Source: Clostridia bacterium
Lineage (GTDB): Bacteria; Bacillota; Clostridia; Christensenellales; Aristaeellaceae
NCBI GenBank assembly: GCA_017938695.1
Contig: JAGBBA010000049.1
Span: 1-64,000, forward strand
Reading direction: 5' to 3'
Length of the DNA stretch: 64,000 nucleotides
Part shown: one piece after another, positions 1 through 64,000 of the stretch
How the letters are laid out: each line of letters starts with the position of its first letter
How positions within the stretch are numbered: position 1 is the stretch's first letter
Notes under the pieces: model-generated
Seen by the model: the letters and a program-made list of their open reading frames with translations, nothing else
What the model was told of the DNA's origin: nothing
The model's database searches: none
Made by a program: the position numbers and the translations under genes

Positions 1-74
1 TACTTCGGCGCAAACACAATATGATACTTGCATCTCCACTTGCTATGTGATAAACTCCTTACGTCATCTTTCAT
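1..74 (-). CDS. tnpA: IS200/IS605-family transposase TnpA, 5' fragment (runs off the window)
   Basis: About 25 codons are visible. They start at an ATG at 74-72 behind a strong AAAGGAGG site (about 80-88) and include SHSKWRCKYHIVFAPK, the standard amino terminus of the Y1 (HUH) transposases of IS200/IS605. These small enzymes cut and rejoin single-stranded DNA at hairpins near the element ends. The HUH histidines and the catalytic tyrosine would lie beyond position 1 and cannot be checked. The family call rests on this amino terminus plus the nearby hairpin at 163-181. Confidence 0.8.
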   Translation of the reverse strand, partial: MKDDVRSLSHSKWRCKYHIVFAPK

Positions 75-162
75 GATGATGCCTCCTTTGCTTGCTTTTG
101 CGGTTGCCAGACCACTCTCAGTATAGCATAGGAGGCCTTTTCCCGTAGGTTTTTCTTATTGA

Positions 163-181
163 CCCCCAGTTCAACTGGGGG
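163..181. repeat. 9-bp hairpin, probable IS200/IS605 left-end recognition structure
   Basis: CCCCCAGTT and AACTGGGGG flank one central base, forming a perfect stem-loop upstream of the transposase start. TnpA enzymes of this family bind such subterminal hairpins. On the plus strand it is followed by TTTT and could also act as a terminator that insulates the element from outside transcription. Confidence 0.6.
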
Positions 182-214
182 TTTTATAACGCCTTTTCGG
201 CTGACAAGCAAGAA

Positions 215-249
215 GGGCGATGATCCTGATGGATCATCGCCCCTTTTCT
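215..249 (-). terminator. Intrinsic terminator after the NlpC/P60 gene
   Basis: A perfect 12-bp stem (GGGCGATGATCC with GGATCATCGCCC, loop 227-230) lies directly beyond the stop codon of the minus-strand NlpC/P60 gene. T-rich tracts flank it on both strands, so it may work in both directions. Confidence 0.75.
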
Positions 250-1085
250 TTATTCAAGATTCTTTCTGTACCAGACATACACGCCCACGGTGTCCCAGTT
301 GAAAATGGTCATGCTGGTGTTTTCGTCCAGCCAGAAGCCATACTGCATGCCGCCGTTGGCCAGGCCCATTTCCTCACCCAGGGAGGTGGGCACCCCCAGG
401 ATGGACACCTGGGTGCCGCCGTCGGGCGGTGTGCAGCCCTTGTAGCGTTCGGTGGTGCGGATCAGGTTGGCGAAGCGTTCCTTCACCAGAGGATTGCTGC
501 CTGAGTGGATCACCAGCGGATAGTGCAGGTAGTCCGCCAGCAGGGGCAACTCCTCTGCCGTGAAGCCGTAGTCCGCCAGGGTGCCGATGTACATCATCAG
601 GTGCCTCGCCGGATGGAACGCCACCACCACGTCGCCCACCCGCAAGCTGCGAGCGGCTTCTTCCCAGTCGGCAGGCAGGTTCTGGCCCTCCTTGTGGGTG
701 TACAGGAAGTGCTCCCGGTGGGCCGGGTTGCTGAATACATCGCGCAGGTTGCCCAGCTCGCCCAGGCCGGCCTTTTCATACAGATAATTGGTAAAGCCGG
801 AGCAATCCAGGCCCACCAGGTAGGTCTTGTCCACCGAATAGCCGCCGTCGGTGACCCAGGCCTTCATCTGCCGGTATTCCGGGTAGCTGGCCAGCATGAT
901 GTCCTCGATCTGGATGCCGCCGCCGCACCGGTTTCCCGGTTGTAGCGGTCAATGAAGATATTCCCCTTTTCCAGCAGCTTGAAGCCCTCGTCCAGCAGCG
1001 CATGGCGTTCCACCTGGCCGTGGGCCGTGGTGACAGAAAACAGCATCAGCATTGCGCAGCAAAGCGCAGCGATCTTCCGCAGCAT
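250..1085 (-). pseudogene. Secreted NlpC/P60-family cysteine peptidase, frameshifted
   Basis: Two overlapping minus-strand frames together make one protein. The first (from 1085) has a signal peptide (LRKIAALCCAMLMLFSV) and a short mature start ending near NRETG. The second continues with GGIQIEDIM and carries the NlpC/P60 core: the nucleophile in LDCSGF, a catalytic-type histidine in HLMMYIG, and a third polar site in VIHSG. The frames join in a GCG-repeat tract near 923-932, where one missing base would explain the break. The intact protein would be about 278 residues, exported, and likely act on peptidoglycan peptides. The frameshift may be a real mutation, slippage at the repeat, or a sequence error. 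The start has a GGGAGA site 7 bases upstream and a good promoter. Confidence 0.75.
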
Positions 1086-1116
1086 CTTTCGTTCTCCCTT
1101 TTCTCCATTTTCCGTT

Positions 1117-1145
1117 ATTGTATCATATCATATACGCCTGGTCAA
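1117..1145 (-). promoter_or_regulatory. Sigma-A promoter of the NlpC/P60 gene
   Basis: Minus-strand TTGACC (1140-1145) and TACAAT (1117-1122) are separated by 17 bases, upstream of the ATG at 1085. The -35 box lies only a few bases from the stop codon of the next gene, so that gene probably ends without its own terminator here. Confidence 0.7.
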
Positions 1146-1147
1146 TT

Positions 1148-1987
1148 TCACAAGCCCAGCAGCTGCGCCGCATTGCCGCCCAGGATGGCCTGCCTGTCGT
1201 CTTCCGCCAGGGGCAGCTGCCGCAGCTGCTCCAGGCTGGATTGCTGGTCAGCCCAGGGGCAGTCCGTGCCGAACACGATCCGCCCTGCGCCAAATGCCTT
1301 CACCAGCTGGCAGAAGGCTTCTGCATCCAGCATGTGCAATTGCTCCGGCGCATAATGGCCTGGCTCCAGGGGCGTGATCTCCCCCAGGGAGAACGCCGTG
1401 TCCAGCATGACGGAGGTATCCGCCAGGCATTCCGCCACGCGCTCCCAGTTGCGCCAGCCGCCCATGTGGGCGCAGATCAGCCGCACCGGCCCGGCCATAT
1501 GCAGGGCCCGGCGGATCATCTCCGGGCTGCAGCGCACTTCGCCGGGAAAGCCGATGTCGTCCCCGGCGTGCATCACCACCGTCAGCCCAAGCTCGCCAGC
1601 CTTGGCCAGGATGCGCACAAACCGCGCATCGTCAATATCCACGCCCTGGTACACCGGATGGATCTTGACGCCCTTCAGCCCCAGCGAAGCAATGCGGGCC
1701 AGCTCGGCCTCTACGCCTTCCATCTCCGGGTGGATGCACCCGAAGTAGACCAGCCCGTCCTTGCCCGTCAGCTGCACGGAAAGGTCGTTCATCGAGCCGA
1801 CCTTCACCGGGTTGGTGGCCACCGGCAGCACCACCGACCAGTCGATGCCCGCCCTGTGCATGGATGCCTGCAAGCCGCTCACCGTGCCGTTAGTAAAGGC
1901 CATGGAATGGCTGGCCTGCTGCAATTTGCCGATGGCCGCCGCGGCGATCCTGTCCGGGAAGGTATGGGTGTGGAAATCAACGATCAT
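1148..1987 (-). CDS. Amidohydrolase-2 family metal-dependent hydrolase
   Basis: A TIM-barrel hydrolase of about 279 residues. The metal-site motifs occur in order: DFHTHTF near the amino terminus, KIHPVYQ, VVMHAGDD, LICAHMGG and VFGTDCPW. This is the pattern of the ACMSD-like amidohydrolase-2 group, whose members hydrolyse or decarboxylate varied small carboxylates, so the substrate cannot be named. There is no signal peptide, so it is cytoplasmic. Of two possible ATGs, the one at 1987 is preferred: AGGAG sits nine bases before it but touches the ATG at 1996. It is transcribed divergently from the acyl-CoA ligase gene, which hints at, but does not prove, a shared aromatic or carboxylate pathway. 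Confidence 0.85.
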   Translation of the reverse strand: MIVDFHTHTFPDRIAAAAIGKLQQASHSMAFTNGTVSGLQASMHRAGIDWSVVLPVATNPVKVGSMNDLSVQLTGKDGLVYFGCIHPEMEGVEAELARIASLGLKGVKIHPVYQGVDIDDARFVRILAKAGELGLTVVMHAGDDIGFPGEVRCSPEMIRRALHMAGPVRLICAHMGGWRNWERVAECLADTSVMLDTAFSLGEITPLEPGHYAPEQLHMLDAEAFCQLVKAFGAGRIVFGTDCPWADQQSSLEQLRQLPLAEDDRQAILGGNAAQLLGL

Positions 1988-2013
1988 CCTGAACATCTCC
2001 TTTTGATGAAAAC

Positions 2014-2042
2014 AGTTTATCCCCCACGCCTGCCCCTGTCAA
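2014..2042 (-). promoter_or_regulatory. Sigma-A promoter of the amidohydrolase gene
   Basis: Minus-strand TTGACA (2037-2042), a 17-base GC-rich spacer and TAAACT (2014-2019). The promoter is back to back with the acyl-CoA ligase promoter at 2075-2103, leaving about 30 bases between them. Confidence 0.7.
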
Positions 2043-2074
2043 GAAAAGATACAAATTAGATACAATCCATTTCG

Positions 2075-2103
2075 TTGACTTATCATGTCGCTGCTGGTAG
2101 AAT
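2075..2103 (+). promoter_or_regulatory. Sigma-A promoter of the acyl-CoA ligase gene
   Basis: TTGACT (2075-2080), a 17-base spacer and TAGAAT (2098-2103), 34 bases before the GTG start at 2138. No other clear promoter was seen before the following symporter, so this one may drive a long transcript to the terminator at 9801. Confidence 0.7.
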
Positions 2104-2137
2104 ATTGGACAAATGAGGTTACAAAGGAGATTTTACT

Positions 2138-3775
2138 GTGCTGCTTACAGATTACTTAGAGCGGAACGCCAGGCTCTACGGCATGGAAACCGCGCTGGTG
2201 GAGATCAACCCCTCCGAGGAGCGCGACAAGGCCGTGACCTGGCGCGAGTTTAACCTGATCGAGAACGCCAACCCTGACGCACCCTACCGCCGGGAACTGA
2301 GCTGGCGCGAGTTTGACAGCCGGGCGAACCGCTTTGCTAACCTGCTTTTGTCCCGCGGCATCAAGCGCGGCACCAAGGTGGCCATCCTGCTGATGAACTG
2401 CCTGGAGTGGCTGCCCATTTATTTCGGCATCCTGAAGGCTGGCTGCATCGCCGTGCCGATGAACTTCCGCTATTCCAGCGATGAGATCAAGTACTGCCTG
2501 GAGCTGGCGGATGTGGAACTGCTGGTCTTCGGCCCTGAGTTCATCAGCCGCATGGATGCCATCCACCCGGAGCTGACCGGACTGAAGTTCACCTTCTTCG
2601 TGGGTAAGAACGGCCCCGACTACACCGAGGACTGCCTGCGCCTGATGACCTTCTGCTCCTCCACCTGTCCGCCTGTGGCCCTTTGCGAAAAGGACTATGC
2701 CGCCATTTATTTCTCCTCCGGCACCACGGGCTTCCCCAAGGCCATCCTGCACAACCACCGTGCCCTGGCCTATTCCTGCGAGGTGGAGCAGGCCCATCAC
2801 GGCCAAACGAAGGACGACGTGTTCCTCTGCATTCCTCCGCTGTATCACACCGGTGCGAAGATGCACTGGTTTGGCTCGCTGTTCTCCGGCAGCAAGGCTG
2901 TGCTGCTGCGCGGCGTGAAGCCCGAGTGGATTCTCCGCGCGGTGAACGACGAACGCTGCACCATCGTATGGCTGCTGGTGCCCTGGGCCCAGGATCTCCT
3001 GGACGCCATCGACGCTGGCCGCGTTGATCTGGATCACTACTACCTGGACCAGTGGCGGCTGATGCACATCGGCGCGCAGCCCGTGCCCCCCAGCCTGATC
3101 CACCGCTGGATGAAGCTCTTCCCCCACCACCAGTACGACACCAACTACGGCCTATCCGAGTCCATCGGCCCGGGCTGCGTGCACCTGGGCGTAGAGAACG
3201 TGCACAAGGTGGGTGCCATCGGCAAGCCTGGTTACCAGTGGGAAGCCAGGATCGTCAACCCCGCCGGTGAAGAAGTGCCCCAGGGCGATGTGGGCGAACT
3301 GATCGTCCGCGGCGACGGCGTGATGCTCTGCTATTACAAGAACCCCGAAGCCACCGCCGAGGTGCTCAAGGACGGCTGGCTCTACACCGGTGACATGGCC
3401 CGCATGGACGAGGAAGGCTTCATCTACCTCGTCGACCGCAAGAAGGACGTGGTCATCTCCGGCGGCGAAAACCTCTACCCCGTGCAGATCGAAGATTATC
3501 TCCGCGGCTTTGACAAGATCAAGGATGTGGCTGTCATTGGATTGCCCGACGCGCGTTTGGGCGAGATCGCTGCGGCGATCGTGGAGATCAAGGAAGGCAT
3601 CACCTGCACCGAGGAGGAGATCAACCAGTTCTGCGAGGGCATGCCCCGTTACAAGCGCCCCCGCAAGGTGATCTTCGACAAGGTTCCCCGCAACCCCACC
3701 GGCAAGATCGAAAAGCCCGTCCTACGCGAGAAGTATTGCCAGGGCCGCCTCGTAGAAGCACAGATCACCGGCTGA
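2138..3775 (+). CDS. AMP-forming acyl-CoA ligase/synthetase
   Basis: A 545-residue ANL-superfamily enzyme that activates a carboxylic acid with ATP to an acyl-AMP and then an acyl-CoA. Visible motifs are the phosphate loop SSGTTGFPKA (about residue 190), YGLSE, the hinge region GWLYTGDM, DRKKDVVISGGENLYP (about 440) and the carboxy-terminal catalytic lysine in PTGKIEK (about 520). The substrate is not evident. The protein is soluble. Translation starts at GTG, with AAAGGAGA nine bases upstream. It heads the run that continues with a sodium symporter, iorAB and a PaaK-type ligase, so an aromatic or branched carboxylate is a reasonable guess. Family certain, substrate unknown. Confidence 0.88.
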   Translation: MLLTDYLERNARLYGMETALVEINPSEERDKAVTWREFNLIENANPDAPYRRELSWREFDSRANRFANLLLSRGIKRGTKVAILLMNCLEWLPIYFGILKAGCIAVPMNFRYSSDEIKYCLELADVELLVFGPEFISRMDAIHPELTGLKFTFFVGKNGPDYTEDCLRLMTFCSSTCPPVALCEKDYAAIYFSSGTTGFPKAILHNHRALAYSCEVEQAHHGQTKDDVFLCIPPLYHTGAKMHWFGSLFSGSKAVLLRGVKPEWILRAVNDERCTIVWLLVPWAQDLLDAIDAGRVDLDHYYLDQWRLMHIGAQPVPPSLIHRWMKLFPHHQYDTNYGLSESIGPGCVHLGVENVHKVGAIGKPGYQWEARIVNPAGEEVPQGDVGELIVRGDGVMLCYYKNPEATAEVLKDGWLYTGDMARMDEEGFIYLVDRKKDVVISGGENLYPVQIEDYLRGFDKIKDVAVIGLPDARLGEIAAAIVEIKEGITCTEEEINQFCEGMPRYKRPRKVIFDKVPRNPTGKIEKPVLREKYCQGRLVEAQITG

Positions 3776-4119
3776 GCCGTTCGTAAAAGTGGCATAGCCA
3801 CTTTTACGAGGTTTGCACTTCGTCGCTGGTCGCTGTGCTCCCGACCGCTCCTTCGTGTAAGGAAAGTTTTCCGCAAGCGGAAAACGGCCCCGCCCCGTCG
3901 AGGGAGAGACCTTGTCTCGACTAGCGAGGTCTGTGCTTGCACAGACCGAAGCGTAGCCATCGCACGGCTTTATGACGTGTGATGGCCGAGCCTGGCAGAG
4001 CCGCCGGATACGATTACAGTCCTGCGGACGGCTATTTGCACCGCCATGTGGCACCATTGATTCAGTATCTGTTTCATTGCAGATAAAGTAGCACTTGTAG
4101 TACGGAAGGAGAACTGCAT
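3776..4119. repeat. 344-bp gene-free spacer packed with inverted repeats
   Basis: No credible gene is present. At least five stem-loops follow one another: CGTAAAAGTG/CACTTTTACG (3781-3809), GTTTTCCGC/GCGGAAAAC (about 3866-3885), GTCGAG/CTCGAC (about 3897-3921), GGTCTGTGC/GCACAGACC (about 3929-3948) and CCATCGCACG/CGTGTGATGG (about 3957-3985). None has a good T tract on the plus strand. The first could attenuate transcription after the ligase gene. The layout resembles the spacer at 54208-54493, and the TCCGC..AAGCGGAA stem occurs in both. Confidence 0.6.
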
Positions 4120-5667
4120 ATGGATCTGTTCATCAAAATTGGTATGCTTGTCGTTTTCTTTGGCATGACCATCGGCATCGGCCTCTACTGCCGCAAGCAT
4201 GCCACCGACGTCAACGGCTTCGTCCTGGGCGGACGCAGCGTAGGCCCCTGGCTCACCGCCTTCGCCTATGGCACCAGCTATTTCTCGGCTGTGGTGTTCG
4301 TTGGCTACGCTGGCCAGTTCGGCTGGAAGTACGGCATCGCCGCCACCTGGGCGGGCATCGGCAATGCGCTGATCGGCTCGCTGATGGCATGGGCGTTCCT
4401 GGGCCGCCGCACCCGCGTGATGACCCAGCACCTGGACAGTGCCACCATGCCCCAGTTCTTCGAGCGTCGTTTCAAGAGCCCCGCGCTGAAGATTGCCGCC
4501 TCGGCCATCATCTTCATTTTCCTGATCCCCTACACTGCTTCGCTGTATAACGGTCTCAGCCGCCTGTTCGGTATGGCCTTCGATATTGATTACAGCGTGT
4601 GCGTCATCGCCATGGCCATCCTCACCGGCATCTATGTCATTGCCGGCGGCTACATGGCTACTGCTATCAACGACTTCATCCAGGGCATCATCATGATCGT
4701 GGGCATCGTGGCCGTCATTGCTGCGGTGCTCAACAGCCAGGGCGGTTTCATGGAAGCTCTGAACAAGCTGGGCCAGGTGTCCGATCCCGCCGTGAGCGAA
4801 ACCCCCGGCATCTTCGCCAGCTTCTTCGGCCCCGACCCCCTGAACCTGCTGGGCGTGGTGCTGCTCACCTCCCTGGGCACCTGGGGTCTGCCCCAGATGA
4901 TGCAAAAGTTCTACGCCATCAAGAGCGAGCAGGCCATCAACAAGGGCATGATCATCTCCACCATTTTCGCGGCCATCGTGGCTGGCGGCTGCTACTTCCT
5001 GGGCGGTTTCGGCCGTCTGTTCGAGGTGGACGTGGCCACCCAGGGCTTCGACGCGGTGATCCCCACCATGCTGTCCGGCCTGTCCCCCTTCCTGATCGCC
5101 GTGGTGGTGGTGCTGGTGCTGTCCGCCTCCATGTCCACGCTGTCCTCCCTGGTGCTCACCTCCGCCTCCACCCTCACGCTGGACTTCATCAAGGGCACCA
5201 TCGTGAAGGACATGGACGAAAAAAAGCAGCTGAAGGTCATGCGCGGGCTGATCGTGGTGTTCATCGCCGTTTCCGTGGTGCTGGCCATCATCCAGTACAA
5301 GTCCAACGTCACCTTCATCGCGCAGCTGATGGGCATCAGCTGGGGCGCGCTGGCCGGTGCTTTCCTGGCCCCCTTCCTTTACGGCCTGTACTGGAAGCGC
5401 ACCAGCCGCATCGCCGTGTGGACCAGCTTCATCTTCTCCTCTGTGGTCATGCTGGCCAACATGCTGGTGAAATCCGCCTTTCCGCCCATCCTGCAGTCCC
5501 CCATCAATGCAGGCGCGTTCTGCATGATCGCCGGGCTGGTCATGGTTCCCGTCATCAGCCTGATCACCCCCAAGCTTCCCCAGGATCATCTCGCCCAGGT
5601 GTTCTCCTGCTATGACCGCAAGGTCACCGTCACCGTGAAGGACTCCATCGGCGATCAGAATACCTAA
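4120..5667 (+). CDS. Sodium:solute symporter (SSS family)
   Basis: A 515-residue multi-span membrane protein with the SSS layout: a first helix followed by the GGRSVGPWLTAFAYGTSYFSA region, a conserved loop around YNGLSRLFG, and the SSS signature area SASMSTLSSLVLTSASTLTLDF in the second half. Members import sugars, amino acids, acetate, pantothenate or other organic anions with sodium. The substrate cannot be read from the sequence. Its place between an acyl-CoA ligase and iorAB suggests an aromatic or short-chain acid. Start ATG at 4120 with AAGGAG eight bases upstream. It could draw on a sodium gradient maintained by the Mrp-like complex at 43525-52858 (inference). Confidence 0.88.
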   Translation: MDLFIKIGMLVVFFGMTIGIGLYCRKHATDVNGFVLGGRSVGPWLTAFAYGTSYFSAVVFVGYAGQFGWKYGIAATWAGIGNALIGSLMAWAFLGRRTRVMTQHLDSATMPQFFERRFKSPALKIAASAIIFIFLIPYTASLYNGLSRLFGMAFDIDYSVCVIAMAILTGIYVIAGGYMATAINDFIQGIIMIVGIVAVIAAVLNSQGGFMEALNKLGQVSDPAVSETPGIFASFFGPDPLNLLGVVLLTSLGTWGLPQMMQKFYAIKSEQAINKGMIISTIFAAIVAGGCYFLGGFGRLFEVDVATQGFDAVIPTMLSGLSPFLIAVVVVLVLSASMSTLSSLVLTSASTLTLDFIKGTIVKDMDEKKQLKVMRGLIVVFIAVSVVLAIIQYKSNVTFIAQLMGISWGALAGAFLAPFLYGLYWKRTSRIAVWTSFIFSSVVMLANMLVKSAFPPILQSPINAGAFCMIAGLVMVPVISLITPKLPQDHLAQVFSCYDRKVTVTVKDSIGDQNT

Positions 5668-5692
5668 CCAAAGCAAGAAAGAAGGTTCCTCC

Positions 5693-7435
5693 ATGAAGCA
5701 GCTTATGCTGGGCAACGAAGCCGTTGCCCGCGGACTTTACGAAGCCGGATGCTCCTTTGTGTCCAGCTACCCCGGCACCCCCTCCACGGAGATCACCGAG
5801 GCCGTGGCCAAGTATCAGGAGGTCTACGCAGAGTGGGCCCCCAATGAGAAGGTCGCCATGGAGGCTGCCTTCGGTGCCTGCCTGGCTGGCAAGCGCAGCT
5901 TCTGCGGCATGAAGCACGTGGGCCTGAACGTGGCCGCCGACCCCCTGTTCACCATCGCCTACACCGGCGTGAATGCCGGTATGGTCATTGCTGTGGCGGA
6001 TGATGCAGGCATGCACTCCTCCCAGAACGAGCAGGACTCCCGGCACTACGCCCGCGCCGCCAAGATCCCCATGCTGGAGCCTGCCGACTCCGCCGAGGCC
6101 CTGGCCTTTACCAAGCTGGCCTACGATATTTCCGAAAAGTTCGATACACCCGTGCTGGTGAAGATGTGCACCCGCGTGGCCCACTCCCAGAGCGTGGTGG
6201 AGCCCGCTGAGCGCGTGGAATTCTCCAAGACCTACGAGAAGAATCCCCAGAAGTATATCATGATGCCTGGCAACGCCAAGCGTCGCCACCCCTTTGTGGA
6301 AGAGCGCACCAAGGCCCTGGCCGACTGGGCCGAGACCGCTGACATCAACCGCGTGGAAGAGGGCAGCGACCACAGCCGCGGCATCATCACCTCCTCCACT
6401 TCCTACCAGTATGTGAAGGAAGTCTGCGGCGACAAGTACCCCGTGCTGAAGCTGGGCATGATCTGGCCCATGCCGGAAAAGAAGATCCGCGACTTCGCCG
6501 CTTCTGTCGACGAATTGGTCGTGGTCGAGGAGCTGGACAGCTTCATCGAAGCCCACTGCCTGAGCCTGGGACTGAAGGTCACCGGCAAGGATACCTTCCC
6601 CTGCATTGACGAGTTTTCCCAGAACCTGGTGGCTGCCAAGCTGAACGCCGCCGTGCCCGAGACCGGTGCCAAGGTGGCGGATATGATCCCCGCCCGTCCC
6701 CCGGTGATGTGCGCCGGCTGCCCCCACCGCGGTCTGTTCTACACCCTGGCCAAGAACAAGATCACCGCGCTGGGCGATATCGGCTGCTATACCCTGGGTG
6801 CTGTGCCGCCCCTGGGCGCGCTGGACACCACCATCTGCATGGGTGCCTCCATTTCCGGTGCTCACGGCTTCACCAAGGCGCAGAATGGTGCTGCCGACAA
6901 CAAGACCGTGGCCGTCATCGGCGACTCCACCTTCATGCACTCCGGCATCACAGGCCTGGTGAACGTGGCCTACAACGAGAGCAATGCCACCATTATCATT
7001 GTGGACAACTCCATCACCGGCATGACCGGCCACCAGCAGAACCCCACCACCGGCTTCAACCTCAAGGGCGACCCCTGCACGAAGATCGACCTGGAAACCC
7101 TCTGCCGCGCCGTGGGCATCCGCCGGGTGCGCGTGGTGGACCCCTACAACCTGGCCGAAACGGAAACCGCCATCAAGGAAGAGCTGGCTGCTCCCGAGGC
7201 CAGCGTGATCATCAGCCGCCGTCCCTGCGCGCTGCTGAAGTACGTCAAGCACAACAAGCCCGTCCGGGTGGAAAGCGATAAGTGCCGCTCCTGCAAAATG
7301 TGCATGAAGATCGGCTGCCCCGCCATTTCCATGAAGGACAACAAGGCTACCATCGACAATACCCTGTGCACCGGCTGCGGCGTGTGCGCCCAGCTTTGCA
7401 AATTCGACGCCATCCAGGCCGCAAAGGAGGATTGA
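5693..7435 (+). CDS. iorA: Indolepyruvate:ferredoxin oxidoreductase, alpha subunit
   Basis: A 580-residue thiamine-diphosphate subunit that, with IorB, converts aryl 2-oxoacids (indolepyruvate, phenylpyruvate) plus CoA to arylacetyl-CoA and CO2 while reducing ferredoxin. The pyrimidine-binding half opens with SSYPGTPSTEI (about residue 24). The thiamine-diphosphate half has CAGCPHRG, GDIGCYTLG (about 361) and GDSTFMHSG. The tail (about 530-575) is a ferredoxin domain with CRSCKMC and CTGCGVCAQLC. Its first cluster motif reads CxxCxxCxxxxC rather than the canonical CxxCxxCxxxCP. Length and order match IorA. It is translationally close to iorB, 2 bases away. The reaction can run in either direction in anaerobes. 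Confidence 0.95.
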   Translation: MKQLMLGNEAVARGLYEAGCSFVSSYPGTPSTEITEAVAKYQEVYAEWAPNEKVAMEAAFGACLAGKRSFCGMKHVGLNVAADPLFTIAYTGVNAGMVIAVADDAGMHSSQNEQDSRHYARAAKIPMLEPADSAEALAFTKLAYDISEKFDTPVLVKMCTRVAHSQSVVEPAERVEFSKTYEKNPQKYIMMPGNAKRRHPFVEERTKALADWAETADINRVEEGSDHSRGIITSSTSYQYVKEVCGDKYPVLKLGMIWPMPEKKIRDFAASVDELVVVEELDSFIEAHCLSLGLKVTGKDTFPCIDEFSQNLVAAKLNAAVPETGAKVADMIPARPPVMCAGCPHRGLFYTLAKNKITALGDIGCYTLGAVPPLGALDTTICMGASISGAHGFTKAQNGAADNKTVAVIGDSTFMHSGITGLVNVAYNESNATIIIVDNSITGMTGHQQNPTTGFNLKGDPCTKIDLETLCRAVGIRRVRVVDPYNLAETETAIKEELAAPEASVIISRRPCALLKYVKHNKPVRVESDKCRSCKMCMKIGCPAISMKDNKATIDNTLCTGCGVCAQLCKFDAIQAAKED

Positions 7436-7437
7436 CC

Positions 7438-8010
7438 ATGCAGACGAAAAACATCATGATCGTGGGCGTGGGCGGCCAGGGCAGCCTGCTGGCATCAAAG
7501 CTTCTGGGCCGTCTGCTGCTCACCAAGGGCTATGACATCAAGGTAAGCGAAGTGCATGGCATGAGCCAGCGCGGCGGCAGCGTGGTGACCTATGTGCGCT
7601 TTGGCGACAAGGTGTACTCCCCCGTCATCGACAAGGGCGAAGCGGATTACATCGTTTCCTTCGAGCTGCTGGAGGCTGCCCGCTGGACCGAATACCTGCG
7701 CAAGGGCGGCAAGATCGTTACCAACACCCAGCAGATCAACCCCATGCCCGTCATTACCGGCGTGGCGGAATATCCCGCCGACCTGGCCGAAAAGATGCAG
7801 GCCGCCGGTATCCAGGTGGACGCCTTCGACGCCCTGAGCCTGGCCGAACAGGCTGGCTCCGCCAAGGCCGTGAACATCGTCCTGATGGGCCACCTGTCCC
7901 GAAACTTCGACTTCACCCTGGAAGAGTGGCTGGACGCGATTGAGAAATCCGTGCCCGCCAAATTCCTGGAGATGAATAAAAAAGCGTTTATTCTTGGCCG
8001 AGAAGCCTAA
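7438..8010 (+). CDS. iorB: Indolepyruvate:ferredoxin oxidoreductase, beta subunit
   Basis: A 190-residue gamma-type 2-oxoacid oxidoreductase domain. It shows VGVGGQGSLLASKLLG at the amino terminus, EVHGMSQRGGSVVTYVRFG, and YIVSFELLEAAR, all typical of IorB, which completes the IorA active site. The ATG at 7438 follows the iorA stop by two bases, and AAAGGAGG lies inside the end of iorA, so the two subunits are probably made in equal amounts. In-frame codons upstream belong to iorA overlap and are not used. Confidence 0.95.
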   Translation: MQTKNIMIVGVGGQGSLLASKLLGRLLLTKGYDIKVSEVHGMSQRGGSVVTYVRFGDKVYSPVIDKGEADYIVSFELLEAARWTEYLRKGGKIVTNTQQINPMPVITGVAEYPADLAEKMQAAGIQVDAFDALSLAEQAGSAKAVNIVLMGHLSRNFDFTLEEWLDAIEKSVPAKFLEMNKKAFILGREA

Positions 8011-8043
8011 TCGCAACCCGACCACACAAAGGAGTGACCTGGT

Positions 8044-9342
8044 ATGCCAAATTACTATCAGCCTGAGATCGAAACCGCGTCCCGCGAGCAGATCCTGGCC
8101 TGGCAGAACGAACGTCTTGTCAAGCAGGTACAGCACGTGTGGAACAACGTCCCCTACTACCGCCAGAAGATGGAAGAGAAGGGCGTGACCCCTGATGACA
8201 TCAAGGGTGTCAGCGACCTGCACAAGCTGCCCTTCCTCACCAAGGCAGACCTGCGCGATGCCTATCCCTACGGCCTGATGGGCAAGCCCAAGAGCGAGTG
8301 CGTGCGCATCCAGTCCACCTCCGGCACCACCGGCCGCCGCGTGGTGGCCTTCTACACCCAGCACGACATCGACCTGTGGGAAGACTGCTGCGCCCGTGCC
8401 ATCGTGGCCGCTGGCGGCACCAAGGACGATGTGGTGCAGGTGGCCTACGGCTATGGCCTGTTCACCGGCGGCCCCGGCCTGAACGGCGGCTCCCACAAGG
8501 TGGGCTGCCTGACCCTGCCCATGTCCTCCGGCAACACCGAGCGTCAGCTCCAGTTTATGACCGACCTGGAGGCCACCATCCTCTGCTGCACCCCCTCCTA
8601 TGCCGAATACCTGGCCGAAACCGTCCATGAGCAAGGCCTGCGGGATAAGATCAAGCTGAAGGCCGGCATCTTCGGTGCCGAAGCCTGGAGCGAGGAGATG
8701 CGCCGGGATATCGAGAAGAGCCTGGGCATCAAAGCCTATGACATTTACGGCCTGACCGAAACCTCCGGCCCCGGTGTGGCCTACGAGTGCTCTGAGCAGA
8801 CCGGCATGCACATTAACGAGGATCACTTCATCGCCGAGATCATCGACCCCGAAACCGGCGAAGTGCTGCCCGAGGGCTCCAAGGGCGAATTGGTCTTCAC
8901 CTCCATCACCAAGGAGGCCTTCCCCCTGCTGCGCTACCGCACCCGCGACATCTGTGTGCTGACCCGCAAGCCCTGCTCCTGCGGCCGCACCCATGTGAAG
9001 ATGTCCAAGCCCATGGGCCGCAGCGACGACATGCTGATCATCAAGGGCGTGAACGTATTCCCCTCCCAGATCGAAACCGTTCTTCTGGAGCAGGGCTACC
9101 CCGCCAACTACCAGATCGTCGTGGATCGCGTGAACCATTCCGACACCCTGGAAGTTATGGTGGAAATGGCCCCCGACAAGTTCTCCGACTCCCTGGCCGA
9201 TATCGCCGAGGAGGAGAAGAAGCTGGTGGCCGCCCTCAAGACCATGCTGGGCATCTACGCCAAGGTGCGCATCGTTTCGCCCAAGAGCATCACCCGCTCC
9301 GAAGGCAAGGCCGTGCGTATCATTGACAAGAGAAAGATTTAA
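8044..9342 (+). CDS. paaK: Phenylacetate--CoA ligase (PaaK type)
   Basis: A 432-residue adenylate-forming ligase that makes arylacetyl-CoA from arylacetate, ATP and CoA. Motifs include the phosphate loop STSGTTGRR (about residue 90), YGLTETSGPG, a cysteine-rich patch CVLTRKPCSCG (about 303-314) and GRSDDMLIIKGVNVFPSQIE. Length is usual for the family. In many anaerobes this gene sits next to iorAB and an ACT protein, as here. The ligase and oxidoreductase could together interconvert arylacetates and arylpyruvates or conserve energy during aromatic amino-acid fermentation. Start ATG at 8044 with AAAGGAG about ten bases upstream. Confidence 0.92.
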   Translation: MPNYYQPEIETASREQILAWQNERLVKQVQHVWNNVPYYRQKMEEKGVTPDDIKGVSDLHKLPFLTKADLRDAYPYGLMGKPKSECVRIQSTSGTTGRRVVAFYTQHDIDLWEDCCARAIVAAGGTKDDVVQVAYGYGLFTGGPGLNGGSHKVGCLTLPMSSGNTERQLQFMTDLEATILCCTPSYAEYLAETVHEQGLRDKIKLKAGIFGAEAWSEEMRRDIEKSLGIKAYDIYGLTETSGPGVAYECSEQTGMHINEDHFIAEIIDPETGEVLPEGSKGELVFTSITKEAFPLLRYRTRDICVLTRKPCSCGRTHVKMSKPMGRSDDMLIIKGVNVFPSQIETVLLEQGYPANYQIVVDRVNHSDTLEVMVEMAPDKFSDSLADIAEEEKKLVAALKTMLGIYAKVRIVSPKSITRSEGKAVRIIDKRKI

Positions 9343-9353
9343 GGAGGTGCGCC

Positions 9354-9785
9354 ATGAGCGTTCATCAGATCTCTGTTTTCCTGGAGAACCGTGCCGGTCA
9401 GCTGGCCCAGATCACCCGCCTGCTGGCTGACAACAACATCAACATGCGCGCCCTGAACATTGCCGAAACCAAGGATTACGGCGTGCTGCGCCTGATCGTG
9501 GATGACAGCGAAAAAGCTACCGGCGTGCTGCTGGGCGAAGGCTTCATCCTGAACATGACCCCCGTGACCGTGGTGGTCGTGCCTGACGAAGCCGGCGGCC
9601 TGGCCTCCGTGCTGGATGTGCTGGCCGAAGGCGGTATCGACGTGGATTACATGTACTCCATGTTCCCCCATGCCGACGGCAAGGCCTGCATGGTCTTCCG
9701 CCTGAAGGACGAGAATGCCTTCGTTTCCCGCCTCACCAGCCACGGCCTGCATGTGGCCACCAAGACGGAACTGGGCCTGAAATAA
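9354..9785 (+). CDS. Tandem ACT-domain protein, probable amino-acid sensor
   Basis: 143 residues comprising two ACT domains (about 1-70 and 71-140). The first begins QISVFLENRAGQLAQITRLL with the typical Gly-glutamine loop, the second VVVVPDEAGGLASVLDVL. ACT domains bind amino acids as regulators. This stand-alone form is often encoded after paaK and iorAB and may sense an aromatic or branched amino acid to control those enzymes (inference from neighbourhood). It has no catalytic domain. AAGGAGG lies eight bases before the ATG and 11 bases separate it from paaK, so the genes are co-transcribed. It is the last gene of the operon. Confidence 0.85.
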   Translation: MSVHQISVFLENRAGQLAQITRLLADNNINMRALNIAETKDYGVLRLIVDDSEKATGVLLGEGFILNMTPVTVVVVPDEAGGLASVLDVLAEGGIDVDYMYSMFPHADGKACMVFRLKDENAFVSRLTSHGLHVATKTELGLK

Positions 9786-9800
9786 TTGAAAGCATATGAA

Positions 9801-9828
9801 AAGACGCTCGCATAGCGGGCGTCTTTTT
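9801..9828 (+). terminator. Bidirectional intrinsic terminator (ACT gene / AraC gene)
   Basis: An 11-bp stem (9801-9811 with 9815-9825) around AAGACGC/GCGTCTT, followed by TTTTT on the plus strand and by TTTTC on the minus strand. It sits between convergent genes and can serve both. Confidence 0.85.
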
Positions 9829-9837
9829 GCTTGCTGT

Positions 9838-10695
9838 TTACACCACCGGGTTTCTGCCCATGTTGGCACTGGGGTCGCGCTTGACCTGCTTTGGCGACAG
9901 GCCGAACTTCTTTTTGAACAGGCGGCTGAAGTAGTAAGCGTCGCAGAAGCCGTAGCTCATGGCCACGTCCTTGATGGTGCGCGTGCCGGTGCGCAGATCC
10001 TTGTAGGCGGCCTCCAGCTTCATGTTCAGCTGGTACTGGTGCACGCTTTCGCCGGTGATCTCGCGGAAGCGGGCCGACAGGGTGCGCACGTTCATCTGCA
10101 CGCTTTCGGCGATCTCCTCCAGGCTGTACATCCGCTCCGGATGCTTGCGGAACATACTGATCACCGCCACCGTCCATTCCTCACGCTGGGCGTCATCCGC
10201 CAGGCCGATGGAGGCCAGCTCGTCCAGCAGGAGGTTGAGCAGCAGCGTCAGCCGCCGCTCCGTGTTGGGCTGGTGGGACCAGTACAGGTCGATGATCCCG
10301 TTGATGATCTTGGTGGCTGCATTGTTTTGTCCGCAGTGGACCACCGTGGGCAGGATCACCGTGCCGCTGCCCTGCTCCTCCAACTCCTCACGGGTGAGGA
10401 ATTTCTCACCGTGGTCGCCTGGCAGCGTGTTGAAGTGGATGAAGATGGAGCGCATATTCACCGAGCAGGGTGCCGTGCCGTAATGATGGCTGCCCGCCCG
10501 CAGCAGGATGATATCCCCCGTCTGCAGAGTGAAGGACTCATCGTCCTGGGCAATGGGCTGCTCGCCGGAGTAGATGTAGAGCAAGTCGTGCTCAGAGAGA
10601 ATGCGGTCGAGATGCGTTTCAGGCACAGGGTATACATTGGTACCGCACAGGGTCACTTTGCGATGATGCGATATTGGCAGGACGGTATAACTCAT
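9838..10695 (-). CDS. AraC/XylS-family transcriptional regulator
   Basis: About 285 residues. The first 170 form a cupin-like sensor, with the barrel glycines in FTLQTGDIILLRAGSHHYG. The last 100 carry two helix-turn-helix motifs: YSLEEIAESVQMNVRTLSARFREITG and TIKDVAMSYGFCDAYYFSRLFKKKFG, followed by the usual SPKQVKR. It is divergent from the sugar-uptake operon and is the obvious candidate regulator of it, sensing an imported sugar. The ATG at 10695 is chosen over an upstream GTG (10704), because a GGGGTG ribosome site precedes the ATG at proper spacing. Ends in a terminator shared with the ACT gene. Confidence 0.9.
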   Translation of the reverse strand: MSYTVLPISHHRKVTLCGTNVYPVPETHLDRILSEHDLLYIYSGEQPIAQDDESFTLQTGDIILLRAGSHHYGTAPCSVNMRSIFIHFNTLPGDHGEKFLTREELEEQGSGTVILPTVVHCGQNNAATKIINGIIDLYWSHQPNTERRLTLLLNLLLDELASIGLADDAQREEWTVAVISMFRKHPERMYSLEEIAESVQMNVRTLSARFREITGESVHQYQLNMKLEAAYKDLRTGTRTIKDVAMSYGFCDAYYFSRLFKKKFGLSPKQVKRDPSANMGRNPVV

Positions 10696-10760
10696 AAAAA
10701 ACACCCCGTAAAAAAGTTCATGTTTTTGCTGTTTTGTTCATGTTTTTCTTCTTTAACCTC

Positions 10761-10789
10761 ATTATAAGCGAAAAATACGGAAAATGCAA
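10761..10789 (-). promoter_or_regulatory. Sigma-A promoter of the AraC-type regulator
   Basis: Minus-strand TTGCAT (10784-10789), a spacer of exactly 17 bases and a perfect TATAAT (10761-10766), about 65 bases before the regulator start. Confidence 0.7.
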
Positions 10790-11018
10790 CCACGTTCAAA
10801 AACGTTTTCGTCAATGTTTTTCTGCCTCTTTTTCTATATTTTCCCAACCATTTCTCGGCATATTAATGTCCATCCATCTTCATTTGTTGCGTCTTTATGT
10901 TTATCTTTTGCCTTGTATTTGCTTTGTTTTTCGGCATTTCGTGCATATCCGGCCGTTTCCCCATTGTCATTCTGGCAAAATTTCCACCTCAATGCACATC
11001 ATTTTTCTTGATTTTCTA
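10790..11018. other. Pyrimidine-rich intergenic stretch without a gene
   Basis: A T- and C-rich, low-GC stretch between the regulator promoter and the uptake-operon promoter. Short open frames exist but have no ribosome site and a low-complexity composition. AraC-type proteins bind direct half-sites in such regions, but none could be assigned with confidence by eye. Confidence 0.5.
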
Positions 11019-11048
11019 TTGTGAAAAACCATTTTCACACAGTATGAT
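11019..11048 (+). promoter_or_regulatory. Promoter of the glycan uptake operon with overlapping palindrome
   Basis: TTGTGA (11019-11024), an 18-base spacer and TATGAT (11043-11048), 61 bases before the solute-binding protein. A perfect inverted repeat GTGAAAA-N4-TTTTCAC (11021-11038) covers the -35 box and spacer, a natural position for a repressor. The shape suits a dimeric LacI- or GntR-type repressor better than AraC, and no such gene is in view. Promoter fairly likely, operator role inferred. Confidence 0.6.
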
Positions 11049-11108
11049 ATAGATAAAGAGCGGCGGATGACATCACGCCGTTCACACAAAAAAGAGGAGG
11101 AACCAAGT

Positions 11109-12698
11109 ATGAAGAAGATCGTTGCTCTGGTTCTGGCCGCCATGATGCTCCTGGGCATGATGAGCTTCGCCAGTGCCGAAGGAGAGAAGGTCCAGCTGAC
11201 CGCGCTGTTCATCGCGCATCCGCTGACCAAGCACGTGGATGAAATGAAGTGGGTCAGCGAGCTGGAAGAGCGCGCTGGCGTGGATGTGACCTGGGAAGTT
11301 ATCTGGACTGACTGGGATCAGGTTAAGTCCACCCGCTTCGCCTCTGGCGACATCCCGGACCTGCTGTTCAACGCCACCAACGACGCTGACTATGTGACCT
11401 ATCAGGGCCTGTTCATGGACCTGACCGAGCTGGTGGCCCAGCACGCCCCCAACGTAACGGCCATGTTCACCGAGGAGCCCGACACCCTGTCCCTGGCAAA
11501 GACGCTGGAAGGCAACATCTACGGCCTGCCCAAGTTCCAGGGCAAGTGGCCTGACACCAACACCGTTATGTTCGTCAACAAGGTTTGGCTGGACAAGGTT
11601 GGCAAGGAAGTTCCCACCACCCTGACCGAGCTGAAGGACGTTCTGCTTGCTTTCAAGGAGCAGGATGCTAACGGCAACGGCGATGCTAACGACGAAGTTC
11701 CCATGGACTTCAACGGCTGGTTCGGCGGCGCTTACGGCCTGCACAACCTGATCGGCTCCTGGGGCATCCAGCAGACCAACTGGGGCTATGACTCCTACTT
11801 CGCCGAGAACGCCACCGTTAAGGCTTTCGCCGTGGACGAGCGTTACAAGGAAATGATGATCTACCTGGCCGACCTGTACGAGAACGGCCTGATCAACGAG
11901 AACGCCATCACCAATGACTACTCCATGTTCCAGTCCCTGTCCCGCGGCGACGCCGAAGGCAACGCTCTGGTGGGCGTGGTTATGGGTTGGGAAGAGACCG
12001 ACAAGTTCGGCCCCGTGCTGCACAGCCAGTATGTGCCCTGCGGTCCCTTCGTGAACGATCTGGAATGGTCCAAGTATCAGGGCATCGCTCCCCGCTGGCC
12101 CTATGACTTCTCCGGCCTGAACATGAGCGGCAACCGCGTTTGCATGAGCGCCAAGTGCGCCAACCCCGAAGCCGCCATCAAGTTCGTTGACCTGTTCTAT
12201 GGCGAAGCCGAGTCCGTGGAAGGCCTGTTCGGCGGCATCATCGACGGCAACGTGGCCAAGGTTGGCGACAACCACTACGAAGTGCTGCCTCCTCCCGCTG
12301 AGGCCAACACCGACCCCGGCACCTGGAAGTGGACCTCTTCCTTCGCTGACAACGCTCCCATGTACATCCGTCGTGCTACCCGCGTTGACATGACCCAGGA
12401 CATGACCTATGCCCTGACCGAGCGCGAGCAGTACAAGGAGTCCATCGCCCTGGTTGACATGGAGAACGAGTACTATCCCCAGATGCTGATCAAGTACACC
12501 GCCGAAGACACCAATACCATGGCTGTTGCTCAGGCGAACGTGAACAACATCATCAACAACTACTGGGGCCTGTGGCTGACCGGCGAGTCCGACATTGAGG
12601 AAGATTGGGAAGACTATGTGGCTTCTGCTGAGGCTGCTGGCCTGACCGAAATCCTGAAGATCCGCCAGGCTGGCTACGAAGCTTGGAAGGCTCAGTAA
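11109..12698 (+). CDS. Extracellular oligosaccharide-binding protein (LplA-like)
   Basis: A 529-residue family-1 solute-binding protein that captures a glycan for the two permeases downstream. It has a clear signal peptide (about 23 residues, cleavage after FASA) but no lipobox cysteine, unlike most Gram-positive binding proteins, so it would not be lipid-anchored by the usual route. The mature part shows family features such as GDIPDLLFNATN, a PKFQG binding-cleft segment and NPEAAIKFVDLFY. Codon use is richer in highly expressed forms (GCT, GTT) than in neighbours. RBS GAGGAGG sits nine bases before the ATG. A strong hairpin after the stop may protect this part of the mRNA. The LplA/LplB/LplC architecture usually depends on a shared MsmX-type ATPase, and none is present here. 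Confidence 0.9.
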   Translation: MKKIVALVLAAMMLLGMMSFASAEGEKVQLTALFIAHPLTKHVDEMKWVSELEERAGVDVTWEVIWTDWDQVKSTRFASGDIPDLLFNATNDADYVTYQGLFMDLTELVAQHAPNVTAMFTEEPDTLSLAKTLEGNIYGLPKFQGKWPDTNTVMFVNKVWLDKVGKEVPTTLTELKDVLLAFKEQDANGNGDANDEVPMDFNGWFGGAYGLHNLIGSWGIQQTNWGYDSYFAENATVKAFAVDERYKEMMIYLADLYENGLINENAITNDYSMFQSLSRGDAEGNALVGVVMGWEETDKFGPVLHSQYVPCGPFVNDLEWSKYQGIAPRWPYDFSGLNMSGNRVCMSAKCANPEAAIKFVDLFYGEAESVEGLFGGIIDGNVAKVGDNHYEVLPPPAEANTDPGTWKWTSSFADNAPMYIRRATRVDMTQDMTYALTEREQYKESIALVDMENEYYPQMLIKYTAEDTNTMAVAQANVNNIINNYWGLWLTGESDIEEDWEDYVASAEAAGLTEILKIRQAGYEAWKAQ

Positions 12699-12713
12699 TC
12701 AGTAACCTACTCA

Positions 12714-12743
12714 GGCGGGATGCGGATAATTCCGCATCCCGCC
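12714..12743 (+). terminator. 13-bp intercistronic hairpin after the binding-protein gene
   Basis: A perfect 13-bp stem (12714-12726 with 12731-12743, loop TAAT) followed only by TCTT. With no U-run it is unlikely to be a full terminator. Such hairpins between binding protein and permease genes commonly stabilise the upstream message and lower permease expression. Confidence 0.7.
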
Positions 12744-12779
12744 TCTTGCCATCGTATCAAACGCAGGAGGGTAACTGCC

Positions 12780-13730
12780 ATGAAAGGAAACGCTAAAACC
12801 ATCGTAAAAAATAGACCCAGGAAAAGTATAGGCTGGTATCTGGCGAAGGACTGGCAGCTGTGGATCATGCTCTTTCCTGCTATGGTTTATATCCTGATCT
12901 TCTGCTATGTGCCCATGTACGGCGCACAGCTGGCCTTCCGTGAGTACAGCTTCGAGGCTGGCATCACCGGCGGCAAGTGGGTCGGCATGAAATACTTCAA
13001 CCAGTATTTCGGCAGCTCCATGTTCCTGTCCACCTTGCAGAACACCTTCACCATTTCCGCTTTCAGCATCCTACTGGGCTTCCCCGCCCCCATCGTGCTG
13101 GCCCTGATCATCAACCAGATCAGAAACAACAAGTGGAAGCGCACCGTGCAGACCACGGTGTACATCCCCTACTTCATCTCCACCGTTGTTCTGGTATCCA
13201 TGCTGAACGTGCTCTTCGCCAAGAAGGGCGGCGTCCTTTCCGATTTCATGAAGATGCTGGGCCTTGTACCCGAAAAGGCCAACCTGCTGGGCCAGGCGAA
13301 ATACTTCGTCGGCATGTATGTTGGTTCCGGCATCTGGCAAAGCATGGGCTGGAACTCCATCATCTACATCGCTGCCCTGTCCTCTGTTGACACCCAGCTG
13401 TACGACGCCGCCAAGATCGACGGTGCCAACCGCTGGCAGCGTGTTGTTCACATCGAATTCCCCGTTCTCGTCCCCACGATCATGATCCTTCTGATCATGA
13501 ACATGGGCGGCATTCTGAACGTTGGCTTTGATAAAGTTTATCTGATGCAGAATACCCTGAACCTCAAGGCGTCCCAGGTCATCTCCACCTATGTGTACGA
13601 CGTGGGCGTCAAGTCCTCCCAGTTCTCCTTCGGTACCGCCGTCGGCCTGTTCACCAATGTGGTGAACTTCATCTTCCTGCTTTCTGCTAACTGGGTCAGC
13701 AAGAAGATCACCGGCAGCGGCCTGATGTAA
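12780..13730 (+). CDS. ABC transporter permease (LplB-like)
   Basis: A 316-residue inner-membrane permease of the binding-protein-dependent type with about six helices. The cytoplasmic EAA loop reads YDAAKIDGANRWQRVVHIEF and contacts the ATPase. The amino-terminal segment KDWQLWIMLFPAMVYILIFCYVPMYG is typical of LplB/YtcP-like sugar permeases. The ATG at 12780 has GGAGGG about ten bases upstream; an earlier in-frame ATG inside the hairpin is not used. It pairs with the next gene. Confidence 0.92.
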   Translation: MKGNAKTIVKNRPRKSIGWYLAKDWQLWIMLFPAMVYILIFCYVPMYGAQLAFREYSFEAGITGGKWVGMKYFNQYFGSSMFLSTLQNTFTISAFSILLGFPAPIVLALIINQIRNNKWKRTVQTTVYIPYFISTVVLVSMLNVLFAKKGGVLSDFMKMLGLVPEKANLLGQAKYFVGMYVGSGIWQSMGWNSIIYIAALSSVDTQLYDAAKIDGANRWQRVVHIEFPVLVPTIMILLIMNMGGILNVGFDKVYLMQNTLNLKASQVISTYVYDVGVKSSQFSFGTAVGLFTNVVNFIFLLSANWVSKKITGSGLM

Positions 13731-13744
13731 GGAGGTGGATTTCC

Positions 13745-14680
13745 ATGACAGCTATCACCAATAAGGACCTTCGCAAGACGGAAGTCCACAACAACAAGAT
13801 TCGTGAAACCAGCCTGAGCGACCGCATCTTCGGCGGCGTGGTGATCATCCTGAGCATCCTGTGCTTCCTGATCATCCTCTACCCCCTGTGGTTCGTGGTC
13901 ATCGCTTCGATCTCCAATTCCGACCTGGTCAACCAGGGCAAGGTGACCTTCCTGCCGGTGGATATCCGCTTCTACGGCTATCAGCAGGTGTTTACCGATC
14001 ACCGCATCTGGAACGGCTACATGAACACCATCATCTACGTGGTGGCCGGTACTGCCCTGAACCTGGCTGTGACCATGCCCGCCGCCTATGCGCTGAGCCG
14101 TCCTGACTTCCGCGCCCGCAACCCGGTGATGATGTACTTCGTCTTCACCATGTACTTCTCCGGCGGCCTGGTCCCCCTGTACATGACCATTTCCAGCCTG
14201 GGCCTGATTTCCACCAAGTGGATCCTGATCATCTTCGTGGCAGTGAACACCTACAACCTGATCATTGCCCGAACCTTCATCCAGAACAGTATTCCCAACG
14301 ACCTTTACGAAGCCGCTATTCTGGACGGCTGCAGCCACTTCACCTACTTCTTCAAGGTGGTGCTGCCCCTGTCCAAGGCCATCATCTCTGTGGAAATGCT
14401 GTACTACGGCGTGTTCCACTGGAACGACTACTTCAACGCCCTGGTGTACAACTACAATCAGGCCAACGAGCCCCTGCAGATGGTGCTGCGCCGCATCCTG
14501 CTGCTGAACGAAGCTTACGCCTCCGGCAACGGCGGTGTGCAGGGCGGCTACGGCCAGTCCTCTGCCGACCAGGTGAAATACGCCGTTATGATCGTGTCCA
14601 CCGTGCCGATCCTGTGCGTGTATCCCTTCGTGCAGAAGTACTTCGAAAAGGGCGTTATGATCGGCGCCGTGAAGGGCTGA
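13745..14680 (+). CDS. ABC transporter permease (LplC/YtcP-like)
   Basis: A 311-residue partner permease with about six helices, containing the FTMYFSGGLVPLYM segment typical of LplC/YtcP and the EAA loop YEAAILDGCSHFTYFFKVVLP. It starts 14 bases after its partner behind AAGGAGG. The heterodimer would carry an oligosaccharide delivered by the LplA-like protein. The following hairpin and T-run mark a partial or conditional end of the transport transcript before the glycosidase genes. Confidence 0.92.
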   Translation: MTAITNKDLRKTEVHNNKIRETSLSDRIFGGVVIILSILCFLIILYPLWFVVIASISNSDLVNQGKVTFLPVDIRFYGYQQVFTDHRIWNGYMNTIIYVVAGTALNLAVTMPAAYALSRPDFRARNPVMMYFVFTMYFSGGLVPLYMTISSLGLISTKWILIIFVAVNTYNLIIARTFIQNSIPNDLYEAAILDGCSHFTYFFKVVLPLSKAIISVEMLYYGVFHWNDYFNALVYNYNQANEPLQMVLRRILLLNEAYASGNGGVQGGYGQSSADQVKYAVMIVSTVPILCVYPFVQKYFEKGVMIGAVKG

Positions 14681-14699
14681 TTTCCTACTTTACAATTTT

Positions 14700-14734
14700 G
14701 CGGGGGTATCTTTTCATGGATACCCCCGCTTTTT
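14700..14734 (+). terminator. Intrinsic terminator between transport and glycosidase genes
   Basis: An 11-bp GC-rich stem (14700-14710 with 14719-14729) followed by TTTTT (14730-14734). The T-run abuts the AGGAGA ribosome site of the next gene. No separate promoter was found for the glycosidases, so read-through probably sets a lower level for them. Confidence 0.8.
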
Positions 14735-14748
14735 AGGAGATGGACACA

Positions 14749-16584
14749 ATGAAGAACTACAAGCTGCAAGGTGCTGAGTATCAGAACGTTACGCTGCTGG
14801 AAAGTCCCTTCAAGGTCCAGCGTGACGAAACGCTCGAGCTCTACCTCAATCACCCCTCCAACGACGACATCCTCCACCGCTACCGCGCGAAGGCCGGCAT
14901 CCCCTCCCATGTCAACGGCATGGTGGGCTGGGGGCCGTCCATCGGCCAGTACCTGGGTGCCTACGCCAAGTGGTACCGCAACACCGGCGACCAGCGCGTG
15001 TGGGACAAATGCATGGATCTCTTCCACGGCTGGTGCGCCTGCGTGGACAAGTGCGAAGACCTGCTGGACTGCGGCACTTACATCTGGGAGAAGTTCCTGG
15101 GCGGCCTCCTGGACATGTATGAGTACATGGGCGTGAAGGAAGTCCAGCCCTGGGTGCTGCGCATCACCCGGTATGCCAAGGCCAAATTCCAGACGGATAT
15201 CCCCCGCGACGGCATCCAGGATCACCGCATGCGCGGCCAGATCGAATGGTACACCCTGCCGGAAAACCTCTACCGCGCCTACCAGCTCTTTGGCGATGGC
15301 ATCTACAAGGAAATGGCCGACGAGTGGATCTACCATTACATGTGGGATAAGCTGGCCAAGGGCGAAAAGGACATCGGCCCCCGCCATGCTTACAGCCAGG
15401 TGAACAGCCTTTCCTCCGCCGCCCGGGCCTACATCGTAACCGAAGACCCCCACTACCTTGAGGTGATCGAAAAGGGCTACAAGGAGATCACCGAGCACCA
15501 CACCTACGCCACCGGCGGCTACGGCCCGGGCGAGATGCTCTTCGGCGATGATCCCGGCTACCTGGGCAACGCCATCCTCCCTACCTGGGACCGCGAGTTG
15601 ACCCAGACGGACAAGCTGGTGTACAACACCTTCTTCGGCGGCAAGGCCACCCGCAGCGACTCCTGGGGCTCCTGCGAGGTCAGCTGCTGCAGCTGGGCGG
15701 TGTTCAAGCTGTGCAACTACCTGCTGAAGCTGACCGGCGATGCCCGCTACGGCGACTGGTGCGAACGTCTGCTGATCAACGGCACCCTGGGCCAGCCGCC
15801 CATCACCGAAAAGGGTCAGGTGCTCTACTACGCCAGCTATTTTGTGGACGGCGCCATCAAGTCCTATGAGGACCGCCGCCTGCAGCACATGGGCCAAAAC
15901 TTCGTGTGGCAGTGCTGCACGGGCACCTTCCCCCAGGATACGGCAGAGTATGCGAACATGATCGCCTACTTCGACGAGAAGGGCCCCTACATCAGCCAGT
16001 TCATCCCTGCGAAGATCGACTTCGCCCAAGGTGGCAAGGCTGTGAGCATCGTCAGCGACGGCGACTTCCCCCGCAAGCCGGAAGTGAAGTTCACCATCCA
16101 TGCCAATGAGCCTGCTGCCTTCGCGCTGCGCATCCGCGTGCCTGCCTGGGCTGTGAACGGCAACACCGTGCTGATCAACGGCGAAAACACCGGCCTGGCC
16201 ACCCAGCCCAACACCTGGCTGACCATCGACCGGGAATGGCACGACGGCGACACCGTGACGCTGGTTCTCCCCTACGCGCTGTCCTTCAAGGCGGTGGATC
16301 CCCAGCACCCCAACGTGGTGGCCCTTTGCTACGGCCCGCTGGTGCTCTGCTGCGACGAGATGACCGTGCTGGTGGGCGACCAGGCGCACCCCGAGGAGTG
16401 GCTCAAGCCCGTGGAAGGCCAGGAGAACACCTTCCGTACCCTGCCGGGTCACAGCGGCTTCTATCACCACATCTGCCGCACCTTCAAGCCTTATTACACC
16501 GTTCCCACCATGGAATGGTACTACATGTACAACCGCATCTATCCCGATATGGAAACCCTGGACCGGGAGCACCAGGGCACTTAA
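14749..16584 (+). CDS. GH127/DUF1680-like glycosidase
   Basis: A 611-residue cytoplasmic protein of the beta-L-arabinofuranosidase (GH127/DUF1680) superfamily, with an (alpha/alpha)6 barrel and carboxy-terminal beta domains. The cysteine glycosidase centre is recognisable but unusual: the glutamate and first cysteine lie in CEVSCC (E310, C313/C314) rather than in the ETC spacing of the canonical enzyme at 19624-21543. The later pair is WQCC (C389, C390). The family removes L-arabinofuranose or related sugars, but this variant may have another substrate. The ATG at 14749 is chosen because AGGAGA lies eight bases upstream; the ATG at 14740 overlaps that site. No signal peptide, so it acts on imported oligosaccharides. 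Confidence 0.8.
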   Translation: MKNYKLQGAEYQNVTLLESPFKVQRDETLELYLNHPSNDDILHRYRAKAGIPSHVNGMVGWGPSIGQYLGAYAKWYRNTGDQRVWDKCMDLFHGWCACVDKCEDLLDCGTYIWEKFLGGLLDMYEYMGVKEVQPWVLRITRYAKAKFQTDIPRDGIQDHRMRGQIEWYTLPENLYRAYQLFGDGIYKEMADEWIYHYMWDKLAKGEKDIGPRHAYSQVNSLSSAARAYIVTEDPHYLEVIEKGYKEITEHHTYATGGYGPGEMLFGDDPGYLGNAILPTWDRELTQTDKLVYNTFFGGKATRSDSWGSCEVSCCSWAVFKLCNYLLKLTGDARYGDWCERLLINGTLGQPPITEKGQVLYYASYFVDGAIKSYEDRRLQHMGQNFVWQCCTGTFPQDTAEYANMIAYFDEKGPYISQFIPAKIDFAQGGKAVSIVSDGDFPRKPEVKFTIHANEPAAFALRIRVPAWAVNGNTVLINGENTGLATQPNTWLTIDREWHDGDTVTLVLPYALSFKAVDPQHPNVVALCYGPLVLCCDEMTVLVGDQAHPEEWLKPVEGQENTFRTLPGHSGFYHHICRTFKPYYTVPTMEWYYMYNRIYPDMETLDREHQGT

Positions 16585-16596
16585 GGAGGCAAAACC

Positions 16597-17622
16597 ATGA
16601 CACATGAAGAACTGATGCAGTCCCGCTGGTCCATCCAGCGCGCCGAGGAATACATGAAGCCCCTGGGCGTGATCAAGGGCGTGAACTTCATCCCCTCCTA
16701 CTGCTGCAGCTACATCGAAATGTGGCAGCACTTCCGCGAGGAAGTCATCCGCCGGGAGCTGCGGTTCGCCAAGCGTTTTGGCTTCAACAGCCTGCGCATC
16801 TTCGTGGCGGCCTGCCAGTGGGAATCCCGCCGGGAGCAGGTGAAGCAGAACCTGGATACCTTCCTGGGTTGGTGCAAGGAGCTGGGCTTTACCGTGATGC
16901 TCACCCTGCAGCCCAACACCTATATGCTGCCCGACAACGACCTGCAGCCCGATGAGGATCCCTTCATTATCGACTTCAAGCCCGGCCGCCACGACGGCAG
17001 CTGGATCTACAAGGGCGCGCAGATCTTCGACTGCAACGGCAAGTGGATGGAGGACAAAGAGGGTATCGGCCAGTTCGTGACCGACATCGTCACCTGCTTT
17101 GCCCATGACGACCGCGTTACCTTCTGGGATCTGTACAACGAGTGCCACGACGGCAACATCCCCCTGCAGAACTACGCCTTCGAGCTGGCCCGCGCCGTGA
17201 ACCCCATGCAGCCCCTCACCGCCTGCTGGAACGCCTTTGACATTTCGGATATCACCACCTTCCACTGCTACGCCACCCCCGGTGTGGAGGTGCTGGATCC
17301 CGATCTGCCCGGCATCCACGAATTGAACTTCGACGGCGAAACCAACCGCGCCAAGGCCACCGGTCGTCCTGCCCTGTGCACCGAATGCCTGGCCCGCACC
17401 TTCAACAACGAGATGGAAGGCTTCCTGCCCGTTTACAGCAAGGAGCACATTGGCTTCTATGTATGGGGTCTGTGCGCCGGCAGCGCCCAGTATCACTTCC
17501 CCTGGGACTGGCCCATCGGCAGCCCGGAACCCAAGCGTTGGTTCCACTGCGTGATGTACCACGACGGCTCCACCTACGACGAAAAGGAATTTGAGCTTGT
17601 CCACGCTTTCGATTTTGAATAA
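16597..17622 (+). CDS. Clan GH-A glycoside hydrolase (TIM barrel)
   Basis: A 341-residue single-domain barrel. FWDLYNEC places the acid/base glutamate at E182 after the conserved Asn of clan GH-A strand 4. CTECLAR offers the nucleophile E263 at strand 7. Similar proteins are often labelled beta-xylanase or GH2 barrel, but lacking the usual accessory domains the substrate is open (beta-linked xylose, galactose, glucuronate or other). No signal peptide. Starts 12 bases after the GH127-like gene behind AAGGAGG, so firmly within the operon. Confidence 0.8.
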   Translation: MTHEELMQSRWSIQRAEEYMKPLGVIKGVNFIPSYCCSYIEMWQHFREEVIRRELRFAKRFGFNSLRIFVAACQWESRREQVKQNLDTFLGWCKELGFTVMLTLQPNTYMLPDNDLQPDEDPFIIDFKPGRHDGSWIYKGAQIFDCNGKWMEDKEGIGQFVTDIVTCFAHDDRVTFWDLYNECHDGNIPLQNYAFELARAVNPMQPLTACWNAFDISDITTFHCYATPGVEVLDPDLPGIHELNFDGETNRAKATGRPALCTECLARTFNNEMEGFLPVYSKEHIGFYVWGLCAGSAQYHFPWDWPIGSPEPKRWFHCVMYHDGSTYDEKEFELVHAFDFE

Positions 17623-17637
17623 GAAGGAGATCATCTT

Positions 17638-19608
17638 ATGAAGTTCTTTGAATTGAACGGCCAGCAGATCATCTGGCGCAACCACGGCGAGACCGTGGTG
17701 GTGGAACCCTGGGGCCCCGACAGCCTGCGTGTGCGCGCGGTGCTGATGGGCGATGTGCAGGACAACCGCTTTGCCCTGCTGGATCCCGTGCCCAGCACCG
17801 ACGTGGAGCTGACCCTGATCGACGACGAGCATGCCACCCTGCGCAACGGCAAGATCACCGCGAAGATGGACGTGTGCGGCTGGAAGAAGCGCGTGCGCAT
17901 CACCTTCGTCAATCAGAAGGGCGAAGTTCTTTTGCAGGAAACCGACGGCGAAAGCGCGCTGGTGCTGCAGTCCCGCAAGTTTGAGCCCCACATCGGCGGC
18001 GACCATTCCCTCACCGCTACCTTCGAGGGCTTTGACGGCGAGCATATCTACGGCATGGGCCAGTATCAGGAAGAATATGTGGACTGGAAGGGCTGCACCC
18101 TGGAGCTGGCCCACCGCAACTCCCAAGCCAGCGTGCCGGTGATCATGTCCAGCCGGGGCTACGGCTTTATGTGGCACAACCCTGCCATCGGCTGGGTGAC
18201 CTTCGGCCGCAACCGCACCTCCTGGCATGCTGATTCCACCAAGCAGCTGGATTACTGGGTCACCGCCGGCGACAAGCCCGCTGACATCAGCCTGAACTAC
18301 GCCCGCGCCACCGGCTTTGTGCCCATGATGCCCGAGTACGGCCTGGGCTTCTGGCAGTGCAAGCTGCGCTACTGGAACCAGGAGCAGCTGCTGGAGGTGG
18401 CCCGTGAATACAAGCGTCGCGGCCTGCCCATCGACGTGATCGTCTGCGACTTCTTCCACTGGCCCCACATGGGCGACTACCGCTTTGACCCCGAGTTCTT
18501 CCCGGATCCTGCCGCCATGGTCAAGGAGCTGCAGGACATGGGCATCGAGCTGATGGTGTCCGTTTGGCCCCAGGTAGCCCTCACCAGCGAAAACTATGAC
18601 GAGATGCTCCAGCAGGGCCTGCTGGTCCGCGCCGAGTACGGCGAGCAGATCGGCATGCGCTTCGTGGAGGACTCCATGTTCTGGGATGCCACCAACCCCC
18701 GCGCCCGCAAGTATGTGTGGGAGAAGTGCAAGAAGAACTACTACGACTACGGCATCCGCGTGTTCTGGCTGGACGAAGCCGAGCCCGAATACGGCACCTA
18801 TGACTTCAAGGCCTACCGCTACCACATCGGCACCAACCAGCAGGTGGGCAACGTGTGGCCCCAGTATTACTCCCGCGCCTTCTACGACGGCATGGTGGAA
18901 GCTGGCCAGGAGAACCCCGTGAACCTGGTGCGCTGCGCCTGGGCTGGCAGCCAGCGGTATGGTGCGCTGGTGTGGTCCGGCGATATCATGAGCGACTGGA
19001 ATTACTTCCGCCGCCAGGTCTGCGCCGGTGTGAGCATGGGCGTGGCCGGCATTCCGTGGTGGACCACGGACATCGGCGGCTTCCACGCTGGCAACCCCAA
19101 GGACCCCGGCTTCCGGGAGCTGCTGGTGCGCTGGTTCCAGTGGGGCTGCTACTGCCCCGTGATGCGCCTGCACGGCGACCGTCAGCCTGCCGAGCCCGTC
19201 TACCGCAAGGACGGCACCCGGGTGCTGAACTCCGGCAGCGACAACGAGGTGTGGAGCTTCGGCGAAGAGGCTTATCCCATCCTGGTGAAGTACATGAACC
19301 GCCGCGAGGAAATGCGCGACTACGTCCGCGGCCTGATGAAAGAAGCCCACGAGGCCGGCACTCCCCTGCTGCGCGGCATGTTCTATGAATTCCCCGAGGA
19401 CGAAATTTGCGCAACCTTGCAGGATCAGTACATGTTTGGTGGAAAATATCTGGTGGCCCCCGTGATGGAAATGGGTGCCCGCAGCCGCAGCGTGTATCTG
19501 CCCCAGGGCCAGTGGCGCAATGTGGACACCGGCGAAGTGCTTGAGGGCGGCCAGCGCGTGAACGTTCCTGCGCCGCTGGAGGTCATCCCCGTGCTGGAAA
19601 AGATTTGA
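17638..19608 (+). CDS. GH31 alpha-glycosidase (alpha-xylosidase/alpha-glucosidase type)
   Basis: A 656-residue GH31 enzyme. An amino-terminal beta-sandwich (to about 220) precedes the barrel, where VFWLDEAEPE carries the nucleophile D379 and LVWSGDIMSDW the acid/base D449. RLHGDRQP matches the conserved substrate histidine/aspartate region. It hydrolyses terminal alpha-linked residues; WLDEAEPE is seen in several GH31 enzymes, including alpha-xylosidases, so xylose is a fair but unproven guess. Cytoplasmic. RBS AAGGAG eight bases before the ATG at 17638. Part of the five-enzyme cassette. Confidence 0.9.
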   Translation: MKFFELNGQQIIWRNHGETVVVEPWGPDSLRVRAVLMGDVQDNRFALLDPVPSTDVELTLIDDEHATLRNGKITAKMDVCGWKKRVRITFVNQKGEVLLQETDGESALVLQSRKFEPHIGGDHSLTATFEGFDGEHIYGMGQYQEEYVDWKGCTLELAHRNSQASVPVIMSSRGYGFMWHNPAIGWVTFGRNRTSWHADSTKQLDYWVTAGDKPADISLNYARATGFVPMMPEYGLGFWQCKLRYWNQEQLLEVAREYKRRGLPIDVIVCDFFHWPHMGDYRFDPEFFPDPAAMVKELQDMGIELMVSVWPQVALTSENYDEMLQQGLLVRAEYGEQIGMRFVEDSMFWDATNPRARKYVWEKCKKNYYDYGIRVFWLDEAEPEYGTYDFKAYRYHIGTNQQVGNVWPQYYSRAFYDGMVEAGQENPVNLVRCAWAGSQRYGALVWSGDIMSDWNYFRRQVCAGVSMGVAGIPWWTTDIGGFHAGNPKDPGFRELLVRWFQWGCYCPVMRLHGDRQPAEPVYRKDGTRVLNSGSDNEVWSFGEEAYPILVKYMNRREEMRDYVRGLMKEAHEAGTPLLRGMFYEFPEDEICATLQDQYMFGGKYLVAPVMEMGARSRSVYLPQGQWRNVDTGEVLEGGQRVNVPAPLEVIPVLEKI

Positions 19609-19623
19609 CAAAGGAGAAATACC

Positions 19624-21543
19624 ATGTATCATTCTCTGCCTTTGAAGGATATTCAGATCACTGATCCCTTCTTCACCGGGCGCATCGACACCGCCCGCAA
19701 CATCGCTATCCCCTACATGTGGGAAACCCTGAACGACCGCGTTCCCGGCGTGGCCCCCAGCCACTGCATTGAGAATTTCCAGATCGCCGCCGGCCTGAAG
19801 GAAGGCGAGTTCCACGGCTTCTGGTTCCAGGATACCGACCTGTGGAAGTGGATCGAGGGCGTGGCCTACTCCCTGGCCACCCACCCCGACGCTGAGCTGG
19901 AAAAGACCGTGGACGAGGCCATCGACCTGGCTGGCAAGGCCCAGCAGGAGGACGGCTACCTGGATACCTACTACATCATCAAGGGCCTGGACAAGCGGTT
20001 CACCAACCTGCGCGACAACCACGAGATGTATGTGGCCGGTCACATGTTTGAGGCTGCTGTAGCTTACTACGAGGCCACCGGCAAGCGCAAGCTGCTGGAC
20101 ATGGCCTGCCGCGTGGCGGATTGCTTCGATGCCAACTTCGGCCCGGAAGAATACAAGCTCCACGGCTATCCCGGCCATGAGGAGATCGAGCTGGGCCTGG
20201 CCAAGCTGTACCGGGTGACCGGCGAGAAGCGGTACATCCTTCTGGCCAAGTATTTCCTGGACGTGCGCGGCCATCAGCCCCACTATTATGATGCCGAATC
20301 CAAGGCCCGCGGCGAAGTCCGTCCGGCCTGGGGGCACCTGCGCTATCCCCAGGCACCCTACACCTACAACCAGGCCCACAAGCCCGTCCGTGAGCAGGCC
20401 GAGGGCGCAGGCCACGCTGTGCGCCAGCTGTACCTGCTTTCCGGCATGGCAGATGTAGGTGAAATGGCCGACGATCCTACCCTGGTGGAAGCAGCCAACA
20501 CCGTGTTCCAGAACATCATCCACAAGCAGATGTACATCACCGGCGGCGTGGGCTCCACCCACGAGGGCGAGGCCTTCTCCTTCAACTACGACCTACCCCC
20601 GGAGCGTTGCTACACCGAAACCTGCGCCTCCATCGCCCTGGCCATGACCGCCAGCCGCCTGAACCGCATCCAGCCCAACAGCTGCTATGGCGATACGGTG
20701 GAACGCACGCTGTACAACGGCATTCTGTCCGGCGTGAGCCTGGACGGCACCAAGTACTTCTACATCAACCCCCTGGAGGTGTGGCCCGACCGCTGCCTGC
20801 GCCGCCAGGACATGGCCGTTGACCCCGAGCGCATGGGCTGGTTTGGCTGCGCCTGCTGCCCGCCCAACGTACTGCGCACCCTCACCGGCCTGGGCTCCTA
20901 TATGTATGCCGCCGACGAGGACAGCCTGCTTGTCGACCAGTACATCGCCTCCAAGGTCAAGGCCGATGTGGCTGGCCAGCAGGTAGCCTTCACCCTGGAC
21001 GCCAACTTCCCCTGGTGCGGCAGCGTGAAGATCACCATGGACAGCGCTGCCACCTTCAAGCTGATGCTCCGTAAGCCCTACTGGGCCAAGACTTGCACCC
21101 TCACCGTGAACGGCGAGACCATCGAAGCCCCGGTGGAGAACGGCTACATCGTTCTTGACCGTGCCTTTGCCGCCGGTGACGTGATCGCCCTGGATATGCC
21201 CATGGAAACCCGGTTCATGTCCGCCAGCGTCCGCACCCCCAACTATGCCGGCAAAACCGCCCTGATGCGCGGCCCCGTGGTGTACTGCCTGGAGGAAAAG
21301 GACAACGGCGACCTTTTGTGGAACCTGTCCGTGAAACCCGGCGAGGCCAAGGCGGAGCACCACCCCGAGCTGCTGTGCGGCGTGACCACCATCACCTGCC
21401 AGGGCCAGCGCGAGGCTGCTGAATCCGACCTGTATACCGAAGAAGCCCCCGCCGCCCAGGATGTGGAGCTCACCTTCGTCCCCTATTACGCCTGGGGCAA
21501 CCGTGGCAAGGGCGAAATGAGCGTGTGGGTGCGCCGCAGCTAA
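19624..21543 (+). CDS. GH127 beta-L-arabinofuranosidase
   Basis: A 639-residue enzyme with the full GH127 active-site pattern: TETC (E332, C334) and CACC (C411, C412). In the Bifidobacterium enzyme HypBA1 the matching residues hold zinc and supply the cysteine nucleophile. The family splits terminal beta-L-arabinofuranosyl bonds, as in plant hydroxyproline-linked arabinans or some pectin side chains; other GH127 members act on rarer sugars. Length is near that of HypBA1. No signal peptide, so it works on imported oligosaccharides. It lies 15 bases after the GH31 gene with AAAGGAG upstream of the ATG. Confidence 0.9.
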   Translation: MYHSLPLKDIQITDPFFTGRIDTARNIAIPYMWETLNDRVPGVAPSHCIENFQIAAGLKEGEFHGFWFQDTDLWKWIEGVAYSLATHPDAELEKTVDEAIDLAGKAQQEDGYLDTYYIIKGLDKRFTNLRDNHEMYVAGHMFEAAVAYYEATGKRKLLDMACRVADCFDANFGPEEYKLHGYPGHEEIELGLAKLYRVTGEKRYILLAKYFLDVRGHQPHYYDAESKARGEVRPAWGHLRYPQAPYTYNQAHKPVREQAEGAGHAVRQLYLLSGMADVGEMADDPTLVEAANTVFQNIIHKQMYITGGVGSTHEGEAFSFNYDLPPERCYTETCASIALAMTASRLNRIQPNSCYGDTVERTLYNGILSGVSLDGTKYFYINPLEVWPDRCLRRQDMAVDPERMGWFGCACCPPNVLRTLTGLGSYMYAADEDSLLVDQYIASKVKADVAGQQVAFTLDANFPWCGSVKITMDSAATFKLMLRKPYWAKTCTLTVNGETIEAPVENGYIVLDRAFAAGDVIALDMPMETRFMSASVRTPNYAGKTALMRGPVVYCLEEKDNGDLLWNLSVKPGEAKAEHHPELLCGVTTITCQGQREAAESDLYTEEAPAAQDVELTFVPYYAWGNRGKGEMSVWVRRS

Positions 21544-21558
21544 GCGAAGGAGAACAAC

Positions 21559-23082
21559 ATGGACAAGAAATTCAAAATTGCGTTTATCGGCGCAGGCTCC
21601 ATCGGCTTCACCCGGGGCCTGCTCACCGATATCCTCTCCGTGCCGGAGTTCCAGCACATCGACGTGGCCTTCATGGACATCAACCAGCGCAACCTGGACA
21701 TGGTGTACCAGCTGTGCCAGCGCGACATTGAGCACAACGGCCTGGATATCAAGATTCAGGCTACCCTGGACCGCCGCGAGGCCCTGAAGGACGCCAAGTA
21801 CGTTATCGACTGCGCCCGCATTGGCCTCTTGGACGCCTTCGAGCTGGATGTGAACATCCCCCTGAAATACGGCGTTGACCAGTGCGTGGGCGATACCCTG
21901 TGCGCAGGCGGCATCATGTATGCCCAGCGCGACATCGCCATGCTGAAGGAGATGTGCCAGGATATCCGCGAAGTGGCCGCGCCCGGCTGCATGCTGCTGA
22001 ACTACACCAACCCCAACGCCATGGTGACCTGGTACTGCAACAAATACGGCGGCGTGCCCACCGTGGGCCTGTGCCACGGCGTGCAGGGCGGCCACAAGCT
22101 GATCGCCAAGGCCCTGGGCTATGAGCAGAACGAGATCGACATCGTGTGCGCAGGCATCAATCACATGACCTGGTACCTGTCTGTGAAGCACAACGGCGTG
22201 GAGCTGAACGACAAGCTGCTTGCCGCCCTGGAGGCCGATCCTGAGATTGCCCAGACCGAGAAGGTCCGCATCGACATGATGAAGCGGTTCGGCTACTTCT
22301 CCACCGAGTCCAACGGCCATCTGTCCGAGTATGTGCCGTGGTACCGCAAGCGTCCCGACGAGATCAAGCGTTGGATCGACCTGGGCGTGTGGATCAACGG
22401 CGAGACCGGCGGCTATCTGCGCGTGTGCACCGAAGGCCGCAACTGGTTCGAGACCGACTTCCCCAACTGGCTCAAGGAGCCCCCGAAGGAATACGTCTAT
22501 GACAAGCGCGGCCAGGAGCATGGCTCCTACATCATCGAGTCCATCGAGACCGGGCGCGTGTACCGCGGCCACTTCAATGTGATCAACAACGGCTGCATCA
22601 CCAACCTGCCCGACGACTGCGTGGTGGAAGTCCCCGGCTTTGTGGATACCTTCGGCATCAACATCCCCGTGCTGGGCGACCTGCCCCTGGGCTGCGCCGC
22701 CTGCTGCCAGTCGAACATCACCGTGCAGCGGCTGGCCATGGAAGCCGGTGCCGCTGGCGATATCAACCTGCTGCGCCAGGCCATGATGATGGATCCCCTG
22801 GTAGGCGCGGTGTGCAACACCGAGGAGATCTGGCAGATGACCGACGAGATGCTCATCGCCCAGGAGCAGTGGCTGCCCCAGTACGCCGATGAGATTGCCA
22901 AGGCCAAGGCTCGCTGGGTCCAGGCCGAAGCCGAAGGCAAGCTGATCCCGCCCATCATCACCGAGGGCGCAGCCCGTCTCCACACCAAAACGGTGGAAGA
23001 AATGGCCGCGGACAAGGAAGCTGCCCGCAAGAACGCCGCCGAAGCCGACAAGGCTCAGGAGCGTCCTGCTGCCAAGGAATAA
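21559..23082 (+). CDS. GH4 NAD- and metal-dependent alpha-glycosidase (LplD/MelA-like)
   Basis: 507 residues. GH4 enzymes cleave by an oxidation-elimination route using NAD+ and Mn2+. Present are the nucleotide-binding loop FIGAGSIGFTRGL (residues 9-21), NPNAM (151-155), and the metal ligands Cys172 in LCHGVQGG and His202 in GINHMTW. Substrates in the group include alpha-galactosides, alpha-glucosides and alpha-galacturonides. In Bacillus subtilis the GH4 alpha-galacturonidase LplD follows LplABC, a context much like this one, so a uronic acid substrate is worth considering. The last 25 residues are an Ala/Lys/Glu-rich extension beyond the usual fold. Last gene of the operon, followed by a strong terminator. 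Confidence 0.88.
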   Translation: MDKKFKIAFIGAGSIGFTRGLLTDILSVPEFQHIDVAFMDINQRNLDMVYQLCQRDIEHNGLDIKIQATLDRREALKDAKYVIDCARIGLLDAFELDVNIPLKYGVDQCVGDTLCAGGIMYAQRDIAMLKEMCQDIREVAAPGCMLLNYTNPNAMVTWYCNKYGGVPTVGLCHGVQGGHKLIAKALGYEQNEIDIVCAGINHMTWYLSVKHNGVELNDKLLAALEADPEIAQTEKVRIDMMKRFGYFSTESNGHLSEYVPWYRKRPDEIKRWIDLGVWINGETGGYLRVCTEGRNWFETDFPNWLKEPPKEYVYDKRGQEHGSYIIESIETGRVYRGHFNVINNGCITNLPDDCVVEVPGFVDTFGINIPVLGDLPLGCAACCQSNITVQRLAMEAGAAGDINLLRQAMMMDPLVGAVCNTEEIWQMTDEMLIAQEQWLPQYADEIAKAKARWVQAEAEGKLIPPIITEGAARLHTKTVEEMAADKEAARKNAAEADKAQERPAAKE

Positions 23083-23096
23083 GCCACATACAAAAC

Positions 23097-23132
23097 GGGT
23101 GTGCCGCGAAAAACGGCACACCCTTTCTTTTA
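23097..23132 (+). terminator. Intrinsic terminator of the glycan operon
   Basis: A 10-bp stem GGGTGTGCCG/CGGCACACCC (23097-23106 with 23114-23123) followed by TTTCTTTTA. It overlaps the stop codon of the convergent anti-sigma gene. Confidence 0.88.
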
Positions 23133-24050
23133 TTTCAGTTCGACGGTAAAGGCGATTTCACCTTCGCGGCCACCGGTATACAGCTGCGCATCGTCCTCCG
23201 TGTAGGGCGTGACCGTATAGGGGATGGTCAGCTCCATGCGTTCTGCATGTTCCACCAGGGCCGTCAGCTTCCGGGCGGTTTCGATATTGTCCAGCCGGAA
23301 GGTCTGCTCGGGGTACTGTTCCAGCAGGGCTTGCTGCTGGCTGATGTAATCCTCCTCCATGTAATCCAGCCTGATTTCAAACACCGTATGCACAGTGCCG
23401 TCCTCAGCCACATAAGCATCCACGCTGGACATATCGCCGATCAGCATGCGGCCATCCAGATAAATGCCGTCCGCATCCAGCAGAAGCAGCTGCTTGCCGG
23501 GGGCCACCATGTCCACCACCGGGCCGAAGCCTGCAGACGTCCACAGCCAGTGCTCGCCACGGGCTTCCTCGTCATCGGCGTAGAGTTCCAGGTTATCCTT
23601 GCCCACATAGGCACCGTCTGCATCCAGGTTCCACATGGGATGCAGCTCGGCCTTGTCCGGCTCGGCCGCTGCGGCTGCCAGGGCCACCACCAGCACCTTT
23701 TCTTCCGGCACCCAGGATACCTCGGTCACTGCAATGCTGATATCCGGGTCCTCCGCCTTCGTCTGGGGCACCTGGGTCTGCAAATGGTTCATGATGGCCT
23801 GGTGCTTCTCCGGCTCGTACTGCTGATAGGCTGTAAACCTGTTATTGTAATACCATTCCAGGCCCTGAATCACCAGCGCATAGGCGGTGGAGCACAAAAG
23901 AGCAGTTACCAATGCCACAACTAATACCGTTCGGAATGCAACGCGCTTCACTTCTTTTTCCTCCTTCAGTTCAAGGAGGGTGCCCTCCATCCGCCGGGCG
24001 AAGGACTGCGGCGTTGCGCCCAGGGCGCGGTCCAGTTCCTCACTCCGCAT
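23130..24050 (-). CDS. Membrane-anchored anti-sigma-like protein
   Basis: About 306 residues: a short cytoplasmic part (MRSEELDRALGATPQSFARRMEGTL), one transmembrane helix (VALVTALLCSTAYALVIQGL, about 45-64) and a large extracytoplasmic domain with no recognised fold. The order and gene position, directly after an ECF sigma gene, fit an anti-sigma factor that holds the sigma factor at the membrane and responds to an outside signal. The ATG at 24050 overlaps the sigma stop by 11 bases and has GAGGAGG nine bases upstream, so the two are translationally coupled. Function inferred from context; the extracellular domain is unassigned. Confidence 0.7.
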   Translation of the reverse strand: MRSEELDRALGATPQSFARRMEGTLLELKEEKEVKRVAFRTVLVVALVTALLCSTAYALVIQGLEWYYNNRFTAYQQYEPEKHQAIMNHLQTQVPQTKAEDPDISIAVTEVSWVPEEKVLVVALAAAAAEPDKAELHPMWNLDADGAYVGKDNLELYADDEEARGEHWLWTSAGFGPVVDMVAPGKQLLLLDADGIYLDGRMLIGDMSSVDAYVAEDGTVHTVFEIRLDYMEEDYISQQQALLEQYPEQTFRLDNIETARKLTALVEHAERMELTIPYTVTPYTEDDAQLYTGGREGEIAFTVELK

Positions 24051-24513
24051 GATCCAGCACCTCCTCTTCCAGTTTCTTTTTGGCTCGTGCAACACGGGTC
24101 TTCACGGTGCCCAAGGGTAGGTTCATCAGTCCGGCGACTTCCGCCAGGGTGTACCCTTCCAGCAGGTTCAGCACCAGCGGCAGGCGGTACTTCTCCGGGA
24201 GGGCAAACAGGGCCATGCGAAGAGCGGCAGCCTGTTCATCCTCCGGCGGGGCCGCCAGCACAGGATAGTCTGCCACCAGCGTCAGCCGTTTGCGTTTGCG
24301 CAGCAGGCTTTTGCATTCGTTGATGAGAATCCTGGTAAGCCAGGTGGCAAACAGGCTTTCATCCCGAAGGGTGTGCCGCTTGTTCCAGGCCCGGAGCAAT
24401 GCCTCCTGCATGGCATCCTCTGCGTCCGCGCTGCTGGCGGTGTAGCTCACAGCGATGCGGTACATCCGCCGCTGCTGGGCCATGGCCAGCTGGGTAAACC
24501 GTTCCTTGTCCAT
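24040..24513 (-). CDS. ECF-type RNA polymerase sigma factor
   Basis: A 157-residue sigma-70 family protein with only regions 2 and 4. Region 2 includes SADAEDAMQEALLRAWNKR and FATWLTRILINECKS; region 4 includes LPEKYRLPLVLNLLEGYTL and the helix-turn-helix VAGLMNLPLGTVKTRVARAK. It would direct RNA polymerase to a small regulon when freed from the membrane protein encoded next. The start is the ATG at 24513, with GGAGG seven bases upstream. In-frame codons further upstream include a promoter-like motif and are not translated. Confidence 0.9.
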   Translation of the reverse strand: MDKERFTQLAMAQQRRMYRIAVSYTASSADAEDAMQEALLRAWNKRHTLRDESLFATWLTRILINECKSLLRKRKRLTLVADYPVLAAPPEDEQAAALRMALFALPEKYRLPLVLNLLEGYTLAEVAGLMNLPLGTVKTRVARAKKKLEEEVLDHAE

Positions 24514-24565
24514 GGGGTGTCCTCCGTGCTGCAAAGTGGCTTCAACGTTGATTCCGCTTATTAGA

Positions 24566-24590
24566 AGAACGGCAGGGCCAAAAGGTTTCA
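24566..24590 (-). promoter_or_regulatory. Possible ECF-type autoregulated promoter
   Basis: On the minus strand TGAAACCTTTTGG (ending at 24590) resembles the -35 element of SigW-like ECF factors, and CGTTCT (24566-24571) resembles a -10 element. The gap of 13 bases is shorter than the usual 16, so the match is weak. Autoregulation is common for such sigma genes. Confidence 0.35.
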
Positions 24591-24594
24591 TCCA

Positions 24595-24633
24595 TACAAA
24601 AAAAGTTTACCCCGCGCAGGCAGGGTAAACTTT
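24595..24633 (-). terminator. Intrinsic terminator of the YD-repeat gene
   Basis: An 11-bp stem AAAGTTTACCC/GGGTAAACTTT (24602-24612 with 24623-24633), followed on the minus strand by a run of T (TTTTTTTT). It separates this gene from the sigma-factor promoter. Confidence 0.85.
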
Positions 24634-24646
24634 CGTTTTAGGAGCA

Positions 24647-25564
24647 TCAGGCCGCGGGTTCTCCGGCAGCGTTGTAATGCGTTTCGGTGGCGTTGCCTTC
24701 CTCATCGTATTCATACACGATGGTGGAGCCGTCCTCCAGGTATTCGATCTCCTTGACGATATAGCCGTCGCTGTCACAGAAGCTTTCCATCACCAGCACG
24801 CCGAAGGAATACTGCTTGCAGCCCTTGCGGATGCCCTCTTCGGTGTATTCATATTCATACACGTCATCGGCCCAGATGGTCCCGTCCGGCTCCTTGTTGA
24901 TGGTGCGGATCCTATCGCCATACTGGTTGTATTCCGTATAGAAGCTCGTTCCGTCGGCAAAGGAAGCGGTATTGCGGGCTTCGTAGTACCAGCCTTCCTC
25001 CCCCAGCACAAATTCTCCGATGGCCTCATAGCTCACCGTGCCGTCTGCCTCCATGATGGCCGAGCGGATCACATTGCCATGCTCGTCATAGTCATTCACC
25101 GAGAAGCTTCCATCGTCGTTATAATAGGTGCTTTTCACCGGCAGCGGATAAAACCCGTCTGCATCCACCGTATAGCTGGTTTCGCAGGCCAGCACACCGT
25201 TGATGTATTCCACATCCAGCATCAGATGCCCGTTATCGTCATAGGTCAGCTGGTGCAGGGATTCATAGGAGATGCTTCCGTCTGCCTGAAAGCTGGTGTA
25301 GCGCACGATGTTATCCTGCGCATCGTAGTTGATCACATCGCCGGAGCCGTCGCCAAAGTCGATGATCTCGCTGCCGCACACACTGCACAGCAGCATATCA
25401 TCCAGCGTGTGGGGAGCCAGGTCAGTCACTGCGCCGGATTCATCCAGCCGCCAGTGGCTGGTCAGATCGCGCTGCCATTCATCGTCAAGCAGTGTCACCG
25501 ATCCGCTTCCGGATGCGCTCAGGTTCAAAATCAGTGCCGCCAAAATAGCCAGGATTTTTTCCAT
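24647..25564 (-). CDS. Small exported YD-repeat protein
   Basis: 305 residues with a signal-like amino terminus (EKILAILAALILNLSASGSG). The remainder is built of about ten degenerate repeats of the pattern (x)nYD..G..(x)n, such as NYDAQDNIVRYT, TYDDNGHLM, DYDEHGNVIRS, EYNQYGDRIRT and EYDEEGNATET. These are YD/RHS-type beta-strand repeats, usually seen in much larger secreted toxins or adhesins. Here they form a stand-alone small protein with no toxin or autoprotease tip. It is strongly acidic. No function can be given; a cell-surface role is possible. It ends at a clear terminator and starts 12 bases after the MBL gene. Confidence 0.65.
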   Translation of the reverse strand: MEKILAILAALILNLSASGSGSVTLLDDEWQRDLTSHWRLDESGAVTDLAPHTLDDMLLCSVCGSEIIDFGDGSGDVINYDAQDNIVRYTSFQADGSISYESLHQLTYDDNGHLMLDVEYINGVLACETSYTVDADGFYPLPVKSTYYNDDGSFSVNDYDEHGNVIRSAIMEADGTVSYEAIGEFVLGEEGWYYEARNTASFADGTSFYTEYNQYGDRIRTINKEPDGTIWADDVYEYEYTEEGIRKGCKQYSFGVLVMESFCDSDGYIVKEIEYLEDGSTIVYEYDEEGNATETHYNAAGEPAA

Positions 25565-25576
25565 GATTCAGTCCCC

Positions 25577-26224
25577 TTATTTCATGCTCTGGGGTTCCAG
25601 CACCGCCACGGCAGGCTGGCAATCCAGGTCGCCCTTGCAAACGCGCAGCAGATCCAACCGTTCTGCGCCGTCGTACAGCTTGATGAAATCCTCCACCGGC
25701 GCGATGGGCCAGTCCGCATTGGCTTCGGTGCGGTAGTGCATGGGCAGGATCACCTGCGCCTGCAAAAGCTGCGCGGTTTCTTTGGCTGTCTGCGCATCTA
25801 TGGTGTAAAAGCCGCCCACGGGGATCATCAGCACATCCACCGGGGCCAGGGCTGCCGCCTGTTCCGGCGTGGGCAGATGGCCCAGGTCGCCCAGGTGCGC
25901 CACGCGAAGGCCCTCAGCCTCCACCAGGAACATCAGGTTGCTGCCGCGCTTGCTGCCCTGGGCTTCATCGTGGAAGCATGGCACCGCCGTCACCTTCACA
26001 TCAGGGGCCAGGGTATGCTCGCCCGCGGTGTCGATCACCCGTGCCAGGCCCTGCACATTCTCCACCGCGTTGTGGTCGTGATGCCCGTGGGACACCAGTG
26101 CCGCATCCGCCCGAATCTCCGTCACGGGATAGCCGCAGCTGGCGTCGTAGGGGTCGGTCACCAGGCGCATGCCGTTTTCCATCTCCAGCAGGAATTCCGC
26201 ATGGCCGATACAGCTGATGATCAT
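25577..26224 (-). CDS. Metallo-beta-lactamase-fold hydrolase (UlaG-like)
   Basis: A 215-residue MBL-fold protein with the metal motif SHGHHDHN (H46, H48, D50, H51), a further conserved histidine in VTAVPCFHDEAQGSKRG and the late PMHYRTE. This layout matches the UlaG/YtnP-like L-ascorbate-6-P lactonase or phosphoesterase subgroup often annotated as MBL-fold hydrolase. The substrate is unknown. The ATG at 26224 has AAGGAGG six bases upstream and overlaps the stop of the preceding gene (ATGA), so translation is coupled. Earlier in-frame codons belong to that gene. Confidence 0.85.
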   Translation of the reverse strand: MIISCIGHAEFLLEMENGMRLVTDPYDASCGYPVTEIRADAALVSHGHHDHNAVENVQGLARVIDTAGEHTLAPDVKVTAVPCFHDEAQGSKRGSNLMFLVEAEGLRVAHLGDLGHLPTPEQAAALAPVDVLMIPVGGFYTIDAQTAKETAQLLQAQVILPMHYRTEANADWPIAPVEDFIKLYDGAERLDLLRVCKGDLDCQPAVAVLEPQSMK

Positions 26225-26706
26225 CTTGATTCCTCCTTCATCGCCGCCTGCAGATAGGGCAGCACGCCGCCCGGCAGGGGCTTGTGTTCTCTCAGGCAGG
26301 CAGCAAATTCGCCGTGCCACTGCCTGCATAAGCGTTCCACCTTGTCCGTGCCCTGCTCCGCCGCCTTGACTAACGCCCGGATGTGCCCCTGCGCCGGTGC
26401 ATCCCCTGGATGCTTCTGCAGCAACCACGCACAGCAGCCACTCTCGCCGGGAGCGTCATCCACCATTTCCACCTGGGGCACCGGCACGTCATGATCCAGC
26501 AGCAGCCAGCCGGGGATCTCCCTCACGCGCCAGCCGTCCGCCTCCATGGCCTGGATAAAGACAGCCATGTCCTCTTTTTCGGCAATGCGGGGCAGGTCGC
26601 ACATCAGCAGCGCATCGGGATCATCCGTCCTGCGCAGGGAAGGCTTGCGCGCGGTTTTCACCCCTGCCAGGTGCCTTTGCACCTGCTGGCGCAGGGCCCT
26701 CAGCAC
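26221..26706 (-). CDS. Conserved protein of unknown function
   Basis: 161 residues, soluble, no signal peptide, no family recognised. Only predicted features are an acidic middle (VEMVDDAPGESGCC) and a helical carboxy-terminal half (HIRALVKAAEQGTDKVERLCRQWHGEF). It starts at GTG at 26706, overlapping the end of the DUF1934 gene by seven bases, and its stop overlaps the MBL start. Double overlap argues that it is a real, co-translated gene and that its job is linked to the two neighbours. Confidence 0.6.
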   Translation of the reverse strand: MLRALRQQVQRHLAGVKTARKPSLRRTDDPDALLMCDLPRIAEKEDMAVFIQAMEADGWRVREIPGWLLLDHDVPVPQVEMVDDAPGESGCCAWLLQKHPGDAPAQGHIRALVKAAEQGTDKVERLCRQWHGEFAACLREHKPLPGGVLPYLQAAMKEESR

Positions 26707-27170
26707 GGCTTGTCGCTGGCCACATATTCCAGCTGCATGGTGTGCATGGACATGTAGCCCCCCTGGAATTCCAGCTGGTATTCCAGGAACACGCTGCCCC
26801 GATCCTCGCCCAGGTTCACATTCACCTGGGTGGCATAGAGGGCCATTTCCATATCGCCGAAGGGGGTGCGGTAGGCCCCCTCAAAGCGGCGGTCCTTCAC
26901 AAACACCATGGAGGTGCCGTAATCCCCCAGGCGGGTCATGCTCACCCGGCCGGGCTGCATCATCAAAACGATGTCCTGGGTCATCACCGAGCCGTCGCCC
27001 TCGTCCGTCTGGCTTTCCTGATACTGCAGCACATAGCCGCCAGGGGCCGGGGTCAGTTCGCCGGTGGTCATCAGCTTGATGGGTTCATCCATCTCGCCCA
27101 TTTCATTCTTGGCCGCACCGTAGAGCGTTACCAGCACGCTGCGGCTCTTGTCTTTGCTTAGCATTTCCAT
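26700..27170 (-). CDS. DUF1934 (YwiB-family) beta-barrel protein
   Basis: 156 residues matching the DUF1934/YwiB family, a small calycin-like beta-barrel of unknown function widespread in Firmicutes. Typical segments are VTLYGAAKNEMGEMDEPIKLMTTGEL near the start and GSVFLEYQLEFQG near the end. In Bacillus the homologue ywiB is near argS. Start ATG at 27170 with GGAG eight bases upstream. First gene of a three-gene overlapping set (DUF1934, unknown, MBL) read away from ispE. Confidence 0.8.
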   Translation of the reverse strand: MEMLSKDKSRSVLVTLYGAAKNEMGEMDEPIKLMTTGELTPAPGGYVLQYQESQTDEGDGSVMTQDIVLMMQPGRVSMTRLGDYGTSMVFVKDRRFEGAYRTPFGDMEMALYATQVNVNLGEDRGSVFLEYQLEFQGGYMSMHTMQLEYVASDKPC

Positions 27171-27229
27171 TGGCAGAGCTCCTTCGTTTCATTCACAGCA
27201 TCAGTATAGCATACTTTCTTCTTTTTGTA

Positions 27230-27258
27230 TTGCACTTTTTTCCTTGCCGGGTTATGAT
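27230..27258 (+). promoter_or_regulatory. Sigma-A promoter of ispE
   Basis: TTGCAC (27230-27235), 17-base spacer, TATGAT (27253-27258), 31 bases upstream of the ATG. The divergent DUF1934 gene has a TATACT-like -10 at 27203-27208 on the other strand but no clear -35. Confidence 0.7.
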
Positions 27259-27288
27259 ACCATTAGCAACCATAAAGGAGCTGTGCCT

Positions 27289-28152
27289 ATGCGCCTCAAA
27301 GCCCGTGCCAAGATCAACTGGACGCTGGATATCCTCGGCCAGCGCGAGGATGGCTATCACCTGATGGACATGCTTATGCAGCCGGTGACCCTGGCGGATA
27401 CCATCACCCTGACCCCTGCCAGCGAGGTGACCATCTCCACCGGCGGCTATCCCCTGCTGCCTGCCAACGAGCGCAACCTGGCTTACCGCGCCGCCATGGC
27501 CCTGAAGGAAGCCACCGGCTGCACCCGGGGCGCGGCCATCCATGTGGAAAAGCGCATCCCCGTGGGGGCCGGCATGGGCGGCGGCAGTGCTGATGCCGCA
27601 GGCGTGCTGGCCGGGCTGAACCAATTGTGGCAGACCGGGCTGGATCAGCAGCAGCTGGAAGCCATCGGCCTGACCCTGGGCGCGGACGTGCCCTTCTGCC
27701 TCCGGGGCGGACTGACCCGCACCACCGGCATTGGCGAAAGCATGCAGCCCCTGCCCTTCGGCAAGCATTACCACCTGGTGGTGATCCAGCCCTGCCGGGG
27801 CCTGAGCACCGGCGCGGTATTCACCGCCTATCACGAGAAGGAGAACATCCCCCGCCCTGCCACCGAGGACGCCCGTCTGGCCCTGGAAAAGGGCGACAAC
27901 GCCCTGCTGGCCGCCAGCCTGGGCAATGTGCTCCAGGCCGTGAGCCAGGACATGCACCCGGCCATCGGCGAAGCCATTGAGGAATTGAAAAAGCAGGGTG
28001 CCTTCACCGCCCTGATGACCGGCAGCGGTTCGGCGGTCTTCGGCGTGTTTGAGGAGGAAGATCAGGCCCGTGCCGTGGCCCGGGAGCTGCGCCGCCGCTG
28101 GCGTTCCACCTTCTACTGCCAGACCTGCCAGGAGAGCATTGTGATCCTGTAA
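27289..28152 (+). CDS. ispE: 4-diphosphocytidyl-2-C-methyl-D-erythritol kinase
   Basis: A 287-residue GHMP kinase of the MEP isoprenoid pathway. It phosphorylates CDP-ME at the 2-hydroxyl with ATP. Visible motifs are AKINWTLDILGQREDGYH at the start, the ATP loop PVGAGMGGGSADAAG (about residue 90), GADVPFCLRGG, and the third motif MTGSGSAVFG. The start at 27289 (RBS AAAGGAG, eight bases upstream) matches the family amino terminus; upstream in-frame codons are non-coding. Own promoter and terminator, so a single-gene unit. Confidence 0.93.
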   Translation: MRLKARAKINWTLDILGQREDGYHLMDMLMQPVTLADTITLTPASEVTISTGGYPLLPANERNLAYRAAMALKEATGCTRGAAIHVEKRIPVGAGMGGGSADAAGVLAGLNQLWQTGLDQQQLEAIGLTLGADVPFCLRGGLTRTTGIGESMQPLPFGKHYHLVVIQPCRGLSTGAVFTAYHEKENIPRPATEDARLALEKGDNALLAASLGNVLQAVSQDMHPAIGEAIEELKKQGAFTALMTGSGSAVFGVFEEEDQARAVARELRRRWRSTFYCQTCQESIVIL

Positions 28153-28161
28153 TATCATATC

Positions 28162-28193
28162 AAAAGCTGCTGAGCATACACTCAGCAGCTTTT
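28162..28193 (+). terminator. Bidirectional intrinsic terminator (ispE / asparaginase)
   Basis: A perfect 13-bp stem AAAAGCTGCTGAG/CTCAGCAGCTTTT (28162-28174 with 28181-28193), with T-runs on both strands, between convergent genes. Confidence 0.88.
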
Positions 28194-28195
28194 CT

Positions 28196-29164
28196 TTACG
28201 TCCTCACTTCTCCGCACAGATTCTGTGCCAGTAGTTCGTCGGTATTCTCCTGGGCCAGGGCCCACATCAGCTTGGTCACGGCGGCCTCGGTGGTCATGTC
28301 CATGCCGGAGATCACGTCGGAGCGAAGCATCTGCATGCCCACCTCGTAGATGGACAGGTCGGCTTTTTCGTACATGCACTGGGTCACCACCAGCACGCGA
28401 ACGCCCTTATCCCGCAGCATGCGCAGCTTTTCCACCAGGTTGCGGCGGATGTAGTGCAGCCCGCCCAGGCCGAAGGCTTCGATCACCAGGCCCCGGTAGC
28501 CTGCCTGGGCCACGAAGTCCAGCACATCGGGCTGGGTGCCGGGAATGAGCTTGAGCAGCAGCACCCGGCTGTCCACCTGGGGACGGAAGCAATAGTCCTT
28601 CCGGATCATCTGAGGCCGTAGGAAATGCACGCCCTCCGAGTCGATCATGCCGGAAAGAGAGCGGTTCACGCTGTCAAAAGCATCGAAGGACATGGTGCGC
28701 GTCTTCACCGCACGGGTGCCCAGGATCAGCTTGCGGGCAAAGCATACATAGGTACCCGGCACACCCTGGCAGGCCGCCTCCAGCGCGCAGGAAAGATTGG
28801 TCTCCGCATCGGACAGGGGTGCACCCAGGGGCAGCTGGCTGCCGGTGAGGATCACCGGCTTTTTCTGCCCCAGCAGCATGTAGCTCAGAGCCGCAGCGGT
28901 GTAGCCCATGGTGTCCGTGCCGTGGGTGATCACCACGCCGTCGCACGTCTGCATGGCTTCGTCCACCGCCCGGGCCAGCTGGGACCATTCCTCCGGCTGA
29001 ATGTTGCTGGAATCCATGCGGAACACATCCCGGGGAAGGATCTCCACATCCCGGCGCACAGGCACACCCTCCAGCAGCTGTGCGGCGTGGAGGGCAGGGG
29101 TCAGGCCGTCGGGCGTCTGGCGGCAGGCGATGGTGCCGCCGGTGGCCAGCAGAGCGATCTTCAT
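28196..29164 (-). CDS. ansA: L-asparaginase, type I-like
   Basis: A 322-residue asparaginase hydrolysing asparagine to aspartate and ammonia. It has both active-site threonine motifs, ATGGTIACRQ (Thr12 region) and ITHGTDTMGYTAA (Thr/Asp pair), with a lysine farther on in CFARKLILGTRAVK. No signal peptide, so it is probably the cytoplasmic form. The ATG at 29164 is preferred (GGAGG eight bases upstream) over in-frame codons farther out, which run through the promoter. Divergent from the MFS gene over overlapping promoters. Confidence 0.9.
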   Translation of the reverse strand: MKIALLATGGTIACRQTPDGLTPALHAAQLLEGVPVRRDVEILPRDVFRMDSSNIQPEEWSQLARAVDEAMQTCDGVVITHGTDTMGYTAAALSYMLLGQKKPVILTGSQLPLGAPLSDAETNLSCALEAACQGVPGTYVCFARKLILGTRAVKTRTMSFDAFDSVNRSLSGMIDSEGVHFLRPQMIRKDYCFRPQVDSRVLLLKLIPGTQPDVLDFVAQAGYRGLVIEAFGLGGLHYIRRNLVEKLRMLRDKGVRVLVVTQCMYEKADLSIYEVGMQMLRSDVISGMDMTTEAAVTKLMWALAQENTDELLAQNLCGEVRT

Positions 29165-29199
29165 CACGGTTTCCTCCAGGCAAAAATAATCTGGAAAAG

Positions 29200-29228
29200 A
29201 GTATAGCACAAGTCTTTCAATAACGCAA
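29200..29228 (-). promoter_or_regulatory. Sigma-A promoter of the asparaginase gene
   Basis: Minus-strand TTGCGT (29223-29228), 17-base spacer, TATACT (29200-29205). It overlaps the plus-strand promoter of the MFS gene, so the two may compete. Confidence 0.6.
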
Positions 29229-29243
29229 AAGCTGTGATATGAT
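29215..29243 (+). promoter_or_regulatory. Sigma-A promoter of the MFS/GDPD pair
   Basis: TTTCAA (29215-29220), 17-base spacer, TATGAT (29238-29243), 40 bases before the start. The -35 box is weak (3 of 6). Confidence 0.5.
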
Positions 29244-29282
29244 AGGTGCAATACCGCACATACTGCAAAAGGAATGATTCAT

Positions 29283-30584
29283 ATGAAACTGAACGTCAAG
29301 CGGACCTTTCTGGTGGGTCTGGCATTTCTCTCCATCAGTGCCTTCTGGGGCCTGTATGATTTCGTGGTGCCGCTGATCCTGAAAAACACCTATCAGATGG
29401 GCGACACCTGGGCCGGCACCGTCATGGCCATGGATAACATCGTAGCCCTGTTCCTGCTGCCCTTCTTCGGCTCGCTGAGCGACAAGTGCAAGCTGCGCCT
29501 GGGCCGCCGCACGCCGTTTATCATTTTCGGCACGGTCTGCGCGGTGATCCTGCTGCTGGCCCTGCCCTTCGTGGTGAAAAACGGCACGCTGCCCGTGTTC
29601 CTGGCTACGCTGGCACTGCTTTTGCTGGCCATGGGCACCTACCGCTCCCCTGCCGTGGCCCTCATGCCCGACGTGATCCCCAAGCCCCTGCGCTCCAAGG
29701 GCAACGCCATCATCAACCTGATGGGTGCCATCGGCAGCGCACTGTCCCTGGTGCTGGTGAACTTTGCGGTGATCCGCACCGTGGATGAAAACGGCGTTGC
29801 CCAGTCCGACTACACGCTTCTGTTCCTCAGCGTGGCCGCCATCATGGTGGTATGCGTGGCCGTGCTGGTGGCCACCATCCGCGAGCGCAAGCTGGTGGCC
29901 GAAATGGAGGCCATCAACTACGGCGAGGCCCCCGATGCCGTGAAGCCCGTGCAGGCCGCCGGCAAGGCCAAGCTGCCCAAGGACGTGATGCGCTCCCTGA
30001 TCCTGATCCTCTTCTCCGTCAGCCTGTGGTTCATGGGCTACAACGGCGTGACCACCGCCTTCAGCAAGTATGCCACCACGGTCTGGGGCGTAACCGAGAG
30101 TGCCGCCGCCAACTGCATGCTGGTGGGCACTGTGGGTGCCATCATCAGCTACTGGCCCGTGGGCCTTATCTCCAGCAAGATCGGCCGCAAGCGCATGATC
30201 CAGTTCGGCATTCTGCTGCTGATGGTCTGCTTCCTCACCGGTGCGCTGCTGCCCGAGATGAGCTTCATCATGTACATCATGTTTGCCCTGGTGGGTCTGG
30301 GCTGGGCCTCCATCAACGTCAACTCCTTCCCCATGGTGGTGGAGATGGCCTCCGGTGCGGACACCGGCAAGTACACCGGCTATTACTACACCTTCTCCAT
30401 GTCCGCCCAGGTGCTCACGCCCATCCTCTCCGGCGCGCTGCTGGAGCATGTGGGCTACCACACCCTGTTCCCCTATGCCATGGTGATGATGATCGGTGCC
30501 TTTGTGACCTTCTTCTTCGTCAAGCACGGCGACAGCAAGCCCCAGGCCAAAGGCGGCCTGGAAGCCCTGGATGTGGAGGATTAA
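29283..30584 (+). CDS. MFS transporter (glycoside/sugar-cation symporter-like)
   Basis: A 433-residue major facilitator protein with about 12 helices. LSDKCKLRLGRRTPFIIFG is the loop 2-3 motif, in a form seen in GPH/sugar permeases, and the second half has SKIGRKRMIQFG. MPDVIPKPLRSKGNA marks the conserved mid-loop. The substrate is unknown. The ATG at 29283 is favoured: AAGGA lies ten bases before it but only one base from the ATG at 29274. It ends three bases before a phosphodiesterase gene, an arrangement suggesting uptake and use of a glycerophosphodiester-like or sugar compound (inference). Confidence 0.85.
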   Translation: MKLNVKRTFLVGLAFLSISAFWGLYDFVVPLILKNTYQMGDTWAGTVMAMDNIVALFLLPFFGSLSDKCKLRLGRRTPFIIFGTVCAVILLLALPFVVKNGTLPVFLATLALLLLAMGTYRSPAVALMPDVIPKPLRSKGNAIINLMGAIGSALSLVLVNFAVIRTVDENGVAQSDYTLLFLSVAAIMVVCVAVLVATIRERKLVAEMEAINYGEAPDAVKPVQAAGKAKLPKDVMRSLILILFSVSLWFMGYNGVTTAFSKYATTVWGVTESAAANCMLVGTVGAIISYWPVGLISSKIGRKRMIQFGILLLMVCFLTGALLPEMSFIMYIMFALVGLGWASINVNSFPMVVEMASGADTGKYTGYYYTFSMSAQVLTPILSGALLEHVGYHTLFPYAMVMMIGAFVTFFFVKHGDSKPQAKGGLEALDVED

Positions 30585-30587
30585 GCG

Positions 30588-31385
30588 ATGATCTGTCTGG
30601 TTATCATTCTCTTTGCCCTGTATCTTTTCCTGATCTTCCCCAACATGCCCAAGCGCGATATCAAGCACCTGCAGGGCTATGACTACGCCCACCGCGGATT
30701 GTGGAACGACCAGCTGCCCGAAAACAGCATGGCTGCCTTCCGTAACGCTGTGGATCACGGCTTCGGCATGGAAATGGACGTGCATCTGACCAAGGATGAC
30801 CAGCTGGTCATCTTCCACGACGACAGCCTCAAGCGCATGTGCGGCGTGGATAAGCCCATCTGCGAGTGCACCCTGGCGGAGCTGCAGCAGTACCACCTCA
30901 AGGGCACGGAGGAGGGCATCCCCACCTTCGACGAATTCCTGAACATGGTGGACGGCCGCGTGCCGCTGATCATCGAGATCAAGCCTGACAAGCGCATCAG
31001 CGAACTGTGCCAGCATGTGCATGCCCGGCTGCAGCAGTACCAGGGACCCTATTGCATCGAGAGCTTCCATCCCCTGGCAGTGCAGTGGTTCCGCAAGAAC
31101 GCGCCGGAAATCATCCGCGGCCAGCTGGCCAACGGCCTGTACGGCGCAGCCCCCAAGGACCGCACCTGGCTCTACCGCAGCCTGGCCAGCCTGATCCAGA
31201 ACGTGGTAGGCCGCCCGGACTTTGTGGCCTACGAGCACACCACCGACCGCAACCTGCCCATGATCCTCATGCGCATCATCAAACCCCACCTGGTTTGCTG
31301 GACGGTGCGCTCCCAGCACGACATGGACGTGGTGCGCCGCAGATATGATCTGCAAATCTTTGAAGGGTTCATCCCCAAACGTTGA
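30588..31385 (+). CDS. Glycerophosphodiester phosphodiesterase family protein
   Basis: 265 residues. A single amino-terminal hydrophobic helix (MICLVIILFALYLFLIFP) anchors a GDPD barrel. The catalytic pattern is YAHRGLW (His-Arg), ENS, GMEMDVHLTKDDQLVIFHDD (Glu-Asp plus His) and PLIIEIKPD. Such enzymes split glycerophosphodiesters to glycerol-3-phosphate and an alcohol and need a divalent metal. It starts three bases after the MFS gene with GGAGG inside that gene, so they form a pair. Its last codons overlap the greA promoter. Confidence 0.9.
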   Translation: MICLVIILFALYLFLIFPNMPKRDIKHLQGYDYAHRGLWNDQLPENSMAAFRNAVDHGFGMEMDVHLTKDDQLVIFHDDSLKRMCGVDKPICECTLAELQQYHLKGTEEGIPTFDEFLNMVDGRVPLIIEIKPDKRISELCQHVHARLQQYQGPYCIESFHPLAVQWFRKNAPEIIRGQLANGLYGAAPKDRTWLYRSLASLIQNVVGRPDFVAYEHTTDRNLPMILMRIIKPHLVCWTVRSQHDMDVVRRRYDLQIFEGFIPKR

Positions 31386-31410
31386 CAACAGGCCAGAAAT
31401 CCAGTATAAT
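31382..31410 (+). promoter_or_regulatory. Consensus sigma-A promoter of greA
   Basis: TTGACA (31382-31387), a spacer of exactly 17 bases, and TATAAT (31405-31410): a full match in both boxes. The -35 box overlaps the stop codon of the GDPD gene. A leader of about 95 bases follows before greA. Confidence 0.92.
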
Positions 31411-31511
31411 CAACGGGTATCGAGTTCAGAAGCCTTGAGAAGCACTTCGGCCTTGACAAACGCCGGGGTGTTTTCTCTTAAACAAACATTCCGAAGGGAG
31501 CTAATCGAACC

Positions 31512-31991
31512 ATGGCTGAGGAAAAGCGTAACATCATGACAGAAGAGGGCCTTCGCAAGCTGCAGGAGCAGCTGGACTTCCTGGTAGGCGTCCGCCGCAA
31601 CGAAGTCGCCCATAAGATCGAGGTTGCCCGCGGCTTTGGCGACCTGTCCGAAAACGCCGAATACGACGAGGCCAAGAAGGAGCAGGGCCAGCTGGAAGAC
31701 GAGATCGCCCGTCTGACCAAGGTCATCTCCACCGCCGTCGTGGTGGCCGAAAGCGAGATCTCCACCGACAAGGTGTCCGTGGGTGTGACCGTGAAGGTGC
31801 AGGATCTGGACACCGGCGACATCTACGAATACGCCATCGTGGGTGCCGAAGAAGCCGACCCCTACGAAGACAAGATCTCCAACGAATCCCCCGTGGGTGC
31901 TGCCCTGATGGGCACCGTCGTGGGTACCGTGCTGGACATCGAAGTCCCCATGGGCATGCTGAAGTACAAGGTGCTTGAAATCAAACGCTAA
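31512..31991 (+). CDS. greA: Transcription elongation factor GreA
   Basis: 159 residues, the usual length. The amino-terminal coiled coil contains MTEEGLRKLQEQLDFL and GDLSENAEYDEAKKEQGQLEDEI, with the acidic tip (Asp-Glu) that enters the RNA polymerase secondary channel and provokes transcript cleavage to rescue stalled complexes. The carboxy-terminal FKBP-like half carries PVGAALMGTVVGTVLDIEVPMG. A very strong promoter stands upstream. RBS GAAGGGAG precedes the ATG. A hairpin repeat begins at its stop codon. Confidence 0.96.
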   Translation: MAEEKRNIMTEEGLRKLQEQLDFLVGVRRNEVAHKIEVARGFGDLSENAEYDEAKKEQGQLEDEIARLTKVISTAVVVAESEISTDKVSVGVTVKVQDLDTGDIYEYAIVGAEEADPYEDKISNESPVGAALMGTVVGTVLDIEVPMGMLKYKVLEIKR

Positions 31992-32098
31992 GGGCTCCGC
32001 CCTTAGAACCCGGGAGGGGCTCTGCCCCTCCACCCCGCCCAAGGGCCCTGCCCTTGGGCATCCCGCGAAGGGTCTTCGACCCTTTCGAAACCCGTTTT
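31988..32098. repeat. Multi-hairpin dispersed repeat, copy A
   Basis: Four stem-loops in about 105 bases, separated by short CCCG-rich linkers: AAGGGC-TCC-GCCCTT, GGAGGGGC-TCT-GCCCCTCC, CAAGGGC-CC-TGCCCTTG and GAAGGGTC-TTC-GACCCTTTC. The layout and linkers (ATCCCGCGAAGGG..CCCTTTCGAAACCC) recur at 52860-52970 and in part at 61592-61660. It begins within the greA stop codon and lacks a T-run. No gene up to lysS (32185). Confidence 0.75.
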
Positions 32099-32184
32099 GC
32101 GCTTGAGTCGGCATCTTCAATCCGGCAATTCGCGCATGATGGTTTTGATTTCACACCTTACTTCACACTAAAGGAGCGATCCCC

Positions 32185-33678
32185 ATGGCAGACTATCCCG
32201 TAACCCCTCTGACCCCTGAACTTTCCGAGCAGGAGATCATCCGCCGCCAGAAGCTGCAGGCCCTGATCGACGCCGGTCAGAATCCCTATGAGATCACCCG
32301 TTATGATGTGACCCACCACAGCCAGGAGATCATCGACAGCTTTGTGGACGACGCTGAGCCCATCGAGGTCTCCATCGCCGGCCGTATGATGAGCCGCCGC
32401 GTGATGGGCAAGGCCTCCTTCGCCAGCATCCTGGACGGCCAGGGCTCCATCCAGATCTACGTCACCCGTGATGACCTGGGCGAAGAAGCCTACGCCGCCT
32501 TCAAGAAGAGCGACATCGGCGATATCTTCGGCGTGAAGGGCATCCCCTTCCGCACCAAGACCGGCATGATCTCTGTGCATGTCAAGTCCCTGACGCTGCT
32601 CACCAAGTCCCTGAAGGTGCTGCCCGAGAAGTTCCACGGCCTTCAGGATACCGATCTGCGCTATCGCCAGCGTTATGTGGACACCATCGTGAACCCCGAG
32701 GTGCGCGATACCTTCCGCAAGCGCAGCAAGATCATCGCCGCCGTGCGTGAATTCCTGGACGGCCGCGGCTACCTGGAAGTGGACACCCCCGTGCTCCACA
32801 CCCTGGAAATTGGTGCCTCCGCCCGCCCCTTCCGCACCCATCACAACGCCCTGAACCTGCCCATGTTCCTGCGCATCGAGACCGAGCTGGCCCTGAAGCG
32901 TCTGATCGTCGGCGGCTTCGAGCGCGTGTACGAGGTAGGCCGCATCTTCCGTAACGAAGGCATGGACGCCACCCACAACCCCGAGTTCACCTCCGTGGAA
33001 ACCTACCAGGCCTACGCGGATTACAACGAGATCATGGAAATGGTGGAGCAGCTCTACGAGTTCGTCGCCATGAAGACCCTGGGCACCACCGATGTGGAAT
33101 ACCAGGGCAAGACCATCCACCTGAAGGCTCCCTGGAAGCGCATCACCATGGCTGATGCCGTGAAGGAAGCCTGCGGTGTGGACTGGACCGAGTGGAAGAC
33201 CGACGAGGAAGCCCGCGCCTGCTGCGACGCCCGCGATGTGTATGTCGAAAAGACCGCCAAGCGCGGCGACTGCCTGGCCGCCCTGTTCGATGAATATGTA
33301 GAGGCTAACCTGATCCAGCCCACCTTCATCATCGACTATCCCGTGGATATCTCCCCCCTGGCCAAGCGTAAGCCCGAGAACAACGACCTCACCGAGCGCT
33401 TCGAGTTCTTCATCAACGGCTGCGAGTTCGGCAACGCCTTCTCCGAGCTGAACGACCCCATCGACCAGCGTCGTCGCTTCGAAGAGCAGGTGGCCGCCCG
33501 CAAGGCCCAGGGCATCAACGCCGAAGTGGACGAGGACTTCGTCAACGCCCTGGAATACGGCATGCCCCCCACCGGCGGCCTGGGCTTCGGCCTGGATCGC
33601 ATGGTGATGCTGATGACCAACTCCGCCACCATCCGCGACGTGCTGCTCTTCCCCACCATGAAGCCCATCGAGAAGTGA
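32185..33678 (+). CDS. lysS: Lysyl-tRNA synthetase, class II
   Basis: 497 residues. It charges tRNA-Lys with lysine. The OB-fold anticodon domain spans about 60-150 (VSIAGRMMSRRVMGKASFASILD). The catalytic core has motif 1 (VDTPVLH), motif 2 (GRIFRNEGMDATHNPEFTSVE) and motif 3 (GLGFGLDRMVMLM), all intact. Two-domain length is standard. AAAGGAGC lies ten bases before the ATG. No clear own promoter was found in the spacer after greA, so it may be read through from the greA promoter. Confidence 0.96.
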   Translation: MADYPVTPLTPELSEQEIIRRQKLQALIDAGQNPYEITRYDVTHHSQEIIDSFVDDAEPIEVSIAGRMMSRRVMGKASFASILDGQGSIQIYVTRDDLGEEAYAAFKKSDIGDIFGVKGIPFRTKTGMISVHVKSLTLLTKSLKVLPEKFHGLQDTDLRYRQRYVDTIVNPEVRDTFRKRSKIIAAVREFLDGRGYLEVDTPVLHTLEIGASARPFRTHHNALNLPMFLRIETELALKRLIVGGFERVYEVGRIFRNEGMDATHNPEFTSVETYQAYADYNEIMEMVEQLYEFVAMKTLGTTDVEYQGKTIHLKAPWKRITMADAVKEACGVDWTEWKTDEEARACCDARDVYVEKTAKRGDCLAALFDEYVEANLIQPTFIIDYPVDISPLAKRKPENNDLTERFEFFINGCEFGNAFSELNDPIDQRRRFEEQVAARKAQGINAEVDEDFVNALEYGMPPTGGLGFGLDRMVMLMTNSATIRDVLLFPTMKPIEK

Positions 33679-33704
33679 AACCCTTGAAGGTTCGCCCCAT
33701 ACCA

Positions 33705-33733
33705 AAAGCCACCGGCCAAGCCGGTGGCTTTTT
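33705..33733 (+). terminator. Intrinsic terminator of lysS
   Basis: An 11-bp stem AAAGCCACCGG/CCGGTGGCTTT (33705-33715 with 33721-33731) with TTTTT at 33729-33733. It also lies beyond the end of the convergent regulator gene. Confidence 0.88.
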
Positions 33734-33748
33734 CAATGCATGGTGCCC

Positions 33749-34393
33749 TTATGCTGGCTTGAGTCGATAGCCCAGCTTGTACACTGTTTCAATGCAGGCA
33801 GAGCCGATCTTCCTGCGCAGCCGCTGGATGTGCACATCCACCGTACGGGTCTCGCCCACGGTTTGATAGCCCCAGGCGGTGCGCAGAAGCTGCTCACGGG
33901 TCAGGGCCGCGTCGGGGGACTGCATCAGCGCGTGGAGCAACGCATACTCCTGGGCGGTCAGGTTCAGCTCCTCCCCATCCTTGGTGACCTGGCGGTTCAC
34001 CGTGTCCATTTGCAGGGTGCCCAGCGTGAGCATCCGGCCCCTGTCCTGCGCCAGCGCAGCCACGGCGGACACCAGCGTCCGGCCGTCAAAGGGGCACAGC
34101 AGCACCTCGCAGGTGGATTGGTACATCGCCCGCAGGTGCTCGCTGTTGGCGGCGTCGCCGGTGATAAACAAAACCGGCCACTCCTTTTGCTCCAGGGTGC
34201 GCAAGAAGGAGAAACTCTCCTTCCAGGGCAGGCGGGCGTTGAGGATGGTTATAAGCTTCTGACTGGCCTCCACCTTGGCCAGCCCGTCCGGTACGGTTTG
34301 CGCCAGGGTGCAATGGTGGCCCGCCCGGGTCAATACATCGTTCATTTTCATGCCCAAGCGAAGCTCGGGTTCCATAATCAAAATTTCTGCCAT
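33749..34393 (-). CDS. OmpR/PhoB-type response regulator with degenerate receiver
   Basis: 214 residues. The carboxy-terminal half is a clear winged-helix DNA-binding domain (LTAQEYALLHALM, LTREQLLRTAWGY, TVDVHIQRLRRKIG). The amino-terminal half has the receiver fold but not its chemistry: the phospho-accepting aspartate is Asn52 (LNARLP), the usual acidic pair near the start reads EPE, and the conserved lysine is Cys100 (LCPFDG). The threonine is retained (FITGD). It is therefore likely phosphorylation-independent. No histidine kinase gene is nearby. The ATG at 34393 has GAGGTG six bases upstream; the ATG at 34411 lacks a site. Confidence 0.88.
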   Translation of the reverse strand: MAEILIMEPELRLGMKMNDVLTRAGHHCTLAQTVPDGLAKVEASQKLITILNARLPWKESFSFLRTLEQKEWPVLFITGDAANSEHLRAMYQSTCEVLLCPFDGRTLVSAVAALAQDRGRMLTLGTLQMDTVNRQVTKDGEELNLTAQEYALLHALMQSPDAALTREQLLRTAWGYQTVGETRTVDVHIQRLRRKIGSACIETVYKLGYRLKPA

Positions 34394-34461
34394 GAGTATC
34401 ACCTCAACCATTCAACGATGGAGGCGACGATTTTCTTCCCGATGCGCAAAAAAGCTGAGAA

Positions 34462-34490
34462 TTGACAGAAACAGGAAACCTTGCTACACT
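34462..34490 (+). promoter_or_regulatory. Sigma-A promoter of the small zinc-ribbon gene
   Basis: TTGACA (34462-34467), 17-base spacer, TACACT (34485-34490), 31 bases before the ATG at 34522. Confidence 0.78.
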
Positions 34491-34521
34491 GTATACAATG
34501 GAAAGAAGGAGGACGAGGTTG

Positions 34522-34758
34522 ATGAAATGTCCCTATTGTGAAGGCGAAATGCAGCACGGCAAGCTGTCGGGCGACGGCCGCAGCCGCGTGCATTTTGTTC
34601 AGGAGGGGAAGAAGCTCTCCTGGGCAGATCATCTGACTGGCGTGGGCACCGTGACGGCGAAGAATGGCTCCGGGATGAACTTCTGGAAGTTCGAACTGGA
34701 GGCGGACTATTGCGAGAAGTGCAAGAAAATCATCCTCGACGCAGAAGTCGGCAAATAA
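34522..34758 (+). CDS. Small zinc-ribbon protein (PF20097-like)
   Basis: 78 residues with two cysteine knuckles, MKCPYCEGEMQHG at the start and YCEKCKKIILD at the end, framing a beta-rich middle (RVHFVQEGKKLSW, FWKFELEADYC). This is the common small PF20097-type zinc-ribbon protein of Clostridia, with no known function. Its own promoter, a GGAGG site nine bases upstream and a 16-bp terminator make it a single-gene unit. Upstream in-frame codons overlap the promoter and are rejected. Confidence 0.8.
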   Translation: MKCPYCEGEMQHGKLSGDGRSRVHFVQEGKKLSWADHLTGVGTVTAKNGSGMNFWKFELEADYCEKCKKIILDAEVGK

Positions 34759-34795
34759 GCAAAACTCCCTGAGCATAACGCTCAGGGAGTTTTGC
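34759..34795 (+). terminator. 16-bp bidirectional terminator
   Basis: A perfect stem GCAAAACTCCCTGAGC/GCTCAGGGAGTTTTGC (34759-34774 with 34780-34795), touching the stop codons of both convergent genes. Confidence 0.88.
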
Positions 34796-35080
34796 TTAGT
34801 CACAGTCGAAGATGGCTTTCTTCTCGATCAGCCCGTCATATTCATCCTTCCAGCGGTGATGGGCGTCGCAGCCGTCATACACCGGCAGGGCGGCTTCGTC
34901 CATGGTGATCACGATCAGCATGTCATACCGGTTGGGCCTGTCGATCACATTGGGGATGACCTTCACCCCGTGCACGCCGGGGATATCCAGGCAGGGCTGG
35001 AAGACTGCCTCCACCTCGCGGCAGCGGGCGGCGGCATCAGCAGGGCGTTCCTTCCATTTCACAAGAATGTGGTGCTGCAT
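34796..35080 (-). CDS. Dabb-family (stress-responsive A/B barrel) protein
   Basis: A 94-residue ferredoxin-like barrel. It begins MQHHILVKWKE, continues through IPGVHGVKVIPNVIDRPNRYDMLIVITMDE and ends HHRWKDEYDGLIEKKAIFDCD. The family forms dimers. Roles range from stress proteins to small-molecule enzymes, so none is assigned. The ATG at 35080 has AAAGGAG six bases upstream. It follows the membrane protein gene by 11 bases on the same strand. Confidence 0.8.
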   Translation of the reverse strand: MQHHILVKWKERPADAAARCREVEAVFQPCLDIPGVHGVKVIPNVIDRPNRYDMLIVITMDEAALPVYDGCDAHHRWKDEYDGLIEKKAIFDCD

Positions 35081-35091
35081 GGTCTGCTCCT

Positions 35092-35751
35092 TTACTCAGT
35101 CTCCGCAGGGAGGGGAATGGTGTGGTTGGGGTCCAGCATGTCTTCCAGGAAGAGCTTGAGGAACTTCGCGCTGTTTTCATCATTGCCGTTGGTGACGGAA
35201 ATGGACAGGAAGTGCTCGTCATAGCCGTAGGCATACTGGCTGAAGCCCGGGAAGGCCGCCATGGGAATGCCGTACAGATGCCTCTCGCCGGTTTCGTTAT
35301 AGGTGCGCCAGCCCCGGTCGTAGCTGACACCGGAGGCGTCCAGCCAGTCGGTCAGGCCAGGGATATTTTCCAGCGGCAGGAAAGAGCCCTCGCTGGAATA
35401 GTTCTGGAAGTAATCCTTGGGCAGCATGAACAGGTGGCCCTCGCCAGCGGCAACATAGGTCATGATCTGCATGGGGGTGTAGGTTTCGTCCAGCACCTGG
35501 AACACAGAGGACATGGCTTCCATGTCGCTCATTTCCTTCTGGCGGACATCCTCCATGTAAACATCCAGCAATGCCTGTTCGCCGGAGCCGAAGATGAACA
35601 TATCAATGCACTTGTTTTTCGGCGGCTGATACTCCGTCACGGTGTAGATCAGGTTCCAGCCGAAGATGGCGATCACCGCCAGCAGAGCATATTTCCACCA
35701 GCTGTACGTGAGATGATTGCGAAAATCCTTCTTGGTGACAGGGGTCTTCAT
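35092..35751 (-). CDS. Single-pass membrane protein of unknown function
   Basis: 219 residues. A cytoplasmic tail (MKTPVTKKDFRNHLTYSWWKY) is followed by one helix (ALLAVIAIFGWNLIYTV, about 21-40) and an extracytoplasmic domain of about 175 residues, rich in aromatic and acidic residues (YFQNYSSEGSFLPLENIPG, YAYGYDEHFLS). The helix lacks a lipobox or signal cleavage site, so it is an anchor. The domain has a flavour of binding-protein C-terminal segments but no family is recognised. The ATG at 35751 has GGAAGG eight bases upstream. Confidence 0.65.
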   Translation of the reverse strand: MKTPVTKKDFRNHLTYSWWKYALLAVIAIFGWNLIYTVTEYQPPKNKCIDMFIFGSGEQALLDVYMEDVRQKEMSDMEAMSSVFQVLDETYTPMQIMTYVAAGEGHLFMLPKDYFQNYSSEGSFLPLENIPGLTDWLDASGVSYDRGWRTYNETGERHLYGIPMAAFPGFSQYAYGYDEHFLSISVTNGNDENSAKFLKLFLEDMLDPNHTIPLPAETE

Positions 35752-35893
35752 AGGGTCAACCTTCCTTACCTGTATTGTTCCATCATGCAGCATAGCGCAG
35801 AAATATGAAGCGCGTATGAACAGTTGGCAAACTTACCATGTCCATTGTAAAGGAATGAGGCCGAATTGTCCAGCCTTCGTGCCGGATGTTTGC

Positions 35894-37090
35894 TCAGCCA
35901 TTCTGCCGCAGGTGCTGGCAGGCCACCGCCAGTATTTCTTTGCAGCCGCCGCCCTGGGCAAAATCGGGCCGACCGCCGCCCTTGCCGCCCAGGGGCAGGG
36001 CACTTTCCCGCAGCAGGGTGCCCATGTCCTGCTCCACATCCGCCGACCGGCCAAAGACGTAGCTGACCTGGTCGCCATTAGGGGCACCCAGCAGGGCGAT
36101 CACGCCGGGCTGCTGGATCAACCGGGACGCCACATCCCGCAGCAGGGCAGCATCAGCGTCGATCAGCCGGGCAATGAGCCGGGCCCCGCCGGGCAGGACT
36201 TCGGCCTCTGAAAGAAACTGTTCCGCCTGAGCCAGCAAATGTTCACGCTTCAGCCTGTTCAGCTCAAACTCTGCTGCGCGCAGCTTTTCCTGCAGGGCTG
36301 CCACGCTGCCGGGCAGGGTTTCCGCATTGGCGGAAAGCAGCTCCGCCGCGGCTCGGGTGGCCTCGCTGCAGCGGAAATAATCATGCAGGGCGCGCTGGCC
36401 TGCCACAAAGGTGACGCGCATTTTGCCCCGGGCCGGTGCCACGGAGAGGATCTTCACCAACCCCAGCTGACCAGCCGTGGCCGGGTGCGTACCACCACAG
36501 GCCACCATTTCATCATCGCCGATGGCCACAATCCGCACATGCTCCGTGACCGTGGGGGCTTTGCGCAGAGGCAGGGCTGCCAGTTCATCCGCCTCCGGGA
36601 ACCAGCAGCGGATGGGCACATCCCGCTGGATGTGCTCGTTCACGTCCTGCTCGATGCAGCGGATATCCTTATCGGAAATGCGGGTTACGCCCTCCGGCAT
36701 GGCCACGTCGATGGTGGATACCTGCTCGCTGATGTGCAGACCGATGGTCACGCCGCCCATCAATCGGTGGAGCGCACCAGCGATCATGTGGTCGCCAGCA
36801 TGCTGCTGCATGTGATCGAACCGGCGGGCCCAGTCGATGGTGCAATGCATGGTTTCACCCACCGGCAAGGCCTGGGACACCGTGTGCCACACCTCGCCGT
36901 CAGCCACGTTCACATCAACCACCCGAGCAGGGCCCATCATGCCGGTGTCAAAGGGCTGACCGCCGGAGGTGGGGTAAAACGCGCTGCGGTCCAGCAGCAC
37001 ATCAAAGCCGTTGCCGTTGGGGCGGCAGGCCAGCACCTGGGCATCAAACTCGGTCAGGTAGGCGTTGTCATAATAAAGGCGTTCCGTCAT
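35894..37090 (-). CDS. AlaX-type alanyl-tRNA editing protein with DHHA1 domain
   Basis: 398 residues, related to the editing and carboxy-terminal parts of alanyl-tRNA synthetase but with no aminoacylation domain. Zinc-site motifs are HMQQH (H93, H97) and CGGTH (C198, H202), as in enzymes that clear Ser- or Gly-mischarged tRNA-Ala. After a coiled linker (about 240-300) comes a DHHA1 domain ending in GGKGGGRPDFAQGGG. This is the long AlaX form. Upstream in-frame codons start with TTG and lack a site; the ATG at 37090 has GGAG ten bases upstream. Confidence 0.9.
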   Translation of the reverse strand: MTERLYYDNAYLTEFDAQVLACRPNGNGFDVLLDRSAFYPTSGGQPFDTGMMGPARVVDVNVADGEVWHTVSQALPVGETMHCTIDWARRFDHMQQHAGDHMIAGALHRLMGGVTIGLHISEQVSTIDVAMPEGVTRISDKDIRCIEQDVNEHIQRDVPIRCWFPEADELAALPLRKAPTVTEHVRIVAIGDDEMVACGGTHPATAGQLGLVKILSVAPARGKMRVTFVAGQRALHDYFRCSEATRAAAELLSANAETLPGSVAALQEKLRAAEFELNRLKREHLLAQAEQFLSEAEVLPGGARLIARLIDADAALLRDVASRLIQQPGVIALLGAPNGDQVSYVFGRSADVEQDMGTLLRESALPLGGKGGGRPDFAQGGGCKEILAVACQHLRQNG

Positions 37091-37138
37091 GTCCTTCACG
37101 CTCCGCTCGCTGCAAAAACTCAAACTGCGCCGCTGCCT

Positions 37139-38260
37139 TTACTTCAGCAGCTCCGCAGGCACTTCCTCCGCCATCCGTTGGTAGCCCAGCTTGCTGGGAT
37201 GCAGATGGTCGCCGGAGTCGTATTCCGGCAGGAACCAGTCGATCCTGTCCGGATCGCGCAGAGCCTTGTCAAAGTCGATGCAGCCGTCGATCAGGTCGGT
37301 GGTGCGGATAAAATCGTTGTACGCATGCCGCATTTCTTGGCGGAAGGGGGCGTCCGTGCGCCAGCCGCCCATGGGCAGCAGCGTGCCCACATACACCTTC
37401 AGGCCCATGGCCCGGGCCTGGGCGATGTACACCTTCAGCCCGTCGATGAGCTGCTCTACCGTGGGCAGGTCGCTCATGGGGCGGAAAATGTTGACCTCCT
37501 CGCCCACCGGGTGAATGATGTCGTTGATGCCCTGCTGGATGATCACCGCATCCGCGCCGTCGGTGGGCACCTCATGGTGGAAGCGGCGGCTGCCCATCAG
37601 GCCGTAGGATTCGTAGGTCAGGCAGTGGTACTCCCGCAGGATGCGGCTGCCGCTGGTGGCCCGGCGGATGATGGCCGTGCGGTCGAAGCCTTCCCGGGCG
37701 CAGCGCAGCGTCAGGTCATCGGGCCAGTTCTGGGCGGTGATGGAGTCACCGTAGCACACCACGGTGCGCTTGTCATCCTCCGCCAGCACGGACACATTGC
37801 TCAGGAAGTAGAACAGGTGGGTCTTGCGGGAGGTGTTGATGTCAATGTGGGCGTTCTCCGTTTCGTCGCCGTTGGCATACAGGCCTTCGGACAGAGGGCC
37901 GCAGGTGAACACCACCGAGCGCATCAGGGTAAAATCCTTCAGGTAGAAGCTCACCTGCAGGGTCTCACCGGCGGCGATGGGCAGCTCCAGCTCGTCACAA
38001 ATGGCGTTCTCTCCCGCCCCGATAGTCACGCTGCTCTCGCCGTTGAACCACACCCGATGGAAAATTCCGCCCTGGAGCACCGTCACCTTGTTCAGAGTAA
38101 TGGGCTCGGTGCCGCAGTAGTTGTCGAAAGTCAGGCGCAGGGCCTGGCCGCCGAAGGGCATGCGGATGGAATAACGGACGGTGATGTTTTTGGCATAGCG
38201 TTCCGGGCGATTTTCCGCCACGCTCACCGCATTGCCCCACACACTGACCCACTTGCTCAT
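37139..38260 (-). CDS. SGNH/GDSL-family hydrolase
   Basis: 373 residues. The first 150 form a beta-rich domain (VRYSIRMPFGGQALRLTFDNYCG) that may bind carbohydrate, and the rest is an SGNH esterase/lipase fold. Block I is CYGDSITAQ with the serine nucleophile, block III is GINDIIH, and the Asp-His pair lies in SGDHLHPSKLGY. Substrates of such enzymes include acetylated sugars and lipids; with no signal peptide a cytoplasmic ester is expected, for example an acetylated oligosaccharide (inference). It follows pgi after a 15-bp hairpin. ATG at 38260 with GGAGG five bases upstream. Confidence 0.85.
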   Translation of the reverse strand: MSKWVSVWGNAVSVAENRPERYAKNITVRYSIRMPFGGQALRLTFDNYCGTEPITLNKVTVLQGGIFHRVWFNGESSVTIGAGENAICDELELPIAAGETLQVSFYLKDFTLMRSVVFTCGPLSEGLYANGDETENAHIDINTSRKTHLFYFLSNVSVLAEDDKRTVVCYGDSITAQNWPDDLTLRCAREGFDRTAIIRRATSGSRILREYHCLTYESYGLMGSRRFHHEVPTDGADAVIIQQGINDIIHPVGEEVNIFRPMSDLPTVEQLIDGLKVYIAQARAMGLKVYVGTLLPMGGWRTDAPFRQEMRHAYNDFIRTTDLIDGCIDFDKALRDPDRIDWFLPEYDSGDHLHPSKLGYQRMAEEVPAELLK

Positions 38261-38275
38261 AATTGCCTCCATTTC

Positions 38276-38313
38276 GCAAGAACGCTGACCCCACAAGAGG
38301 TCAGCGTTCTTGC
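38276..38313 (-). terminator. 15-bp hairpin after pgi
   Basis: A perfect stem GCAAGAACGCTGACC/GGTCAGCGTTCTTGC (38276-38290 with 38299-38313) between the pgi stop and the SGNH gene. There is no T-run, so it may only reduce, not end, transcription into the hydrolase gene. Confidence 0.6.
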
Positions 38314-38322
38314 TTGCATTGG

Positions 38323-39666
38323 TTACTTATTCAGTCGCTTTTCCAGTTCAGCCTTGCGCTCTTCGAAGCCAGGCTTGCCCAGCAGGGCGAACATGTTCTT
38401 CTTGTAGGCTTCCACACCGGGCTGGTCGAAGGGATTCACGCCCAGCAGGTAGCCGCTGAGGCCGCAGGCCTTCTCGAAGAAGTACACCAGGTAGCCGAAG
38501 TGCCAGGCGTCGGCCTCGTCGATTTCGACGATGATGTTGGGGGTGCCGCCGTCCATGTGGGCCATCAGAGTGCCCTGGTAGGCCTTGGAGTTCACGAACT
38601 GCACGCTCTGGCCGGCCAGGTAGTTCAGGCCGTCGATGTCCTCGGCAGCTTCCTCAATGAAGACCTCGCTGCGGGGCTTGTTGACCCAGATCACGGTTTC
38701 AAACAGGTTGCGGGTGCCATCCTGGATGAACTGGCCGATGGAGTGCAGGTCGGTGGAGAAGTTGGCGGCGGTGGGGAAAATGCCCTTCTGGTTCTTGCCT
38801 TCGCTCTCGGCGAACAGCTGCTTGAACCACTCGCCCATCATCAGCAGAGCGGGCTCGTAGTTCACCAGGATCTCGGTGTTCTTGCCCTTGCGGTACAGGA
38901 TGTTGCGCAGCGCAGCATACTGGAAGGCGGGGTTGGAGGCCATGTCGCCGCCGATGCACACCTCGCGGGCATCCTGAGCACCCTTCATCATGGCAGCAAT
39001 GTCCACACCGGCAGCAGCGATGGGCAGCAGGCCCACAGCGGTCAGCACGGAGAAGCGGCCGCCCACGTCATCCGGCACAACGAAGGTTTCGTAGCCTTCA
39101 GCGTCGGACAGGGCCTTCAGCGCGCCGCGGGCCTTGTCGGTGGTGGCATAGATGCGGCCCTTGGCACCTTCCTTGCCGTACTTTTCCTCCAGCATCTTCT
39201 TGAAGACGCGGAAGGCGATGGCGGGCTCGGTGGTGGTGCCGGACTTGGAGATGATGTTCACAGAGAAATCGCGCTTGCCGATGATCTTGATCACATCGTT
39301 GATGTAGGAAGAGGAGATGTTGTTGCCAACGAAGTACACCTCGGGGATGTTCTCCTCTCGCACGCCGTTGTACATCTGGCCCTTCACGAACTCGATGGCC
39401 GCGCGGGCGCCCAGGTAGCTGCCGCCGATGCCGATGACCACCAGCACGTCGCTGTCGCCCTGGATCTTCTTGGCCGCAGCCTGGATGCGGGCGAACTCTT
39501 CCTTATCGTAGTCCACGGGCAGGTCCAGCCAGCCCAGGAAGTCGTTGCCTGCGCCGGACTTGTCCAGCAGGACCTTGTTCACGGTGTCCATCAGGGGAGC
39601 CATGCTTTCCAGTTCGCGCTGCTCAACAAAACCGGCAACGCCAGTCATTTTAAGATTCATAGCCAT
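38323..39666 (-). CDS. pgi: Glucose-6-phosphate isomerase
   Basis: 447 residues, the short bacterial form. It interconverts glucose-6-phosphate and fructose-6-phosphate. The sugar-phosphate site reads [18 protein letters not shown] and [16 protein letters not shown], and the catalytic region continues with [17 protein letters not shown] and [15 protein letters not shown] (base and ring-opening residues). Its promoter is close to consensus, so expression is probably high. AGGAGA lies nine bases before the ATG. A small hairpin occupies its leader. Confidence 0.95.
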
Positions 39667-39691
39667 GTTGAATCGTCTCCTATCTTTCCTA

Positions 39692-39707
39692 TGTGCGCAA
39701 GCGCACA
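39692..39707 (-). repeat. Leader hairpin of pgi
   Basis: A 7-bp inverted repeat TGTGCGC/GCGCACA with a two-base loop lies in the untranslated leader between promoter and ribosome site. It may stabilise the mRNA 5' end; no regulator is evident. Confidence 0.5.
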
Positions 39708-39717
39708 GTATAGGTCT

Positions 39718-39746
39718 ATTATAAAGCTTCCAGGGAAATATTACAA
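39718..39746 (-). promoter_or_regulatory. Sigma-A promoter of pgi
   Basis: Minus-strand TTGTAA (39741-39746), a spacer of 17 bases and a perfect TATAAT (39718-39723), 51 bases upstream of the start. Confidence 0.82.
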
Positions 39747-39768
39747 GGTCTTTTTCGCCAAAGTAACC

Positions 39769-40419
39769 TTACTTTTCCTTGCCTTCCAGCAGGGGGATGG
39801 CGATCTTGCGGTTAAAGAAGTCGATCAGCGGGCCCATGAAGAACGCCGTGGCCACCGTGCCCACGCCCACAAAGGTCACGATCTGCTTCGCCTCGCCGCC
39901 GGAAAGCAGGTAGCAGCCGATGCCCAGCAGGATGCACACGATATCCGTCGCGATGCGGATGTACTTGAACTTTCCCAGCTTCCACTTGTTGCTCATCACC
40001 AGGGCAATGGCGTCGTAGGTGGAAACGCCCAGATCCGCCGTGATGTACAGGGACGAGGCCAGGCACAGGATCACAAAGCCCACCACGCAGGCGATGCACC
40101 GGGTCAGCATGTCCGCCGCCGGGAAGATGCTCAGCAGCGTGGTATAGGAGAACTCCACCACATATCCCAGCAGGAACAGGTTGATGAAGGTGGCAATGTT
40201 GATGTAGTGCCGGTCAAACACCAGGGCGAAGAGCAGCAGCACGGCGTTGACGATCACATACAGCGTGCCGAAGGGGATGGGGATCAGCGCATCCAGGCCG
40301 CTCATCAGCGACTGGAAGGGATCCACGCCGAAGGCCGCCAGCTTGAAGATGCCCACGCTCACGCCGCCCACCAGCACGCCCATCACCGACAGGAGAATGC
40401 GTTTGGTCATTTTATTCAT
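39769..40419 (-). CDS. YczE/YitT-type integral membrane protein
   Basis: 216 residues with about five helices, matching the YczE/YyaS/YitT-like family of unknown function. Segments such as GGVSVGIFKLAAFGVDPFQSLMSGL and ADLGVSTYDAIALVMSNK are family-typical duplicated patterns (G-DPF and G-STYDA). Start ATG at 40419 with AAAGGAG eight bases upstream. Own promoter. Confidence 0.8.
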   Translation of the reverse strand: MNKMTKRILLSVMGVLVGGVSVGIFKLAAFGVDPFQSLMSGLDALIPIPFGTLYVIVNAVLLLFALVFDRHYINIATFINLFLLGYVVEFSYTTLLSIFPAADMLTRCIACVVGFVILCLASSLYITADLGVSTYDAIALVMSNKWKLGKFKYIRIATDIVCILLGIGCYLLSGGEAKQIVTFVGVGTVATAFFMGPLIDFFNRKIAIPLLEGKEK

Positions 40420-40453
40420 GGGTTTACTCCTTTATTTTCCTTTTTACGGTGTA

Positions 40454-40482
40454 AGTATACCCGGCCCGGCCCAAGCATGCAA
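40454..40482 (-). promoter_or_regulatory. Sigma-A promoter of the YczE-like gene
   Basis: Minus-strand TTGCAT (40477-40482), 17-base spacer, TATACT (40454-40459). Just upstream an AGCTGA..TCAGCT inverted repeat (40484-40498) could be an operator or a weak terminator of the Nudix gene. Confidence 0.65.
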
Positions 40483-40549
40483 CAGCTGATTTTCAGCTTT
40501 TTTCTTGCATTCTTTGGCATATGTGCAGCGTGTATCGCCCAGAAGTTTA

Positions 40550-41005
40550 CTACTCGTAAGAAACGACATGGGTGATCTCCGCTGGGAGGTTCTGCACCCC
40601 CTTGCGCAGAAACGCCGGCACGATATTGGCCGCTGCAACTTCTGCGATGGGTATCCAATACAAGTGCTCGTTGTTCTGGTCTGTGGTTCTCCCGTCAGAA
40701 ATGTCATGTTGATTCTTCTTCATCAGATAGAAAAATGTGACTTCATGATGCGGCACATGTTCCACTAAATAGAACCGCTCCTGGACATAGACCAGCCTGT
40801 CTATTTCAAAACGGTGTCCCGTTTCCTCATAGCATTCGCGCAGGACCGCATCGGCGGTCGTTTCGTTTTGCGATACGCCGCCTCCCACCGTATAATAGCA
40901 ATCATATTGGTCACTTTGGGCAAACAAAATCCGGCCGCTGTCGATGATCAACGCTGCCGCCCGCAAGGAAAAACATCCGTTTTCATTGGTGCACTTTATA
41001 TCCAT
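40550..41005 (-). CDS. Nudix hydrolase
   Basis: 151 residues with a full Nudix box GGGVSQNETTADAVLRECYE-ETG (about residues 41-63), the metal and diphosphate site of enzymes that split nucleoside diphosphates linked to another group. The aromatic VYVQERFYLVEH loop beyond the box would choose the substrate, which is unknown. The ATG at 41005 has GGAG six bases upstream; in-frame codons farther out lack a site. Confidence 0.88.
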   Translation of the reverse strand: MDIKCTNENGCFSLRAAALIIDSGRILFAQSDQYDCYYTVGGGVSQNETTADAVLRECYEETGHRFEIDRLVYVQERFYLVEHVPHHEVTFFYLMKKNQHDISDGRTTDQNNEHLYWIPIAEVAAANIVPAFLRKGVQNLPAEITHVVSYE

Positions 41006-41074
41006 AGGCTGCTCCACAAAAACAAATATTCCAGTCACCCATCAGTATACCATCAAGCCCCTGCAAACACAAGA

Positions 41075-41105
41075 AAAGCTGCGCCGTTCAGCACAGCGCA
41101 GCTTT
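41075..41105 (-). terminator. Intrinsic terminator of nfnBA
   Basis: A 10-bp stem AAAGCTGCGC/GCGCAGCTTT (41075-41084 with 41096-41105), read on the minus strand, followed by TTTTCTT, after the nfnB stop. Confidence 0.8.
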
Positions 41106-41114
41106 GATTGGATG

Positions 41115-42494
41115 TTACTGATTATCCTCCAGGATAGCCTTGGCGGCCTTCTTGCCTGCGCCCATGGCCAGGATCACCGTGGCCGCGCCGGTCACCGCGT
41201 CGCCGCCGGCATACACCTTGGCTTTGCCGGTGCGGCCGTTCTCGTCGGCGGTAATGCCGCCCCACTTCTCCGTGGGCAGGTCGGGGGTGGTCTTCTTGAT
41301 CAGCGGATTCGGGCTGTTGCCGATGGCCACGATCACCGTTTCCACGGGCAGTTCAAACTCGCTGCCGGGCTTGGCGACCGGGCGGCGGCGGCCCTTGGCG
41401 TCGGGCTCGCCCAGCTCCATCTCCACGCAAGTCATGGCGCGAACGAAGCCGTCCTCGTCGCCCAGGATCTCGGTGGGGTTGGTCAGCAGGCGGAAGTGGA
41501 TGTCCTCCTCCTTGGCGTGGTGGATTTCCTCGTTGCGGGCGGGCATTTCTTCCTCGCCGCGGCGGTATACGATGGTCACATCGGCACCCAGACGCTTGGC
41601 GCAGCGGGCGGCGTCCATGGCCACGTTGCCGCCGCCGATCACCGCCACCCGGCTGCCCACCTTCACGGGGGTGTCATGCTGGGGGAAGGTGTAGGCGCGC
41701 ATCAGGTTGATGCGGGTCAGGAACTCGTTGGCGGAATACACGCCGCACAGGCTCTCGCCGGGAATCTTCTGGAAATTGGGCAGGCCCGCACCGCTGCCGA
41801 TAAACACAGCGTCGTTGCCTTCCTCCAGCAGCTCCTCCACGGTCATGGCGCGGCCCACCACCGCGTTGGTCACGATCTTCACGCCCAGGGCGCGGATGTT
41901 GTCGATCTCCTTCTGCACCAGGGCTTTGGGCAGGCGGAACTCGGGGATGCCGTACATCAGCACGCCGCCGGGGGTATGCAGGGCTTCGTAGAGGGTCACG
42001 TCCCAGCCAGCGCGGGCCAGGTCGGCAGCGCAGGTCAGGCCGGCAGGGCCGGAGCCCACCACCGCAGCCTTCTTGCCGCAGGCAGGGGCGGTTTCGGCAG
42101 AAACCTTGCCCTCGTTCATGGCGTAATCAGCAGCGAAGCGTTCCAAGCGGCCAATGCCCACCGGATCACCCTTGATGCCGCGCACGCACTTGCTCTCGCA
42201 CTGGGTTTCCTGGGGGCAGACGCGGCCGCAGATGGCAGGCAGGCCGTTCTGGGTGCGGATCACCTCATACGCGCCCTGGAAGTCGCCCGCTTTGATTTTG
42301 GCGATGAAGTTGGGGATGGGCACATTCACCGGGCAGCCACTGACGCAGGGTGCATTCTTGCAGTTCAGGCAACGGTCGGCTTCCTCCATGGCGATCTCCT
42401 TGGTGTAGCCCAGGGCAACCTCCTTGAAGTTACCTGCGCGCACCACCGGATCCTGCTCGGGCATGGCGTTCTTTTGCAAAGACATGTTAGGCAT
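41115..42494 (-). CDS. nfnB: NfnB-type large subunit (GltD/GltA-like flavoprotein)
   Basis: 459 residues of the glutamate-synthase small-subunit family. An amino-terminal iron-sulfur domain has CLNCKNAPCVSGCPV and CGRVCPQETQCESKC for two 4Fe-4S clusters. The FAD loop is VVGSGPAGLTCAADLARAGW, and a second dinucleotide loop VIGGGNVAMDAARCAKRLG binds NADP(H). Paired with the overlapping NfnA-like gene, it most probably forms NADH-dependent ferredoxin:NADP oxidoreductase, which couples ferredoxin and NADH oxidation to NADPH formation. No glutamate synthase large subunit is nearby, so a GltD role is less likely. RBS GGAGG nine bases before the ATG. Confidence 0.88.
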   Translation of the reverse strand: MPNMSLQKNAMPEQDPVVRAGNFKEVALGYTKEIAMEEADRCLNCKNAPCVSGCPVNVPIPNFIAKIKAGDFQGAYEVIRTQNGLPAICGRVCPQETQCESKCVRGIKGDPVGIGRLERFAADYAMNEGKVSAETAPACGKKAAVVGSGPAGLTCAADLARAGWDVTLYEALHTPGGVLMYGIPEFRLPKALVQKEIDNIRALGVKIVTNAVVGRAMTVEELLEEGNDAVFIGSGAGLPNFQKIPGESLCGVYSANEFLTRINLMRAYTFPQHDTPVKVGSRVAVIGGGNVAMDAARCAKRLGADVTIVYRRGEEEMPARNEEIHHAKEEDIHFRLLTNPTEILGDEDGFVRAMTCVEMELGEPDAKGRRRPVAKPGSEFELPVETVIVAIGNSPNPLIKKTTPDLPTEKWGGITADENGRTGKAKVYAGGDAVTGAATVILAMGAGKKAAKAILEDNQ

Positions 42495-43341
42495 GGCTAC
42501 GAACCTCCCCCGTCAAGCGGCACTTGTGCAGCTTTTCTTTGGCCTTGGCTTCCTCGGGCCGGAACATCCGGCTGCGGGCGATGGCCTCATCCCAGTCCAC
42601 CAGGTGGCCGTCGAAGTCGGGGCCATCCACACAGGCAAACTTGGTTTCGCCGCCCACGGTGATGCGGCAGCCGCCGCACATGCCCGTGCCGTCGATCATA
42701 ATGGGGTTCATGCTCACGATGGTCTTCACGCCGTAGGGCTTGGTGAGGTTGCACACGGCACGCATCATGGGCAGCGGGCCGATGGCGATCACCACATCGT
42801 ACTGTTCGCCGGCCTTCAGCTTTTCCTCCAGTGCCTGGGTCACAAAGCCCTTGTTGCCGTTGGAGCCGTCGTCAGTCATGATGGTCAGGTCGGAGCAGGC
42901 GGCGGTGAGCTCTTCCTGGAGGATGATCAGATCCTCATTGCGGAAGCCCACGATGAGATCCACCTTCGCGCCAGCTTCGTGCAGGGCCTTGGCCTGGGGA
43001 TAAGCGATGGCCACGCCCAGGCCGCCGCCGATCACCGCCGCGCGGGTGATGCCCTCGGTATGGCTGGGCTCGCCCAGGGGGCCGACAAAGTCCAGCAGGG
43101 CGTCGCCTTCGTTCAGGGTGTCAAGCTTTTCGGTGGTATAGCCCACCTTCTGGAAAATGATGGTCACGGTGCCAGCCTCCCGGTCGTAACCGGCGATGGT
43201 CAGGGGCACACGCTCGCCCTCTTCATCAATGCGGAAAATAATAAACTGGCCGGGCTGAGCCTTGCGGGCCACCAGGGGGGCTTTGATCTCCATCAGGGTG
43301 ACCGTGTCGTTCAGCACGCGTTTTTTTACGATCGGAAACAT
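42487..43341 (-). CDS. nfnA: NfnA-type small subunit (FAD/NAD-binding, 2Fe-2S)
   Basis: 284 residues of the ferredoxin-reductase/dihydroorotate-dehydrogenase-electron-transfer family. An FAD domain (about 1-100, with VPLTIAGYDREAGTVTIIFQKVG) precedes an NAD domain (AAVIGGGLGVAIAYPQAKAL) and a carboxy-terminal cysteine group MCGGCRITVGGETKFACVDGPDF for a 2Fe-2S cluster. This set is that of NfnA, where the flavin is thought to bifurcate electrons. It overlaps nfnB by eight bases, so subunits are coupled. Divergent from the Mrp-like operon over a 183-bp region with two near-consensus promoters. Confidence 0.88.
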   Translation of the reverse strand: MFPIVKKRVLNDTVTLMEIKAPLVARKAQPGQFIIFRIDEEGERVPLTIAGYDREAGTVTIIFQKVGYTTEKLDTLNEGDALLDFVGPLGEPSHTEGITRAAVIGGGLGVAIAYPQAKALHEAGAKVDLIVGFRNEDLIILQEELTAACSDLTIMTDDGSNGNKGFVTQALEEKLKAGEQYDVVIAIGPLPMMRAVCNLTKPYGVKTIVSMNPIMIDGTGMCGGCRITVGGETKFACVDGPDFDGHLVDWDEAIARSRMFRPEEAKAKEKLHKCRLTGEVRSHA

Positions 43342-43371
43342 GGCGTTACCTCCTTAACTCTACGAGTTTCT

Positions 43372-43400
43372 ATTCTACCTCATTCGACTAAAGTGTGCAA
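43372..43400 (-). promoter_or_regulatory. Sigma-A promoter of nfnAB
   Basis: Minus-strand TTGCAC (43395-43400), 17-base spacer, TAGAAT (43372-43377), 30 bases upstream of the nfnA start, followed by GGAGG. Confidence 0.75.
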
Positions 43401-43446
43401 CCGTTTCTCTTGTTCAAAATTTGTACATAATTTCCCGTTTCAGCCG

Positions 43447-43475
43447 TTGACTTATCTAATAGGAAGGACTACAAT
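43447..43475 (+). promoter_or_regulatory. Sigma-A promoter of the Mrp-like operon
   Basis: TTGACT (43447-43452), a spacer of 17 bases, TACAAT (43470-43475), 49 bases before mrpE. About 46 bases separate it from the divergent nfnAB promoter, space enough for a shared regulator site. Confidence 0.78.
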
Positions 43476-43524
43476 AGGGTCGCCGTGTTTCGACATGGTT
43501 TTTATGCGTTTGGGAGGTTTGACG

Positions 43525-43998
43525 ATGTTCTTTCTTCTTTTTGCATTCTGGATCATCCTCAACGGCCGCTGGACGACTGAGATCGCCATCGTGGGCGCAG
43601 TGGTCAGCGGACTTTTGTACCTGTTCATCTGCAAATTCATGGATTACTCGCCCAAAAAGGAATGGGCCTGCATCCGCCGCCTGCCCCGGGCCATCGGCTA
43701 CGGCATTTTCCTGGTGGGCGAGATTTTCAAGTCCGCCTGGCAGACCATCAAGTTCATCTGGTCGCCCAAGGAGATCGTGCAGCCGGAGGTCACGTCCTTC
43801 CACACCAGGCTGCGCACCGATGCTGGCAAGGTGATCCTGGCCAACTCCATCACCATGACCCCCGGCACCATCACCGTGGACATCCGGGACGACCTGATGC
43901 TGGTGCACTGCCTGGACGAAAGCCTGGACGCTGACCTGGAAGGCTCCGAAATGGAAAAGCGCATCATGAAGCTGGAAGGAGGCTATGACCATGACTGA
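43525..43998 (+). CDS. mrpE: Mrp/Mnh antiporter subunit E (MbhA-like)
   Basis: 157 residues: two or three helices at the amino terminus (FFLLFAFWIILNGRW) followed by a cytoplasmic region. LANSITMTPGTITVDI is the family signature. It is an accessory subunit of Mrp cation/proton antiporters and of Mbh hydrogenases. The ATG at 43525 has GGGAGG seven bases upstream; in-frame codons farther upstream run through the promoter. First gene of the ten-gene operon; it overlaps mrpF by eight bases. Confidence 0.88.
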   Translation: MFFLLFAFWIILNGRWTTEIAIVGAVVSGLLYLFICKFMDYSPKKEWACIRRLPRAIGYGIFLVGEIFKSAWQTIKFIWSPKEIVQPEVTSFHTRLRTDAGKVILANSITMTPGTITVDIRDDLMLVHCLDESLDADLEGSEMEKRIMKLEGGYDHD

Positions 43999-44299
43999 AG
44001 CATACAGCATGCTGTATAACATCACCCTGGGCATTCTGGGCCTGTTCCTTTTGGCCTGCCTGACCCGCGCCATCATCGGCCCCCGCATCGCCGACCGGCT
44101 GATCGCCATCAACATGATGGGCACCTTGATCGTGATCATCATCTGCATCCTGGCGTTCCTGATGGGCGAGGGGTACCTGGTGGACGTAGCCATCATCTAT
44201 GTGATGCTGTCCTTCCTGGCCGTGGTGCTGCTGACCAAGATCTACATGGGCGTTTACCACGAAAAACGCCGCCGCGAGGAGGGAAACAACGATGCTTGA
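43991..44299 (+). CDS. mrpF: Mrp/Mnh antiporter subunit F
   Basis: 102 residues, three helices, with the family core TRAIIGPRIADRLIAINMMGT and DVAIIYVMLSFLAVVLLTK. Of two nearby ATGs, the second (43991) is eight bases from GGAGG and preferred. Overlaps both neighbours by eight bases, a sign of coupled translation of small subunits needed in fixed ratio. The carboxy tail KRRREEGNNDA is cytoplasmic. Confidence 0.88.
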   Translation: MTEAYSMLYNITLGILGLFLLACLTRAIIGPRIADRLIAINMMGTLIVIIICILAFLMGEGYLVDVAIIYVMLSFLAVVLLTKIYMGVYHEKRRREEGNNDA

Positions 44300-44645
44300 T
44301 ACGATCCGCTTCATCATTTCCCTTCTGCTGACGCTGGCAGGCCTGTTCGTGCTGCTCAGCGGCGTGGTGGGCATTTTCAAATTCAAGTATTCCCTCAGCC
44401 GCATCCATGCCGGTGCCCTGTTTGATACCGCCGGTATCGTGCTGATGGTGCTGGGTGTGATCGTAGGCCAGGGCTTTGACCTCACCTCCCTCAAAATGCT
44501 GATCATCATCGGCATTCTGTGGCTGACCAGCCCCGTGTCCGGCCACCTGATCGGCCGACTGGAGATCACCATCAACGACGAACTGGAAAAGGACATGGTG
44601 GTCATGGACGAGCGCATGGTGCGCCATGAAAAGGAGGGTGACTGA
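44292..44645 (+). CDS. mrpG: Mrp/Mnh antiporter subunit G
   Basis: 117 residues, three helices. The family pattern VGIFKFKYSLSRIHAGALFDTAGIVLMVLGV is clear. MrpG is essential for assembly of Mrp complexes. GAGGAGG lies before the ATG within mrpF. The charged tail after about residue 95 is cytoplasmic. Confidence 0.88.
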   Translation: MLDTIRFIISLLLTLAGLFVLLSGVVGIFKFKYSLSRIHAGALFDTAGIVLMVLGVIVGQGFDLTSLKMLIIIGILWLTSPVSGHLIGRLEITINDELEKDMVVMDERMVRHEKEGD

Positions 44646-44647
44646 GC

Positions 44648-44926
44648 ATGGAGTTTCTGAATATCATCCTGCTGGTGTTCATCATCGTCTGCGCCGTTTC
44701 CGTGTCGCTGACCAAGAACCTGTTCACCTCCATCGTGATCTTCATGAGCCAGTCCCTGGCCATGAGCGTAATCTGGATCATGCTGGAATCCCCCGACCTG
44801 GCGGTGACCGAGGCCGCCGTGGGCGCGGGCATTACGAGTTTGCTGCTGTTTGTGACGCTGAAGAAGATCCACGCCATCGACCAGCAGAAGAAGGGAGCGA
44901 CCAGCCATGGCGAAAATCAGGAATGA
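44648..44926 (+). CDS. DUF4040/MbhD-like membrane subunit
   Basis: 92 residues with about three helices and the MbhD/DUF4040 pattern SVSLTKNLFTSIVIFMSQSLAMSVIWIMLESPDLAVTEAAVGAG; the last part (ESPDLAVTEAAVGAGIT) is the most conserved stretch. In Bacillus-type Mrp this piece is the carboxy-terminal part of MrpA; here, as in Mbh, it is a separate gene. Starts two bases after mrpG and overlaps the next gene by 20 bases. Confidence 0.85.
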   Translation: MEFLNIILLVFIIVCAVSVSLTKNLFTSIVIFMSQSLAMSVIWIMLESPDLAVTEAAVGAGITSLLLFVTLKKIHAIDQQKKGATSHGENQE

Positions 44927-45926
44927 TTATGAACACAGCTGGTGGCCGCGCCTTCTGCAATGGCTGGAGGACGGCTCCACCCGCCTGGACGACGAACTGA
45001 CCGCGGAGATGGACGAATCCCGCGAAGGCCACCTGCTGCCCACCCACGAGGACGTGGCCGCCCACGAGGCCAAGCTGGAAGAGCGCCGCAACCAGAAGCT
45101 GGCGGACGAACTGGCCATGTACGCCCACGCCCACGAATGGACCCGCACCAAGGGTGCCAAGCTGGCCAACTGGGCCTACCGCATCATGTCGGTGGTGATC
45201 TGCGTCAGCATTATCTGGGTGCTGCTGCAAACCGCCGCCTACCTGCCCCCCTTCGGCTCCCCTGATAACCCCGTGAATAACGAGGTCAGCCAGCGGTACA
45301 TCGAAAAGGGCATGGAAGAAACCGGCGCGGTGAACATCGTGGCCGGTATGATCCTGGACTACCGCGCCTTCGACACCCTGGGCGAGAGCAACGTGCTGTT
45401 CATCGCCGCCTGCTCGGTGCTGATCCTGCTTCGCGTGTCCTCCGACAAGCACGACCCCACCTCCGTCCATCAGCTGGAAGTGGAAGCCGACGACCGCATG
45501 TATGAGCCCAAGAACGACATCATCCTCCAGCACACGGTGGCTTTCCTGGTGCCGGTAATCCTGCTGTTCGGCGTGTACGGCGTGATGAACGGCCACATAT
45601 CCCCCGGCGGCGGCTTCTCCGGCGGCGCCATCATGGGTGCCGCGCTGATCCTGTATCTGAACGCCTTTGGCTTCAAGCGCACCGAGCGGTTCTTCACCTT
45701 CAAGACCTTCAAAACGGTTTCTGTGTGCGCGCTGAGCTTCTATGCTATCAGCAAGGCGTATTCCTTCTTCACCGGTGCCAACCACCTGCATTCCTTCATC
45801 ACCCCCGGCACACCGGGCAAGCTGTTCTCCGCAGGCCTGATCCCCTATCTGAACATCGCCGTGGGCGCAGTGGTCTGCTGCACGATGTACGCCTTCTACA
45901 CCCATTTCCGGAAAGGAGATATGTAA
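44907..45926 (+). CDS. Fused MbhE-MrpB-like subunit with charged amino-terminal extension
   Basis: 339 residues in three parts. (1) About 95 charged, probably helical cytoplasmic residues (DDELTAEMDESREGHLLPTHED, EERRNQKLADELAMYAHAHE), not part of the known families. (2) A helix followed by an MbhE-like segment with PPFGSPDNPVNNEVSQRYIE and TGAVNIVAGMILDYRAFDTLGE (about 115-160). (3) An MnhB/MrpB domain, HTVAFLVPVILLFGVYGVMNGHISPGGGFSGG onward, with four helices. In Thermococcus Mbh, E and F are separate; in Bacillus the E part lies in MrpA. The fusion supports a single assembly. AAGGGAG precedes the ATG. Confidence 0.82.
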   Translation: MAKIRNDYEHSWWPRLLQWLEDGSTRLDDELTAEMDESREGHLLPTHEDVAAHEAKLEERRNQKLADELAMYAHAHEWTRTKGAKLANWAYRIMSVVICVSIIWVLLQTAAYLPPFGSPDNPVNNEVSQRYIEKGMEETGAVNIVAGMILDYRAFDTLGESNVLFIAACSVLILLRVSSDKHDPTSVHQLEVEADDRMYEPKNDIILQHTVAFLVPVILLFGVYGVMNGHISPGGGFSGGAIMGAALILYLNAFGFKRTERFFTFKTFKTVSVCALSFYAISKAYSFFTGANHLHSFITPGTPGKLFSAGLIPYLNIAVGAVVCCTMYAFYTHFRKGDM

Positions 45927-45929
45927 GCC

Positions 45930-46295
45930 ATGAGTTTGCACAATTACGAAGAAATGGCCGCCATGATCCTCTTCGGCATTGGTTTCACCACCCTGCTTTT
46001 GCAGAAGAACCTGATCAAGAAGATCATCGGCTTCTCCATGATGGACTCCGCCATCTATCTGTTCCTGGCAGCTAAGGGCTATATTGAAGGCCGCACCGCC
46101 CCCATTGTGGTGGACGGCGTCACCAGCATGGAAGCCTACATCAATCCCATCCCTGCAGGCCTGGTGCTGACCGGCATCGTGGTGAGCGTATCCGTCACCG
46201 CGCTGATGCTGGCCCTCACCGTGCGCCTCTACCGCCGGTATCACACCCTGGATATCGACCATATCACAGCCCTGGTGCGGAAGGAGGAGCAGTAA
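45930..46295 (+). CDS. mrpC: Mrp/Mnh antiporter subunit C (NuoK-like)
   Basis: 121 residues, three helices, NuoK-like. LIKKIIGFSMMDSAIYLFLAAKG matches the NuoK/MrpC helix with the conserved glycine, and AYINPIPAGLVLTGIVVSVSVTALMLAL forms the third helix. Starts three bases after the previous gene with GGAGAT upstream. The glutamates used by NuoK for protons are partly missing, as is normal for MrpC. Confidence 0.85.
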   Translation: MSLHNYEEMAAMILFGIGFTTLLLQKNLIKKIIGFSMMDSAIYLFLAAKGYIEGRTAPIVVDGVTSMEAYINPIPAGLVLTGIVVSVSVTALMLALTVRLYRRYHTLDIDHITALVRKEEQ

Positions 46296-46298
46296 GCC

Positions 46299-47798
46299 AT
46301 GGAACTTTGGCAATCCATCCCCTTTGCGTGCATCCTGCTGCCCCTGGGCTCCGCTGCCATGACCAGCGTGCTCAAGGGCCGCTGGGCACGGTACTGGACC
46401 TTCTGCGTGCTGACCGTTGTCACCGGGCTGTCCGCCGCCTTTGTAGTGCTGATGAACGGCTACGAGGGCAGCTACACCTACATGATGGGCCACTACGCTG
46501 CCCCCTGGGGCAATGAGATCCGCGCCGGTATGCTGGAGGCGGTCACGGCCCTGTTCTTCAGCATGATCATGCTGCTGTCCCTGATGGGCGGCCTGAAGAA
46601 GATCGACGAGCACATCCTGGCCGACAAGCAGAGCCTGTACTACGTCATGCTGTTGCTCCTTACCGCCGCGCTGATGGCCCAGGTCTACACCAACGACCTG
46701 TTCACCGCCTATGTGTTCCTGGAGATCATGACCATCGCGGCCTGCTCGCTGATCACCGCCCGTACCAAGGGCCGCACGCTGGTGGCTGCCACCCGGTACA
46801 TGATCATGAACCTGCTGGGCTCCGGTTTGTTCCTGCTGGGCATCACCCTGCTGTACGACCTGTCCGGCCACCTGCTGATGAGCAACATCAAGCAGGCTGT
46901 GGCCTCCCTGGCCGCCACCGGCCAGTACCAGATGCCCCTGACGGTGGTGATCGCCATCATGAGCATCGGCCTGGGCATCAAGAGTGCCCTGTTCCCCTTC
47001 CACACCTGGGTGCCGGATGCCTACGGGTACTCCACCCCCACCTCGGCAGCGGTGCTGTCCTCCCTGGTAAGCAAGGGCTACATCTTCCTGCTGATCAAGA
47101 TCTACTACCGCGTCATCGGCCTGGAGGTCATTGCCTCCACCGGCATTCTGGATATTCTCTTCGGCTTTGCCCTGGTGGGCATGGTGATGGGCTCCATCTC
47201 CGCCATCCGCCAGAGCGACATCCGCCGGATGATCGCCTTCTCCTCCGTGGCCCAGATTGGCTACATCTTCATGGGCATGGGCCTGGGCAACGAGCAGGGC
47301 ATGACTGCCGCGGTCTTCCACATCTTTGCCCACTCGGTTTGCAAATCCATGCTGTTCCTGGCTGCCGGCGGCTTGGCTGATGCCTCGGGCAACAGCAAGC
47401 AGTTCCGCGACCTGCGCGGCTCTGGCTTCCGCAGCCCCATCGCAGGCGTGGCCTTCACCATCGGCGCACTGAGCATGGTGGGCTTCCCCTTCCTGGGCGG
47501 CTTCACCAGCAAGATGAACTTCGCCCTGGCAGCCATGAACGGCGGCGACATCCGCATGATGCTGGTGCTGATTGTGCTGGTGATCTCCACCTGGCTGAAC
47601 ACCATCTACTTCCTCAAGACGGTGATCACCATCTACCGCAAGCCCCTGGAGGGTGCGAACTACCCCGTGGAAAAAGGCCGCCGTGGCTTCTGCTTCAATG
47701 CGTCGCTGGTGCTGTTTTCCGGGGTGAACGTGGCACTGGGCCTGTTCTCCCAGGGTATTATCGAGGCCATCACCCGCGGCCTTGGCATCTTTGGCTAA
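46299..47798 (+). CDS. mrpD: Proton-conducting antiporter-like subunit 1 (MrpD)
   Basis: 499 residues, about 14 helices, of the NuoL/M/N-MrpA/D family that carries protons or cations. The key charged residues are present: E142 in VFLEIMT (helix 5), K228 in GIKSALFPFHTWVPDAY (helix 7) and K259 in LVSKGYIFL (helix 8), plus a lysine in FTSKMNF (helix 12). It is adjacent to mrpC as in Bacillus and Mbh clusters, so it is assigned MrpD/MbhH. Confidence 0.9.
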   Translation: MELWQSIPFACILLPLGSAAMTSVLKGRWARYWTFCVLTVVTGLSAAFVVLMNGYEGSYTYMMGHYAAPWGNEIRAGMLEAVTALFFSMIMLLSLMGGLKKIDEHILADKQSLYYVMLLLLTAALMAQVYTNDLFTAYVFLEIMTIAACSLITARTKGRTLVAATRYMIMNLLGSGLFLLGITLLYDLSGHLLMSNIKQAVASLAATGQYQMPLTVVIAIMSIGLGIKSALFPFHTWVPDAYGYSTPTSAAVLSSLVSKGYIFLLIKIYYRVIGLEVIASTGILDILFGFALVGMVMGSISAIRQSDIRRMIAFSSVAQIGYIFMGMGLGNEQGMTAAVFHIFAHSVCKSMLFLAAGGLADASGNSKQFRDLRGSGFRSPIAGVAFTIGALSMVGFPFLGGFTSKMNFALAAMNGGDIRMMLVLIVLVISTWLNTIYFLKTVITIYRKPLEGANYPVEKGRRGFCFNASLVLFSGVNVALGLFSQGIIEAITRGLGIFG

Positions 47799-47825
47799 AC
47801 CAATCTGATCGTAGGAGGCATTGCC

Positions 47826-49316
47826 ATGATCGGTTCCTGGTATCTGCTCATTCCCGTGCTGCTGCCCATCCTGTCGGGCCTGGCGGTATGCTTTCTCAAG
47901 CCCTTTGAGGATATGAAAAAGCGCAATCTCTTCACCCTGTGCGTGATGGTGGTGAACGTGCTGGCCCTTTTGCCGGTGATCTTCTCCGGCGAGATGACCC
48001 TGACCCTGTTCACCCTCAGCGATTCCCTGCCCATCTTCCTGCACACGGACACCCTGGGCAAGATCTTCGCCGCGGTGATGGCCTTTGTGTGGGCTGCCGC
48101 CGGTGCGTATTCTTTTGAATACATGGCCCACGAGGAAAACCAGAAGCGGTATTACAGCTTCTACCTGTGCACCCTGGGCGTACTGATGGCCCTGTGCTTT
48201 GCAGGCAGCATCGTCACCTTCTACATGTTCTACGAGTTCATGACCCTGCTCACCGTGCCCATGGTGATGCACACCGGCAAGAAGGACGCTGTGGCCGCTG
48301 GCATCAAGTACCTGATCTACTCCGTGGTGGGTGCTTCCCTGGCCCTGCTGGGCATCTTCCTGCTGAGCCCCTATGTGTCCACCCTGGCCTTCACGGTGGG
48401 CGGCGTGCTGGATGCCGCCAAGACCGCCGGGCACGAGGGCTTCATCCTCACGGTGACCTTCCTGATGATCATCGGCTTTGGCACCAAGGCCGGTATGTTC
48501 CCCCTGCACGGCTGGCTGCCCACGGCCCATCCGGCAGCTCCCTCCCCTGCCAGCGCGGTGCTGTCCGGCATCATCACCAAGGCAGGCGTGCTGGGTGTGA
48601 TCCGCCTGATGTACTGCTTTGTGGGTGCCGAGTTCCTGCGGGGCTCCTGGGTTCAGACGGCTTTCATGTGCCTGACGCTGTTCACGGTGTTCATGGGTTC
48701 GCTGCTGGCCTTTAAGGAAGGCGGCCTGAAGAAGCGTCTGGCCTACTCCTCCGTAAGCCAGCTGAGCTATGTGCTGCTGGGCGTAGCTTCCATGCATCCC
48801 CTGGGCTTTACAGGCGCGCTGCTCCATGTGGTGGCCCACTCCCTCATCAAGGATACCCTGTTCATGTCCGCCGGTGCCATCATCCACAAGACCGGCAAAA
48901 CGCAGGTCGCCGAGCTGGAAGGCATCGGCAAGCAGATGCCTGTGGTGATGTGGTGCTTCACCCTGGCCAGCGTGGGCCTGGTGGGCATTCCGCCCTGCCT
49001 GGGCTTCGTCAGCAAGTGGTATCTGGCCCAGGGCGCACTGAACATGACCGGCGTGACCTCCTTCTTCTCCTGGCTGGCCCCTGCCGTGCTGCTGATCTCT
49101 GCCCTGCTGACGGCCGGCTACCTGCTGCCCATCAGCATCCGCGGCTTCTTCCCCGGCCACGACGAGGAGGGCAAGCTGAAGTTCTTTGAGAAGTGCGAGC
49201 CCACCCACGTGATGCTGATCCCCCTGATCCTGCTCACCGCCCTGTCCATCCTGGCCGGCATGTTCCCGGGCAGCCTGGTGGAGCTGTTCTCCGCCCTGGC
49301 TGACGTGCTGATGTAA
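47826..49316 (+). CDS. Proton-conducting antiporter-like subunit 2
   Basis: 496 residues, second NuoL/M/N-type ion-translocating subunit. Charged sites: E137 (MFYEFMT), K221 (GTKAGMFPLHGWLP), K252 (IITKAG) and a helix-12 lysine in FVSKWYL. It has its own AGGAGG behind a 27-base spacer. Clearly homologous to its neighbours but quite divergent, so not a recent duplicate. Exact family role (MrpA-like versus MrpD-like) is open. Confidence 0.88.
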   Translation: MIGSWYLLIPVLLPILSGLAVCFLKPFEDMKKRNLFTLCVMVVNVLALLPVIFSGEMTLTLFTLSDSLPIFLHTDTLGKIFAAVMAFVWAAAGAYSFEYMAHEENQKRYYSFYLCTLGVLMALCFAGSIVTFYMFYEFMTLLTVPMVMHTGKKDAVAAGIKYLIYSVVGASLALLGIFLLSPYVSTLAFTVGGVLDAAKTAGHEGFILTVTFLMIIGFGTKAGMFPLHGWLPTAHPAAPSPASAVLSGIITKAGVLGVIRLMYCFVGAEFLRGSWVQTAFMCLTLFTVFMGSLLAFKEGGLKKRLAYSSVSQLSYVLLGVASMHPLGFTGALLHVVAHSLIKDTLFMSAGAIIHKTGKTQVAELEGIGKQMPVVMWCFTLASVGLVGIPPCLGFVSKWYLAQGALNMTGVTSFFSWLAPAVLLISALLTAGYLLPISIRGFFPGHDEEGKLKFFEKCEPTHVMLIPLILLTALSILAGMFPGSLVELFSALADVLM

Positions 49317-49326
49317 GGAGGCCCCT

Positions 49327-50796
49327 ATGCTGCTATTGATTACGCTGCTGGTGCCGCTCATCAGCGGTGCGCTGCTGCCGCTGTTCCGGTTCAAAACGCT
49401 GAAGAGCCGCGGCATCTATGTGGAGGCGGCGGTGATCCTCACCTCCATCCTGACCTGGGTGCTGCTGCTCACCCGCAGCGATGCACGCATCGACCTGTTC
49501 ACCATCATGGACGGGCTGACCCTGTCCTTCAAGGTGGACGGCATGAGCTGCATCTTCGCGGGCCTGGTGAGCATTCTCTGGCCCCTGGCGTCCCTCTACG
49601 GCTTTGAATACATGACCCATGAGGAACGCCCCAACACCTTCTTTGCCTTCTACACCATGACCTATGCCGTCACCCTGGCGGTGGCCATGGCGGCGAACCT
49701 GTTCACCCTCTACGTTTTCTACGAGTGCCTCACCCTGATCACCCTGCCCCTGGTGGTGCACAAGCAGGACGCCAAGTCCATCCATGCTGGCCGGAAGTAC
49801 CTGTACTATTCCATCAGCGGCGCGGCCATGGCGTTCATTGCCCTGGTGTTCACCCTGCACTACGGTGCCACCACGGATTTCACCCTGGGCGGCATCCTGG
49901 ATATGACCAAGGTGGCCGGGCACGAGCATGTGCTGCACCTGGTGTTCCTGCTGGCCTTCATCGGCTTTGGCACCAAGGCGGCGGTGTTCCCCATGTTTGC
50001 CTGGCTGCCCGCTGCCTCCGTGGCTCCCACCCCTGTCACCGCCCTGCTGCACGCCGTGGCCGTGGTCAACGCCGGTGCCTATGCGGTGCTCCGCGTGATC
50101 TACTACGCCTTCGGTGCTGATTTCCTCTACGGCACCATTGCCCAGAGCATCGCCCTGGCCATTGCCTGCTTCACCATCGTGTTCGGCTCTGCCATGGCCG
50201 TGAAGGAGCAGCACTTCAAGCGGCGTTTGGCCTATTCCACCATTTCCAACCTGAGCTACATGCTCATGGGCGCGGCCCTGATGACCCCCTCCGGCATGGT
50301 GGGCAGCCTGAGCCACCTGGTCTGCCACGGCCTGATGAAGATCACCCTGTTCTACTGCGCCGGTGCCATTCTGGTGCGCACCGAACAGGAGTATGTGCAG
50401 GACCTGCGCGGCTTTGGCAAGGTGATGCCCTTCACCTGCGGCGTGATGCTCATTTCCAGCGTGGCCATGGTGGGCATTCCGCCCCTGGCTGGCTTCGTCA
50501 GCAAGTGGAACCTGCTCACCGCCGCGGCAGATACCGGCCTTGCCATGGGCACCGTCAGCGTGGCTGCGCTGATCATCTCCGCCGTGCTCACGGCCATCTA
50601 TCTGTTCACCGTGGCCATGCCCATGTACTTCCGTCCGCTGAACGAGGGCGTGTCCTTCTCCCAGGAGAACCGCGACCCCAGCTGGATGATGAAGCTGCCC
50701 CTGTTCATCCTCACCCTGCTGGTGATCGGCGTGGGCCTGTTCTCCCAGCCCCTGATCACCTTCCTGCGCCAGATTGCTTCCGGCGTGATCTTCTAA
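49327..50796 (+). CDS. Proton-conducting antiporter-like subunit 3 (divergent helix 8)
   Basis: 489 residues, third ion-translocating subunit. It keeps E133 (FYECLT), K217 (GTKAAVFPMFAWLP) and the helix-12 lysine (FVSKWNL). At helix 8, where subunits 1, 2 and 4 have lysine, it reads LLHAVAVVNAG, with His242 and Asn248, which is closer to the NuoL pattern. Its pathway may therefore differ in protonation. AAGGAGG lies before the ATG, and it follows subunit 2 by 10 bases. Confidence 0.88.
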   Translation: MLLLITLLVPLISGALLPLFRFKTLKSRGIYVEAAVILTSILTWVLLLTRSDARIDLFTIMDGLTLSFKVDGMSCIFAGLVSILWPLASLYGFEYMTHEERPNTFFAFYTMTYAVTLAVAMAANLFTLYVFYECLTLITLPLVVHKQDAKSIHAGRKYLYYSISGAAMAFIALVFTLHYGATTDFTLGGILDMTKVAGHEHVLHLVFLLAFIGFGTKAAVFPMFAWLPAASVAPTPVTALLHAVAVVNAGAYAVLRVIYYAFGADFLYGTIAQSIALAIACFTIVFGSAMAVKEQHFKRRLAYSTISNLSYMLMGAALMTPSGMVGSLSHLVCHGLMKITLFYCAGAILVRTEQEYVQDLRGFGKVMPFTCGVMLISSVAMVGIPPLAGFVSKWNLLTAAADTGLAMGTVSVAALIISAVLTAIYLFTVAMPMYFRPLNEGVSFSQENRDPSWMMKLPLFILTLLVIGVGLFSQPLITFLRQIASGVIF

Positions 50797-50812
50797 GAAA
50801 GGAGGCTTTTCC

Positions 50813-52858
50813 ATGGCGATCTTACCCATCCTGGTCTTTGGCCCCATGGTGATGGCAGCCGTGTGCTACCTGATCGGCCGCAAGTCCAAACAGGGCCGCG
50901 ACCTGGCTGTTGCCCTCACCGGCATGGCCACCTTCGCCCTTTGCGCACTCACCTGGAACAGCGAAGCCTCCTTCTCCCTGGAGGGCTTCTGCGGCCTGGG
51001 CCTGCACCTGAAGGTGGACGGCTTCCGCAGCCTGTACGCTTGCATCGCGGCCTTCATGTGGATGATGAGCGGCATCTTCTCCCACGAATATTTCGCCCAT
51101 TACCACAACCGCAACCGGTACTTCTTCTTCAACCTGATGACCCTGGGAGCCACCCTGGGCGTGTTCCTCTCCGATGATCTGTACACCACCTTCATCTTCT
51201 TTGAGATCATGTCCCTGACCAGCTACACCTGGGTCGCCCAGGAGGAGACCCCCGGTGCCATGCGCGCCGCCGCCACCTACCTGGCCGTGGCCGTCATTGG
51301 CGGTCTCACCACCCTGATGGGCCTGTTCCTCATCTGGCACGAGCTGGGCACGCTGTCCTTCACCGGCATCCGCGAGGTCATGGCCACCTATCAGGGCAAC
51401 ATCACCCTGGCGGTGTGGCTCACCCTGGTGGGCTTTGCCGCCAAGGCTGGCTTGTTCCCGCTGCACATCTGGCTGCCCAAGGCCCATCCCGTGGCCCCGG
51501 CCCCGGCCAGTGCGCTGCTCTCCGGCATTCTCACCAAGAGCGGCGTGTTCGGCCTGATCGTCATCTGCGCCAACCTGATGCCCCACAACGCGGCCTTCGG
51601 CAATGCGCTGTTGGTGCTGGCTGTGATCACCATGTTCCTGGGCGCGCTGCTGGCCCTGTTCTCCGTTGACCTCAAGCGCACCCTGGCCTGCTCCTCCATG
51701 AGCCAGATCGGCTTCATCACCGTGGGTCTTTCCATGATGGTGCTTCTGGGCGAGGATGGTTCCCTGGCCGCCTACGGCACCGTGATGCACATGATGAACC
51801 ACTCCCTCATCAAGCTGGTGCTGTTCATGGCCGCCGGCGTGGTGTACATGAACCTGCACAAGCTGGATCTGAACGAGATCCGCGGCTTTGGCCGCAAGAA
51901 GCCGGTGCTGCACATCGCCTTCCTGCTGGGTGCGCTGAGTATCGGCTGCATTCCGCCCATCGGCAGCGGCTACAACTCCAAGAGCCTTCTGCACGAAGCC
52001 ATTCTGGAACTGGTGCACCACCTGGAGGCCCACGGTCACTCCGCCCTGCCCTACCGCATCACAGAGATCCTGTTCCTGATCAGCGGCGGCCTCACCGTGG
52101 CTTACATGACCAAGCTGTACATCTGCATCTTCTGGGAAAAGAACCCCGTTCACCAGGAAAAGTACGACGGCATGAAGCACTACATCAGCAAGACCTCCGC
52201 GCTGGTGCTGCTGCTAAGCAGCCTTGTCCTCCCCTTCCTGGGCGCGCTGCCGGAGATGCTCATGACCCCCGTGGGCGTGCGCTCCGCAGCCTTCTTCGGC
52301 CAGGAGGTGCTGCACCATGAGATCCCCTACTTCGGCGCGGCCAACCTGATCGGTGCAGCCCAGAGCATCGGCATCGGCCTGGTGGTGTACTTCGCCATCG
52401 TTCGCCCCCTGCTGATGAAAAAGGTGGACGGCGTGCGCGTCTACGTCAACCGCTGGCCCGCCTGGCTCGACCTGGAGAACGCGGTGTACCGCCCCATTCT
52501 GCTGGACTTCCTGCCCGGCCTGATCGTGGGTGCGGTGCGCTTCCTCTGCGAGCTGCCGGAGCGCATCGTTCTCTTTCTGCGCGGCACCGCCTTCCGCAAG
52601 CGCCAGAAGCTGCACCCCGTGCCCGTGGGCAATCGCATCACCTACGGCATTGGCACCGCACTGAACAGCATCGCCGTCGCCCTGAACGCCACCTTCCTGC
52701 GCAACCGTCCCCTGCGTACCGACTTTGAGTACGTGCTGGACGCCTCCTGGCGCGAGCTGACCCAGGGCACCCACCGCATCACCGCCAGCATGTCCTTCGG
52801 CCTGCTGCTGATGTGCATCGGCCTGTTCATCACCTGCATGTACCTGCTGCGGCAGTGA
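50813..52858 (+). CDS. Proton-conducting antiporter-like subunit 4 (long, HyfB/MrpA-like)
   Basis: 681 residues, the longest of the four. The first 480 form the usual core with E131 (FFEIMS), K211 (AAKAGLFPLHIWLPKAHP) and K242 (ILTKSG); the helix-12 lysine lies in GYNSKSLL. The last 200 residues hold further helices and an amphipathic region (YRPILLDFLPGLIVGAVRFLCELPER), perhaps a lateral helix like that of NuoL but shorter. Its core is most like HyfB/MrpA-type subunits. Last gene of the operon, ending before a multi-hairpin repeat with a terminator. Confidence 0.87.
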   Translation: MAILPILVFGPMVMAAVCYLIGRKSKQGRDLAVALTGMATFALCALTWNSEASFSLEGFCGLGLHLKVDGFRSLYACIAAFMWMMSGIFSHEYFAHYHNRNRYFFFNLMTLGATLGVFLSDDLYTTFIFFEIMSLTSYTWVAQEETPGAMRAAATYLAVAVIGGLTTLMGLFLIWHELGTLSFTGIREVMATYQGNITLAVWLTLVGFAAKAGLFPLHIWLPKAHPVAPAPASALLSGILTKSGVFGLIVICANLMPHNAAFGNALLVLAVITMFLGALLALFSVDLKRTLACSSMSQIGFITVGLSMMVLLGEDGSLAAYGTVMHMMNHSLIKLVLFMAAGVVYMNLHKLDLNEIRGFGRKKPVLHIAFLLGALSIGCIPPIGSGYNSKSLLHEAILELVHHLEAHGHSALPYRITEILFLISGGLTVAYMTKLYICIFWEKNPVHQEKYDGMKHYISKTSALVLLLSSLVLPFLGALPEMLMTPVGVRSAAFFGQEVLHHEIPYFGAANLIGAAQSIGIGLVVYFAIVRPLLMKKVDGVRVYVNRWPAWLDLENAVYRPILLDFLPGLIVGAVRFLCELPERIVLFLRGTAFRKRQKLHPVPVGNRITYGIGTALNSIAVALNATFLRNRPLRTDFEYVLDASWRELTQGTHRITASMSFGLLLMCIGLFITCMYLLRQ

Positions 52859-52859
52859 C

Positions 52860-53040
52860 CAAAGGGGACGTTGTCCCCTCTGGACTCCCCTACCCAAGGG
52901 CTCTGCCCTTGGGGATCCCGCGAAGGGCCGTTCGGCCCTTTCGAAACCCATTCTGCGAAAGCAGAGTGGGTTTTTCTTTTGCAGGGGTCACGGCGCAGGG
53001 TCTTCGACCCGTTTCATTCGGTCGCGCCGCGACCGGGGTA
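52860..53040. repeat. Multi-hairpin dispersed repeat, copy B, with extra tail
   Basis: Stem-loops in series: AGGGGAC-GTT-GTCCCCT, CCAAGGGC-TCT-GCCCTTGG, GAAGGGCC-GTTC-GGCCCTTTC, then a terminator (52944-52980). The linker GATCCCGCGAAGGG and GCCCTTTCGAAACCC match copy A (31988-32098). The tail has GGGTCACGGCGC (also in copy C), GGGTC-TTC-GACCC and CGGTCGC-GCC-GCGACCG. No gene lies in the spacer. Confidence 0.75.
52944..52980 (+). terminator. Intrinsic terminator of the Mrp-like operon
   Basis: CCCATTCTGC and GCAGAGTGGG pair around a GAAA loop (52947-52956 with 52961-52970, one G-T pair), with TTTTTCTTTT after. Confidence 0.88.
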
Positions 53041-53121
53041 AACTACTTTTTTTGCAGGAAGTTGGGGGCTTTGGCACGAATTTCTACATTATAGACGTAT
53101 GATAGATAGAGGGGTGATGAT

Positions 53122-54162
53122 ATGTTCCGCAAATGGATGGCTTTCCTGCTATGTTTCATGCTTTGGACAGGAGTGGCCCAGGGAGCGCAGCTGCTGGATG
53201 ACGGCGGTGCGCGGACGGATGGCCTGGTGGCTCCCTTCAGCGCGGTGAGCTTTACGGGTTCACGGGCTGAGGCAGTGCTGGACGACAATCCCTACACCTG
53301 CTGGTCGCGGCCCACCAATATAGATGCGGCAGCGATGGATCTGGTGCTGACGGTGTCACAGCCTGCTCTGACTGCCATCTGGGTGCGCAGCGGCAATCAG
53401 AATTCCGAGTGGGATTATCATGCCCATGCCCGGCCCAGCATCCTGCATGTGGCGGTGTCCTACCTGCAAAACGATGTGATGTACGCCAACACCTACCGCT
53501 ACGCGCTGACGGACGTGTACCAGCCGGACGTCAACAGCCTCACCTGGCGCGACGGCTACCAGTGCCTGCAGCTGCCGGTGGCGGTGCACAATGTGCAGTC
53601 CATCAGCCTGACGGTGGAGGAATTCATCCCCGGCAATGCGCTGGATATTCTTTGCATTTCGGACATCCTGCTCTCCGGCGGCCAGCCTGCCGCGCAGCAG
53701 CCAGCCTTCCAGCCCATCGAAACCAAGCTGCTCATGCGCATGGCCACACGCTCAGGCCCCAGCACCTCCTATGAGGGCCTGGGCTCCTATTTCAAGGAAG
53801 GCCACGACGTCAAGGTGCTTTCCCTGTGCTATGACAACGGCGGCACGCCCTGGGTGCAGGTGGAATTCACCTACCAGAACCGCCTCCGCCGCGCCTACAC
53901 GGGCCTCAAGCGCGTTGACGTGGACGAAGCCCTGCTGCCCCGCGAGGAATGCCTGGGCGAAGCCACCCTGACGCAGGACGTCACACCCCGTTACGGCCCC
54001 GGCACATCCTACGCCGCCCGCAACCTGACCCTGCCTGCCGGACAGTTCGGCTTCGTGTATAACCAGGAGGGCGAATGGGCGCAGTTTGAATACTACGACG
54101 AAGAAGCCTCGGTTTACCGCCGCGTGTGGGTCATGCAAAACACACTGCAAGCCTCCTACTGA
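53122..54162 (+). CDS. Secreted protein with discoidin-like and two SH3b-like domains
   Basis: 346 residues with a signal peptide (FRKWMAFLLCFMLWTGVAQGA, cleavage about 22). Residues 30-185 resemble an F5/8-type-C (discoidin) sandwich (AEAVLDDNPYTCWSRPTN, LVLTVSQPALTAIWVRSG, SLTVEEFIPGNALDILCISDILL), a fold that binds glycans or lipids. Two SH3b-like domains follow (about 205-270 and 280-345) with MATRSGPSTSYEGLGSYF and DVTPRYGPGTSYAARN, as in proteins that bind cell-wall peptides. No catalytic domain is seen. It probably acts at the cell surface as a binding protein. Confidence 0.78.
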   Translation: MFRKWMAFLLCFMLWTGVAQGAQLLDDGGARTDGLVAPFSAVSFTGSRAEAVLDDNPYTCWSRPTNIDAAAMDLVLTVSQPALTAIWVRSGNQNSEWDYHAHARPSILHVAVSYLQNDVMYANTYRYALTDVYQPDVNSLTWRDGYQCLQLPVAVHNVQSISLTVEEFIPGNALDILCISDILLSGGQPAAQQPAFQPIETKLLMRMATRSGPSTSYEGLGSYFKEGHDVKVLSLCYDNGGTPWVQVEFTYQNRLRRAYTGLKRVDVDEALLPREECLGEATLTQDVTPRYGPGTSYAARNLTLPAGQFGFVYNQEGEWAQFEYYDEEASVYRRVWVMQNTLQASY

Positions 54163-54170
54163 TCCCAACA

Positions 54171-54207
54171 AAAAAGACGAGCATCCACACCGGATACTCG
54201 TCTTTTT
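54171..54207 (+). terminator. Intrinsic terminator of the discoidin/SH3b gene
   Basis: A 16-bp stem with one mismatch (54171-54186 with 54192-54207) around AAAAAGACGAG/CTCGTCTTTTT, ending in TTTTT. Confidence 0.88.
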
Positions 54208-54493
54208 CATTTGTCTGAATACAGGCCACCGTTCCCCCCAAGCCCCTGCGGCTGTCGCTCAAGCCGCAAAGAAACAATGCGGCGACTTTGCAGGGGATTG
54301 CTTCCGCGCAAGCGGAAATTCAGGCAATCCTCTGCAACGGAGCCGCCCCGCATGACAGCCGCTCGACCTGCCCCAAAAGGAGCGAGGGGGTCCGGGGGGA
54401 AGCGTAATCGCTTCCCCCCGGCGGCTTTGCGCCGCTTTCGACGCGCGAAAGCGGCCCCCTGCAACAAACAAGCACTGTCCCTTATCAAAATAC
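54208..54493. repeat. Gene-free spacer with nested hairpins
   Basis: No credible gene. Main structures are CCCCTGCGGC../..GCAGGGG, CGGGGGGAAGCG/CGCTTCCCCCCG (about 54395-54421, a 4-base loop), and GCCGCTTTCG/CGAAAGCGGC (about 54430-54453). It lies after a plus-strand terminator and beyond the end of the minus-strand LCP gene, so it may end that operon. It shares the TTCCGC..AAGCGGAA stem with 3776-4119. Confidence 0.6.
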
Positions 54494-55462
54494 TTATTGC
54501 AGATTGAAGAACTCCCTCAGCGTCTGCTGATTCTTTTTCAAATGAGGCTTGATCACCGCCATCTCATCAACCGTGGTATGGCTGTACGCCCCCTCCACCG
54601 GAATGGAAATCGTCTCAAACACCGCATTCTTGCAGCGCAATGCCAGCGGAATCAAATCCACCGCGTCGGCAAAGGTCAGGTCAGTCTGCACCGCATCCAT
54701 GTTCTGCAAGATCAGCATGGAGATTTCCGCCATGCTCAGCTGCGTCACCTTGCGGAAGGCGGCTTCCAGCACCTTGCGCTGGCGGCCCGTGCGCTGAAAA
54801 TCCCCGTCGATCTTGCGAATTCGGCTGAAGCACAACGCCTGCTTGCCCGTCAGATTCACCAGGCCGCTTTCATTCAGCAGCTGGTCGCTTTCCGCATCGC
54901 CGATCTTCACATTGTAGAATTTCAGGATGCTGTTCACCTGCTTGCGCTCCGCCTCGCTGACCTCCACCTCCACGCCGCCAATGGCGTCGATCACCTTCAC
55001 CAGCCGCTCGAAGTTCACTTCCACATAGGCATCCGCCGTCACGCCGAAGTTGCTTTCCAGCGTCTTGCGCAACAGCTCATGACCGCCCCAGATGTAGCTG
55101 GCGTTGATCCGGTTGCTGCCCTTTCCCGGGATCTTCACATACATATCCCGAAGGAAGGACGCCAGGCGGATGGTCTTGCTGTCGCCGTCCACCTGCACCA
55201 GAATGGTGGTGTCGCTGCGGCCCCGGTTGTCGTCGTCATAAGCGTCGCTGCCCACCAGCAGAATGGTATAGGTGTTGTCCGCCGGCATAGGGATATCCTC
55301 CGGCAGCACCAGAAAGCCGGAGTTGTCCTCCTCGCCTTCCTCGGGCATTTCAGCCATCATGTCCAGCAGTTCATCGGCGGTGTAGTCCGCCATATTCTCC
55401 GCACTGGCCAGGCACAGCGGCAGGAGCAAACACATCAGCAGGCATAGTAATCTTTTGGGCAT
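54494..55462 (-). CDS. LytR-CpsA-Psr (LCP) family wall-polymer ligase
   Basis: 322 residues with a signal sequence or anchor (PKRLLCLLMCLLLPLCLASA) and an LCP domain. Typical are ILLVGSDAYDDDNRGRSDTTILVQVD, IRLASFLRDMYVKIPG and RINASYIWGGHELLRKTLE, then AIGGVEVEV and LCFSRIRKIDGDFQRTGRQRKVL, carrying the arginines and aspartates that bind polyprenyl diphosphate. LCP proteins attach teichoic acids or capsules to peptidoglycan outside the membrane. Third gene of the cca-CDF-LCP run, 12 bases after the CDF gene. GGAGG four bases before the ATG. Confidence 0.9.
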   Translation of the reverse strand: MPKRLLCLLMCLLLPLCLASAENMADYTADELLDMMAEMPEEGEEDNSGFLVLPEDIPMPADNTYTILLVGSDAYDDDNRGRSDTTILVQVDGDSKTIRLASFLRDMYVKIPGKGSNRINASYIWGGHELLRKTLESNFGVTADAYVEVNFERLVKVIDAIGGVEVEVSEAERKQVNSILKFYNVKIGDAESDQLLNESGLVNLTGKQALCFSRIRKIDGDFQRTGRQRKVLEAAFRKVTQLSMAEISMLILQNMDAVQTDLTFADAVDLIPLALRCKNAVFETISIPVEGAYSHTTVDEMAVIKPHLKKNQQTLREFFNLQ

Positions 55463-55474
55463 GGGCCCTCCTTT

Positions 55475-56626
55475 TCAGCCGTTGGCATGATAATAATCAA
55501 TATCGAAGTGGATCACGCAGTTGTGCCGGGGATCCAGCTTTTTCGCTGCGTCGCAGATGCGCTGGCGCAGCGCGGCGGTATCGCCGTATTCCAGGGGCAG
55601 GGCCACATCGAACACCAGGTTGATCTGTTCCACGCCGGGCACACGGCGCAGGTCGTGGAGCATCAGGCCTTCCTCGGCCAGCATGGTAGACAGATGCTCG
55701 CGGACGCACTCGGTCTCCGGGTCGTCGGTGGTGATGGGGTCCATATGGATGCACACGATGATGTTCAGCTTCTCGGCAATTTCCTGCTCGGCGCGGTCGA
55801 TGATCTCGTGCAGCTCGATCAGGCTGCCGTCCATGGGCACCTCCGCATGCAGCGAAGCAATGCATCGGCCGGGGCCGTAGTCGTGCACCATCAGGTCGTG
55901 CACGCCCAGGATGTGGTCGTAGGCCAGCACCATGTCGTAGATTTTCCGGCCCAGCTCCTTGTCCGGCACGCCGCCCAGCAGATGGTCGATGGTCTCCCGG
56001 CACACGTCAAAGCCGGCCTTGAAGATCAGCAGAGCCACGATCAGGCCCATCCAGCCGTCCACAGACCAGCCCATGATGTGCCCGGCCAGCATGCTGATGA
56101 GCACCGCCGAGGTGGCCAGCATGTCGGACAGGGAGTCCTTGCCTGCCGCCAGCAGCGACTGGGAGTCGATCATCTTGCCCACCGTCGTGTAGAAGCGGTA
56201 CAGCCAGCCCTTCATCAGCACGCTCACCAGCAGGATGATAAAGGGCACCCAGCCGAATTTCAGCAGGGCCGGGTTCATGATGCTGCCAATGGCGTCGCGC
56301 AGCAGCTCCACGCCCATCAACAGGATCAGCAGGCCCACACCCAGCGCACCGATGTACTCCAGGCGGCCGTGGCCGAAGGGATGATCCTTGTCCACAGGCT
56401 TCTGGGCCATGCGCATCGTCACCAGGGAAACCACGCTGCCCCCGGCATCGGAGAGGTTGTTCACCGCGTCCGCCGTCACAGCCACCGAGCCGGTCAGCGT
56501 GCCCACGACGAACTTCATCACCGCCAGCAGCACATTGACCACCACACCCGTGGCGGAACCCACCGTGCCGATCCTGGTGCGGTCATCCCCTTCATGGATC
56601 AAACGGCGCAAGAGCCACTTATTCAT
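55475..56626 (-). CDS. Cation diffusion facilitator (metal/proton exchanger)
   Basis: 383 residues, six helices plus a cytoplasmic domain. Metal-site pairs are visible in helix 2 (ADAVNNLSDAGGS) and helix 5 (AAGKDSLSDMLATS), both of the D-x3-D kind, as in Fe/Zn/Mn carriers of the FieF/MMT group. KPVDKDHPFGHGRLEYIG is the loop motif. The carboxy domain (about 210-380) is longer than usual, with a second ferredoxin-like part (IIVCIHMDPITTDDPETECVREHLS). The ATG at 56626 overlaps the cca stop (ATGA), so it is co-translated. It likely exports divalent metal ions using the proton gradient. Confidence 0.9.
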   Translation of the reverse strand: MNKWLLRRLIHEGDDRTRIGTVGSATGVVVNVLLAVMKFVVGTLTGSVAVTADAVNNLSDAGGSVVSLVTMRMAQKPVDKDHPFGHGRLEYIGALGVGLLILLMGVELLRDAIGSIMNPALLKFGWVPFIILLVSVLMKGWLYRFYTTVGKMIDSQSLLAAGKDSLSDMLATSAVLISMLAGHIMGWSVDGWMGLIVALLIFKAGFDVCRETIDHLLGGVPDKELGRKIYDMVLAYDHILGVHDLMVHDYGPGRCIASLHAEVPMDGSLIELHEIIDRAEQEIAEKLNIIVCIHMDPITTDDPETECVREHLSTMLAEEGLMLHDLRRVPGVEQINLVFDVALPLEYGDTAALRQRICDAAKKLDPRHNCVIHFDIDYYHANG

Positions 56627-57966
56627 CCCAGTTCCTCCAATTTCCATCGTTTTGCAGCAGAAAGCAGTGTTTCCCGGTCGTTGTCCAGGCGTTCTGCCAT
56701 CACTTCAGTCAACAGATAGTCCAGGCACTGCCCAATGGCCTTGCCCTTGCCCACACCGACCTGGATCAGATCGCCGCCGCGCACCGCCAGGTCCTTCAGC
56801 GTCACGCAGGGCTTGCTGTCGATCAGCTCCTGAAGGGCCTTGCGAATGGTGCCGATGCGGCTTTCGATCTCCTCCACCGTCAGCGTACCCTTGCCCATGG
56901 CATCGGCCCGCTGCACGTCGATGAGCTGCCACAGGGCTTCCTCGCCAAACTTGTTCAGCCGCCGCTTGAGCAGCGTCCGCTCGGTGGAAAGGGGCCAGTC
57001 GTGGCACTCCACCAGGGTCAGCACCAGGTCATGGGTGGCATTGTCCACCCGGAGGGCAGTAAGCACCTCCTCCGCGATCTGCCGGGATATTTTTTGATGG
57101 CCATGGGCGTGGCCCACGCCGTTATCATCCATGGTGAAGGCGGCGGGCTTGCCGCTGTCGTGCAGGAGCATGGTCAGCCGCAGCACCTCGCTGGGGGGCA
57201 CCGCCTCCACGCCGCGAACGGTATGCTCCCACACATCATAGCGGTGGAAGGGGGTGTGCTGCTCAAAGCCGACCATGGGGGCCAGCTGGGGCAGCACGGT
57301 GGTGATCACATCATGATAATCCCGCAGGATGCGCCCCACGCCCTTGCCGCACAAAAGCTTGCCCAGCTCCACGCGGATGCGCTCCGCCGCCACGCCATGA
57401 AGCGTTGCTTTCAGTGTATGCACCGCCTGAGCGGTATGTTCCTCAATGCTGAACCCGTAGGTGGACGCGAACCGCAGTGCCCGGAGGATGCGCAGCGCGT
57501 CCTCGTCAAAGCGGCGTTCGGGCTCGCCCACGCAGCGGATCACCCCGGCCACCAGGTCCTCCTGGCCGCCGAAGGCATCCACCAGCCCGGTTTCCGGGTG
57601 ATAGGCCATGGCATTCACCGTAAAGTCGCGGCGGGCCAGGTCTTCCCGGACGTCCGTCACAAAGGTCACAGCGTCGGGGTGACGGTGATCGGTATATTCC
57701 CCGTCCACACGGAAAGTGGTCACTTCATAGGGTTCATGGTCGATGACCACCGTCAGCGTACCGTGCTTGAGGCCGGTTTCCACCACGTGCTGGTCGCGGA
57801 AAATGGCCTGCATTTCCTCCGGCAGCGCAGAGGTGCAGATGTCCCAGTCGTTGGGGCGGATGCCCAGCAGGGAATCCCTCACGCAGCCGCCCACCGCATA
57901 GGCCTGGTGGCCGTGGGCGTTCAGCCGTTTGATGATCATCGCCGCGGCCCGGGGCAAATCGAACAT
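56623..57966 (-). CDS. cca: CCA tRNA nucleotidyltransferase with HD domain
   Basis: 447 residues. It adds or repairs the CCA end of tRNAs. The class II head is seen as YAVGGCVRDSLLGIRPNDWDICTSA (metal Asp pair), followed by RRDFTVNAMAYH and ERRFDEDALRILRALRFAS (template residues). An HD domain follows (MLLHDSGKPAAFTMDD). GTG at 57975 and ATG at 57966 are possible starts; the ATG is eight bases from AAGGAG and preferred. First gene of an operon with the CDF and LCP genes. Confidence 0.93.
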   Translation of the reverse strand: MFDLPRAAAMIIKRLNAHGHQAYAVGGCVRDSLLGIRPNDWDICTSALPEEMQAIFRDQHVVETGLKHGTLTVVIDHEPYEVTTFRVDGEYTDHRHPDAVTFVTDVREDLARRDFTVNAMAYHPETGLVDAFGGQEDLVAGVIRCVGEPERRFDEDALRILRALRFASTYGFSIEEHTAQAVHTLKATLHGVAAERIRVELGKLLCGKGVGRILRDYHDVITTVLPQLAPMVGFEQHTPFHRYDVWEHTVRGVEAVPPSEVLRLTMLLHDSGKPAAFTMDDNGVGHAHGHQKISRQIAEEVLTALRVDNATHDLVLTLVECHDWPLSTERTLLKRRLNKFGEEALWQLIDVQRADAMGKGTLTVEEIESRIGTIRKALQELIDSKPCVTLKDLAVRGGDLIQVGVGKGKAIGQCLDYLLTEVMAERLDNDRETLLSAAKRWKLEELG

Positions 57967-57989
57967 AAAACTCACTCCTTAACCGCTTT

Positions 57990-58018
57990 ATTATAATGTA
58001 AGAAAACCTTTCGCGCAA
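57990..58018 (-). promoter_or_regulatory. Sigma-A promoter of cca operon
   Basis: Minus-strand TTGCGC (58013-58018), 17-base spacer and a perfect TATAAT (57990-57995), 24 bases from the start. Confidence 0.8.
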
Positions 58019-58067
58019 GGCTGGGGAAAACACGCAAAAAAAGTTTGTGAAATTCATAAAAAAGTGA

Positions 58068-58096
58068 TTTACAATTTGCATGATCTGTGATAATAT
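58068..58096 (+). promoter_or_regulatory. Sigma-A promoter of the rpsM operon
   Basis: TTTACA (58068-58073), 17-base spacer, TAATAT (58091-58096). It lies about 355 bases before rpsM and is divergent from the cca promoter. Confidence 0.65.
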
Positions 58097-58451
58097 GAGA
58101 TGGTTACCAAGTATGCTCCATTGGTGGGCGGCTGCATGCGCATCCCCGCGCGTGTTCCATCAACAGCATAGGCGATAACAGCCAGGCACATCCCTCCGCA
58201 CCTTCCATAGCGGATGGACGTGTTAATCTGCGCTTGCTTTCACCAGGCGCAGGGCATGTCAGGCGGCTGACTCCTAAGGTCGCCTGATGGAGGAAAGCCT
58301 TTCTCCCCAACGGTTTCGGCTTTCCTTAACAAGGTTGCAGGCCGGGACAAATCCCCGGGAGTGGGTTGCTCCCGTCAGGATTGTGAAAAGCCTGCGTCTT
58401 CCGTTCCCCGGCCCAAAGGGCCACAGCACAATTTGGAGGTGTATTCAATCC
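58097..58451 (+). promoter_or_regulatory. Long structured leader before rpsM
   Basis: No gene is convincing in these 355 bases. Several stems can be drawn: CTGCGC/GCGCAG (58228-58233, 58247-58252), TCAGGCG/CGCCTGA (58259-58265, 58281-58287), AGGAAAGCC/GGCTTTCCT (58291-58299, 58318-58326) and GCAGGC/GCCTGC (58337-58342, 58390-58395), which encloses two mutually exclusive hairpins, CCGGG/CCCGG (58342-58346, 58354-58358) and GGGAG/CTCCC (58357-58361, 58369-58373). The ribosome site GGAGG (58435-58439) is 12 bases from the ATG. This looks like an autoregulatory ribosomal-protein leader, perhaps bound by S4. It does not match the riboswitch motifs I know. Confidence 0.55.
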
Positions 58452-58829
58452 ATGGCACGCATTGCGGGCGTAGACCTGCCCAGAGAAAAGCGCGTTGAGA
58501 TCGGCCTGACCTATATCTACGGTATTGGTCTGACGACCTCTCAGAAGATGCTCGAGGAAGTCGGCATCAATCCCGACACCCGAGTGAAGGATCTCTCCGA
58601 GAACGAGATCAGCAAGCTGCGTGACTACATCGAGCACAACCTGAAGGTAGAAGGTGACCTGCGTCGTGAGGTGTCCCTGAACATCAAGCGACTGATGGAA
58701 ATCGGCTGCTATCGTGGTGTTCGTCATCGTCGTGGCCTGCCCGTTCGTGGTCAGAACACCAAGCAGAATGCTCGTACCCGCAAGGGTCCCAAGAAGACCA
58801 TTGCTGGCAAGAAGAAGGCCGGTAAGTAA
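58452..58829 (+). CDS. rpsM: Ribosomal protein S13
   Basis: 125 residues starting with the standard [26 protein letters not shown] and ending in the lysine-rich [23 protein letters not shown] that reaches the tRNA sites. It sits in the 30S head. An in-frame ATG at 58287 gives a 55-residue extension unrelated to S13 and without ribosome site, so it is rejected. First gene of the operon here; in most Clostridia infA and rpmJ precede it, but they are absent. Confidence 0.97.
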
Positions 58830-58869
58830 TTAACCGAGCCGACCGAAATGAAAATCGGAGGGAAAATCA

Positions 58870-59271
58870 ATGGCACCCAAGCAGAAGCTTAAGAAGGTTG
58901 TGCGCAAGCGCAAGGAGCGCAAGCTGGTCGAGCGCGGCGCTGCCCATATCCGTTCTTCTTTCAACAACACCATCGTGACCATCACCGATACGCAGGGCAA
59001 CGCCCTGTCCTGGGCCTCCGCTGGCGGTCTGGGTTTCCGTGGCAGCAAGAAGTCTACTCCCTTTGCTGCTCAGACGGCCGCTGAGACTGCCGCCAAGGCC
59101 GCTATGGAATACGGCCTGAAGACCGTCGAAGTGTACGTGAAGGGCCCCGGCTCCGGCCGTGAGGCTGCCATCCGTGCCCTGCAGGCTGCGGGTCTGGATG
59201 TGAACATGATCAAGGACGTGACGCCCATCCCCCACAATGGCTGCCGTCCGCCCAAGCGCCGTCGCGTGTAA
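58870..59271 (+). CDS. rpsK: Ribosomal protein S11
   Basis: 133 residues with the family blocks [27 protein letters not shown] and [18 protein letters not shown], then [18 protein letters not shown]. It lies in the 30S platform near the mRNA exit. CGGAGGG precedes the ATG. Forty bases separate it from rpsM. Confidence 0.97.
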
Positions 59272-59295
59272 GGTAACGAAGGAGGACTTAGAACA

Positions 59296-59892
59296 ATGGC
59301 TATCAATAAGCAGCCGATCGCCAAGAAGTGCCGGGCTTTCGATATCTCCCCGGCTACGATGGGCTATGGCAATAAGAAGTCTAACCGCAATCCTGGCGGC
59401 ACTCGCCGTAAGAAGGTTTCCGAGTACGGCGCTCAGCTGAAGGAAAAGCAGAAGGTTAAGTTTGTTTACGGCATCCTGGAGAAGCAGTTCCATATGTACT
59501 ACCTCAAGGCTGCCAACATGAAGGGCATCACCGGCGACAACATGCTCCGCCTGCTGGAGCTGCGCCTGGACAATGTGGTGTATCGTCTCGGCCTGGCCAA
59601 GACCCGCCGCATGGCCCGTCAGATCGTCGTGCACGGCCACATCCGTGTGAACGGCCAGAAGGTGGACATCCCCTCCTACTCCGTGAAGGTGGGCGACGTG
59701 ATCACCCTGCGCCAGAAGAGTGCCGAGCTGGATATGTTCAAGGTGCTGCGTGAGGGCACTTCCATCGTGACCCCCAAGTGGCTGACCTTCGACGCTCCCA
59801 ACCTGACCGGTACCGTGGCTGCCCTGCCCGCCCGCGAAGACATCGACCTGCAGCTGCAGGAGAACATGATCGTCGAGTTCTACTCCCGTTAA
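59296..59892 (+). CDS. rpsD: Ribosomal protein S4
   Basis: 198 residues. An S4-type RNA-binding domain (RLDNVVYRLGLAKTRRMARQIVVHGHIRVNGQKVDIPSYSVKVGD) is intact. The amino terminus is of the cysteine-poor kind (no zinc knuckle; one Cys in AKKCRAFD). S4 starts 30S assembly and in many bacteria represses its own alpha operon by binding the mRNA leader, relevant to the structured leader at 58097. AAGGAGG precedes the ATG. Confidence 0.97.
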   Translation: MAINKQPIAKKCRAFDISPATMGYGNKKSNRNPGGTRRKKVSEYGAQLKEKQKVKFVYGILEKQFHMYYLKAANMKGITGDNMLRLLELRLDNVVYRLGLAKTRRMARQIVVHGHIRVNGQKVDIPSYSVKVGDVITLRQKSAELDMFKVLREGTSIVTPKWLTFDAPNLTGTVAALPAREDIDLQLQENMIVEFYSR

Positions 59893-59951
59893 TGAAGAGC
59901 GCTTGAGGCTGGCGGGAGCAACGCTCCCCCGCCCCACAGCATCGCTCTTCA
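59893..59951 (+). repeat. Intercistronic hairpin, rpsD-rpoA
   Basis: TGAAGAGCG (59893-59901) pairs with CGCTCTTCA (59943-59951), and an inner GGGAGC..GCTCCC stem sits between. There is no T-run, so it is likely a processing or stability element rather than a terminator. The AGCATCGCTCT part recurs in the rpoA-rplQ spacer. Confidence 0.6.
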
Positions 59952-59981
59952 CCCAGGATCCGATTGAGGAGGGTAAACGAA

Positions 59982-60929
59982 ATGATCGTAGAAATCGAAA
60001 AGGCACGCATCGAGTGTGTGGAGGTTGGCCAGAACAACTGCTATGGCAAGTTTGTTGTGGAACCCCTGGAGCGCGGCTTCGGTCACACCCTGGGCAACAG
60101 CCTCCGTCGTGTGCTGCTGTCCTCCCTTCCTGGCGTGGCGGTCTCCTCTGTACACATCGAAGGTGTGCAGCATGAGTTCTCGACTGTTCCCGGCGTGAAG
60201 GAGGACGTGACCGAGATCATCCTCAACCTGAAGGGCCTTGCCGTGAAGATGTTCACCGACAACCCCAAGCAGGTCATGGTTGATGTCAAGGGCCCCTGTG
60301 AGCTCACTGCGGGCGACATCAAGGTGGATGACGAGGTTGAGATCATCAATCCCGACATGCATATTGCGTCCCTGAATGAAGACGCTCATCTGCAGATGCA
60401 GTTGATGCTCGAAAAGGGCCGCGGCTATGTCAGCGCCGACAAGAACAAGAATGCCAGCATGCCCATTGGCGTGATCCCCATGGACAGTATCTTCACCCCC
60501 ATCCGTAAGGTGAACTACACCGTGGAAGACACCCGCGTGGGCCAGATTACCGACTATGACAAGCTGACCCTGGAGATCTGGACCAACGGCACCCTGAAGC
60601 CCGAAGAGGCCATCAGCGGCGCTGCCAAGATCCTCTCCGAGCACCTGTCCCTGTTCGTGTCCCTGACCGATCAGGTCATGCCGGTAAGCATGGTGCAGCC
60701 CGAGGACGACAAGAAAGAAAAGGTCCTCGAGATGACCATCGAAGAGCTGGATCTGTCCGTCCGTGCGTATAACTGCCTGAAGCGTGCCGGCATCAACAGC
60801 GTGGCTGAACTGGTGCAGCGCAATCAGGAAGACATGATGAAGGTTCGCAACCTGGGCCGCAAGAGCCTGGAAGAAGTCGAGCAGAAGCTGGAAGCTCTCG
60901 GTCTCGGCCTGCGACCCAACGAAGAATAA
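59982..60929 (+). CDS. rpoA: RNA polymerase alpha subunit
   Basis: 315 residues. The amino-terminal assembly domain has [22 protein letters not shown] and [23 protein letters not shown]. The carboxy domain has [57 protein letters not shown], with the DNA- and activator-binding helices. The ATG at 59982 has GGAGGG eight bases upstream; an in-frame TTG further out overlaps that site. Confidence 0.98.
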
Positions 60930-60995
60930 CACAAGCGTGGGGTGCAGAGCATCGCTCTCCCCTCCCCGCATAGCCCGTGAAGGAGGAAATATCCC
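60930..60995 (+). repeat. Intercistronic hairpin, rpoA-rplQ
   Basis: GCGTGGGG pairs loosely with CCCCGC, enclosing AGAGC-ATC-GCTCT. The core AGCATCGCTCT is shared with the rpsD-rpoA spacer, suggesting a repeated processing or binding element. Confidence 0.5.
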
Positions 60996-61508
60996 ATGGC
61001 ACATCAGCGCAAGCTTGGTCGTACCGCCGACCAGCGCAAGGCTCTGCTGCGTAACCAGGTGACCAACCTCATCTGGTACGGCCGCATCGAGACCACCGAA
61101 GCCAAGGCGAAGGAAGTCCGCCGCATTGCCGATAAGATGATCACTCTGGCCATCAAGGAATGCGACAACACCATCGCTACCACCAAGGAGACCCACAACG
61201 ATAAGGGCCAGGTGATGACCATCGACGTCATCAACGACGCCCCCTCCAAGCTGCATGCCCGCCGCCTGATGATGGCCTACCTGTACGACCTCAAGGAGCA
61301 GAAGCAGGCCGACGAGTCCAAGGCGGACTACAAGGAGCGCACCAAGGACAACAAGCATCCTGTGGTGGAGAAGCTGTTCCGTGAGATCGGCCCCAAGTAC
61401 AAGGCCCGCAACGCGGAAAAGAACTGCTCCGGCGGCTACACCCGCATGTACAAGCTGGGACCCCGTCGCGGCGACGCTGCCGAGATGGTCATTCTCGAGC
61501 TGATCTAA
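60996..61508 (+). CDS. rplQ: Ribosomal protein L17 with internal insertion
   Basis: 170 residues, compared with about 120 in Bacillus. The ends are standard ([73 protein letters not shown]). Extra residues lie after about 55 ([20 protein letters not shown]) and around 100-120 ([21 protein letters not shown]). Similar insertions are known in Clostridia, so they are likely real and surface-exposed on the 50S subunit. AGGAGG precedes the ATG. Last gene of the operon. Confidence 0.95.
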
Positions 61509-61541
61509 TCATCTGACCATATCACCACATCAAAGCAAAGC

Positions 61542-61580
61542 AAAACCCCTGCGCTGTCCGCACAACAGCGCAGGGGTTTT
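61542..61580 (+). terminator. Intrinsic terminator of the alpha operon
   Basis: A perfect 16-bp stem AAAACCCCTGCGCTGT/ACAGCGCAGGGGTTTT (61542-61557 with 61565-61580) followed by CTTAT. The T-run is inside the stem end. Confidence 0.88.
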
Positions 61581-61586
61581 CTTATG

Positions 61587-61850
61587 GAACGCTTAAGGGC
61601 TTCCATCCCTTAAGAATCCCGCCAAAGGGCTCTGCCCTTTGGAATCCCGCGGAGGGCCATTCGACCGCAACCTCAATCGTCGCACTCTCGCTATTGCTCG
61701 ATTGTTCGTTTCGGTTGATTCGCTCAGCTCGCTGCTTCCGCCACTGGCGGCGCGAGCGTCGCTCACCCTCTCGATACCCACTCTGTGATATCGTTGCAGG
61801 GTGGGATTTCTGATGGGGTCACGGCGCGCAAAGGGCGCGCCGTGACGCGG
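61587..61850. repeat. Multi-hairpin dispersed repeat, copy C, with tail
   Basis: Begins with CTTAAGGG../..CCCTTAAG (61592-61614), then AAAGGGC-TCT-GCCCTTT (61624-61640), with linkers AATCCCGCC and GGAATCCCGCGGAGGGCC as in copies A and B. The third hairpin is broken. The tail contains GGGGTCACGGCGC (shared with copy B) as part of a perfect 12-bp stem GTCACGGCGCGC/GCGCGCCGTGAC (61818-61829 with 61835-61846), which may end the minus-strand nitroreductase transcript. No gene is present. Confidence 0.7.
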
Positions 61851-61860
61851 GGATTGATGC

Positions 61861-62400
61861 TTATTTCCATTCTTGCTGATAGCCGTTCAGCCAGGCTCGC
61901 TCGGCAAAGGGCTTCTTGGCACGGGGGTTCACTTCGTCGGCAGCAATGCCTACGGGGAGGTAGCAGACCACCATGTGGTCCGCTGGAAGGCCGAGGATCT
62001 TCGCCATCTGGCTGCCCTTTTCGCTGTCCTCACCGGTGATGTCCCCCTCGTGCCAGCAGCTTTGGTAGCCCTTGGCAACGATGGCCAGCAGCAGATTCTC
62101 AATGGCAGCTGCATAGTCCTGGATGTAGAAGGTGCGGTCTGCGTAAGCCATGATTTTCTGGGTGACCACGCAGATCATGGCAGGAGCCGTGCCCTCATAG
62201 GGGCGGCCAATGGCGGTGTAAAGCTGTTCCAGCACGGACGGATCATCCACAGCGATCAGGCTGGTGGTCTGCTTGTTGCAGCCGGAGGGTGCCGCCAGCC
62301 CTGCCTCCACGATCTCCCGCAGATCGTTCCGCGGAACGGATACAGGCAGATACTTGCCGCGGTAACTGTGGCGGCTCAGGATCAGCTCGATCATGTTCAT
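61861..62400 (-). CDS. Nitroreductase-family flavoprotein
   Basis: 179 residues with the short nitroreductase fold: MNMIELILSRHSYRGKYLPV (FMN phosphate contact, Arg-His-Ser), EAGLAAPSGCNKQTT, QDYAAAIENLLLAIVAKGYQSCW and LPADHMVVCYLPVGIA. These FMN enzymes use NAD(P)H to reduce nitro, quinone or enone compounds, and the substrate is unknown. The ATG at 62400 has AAGGAG seven bases upstream, and it lies four bases after the acyltransferase gene, so the two are co-transcribed. Confidence 0.88.
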   Translation of the reverse strand: MNMIELILSRHSYRGKYLPVSVPRNDLREIVEAGLAAPSGCNKQTTSLIAVDDPSVLEQLYTAIGRPYEGTAPAMICVVTQKIMAYADRTFYIQDYAAAIENLLLAIVAKGYQSCWHEGDITGEDSEKGSQMAKILGLPADHMVVCYLPVGIAADEVNPRAKKPFAERAWLNGYQQEWK

Positions 62401-62404
62401 GGTA

Positions 62405-64000
62405 TCACTCCTTATTTTTCGCTTGGTACAGGGCTTCCTCCCGGTCGGCAAGGGACTGCATTTGGTCGATCAGCGCATCAACGATGCGGTCGCGTTCCTC
62501 GTTGGGCGGGGTATCAGGGTCATACTCTACGGGCGTACCGAAGCTGAGGGTGCGCAGGCCCTTATGGGCAAACATGGGCAGGAATCGGCAGCGTTTGCCG
62601 GTCTTGTTGTAATAAATGGGGGCCAGCATGGCAAACCCACGGTATACTTCGCCGATGCCGGCGCGCTCGTAGCCTTTGCCCTGCTCCACGCCGTCGGGGT
62701 TTTCCGGGAAGATCAGCAGATTGTCGCCAGCCTGCATCGCCTCCACCGACTGATTGAAGGTCTTCATCAGTTCGCGCAGCTTGTTGCGGTAGACGGGGAT
62801 GCTCTCCAGCTGCCCCATGGCCCACACCGACAAGGGGCCGATCAGGTTGGCGATAGGCCACTTCAGCTTCTCCGGCAGCCACTTCTGCCGGGAGATGGTG
62901 TACTTGTACACATAGGCCGCCACTTCGTCCTTGTCCACCACCATTTCGCTGATGCTCCACGGGCGGATGGGCACAGGGATGTACAGCATGCACACGATGG
63001 GCCCGTACAATTCGCCGTGGTTGCAGATGAACACGATAGGGTTGTCATCGTCCTGCACGATGTTTTCCACGCCCTTCAATTCGTGCCGGTAGAAGGGGCG
63101 CAGCACGGCAAGAACCGCCCTGATAAAGAAGGGCTGGCTGCGCCGCTGCACCACCACGCTCTCCAGCTGACGGCGCAGTGCAGGATTATCGCCGCCTGCA
63201 TCCTTCAGGCGAAGGAAGCGGCTCAACTTAGCCATATGCCTACTGCTGAGGGGGAATTTCAGCACACTGAGCAGCGCACCCAGCACCGTGAGCATGGCTG
63301 GCAGCACCATCAGCGGCTGGAACCGGGCGGCGATCTGCGCCATATCTCTGGGCAAGTCCTTTCCGGTGGCAAAGCACAGAGCCGTCAGGGTCACCAAGGC
63401 CAGCATCTGGCCCAGCAGTGCAGCAAACTCCAGCACCGCATGGCGGATCTGCTTGAAGCCTGGTGTGGCACCGCCGGATGCAAACCGTGCCACATTCACC
63501 ATGGCATGCTCCATGCGGCTCATGCAGGTCATGCACAGGCTGCTGCCCGCCGTACACATGCACAGGCTGGCGTATACATACAGATACTGCACCGTCCGCG
63601 TGCCCAGCATGCGGTTAAGCACAATCAGCCCGTACAGCCACAACAGCAGGCCCGCCAGCATCAGGTTGGTGGGATCGTTAGTCTTGCCCTTGCGTTCCCG
63701 CCGCTTGATGTAATACTCCGCTGCCTCCCGGGTCAGCAGGGTGCAGGCCAGGGCAACAATCATATAGCCCAGCATCTGCCGGGTGGAAATGGCCAGGAAG
63801 GTATACAAGAGCACCAGCGTCATTTCCATGGCCATCAGAATAAGCGCAGACAGCTTTTCATAGGTTGTATAGGCATTGGTCTGGCTCACGGTTTGCAGGG
63901 TCTCCTGGGCCCGTTCGGGGGCCGCTTGCATGCCTGCAAGGCGCAGGTCCGCCCGCTCCTTCATCAGGTTGTACAGCTCCATGCCGTTGCAAAGCGCGTA
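62405..64000 (-). CDS. Membrane protein with lysophospholipid acyltransferase domain (5' end outside window)
   Basis: At least 531 residues; the frame stays open to the window edge, so the start may lie beyond 64000. An internal ATG at 63982 has no clear ribosome site. The first 240 residues contain about six helices, similar to half of a transporter. The last 280 form an LPLAT domain: VFICNHGELYGPIVCMLY at the catalytic site and LLIFPENPDGVEQGKGY at the substrate site. The normal HX4D catalytic pair is altered: the histidine is in NHGELYG and the aspartate position reads glycine. It may acylate a lysolipid at the inner membrane, or be a non-standard or inactive enzyme. Confidence 0.75.
   Translation of the reverse strand, partial: YALCNGMELYNLMKERADLRLAGMQAAPERAQETLQTVSQTNAYTTYEKLSALILMAMEMTLVLLYTFLAISTRQMLGYMIVALACTLLTREAAEYYIKRRERKGKTNDPTNLMLAGLLLWLYGLIVLNRMLGTRTVQYLYVYASLCMCTAGSSLCMTCMSRMEHAMVNVARFASGGATPGFKQIRHAVLEFAALLGQMLALVTLTALCFATGKDLPRDMAQIAARFQPLMVLPAMLTVLGALLSVLKFPLSSRHMAKLSRFLRLKDAGGDNPALRRQLESVVVQRRSQPFFIRAVLAVLRPFYRHELKGVENIVQDDDNPIVFICNHGELYGPIVCMLYIPVPIRPWSISEMVVDKDEVAAYVYKYTISRQKWLPEKLKWPIANLIGPLSVWAMGQLESIPVYRNKLRELMKTFNQSVEAMQAGDNLLIFPENPDGVEQGKGYERAGIGEVYRGFAMLAPIYYNKTGKRCRFLPMFAHKGLRTLSFGTPVEYDPDTPPNEERDRIVDALIDQMQSLADREEALYQAKNKE

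Follow-up and report, generated by a model that had tools for sequence, protein, structure and literature searches.

A ten-gene group-3-type Mrp locus encoding four antiporter-like subunits in a Clostridia bacterium

Described relatives and the layout of the locus

The systems that most closely resemble the locus considered here are Mrp antiporters and the redox enzymes that share subunits with them. PMC8415708 describes a stand-alone group 3 Mrp of Pyrococcus furiosus, mrpEFGBB'CD, which has one pump and no redox module, and reports that it exports protons at low pH. The MBH and MBS complexes of P. furiosus carry catalytic and anchor subunits together with one or two pumps (PMC7684303 and PMC8415708), whereas Bacillus-type group 1 Mrp has two pumps and a MrpA that is one long protein, and Microbacterium TS-1 has a three-pump cluster, mrpFGBCDDAE (both from PMC5703873). 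Three pumps are likewise encoded by the Mrp clusters of Peptoclostridium acidaminophilum plasmid EAL2_808p and the haloarchaeon Halomontanus rarus. Furthermore, four or more antiporter-like subunits occur in variants of complex I, namely Nitrospira 2M, rhizobial green complex I (four) and Ca. Manganitrophaceae (five), according to PMC9040806.

The window analyzed here comprises 64,000 nucleotides of contig JAGBBA010000049.1, assembly GCA_017938695.1 (Clostridia bacterium, Aristaeellaceae), to which all positions refer. The set occupies 43525-52858 of the plus strand:

43447..43475, +, promoter-like site TTGACT-17-TACAAT (sequence scan)
43525..43998, +, mrpE (PF01899, E 8.3e-30)
43985..44299, +, mrpF (PF04066, E 1.9e-12)
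44292..44645, +, mrpG (PF03334, E 8.3e-18)
44648..44926, +, mbhD-like gene, MrpA carboxy-terminal part 1 (PF13244, E 6.6e-18)
44907..45926, +, fused mbhE-mrpB (PF20501 at 121-177, PF04039 at 206-328)
45930..46295, +, mrpC, NuoK-like (PF00420, E 2.8e-21)
46299..47798, +, pump P1, MrpD/MbhH-type (PF00361)
47826..49316, +, pump P2, sister of P3 (PF00361)
49327..50796, +, pump P3 (PF00361)
50813..52858, +, pump P4, HyfB-like (PF00361)
52943..52974, +, terminator-like hairpin of 14 pairs (sequence scan)

The positions and lengths given in the initial annotation agreed with an independent check of the open reading frames, as did its description of genes on one strand with overlaps or short gaps (intergenic distances of -20 to +27 bases). 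Its gene identities were confirmed as well, since all ten reading frames exceed the curated Pfam cut-offs: MNHE, MrpF_PhaF, PhaG_MnhG, MbhD, MbhE and MnhB in the same frame, Oxidored_q2, and four times Proton_antipo_M, the latter in the intact NuoL/M/N-type proteins P1-P4 of 499, 496, 489 and 681 residues. No further Proton_antipo_M matches occur in this 2.53 Mb genome. Curated NCBIfam cut-offs were reached for none of the ten proteins among the matches listed, and we therefore regard them as divergent family members; this failure is not taken as defining, because the equivalog models are narrow and the Pfam cut-offs are exceeded. Of the single promoter and single terminator proposed earlier, the hairpin holds up, whereas the promoter-like site is by itself no better than chance, as the scan found 3 such sites against 2.9 expected.

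MrpE, F, G, B and C are all encoded, MbhD and MbhE are separate pieces and the gene order is irregular, as in group 3 Mrp. The single-protein MrpA of group 1 is replaced by domains on separate genes, so the earlier observation that the MrpA carboxy-terminal parts are split off as in Mbh was correct: the MbhD and MbhE pieces lie apart from the pump genes by Pfam and by their best solved relatives, 6cfw_D (MBH subunit D) and 6u8y_E of MBS (E 1.9e-18 for the fused protein, which begins with a hydrophilic extension of ~90 residues). Searches of the own, 87.5% complete genome and 39 relatives gave no match to PF01058 and none above the cut-off to PF00146, the families that mark MBH, MBS and other energy-converting hydrogenases; NuoB, NuoH and the peripheral arm of complex I were likewise not found, and the four antiporter-like subunits recall complex I by number only. 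Judging from its sequence, the set is thus best placed among the Mrp antiporters of group 3 (MBH-type layout), and it appears to have been enlarged from a three-pump form.

The Pyrococcus Mrp shares with it the EFG-B-B'-C-D order, MrpA carboxy-terminal domains apart from the pump and the lack of a redox module, but has one pump in place of four and a MrpB that is an MbhD-MbhE fusion (PMC8415708). MBS and MBH share subunits D, E, G(C) and H with this locus, and MBS also the MbhE-MbhF(MrpB) fusion (PMC7684303 and PMC8415708), while group 1 Mrp has all of the subunit domains and the essential residues (PMC5703873). The Peptoclostridium and Halomontanus clusters follow the same order, EFG-D-E-B-C and then pumps, with no complex I-type catalytic genes annotated alongside; they differ in that P. 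acidaminophilum has MbhE and MrpB on separate genes and H. rarus has D and E covered by one DUF4040 gene. The extra-pump complex I variants differ in being redox-driven. Already on record are Mrp sets with three pumps, this order of genes, the fusion, and complex I variants that have four or five pumps. The initial annotation, which called the locus the strongest candidate for an undescribed assembly, went too far in this, given that the group 3 type is known and widespread and that three-pump forms exist; its list of pump numbers, two for Bacillus Mrp, one for Mbh and three for complex I, omits the three-pump Mrp clusters and those complex I variants. The open-licence literature searched yielded no four-pump Mrp lacking a redox arm, which is no proof of absence.

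The cation path and the four pumps

The predicted cation path retains its acidic and polar residues, which are strongly conserved among the aligned rows that have a residue at the position in question: MrpE T112-P113 in all (69 rows), MrpF D37 in 98% and R38 in 100% (56 rows), and MrpG P81 (55 rows), MbhD E55 (59 rows) and MrpC D39 (73 rows) in 100% each. They were matched to known residues by motif, except for E55, which aligns with residue 69 of 6cfw_D.

Each pump is similarly well preserved, with percentages again referring to rows having a residue at the site. In P1, E142, K228 and K405 stand at 100% and K259 at 99% (76 rows); in P2, E137, K221 and K397 at 100% and K252 at 99% (73 rows); in P3, E133, K217, H242 and K393 at 100% (72 rows); and in P4, E131, K211, K242 and K390 at 100% (63 rows). 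The TM5 Glu, TM7 Lys and TM12 Lys are accordingly kept in every such row of all four. The full MrpD-type set, which adds the TM8 Lys, is found in P1, whose best solved relative is MbsH (6u8y_H, E 6.1e-48), and also in P2 and P4; where these have the TM8 Lys, the window's P3 has Asn. The TM8 switch residue is the MrpA/NuoL-type His (H242) in 14/14 for P3 and Ser in 14/14 for P2. All four pumps are under purifying selection, with dN/dS of 0.09-0.18 against four close relatives.

P2 and P3 form sister clades (support 100/99), although an AU test against a single P3 clade without P2 reached only p 0.046, and by these trees and residues they are old duplicates that have since specialised. Decay of two duplicated pumps, which the initial annotation had named as a refuting outcome, would leave a working complex of two or three pumps. 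Beyond the sister relationship itself, the splitting of P4 into two reading frames in 2 of 80 named loci (L066 and L079) could be cited in its favor. Yet all four genes are intact in the window, and P2 and P3 retain their key residues at dN/dS of 0.09-0.15, so they are duplicates without being decayed, and this explanation is scarcely credible. The placement of E. coli NuoN, NuoM, HyfF and HyfD in the tree is unsure owing to long branches, and consequently no complex I subunit is equated with any given pump.

P4 is extended at its carboxy terminus by a long segment, the last part of which (655-681) is hydrophobic; its best NCBIfam row is NF005086 (HyfB), far under the cut-off of that model, and its best solved relative again comes from MBH/MBS. 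No clear gain in the length of this putative brace accompanies four pumps: its median is 147 in four-pump operons (77 rows) versus 131 in the comparison rows (17 rows; p 0.09), and p 0.009 was reached only after hand grouping (77 versus 10 rows), the rows being interdependent. In the window itself the length is 135.

Distribution and candidate partners

The ten-gene order is identical in 19 of the 19 relatives having the fused gene (13 loci complete, 6 interrupted by contig ends), and is therefore not due to chance, which answers the call for a synteny check; the operon was not seen in 2 of 18 genomes of the genus. Among 80 loci from named genomes, mostly Clostridia going by their record descriptions, 69 matched all four pump genes, one (L086) has five pumps and the remaining 10 are cut off before P4. 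Clostridia widely carry the four-pump form, and the same descriptions assign many of the carriers to animal guts. More distant stretches (L182-L221) had four pumps in 10/40, three in 20/40 and other arrangements in 10/40, shares that are not frequencies because the 40 were hand-picked down match lists; three of them (L218, L219 and L221) encode fused MrpA forms joining pump, MbhD and MbhE domains. No neighboring gene is widely shared, the commonest flanking family occurring in 11 of 122 loci, in a survey of longest reading frames, which may fail to pick up genes where GC content is high and overlooked some NfnA genes. An NfnAB pair lies upstream of the operon in divergent orientation, but NfnA was not counted into the gene set, since it adjoins mainly same-genus loci (12/15, versus 0/4 outside the genus and 6/80 named loci, the sets partly overlapping).

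The absence of adjacent redox genes noted earlier was upheld, as searches with 16 E. coli Nuo/Hyf/Hyc partner proteins gave no match across 100 stretches, comprising those of 19 relatives, the 80 loci and one own. The set might nevertheless be the membrane arm of a hydrogenase, formate hydrogenlyase or complex I-kind enzyme whose catalytic genes lie elsewhere. Consistent with this, MbhD, the fused protein, P1 and P4 all have their best solved relatives in the redox enzymes MBH and MBS; among the 40 hand-picked distant stretches, NiFe-type catalytic genes adjoin a one-pump set in two (L193, L210) and NuoE/F/G-like genes lie nearby in two (L204, L205); and one of seven other operon-carrying genomes has a PF01058 gene somewhere. 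Against it, the genome-wide search for a peripheral module found none: PF01058 (NuoB-type small subunit) gave no match in any of 40 genomes (own plus 39 relatives), PF00146 (NuoH-type anchor) exceeded its cut-off in 0/40, with one match below it, and PF00374 gave none in the own genome, positive controls having matched in 11, 11 and 5 of 14, respectively; nor did PF01058 turn up in 6/7 other carriers. An unseen redox enzyme is thus most unlikely, and of the two readings offered by the initial annotation it is the stand-alone multi-pump cation/proton exchanger that is supported.

Another candidate partner is Rnf, with which the exchanger could work, or onto which it could dock, as a single sodium-energy unit. 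In 4/40 hand-picked distant stretches, which represent four families (L207, L214, L215, L216), an rnfC-D-E-A-B cluster lies upstream of a three-pump mrp set on the same strand, with 52-644 bases between the end of its last match and mrpE, and the own genome encodes Rnf. There, however, it sits on a different contig (C9), and a search for the five Rnf proteins in 139 stretches gave matches only in those four stretches and in no stretch with the four-pump set. Such a partnership is very unlikely.

Proposed exchange, ratio and significance

We consider it likely that the operon specifies one membrane complex, a group-3 Mrp antiporter that would have four proton channels and no redox module and carry out electrogenic Na+/H+ exchange. 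MrpE, MrpF, MrpG, MbhD, MbhE-MrpB and MrpC would build the cation path, P1 would adjoin it like MrpD/MbhH, and P2, P3 and P4 would lengthen the row, with P4 probably the distal, bracing subunit. The complex would swap Na+, or possibly another cation, for H+. The c subunit of the ATP synthase has E at the Q32 place (by eye) and ETTGIY, and by the pattern in PMC3692424 its rotor is probably of the Na+ type. Because the proposed exchange is electrogenic, it would couple the sodium gradient to the proton gradient in a cell that has Rnf and such an ATP synthase.

A published electrostatic model, which covers two to four channels, has one proton go through each channel for every cation (PMC7419157), so four channels could move up to 4 H+ per Na+, usually with H+ entering and Na+ leaving. 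It is possible, if somewhat doubtful, that pump number sets the ratio like a gear, making the four-pump Mrp a high gear of ~4 H+ per Na+. There is a real chance instead that the same exchanger gains no ratio from its extra pumps, which might be parallel, regulatory or structural, or might serve as modules for K+ or other cations. The literature calls the ratio unknown for Mrp, MBH and MBS, although a value near 2 is considered probable for two-pump Mrp; P2 lacks the histidine switch that P3 has, so the channels may differ; and a high ratio would disfavor proton export of the kind reported for the one-pump Pyrococcus Mrp (PMC8415708). Conversely, the conserved TM5 Glu and TM7 and TM12 Lys of all four channels are as expected if each moves protons, and selection on the four is similar.

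For complex I, too, a central question is whether every antiporter-like subunit translocates one proton. Pump numbers form a natural series on the same kind of cation module: one (Pyrococcus), two (Bacillus), three (Peptoclostridium), four (gut Clostridia) and five (L086). The extra-pump complex I variants are not known to have an Mrp cation module. A natural family with one to five pumps and a related cation module makes the dependence of ratio on pump number testable. If the gear model is true, the sodium-motive force at balance would equal n times the proton-motive force, and a small proton-motive force would sustain a large sodium-motive force. In the Clostridia carrying it, the four-pump form may be a main link between the proton and sodium gradients.

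Gene content, conservation and spread of the operon

Judged from sequence, the operon at 43525..52858 (forward strand), which comprises mrpE, mrpF, mrpG, mbhD, a fused mbhE-mrpB gene, mrpC and four genes for antiporter-like pumps (P1-P4; 499, 496, 489 and 681 residues), is a group 3 Mrp. An ORF check confirmed the positions of the ten ORFs proposed in the initial annotation, as well as their tight spacing, with overlaps of at most 20 bases and gaps of at most 27 bases. All ten score above the Pfam cut-off for their own families, and among the matches listed no NCBIfam model reached its own cut-off for any of the ten proteins. In the fused protein, Pfam assigns residues 121-177 to MbhE and 206-328 to MnhB. 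Ahead of MbhE lies a hydrophilic extension, roughly 90 residues long, that varies among genera (window 44907-45180). The proposed terminator is matched by a strong terminator-like hairpin 3' of the last gene, whereas the promoter-like site 5' of the operon is, on its own, at chance level in a promoter scan.

Residues of the putative cation module are conserved. MbhD E55, invariant (100%) in 59 rows, aligns with residue 69 of MBH subunit D, a proposed cation ligand (PMC7419157). Counting the rows that have a residue at the position, MrpC D39 (n=73), MrpF R38 (n=56), MrpG P81 (n=55) and MrpE T112-P113 (n=69) are 100% conserved and MrpF D37 is 98% conserved; from motif matches, we infer that these MrpC, MrpF, MrpG and MrpE residues are counterparts of essential Bacillus residues.

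Among the source genome and 39 relatives, the fused gene is present in 20 of 40 genomes (16/18 of the same genus, 3/6 other family members and 1/16 others of the order), and a synteny check found the order E-F-G-D-EB-C-P1-P2-P3-P4, where EB is the fused gene, in all 19 relatives that have it (13 complete, six running off the contig). A scan of named genomes yielded at least 594 confirmed stretches, the best 80 of which were analysed; some come from genomes already among the 40, and most are MAGs or isolates whose titles name Lachnospiraceae or other Clostridia, including Hungatella hathewayi DSM 13479, Butyricicoccus pullicaecorum, Eisenbergiella porci and Fusibacillus kribbianus. Within these best 80, 63 have precisely these ten genes in this order, and 59 of those are clear of contig ends; the other 17 comprise 13 truncated at contig ends, two with P4 in two ORFs, one with the fused gene in two ORFs and one with a second P4. 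Four pumps were matched in 69 of the 80 (a few with an end cut) and five in one, while ten stop before P4. The five-pump operon, from a Clostridiales MAG, has tandem P4 genes of 678 residues each (L086:15754-19843).

Further afield, the fused-gene model matched 55/391 genomes of the class and 141/398 of the phylum, samples that partly overlap and in which many matches are other Mrp types. Forty distant stretches hand-picked from these matches have the following architectures.

Architectures in the 40 hand-picked distant stretches
Four pumps, P1-P2-P3-P4: eight (in L202, P4 is cut by the contig end)
Four pumps, P1-P3-P2'-P4: two (L201, L213)
Three pumps: 20
Classic Mrp with long MrpA: L218, L219, L221
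One-pump sets adjoining NiFe-hydrogenase-type genes: L193, L210
Other or unclear: L190, L199, L205, L209, L211

In L205, one mrp set is flanked by three near-related P4-type genes, one of them upstream of mrpE. Named three-pump sets, identical in gene order, occur on a Peptoclostridium acidaminophilum plasmid and in the haloarchaeon Halomontanus rarus.

Origin and integrity of the four pumps

In trees of 99 (broad) and 38 (careful) antiporter-like proteins, P2 and P3 from the P1-P2-P3-P4 operons sampled each group into a clade, and the two clades are sisters; in the 38-protein tree they join with support of 100/99 and each holds all nine operons. This pair nests among the P3 proteins of three-pump operons, in a clade of 29 rows with 100/99 support and 89/95 at its inner fork; P3 alone as one clade gave p 0.046 in the AU test. 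A single duplication therefore probably predates the spread of the P1-P2-P3-P4 form. The TM8 histidine is described as strictly conserved in MrpA and ND5/NuoL, acting as a switch (PMC9568556), and corresponds to H254 of NuoL (PMC4938563). At this position His is found in P3 of three-pump (5/5) and four-pump (14/14) operons and in long MrpA rows (4/4), and Ser in 14/14 P2; on these alignments, P2 and P3 diverged here after the duplication, and P3 retains an MrpA-type trait, though it is not last in the gene row. The extra pump of L201 and L213 belongs to a separate lineage, P2', grouping with L207, L208 and L215 (91/83, 38-protein tree), giving the two four-pump layouts different origins, through either a separate gain or a loss in other operons.

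The possibility that two of the four pumps are decayed duplicates finds little support. TM5 Glu, TM7 Lys and TM12 Lys are present in all four in alignment with E. coli NuoL/M/N, and no orthologue row that has a residue at these sites deviates (P1 n=76, P2 n=73, P3 n=72, P4 n=63). P1, P2 and P4 also keep the TM8 Lys; in the window's P3 this site is Asn, with His six residues earlier. Comparison with four close relatives gives a dN/dS of 0.11-0.17 for P1, 0.09-0.15 for P2, 0.12-0.15 for P3 and 0.13-0.18 for P4. All four look like working channels, and none looks decayed.

Gene order and the MbhE-MrpB fusion are already known (PMC8415708), as are the diversity of mrp clusters among anaerobes, the doubling of mrpD in cyanobacteria and a Microbacterium cluster with the order D-D-A (PMC5703873), and complex I variants with four or five pump subunits (PMC9040806). 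No stand-alone four-pump Mrp turned up in the open literature searched. As far as that literature tells, this form and its spread in Clostridia would be new, as would the duplication behind the fourth pump, with one copy losing the histidine switch.

The search for a redox partner

The initial annotation had weighed a stand-alone exchanger against the membrane arm of an unseen redox enzyme, and a genome-wide search for peripheral subunits did not bear out the latter. PF01058, a family shared by complex I and the group 4 hydrogenases, was found in 0/40 genomes (source and 39 relatives), PF00146 reached its cut-off in 0/40, with a single sub-cut-off match in one relative (G029), and PF00374 was not found in the source genome; 14 control genomes yielded PF01058 in 11, PF00146 in 11 and PF00374 in five. 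Among seven other operon-bearing genomes, PF01058 was not found in six and was present in that of Eisenbergiella porci (locus L090). Nor did 16 E. coli Nuo/Hyf/Hyc proteins give a phmmer match beside the operon in 100 stretches (19 relatives, 80 named loci and the source). They matched in 6/40 hand-picked distant stretches:

L193, L210: hydrogenase-type
L204, L205: NuoE/F/G-like
L214, L216: Rnf

The operon has a redox neighbour:

window 41115-43341, minus strand: NfnAB pair, divergent from the operon

NfnA adjoins the operon in 12/15 fetched same-genus loci; NfnAB is a redox enzyme, but soluble. Beyond the four pumps, no further Proton_antipo_M gene was found in the source genome (2,530,275 bases, 76 contigs, 87.5% complete).

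Proposed mechanism and energetic setting

In a published model, a cation at the coupling site beside MrpD and the Lys/Glu pairs of the antiporter-like row drive each other electrostatically, two subunits moving two protons per Na+, and its authors state that complex I-like enzymes can extend the unit to three or four subunits (PMC7419157). The Mrp H+/Na+ ratio has been called unknown, and a value of about 2 is considered likely for Mrp with two pumps. Carried over to this operon, the model would allow up to 4 H+ per Na+; at balance, the sodium-motive force would then be four times the proton-motive force, and in most conditions the complex would import H+ and export Na+. If added pumps do not raise the ratio, it could instead run Na+ in, H+ out, as the stand-alone Pyrococcus Mrp is reported to do at low pH (PMC8415708).

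The Rnf genes and the ATP synthase provide the setting for such an exchanger.

C9 (another contig of the source genome): rnfC-D-E-A-B
L239:4252-9050 (C9): overlapping rnfD and rnfE frames
L240:950-1237 (C9): ATP synthase c subunit, about 11 kb from the rnf genes
L207, L214, L215, L216 (distant three-pump loci from four families), about 2300-8400, operon orientation: rnfC-D-E-A-B directly upstream of mrpE, on the same strand

With the rnfD and rnfE frames overlapping on C9, rnfG is absent from its usual position in this cluster. A direct Rnf search of 139 stretches found it in L207, L214, L215 and L216 alone. By eye, the c subunit has Glu where Ilyobacter has Gln32, the stretch ETTGIY, and Thr in place of Ser66 of the Fusobacterium rotor; Glu at the Gln32 place with an ETTGIY-type pattern is characteristic of the Fusobacterium rotor, a two-carboxylate Na+ type (PMC3692424). 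Given this Na+-type pattern, ATP synthesis in this organism is probably Na+-driven, and protons would need an exchanger.
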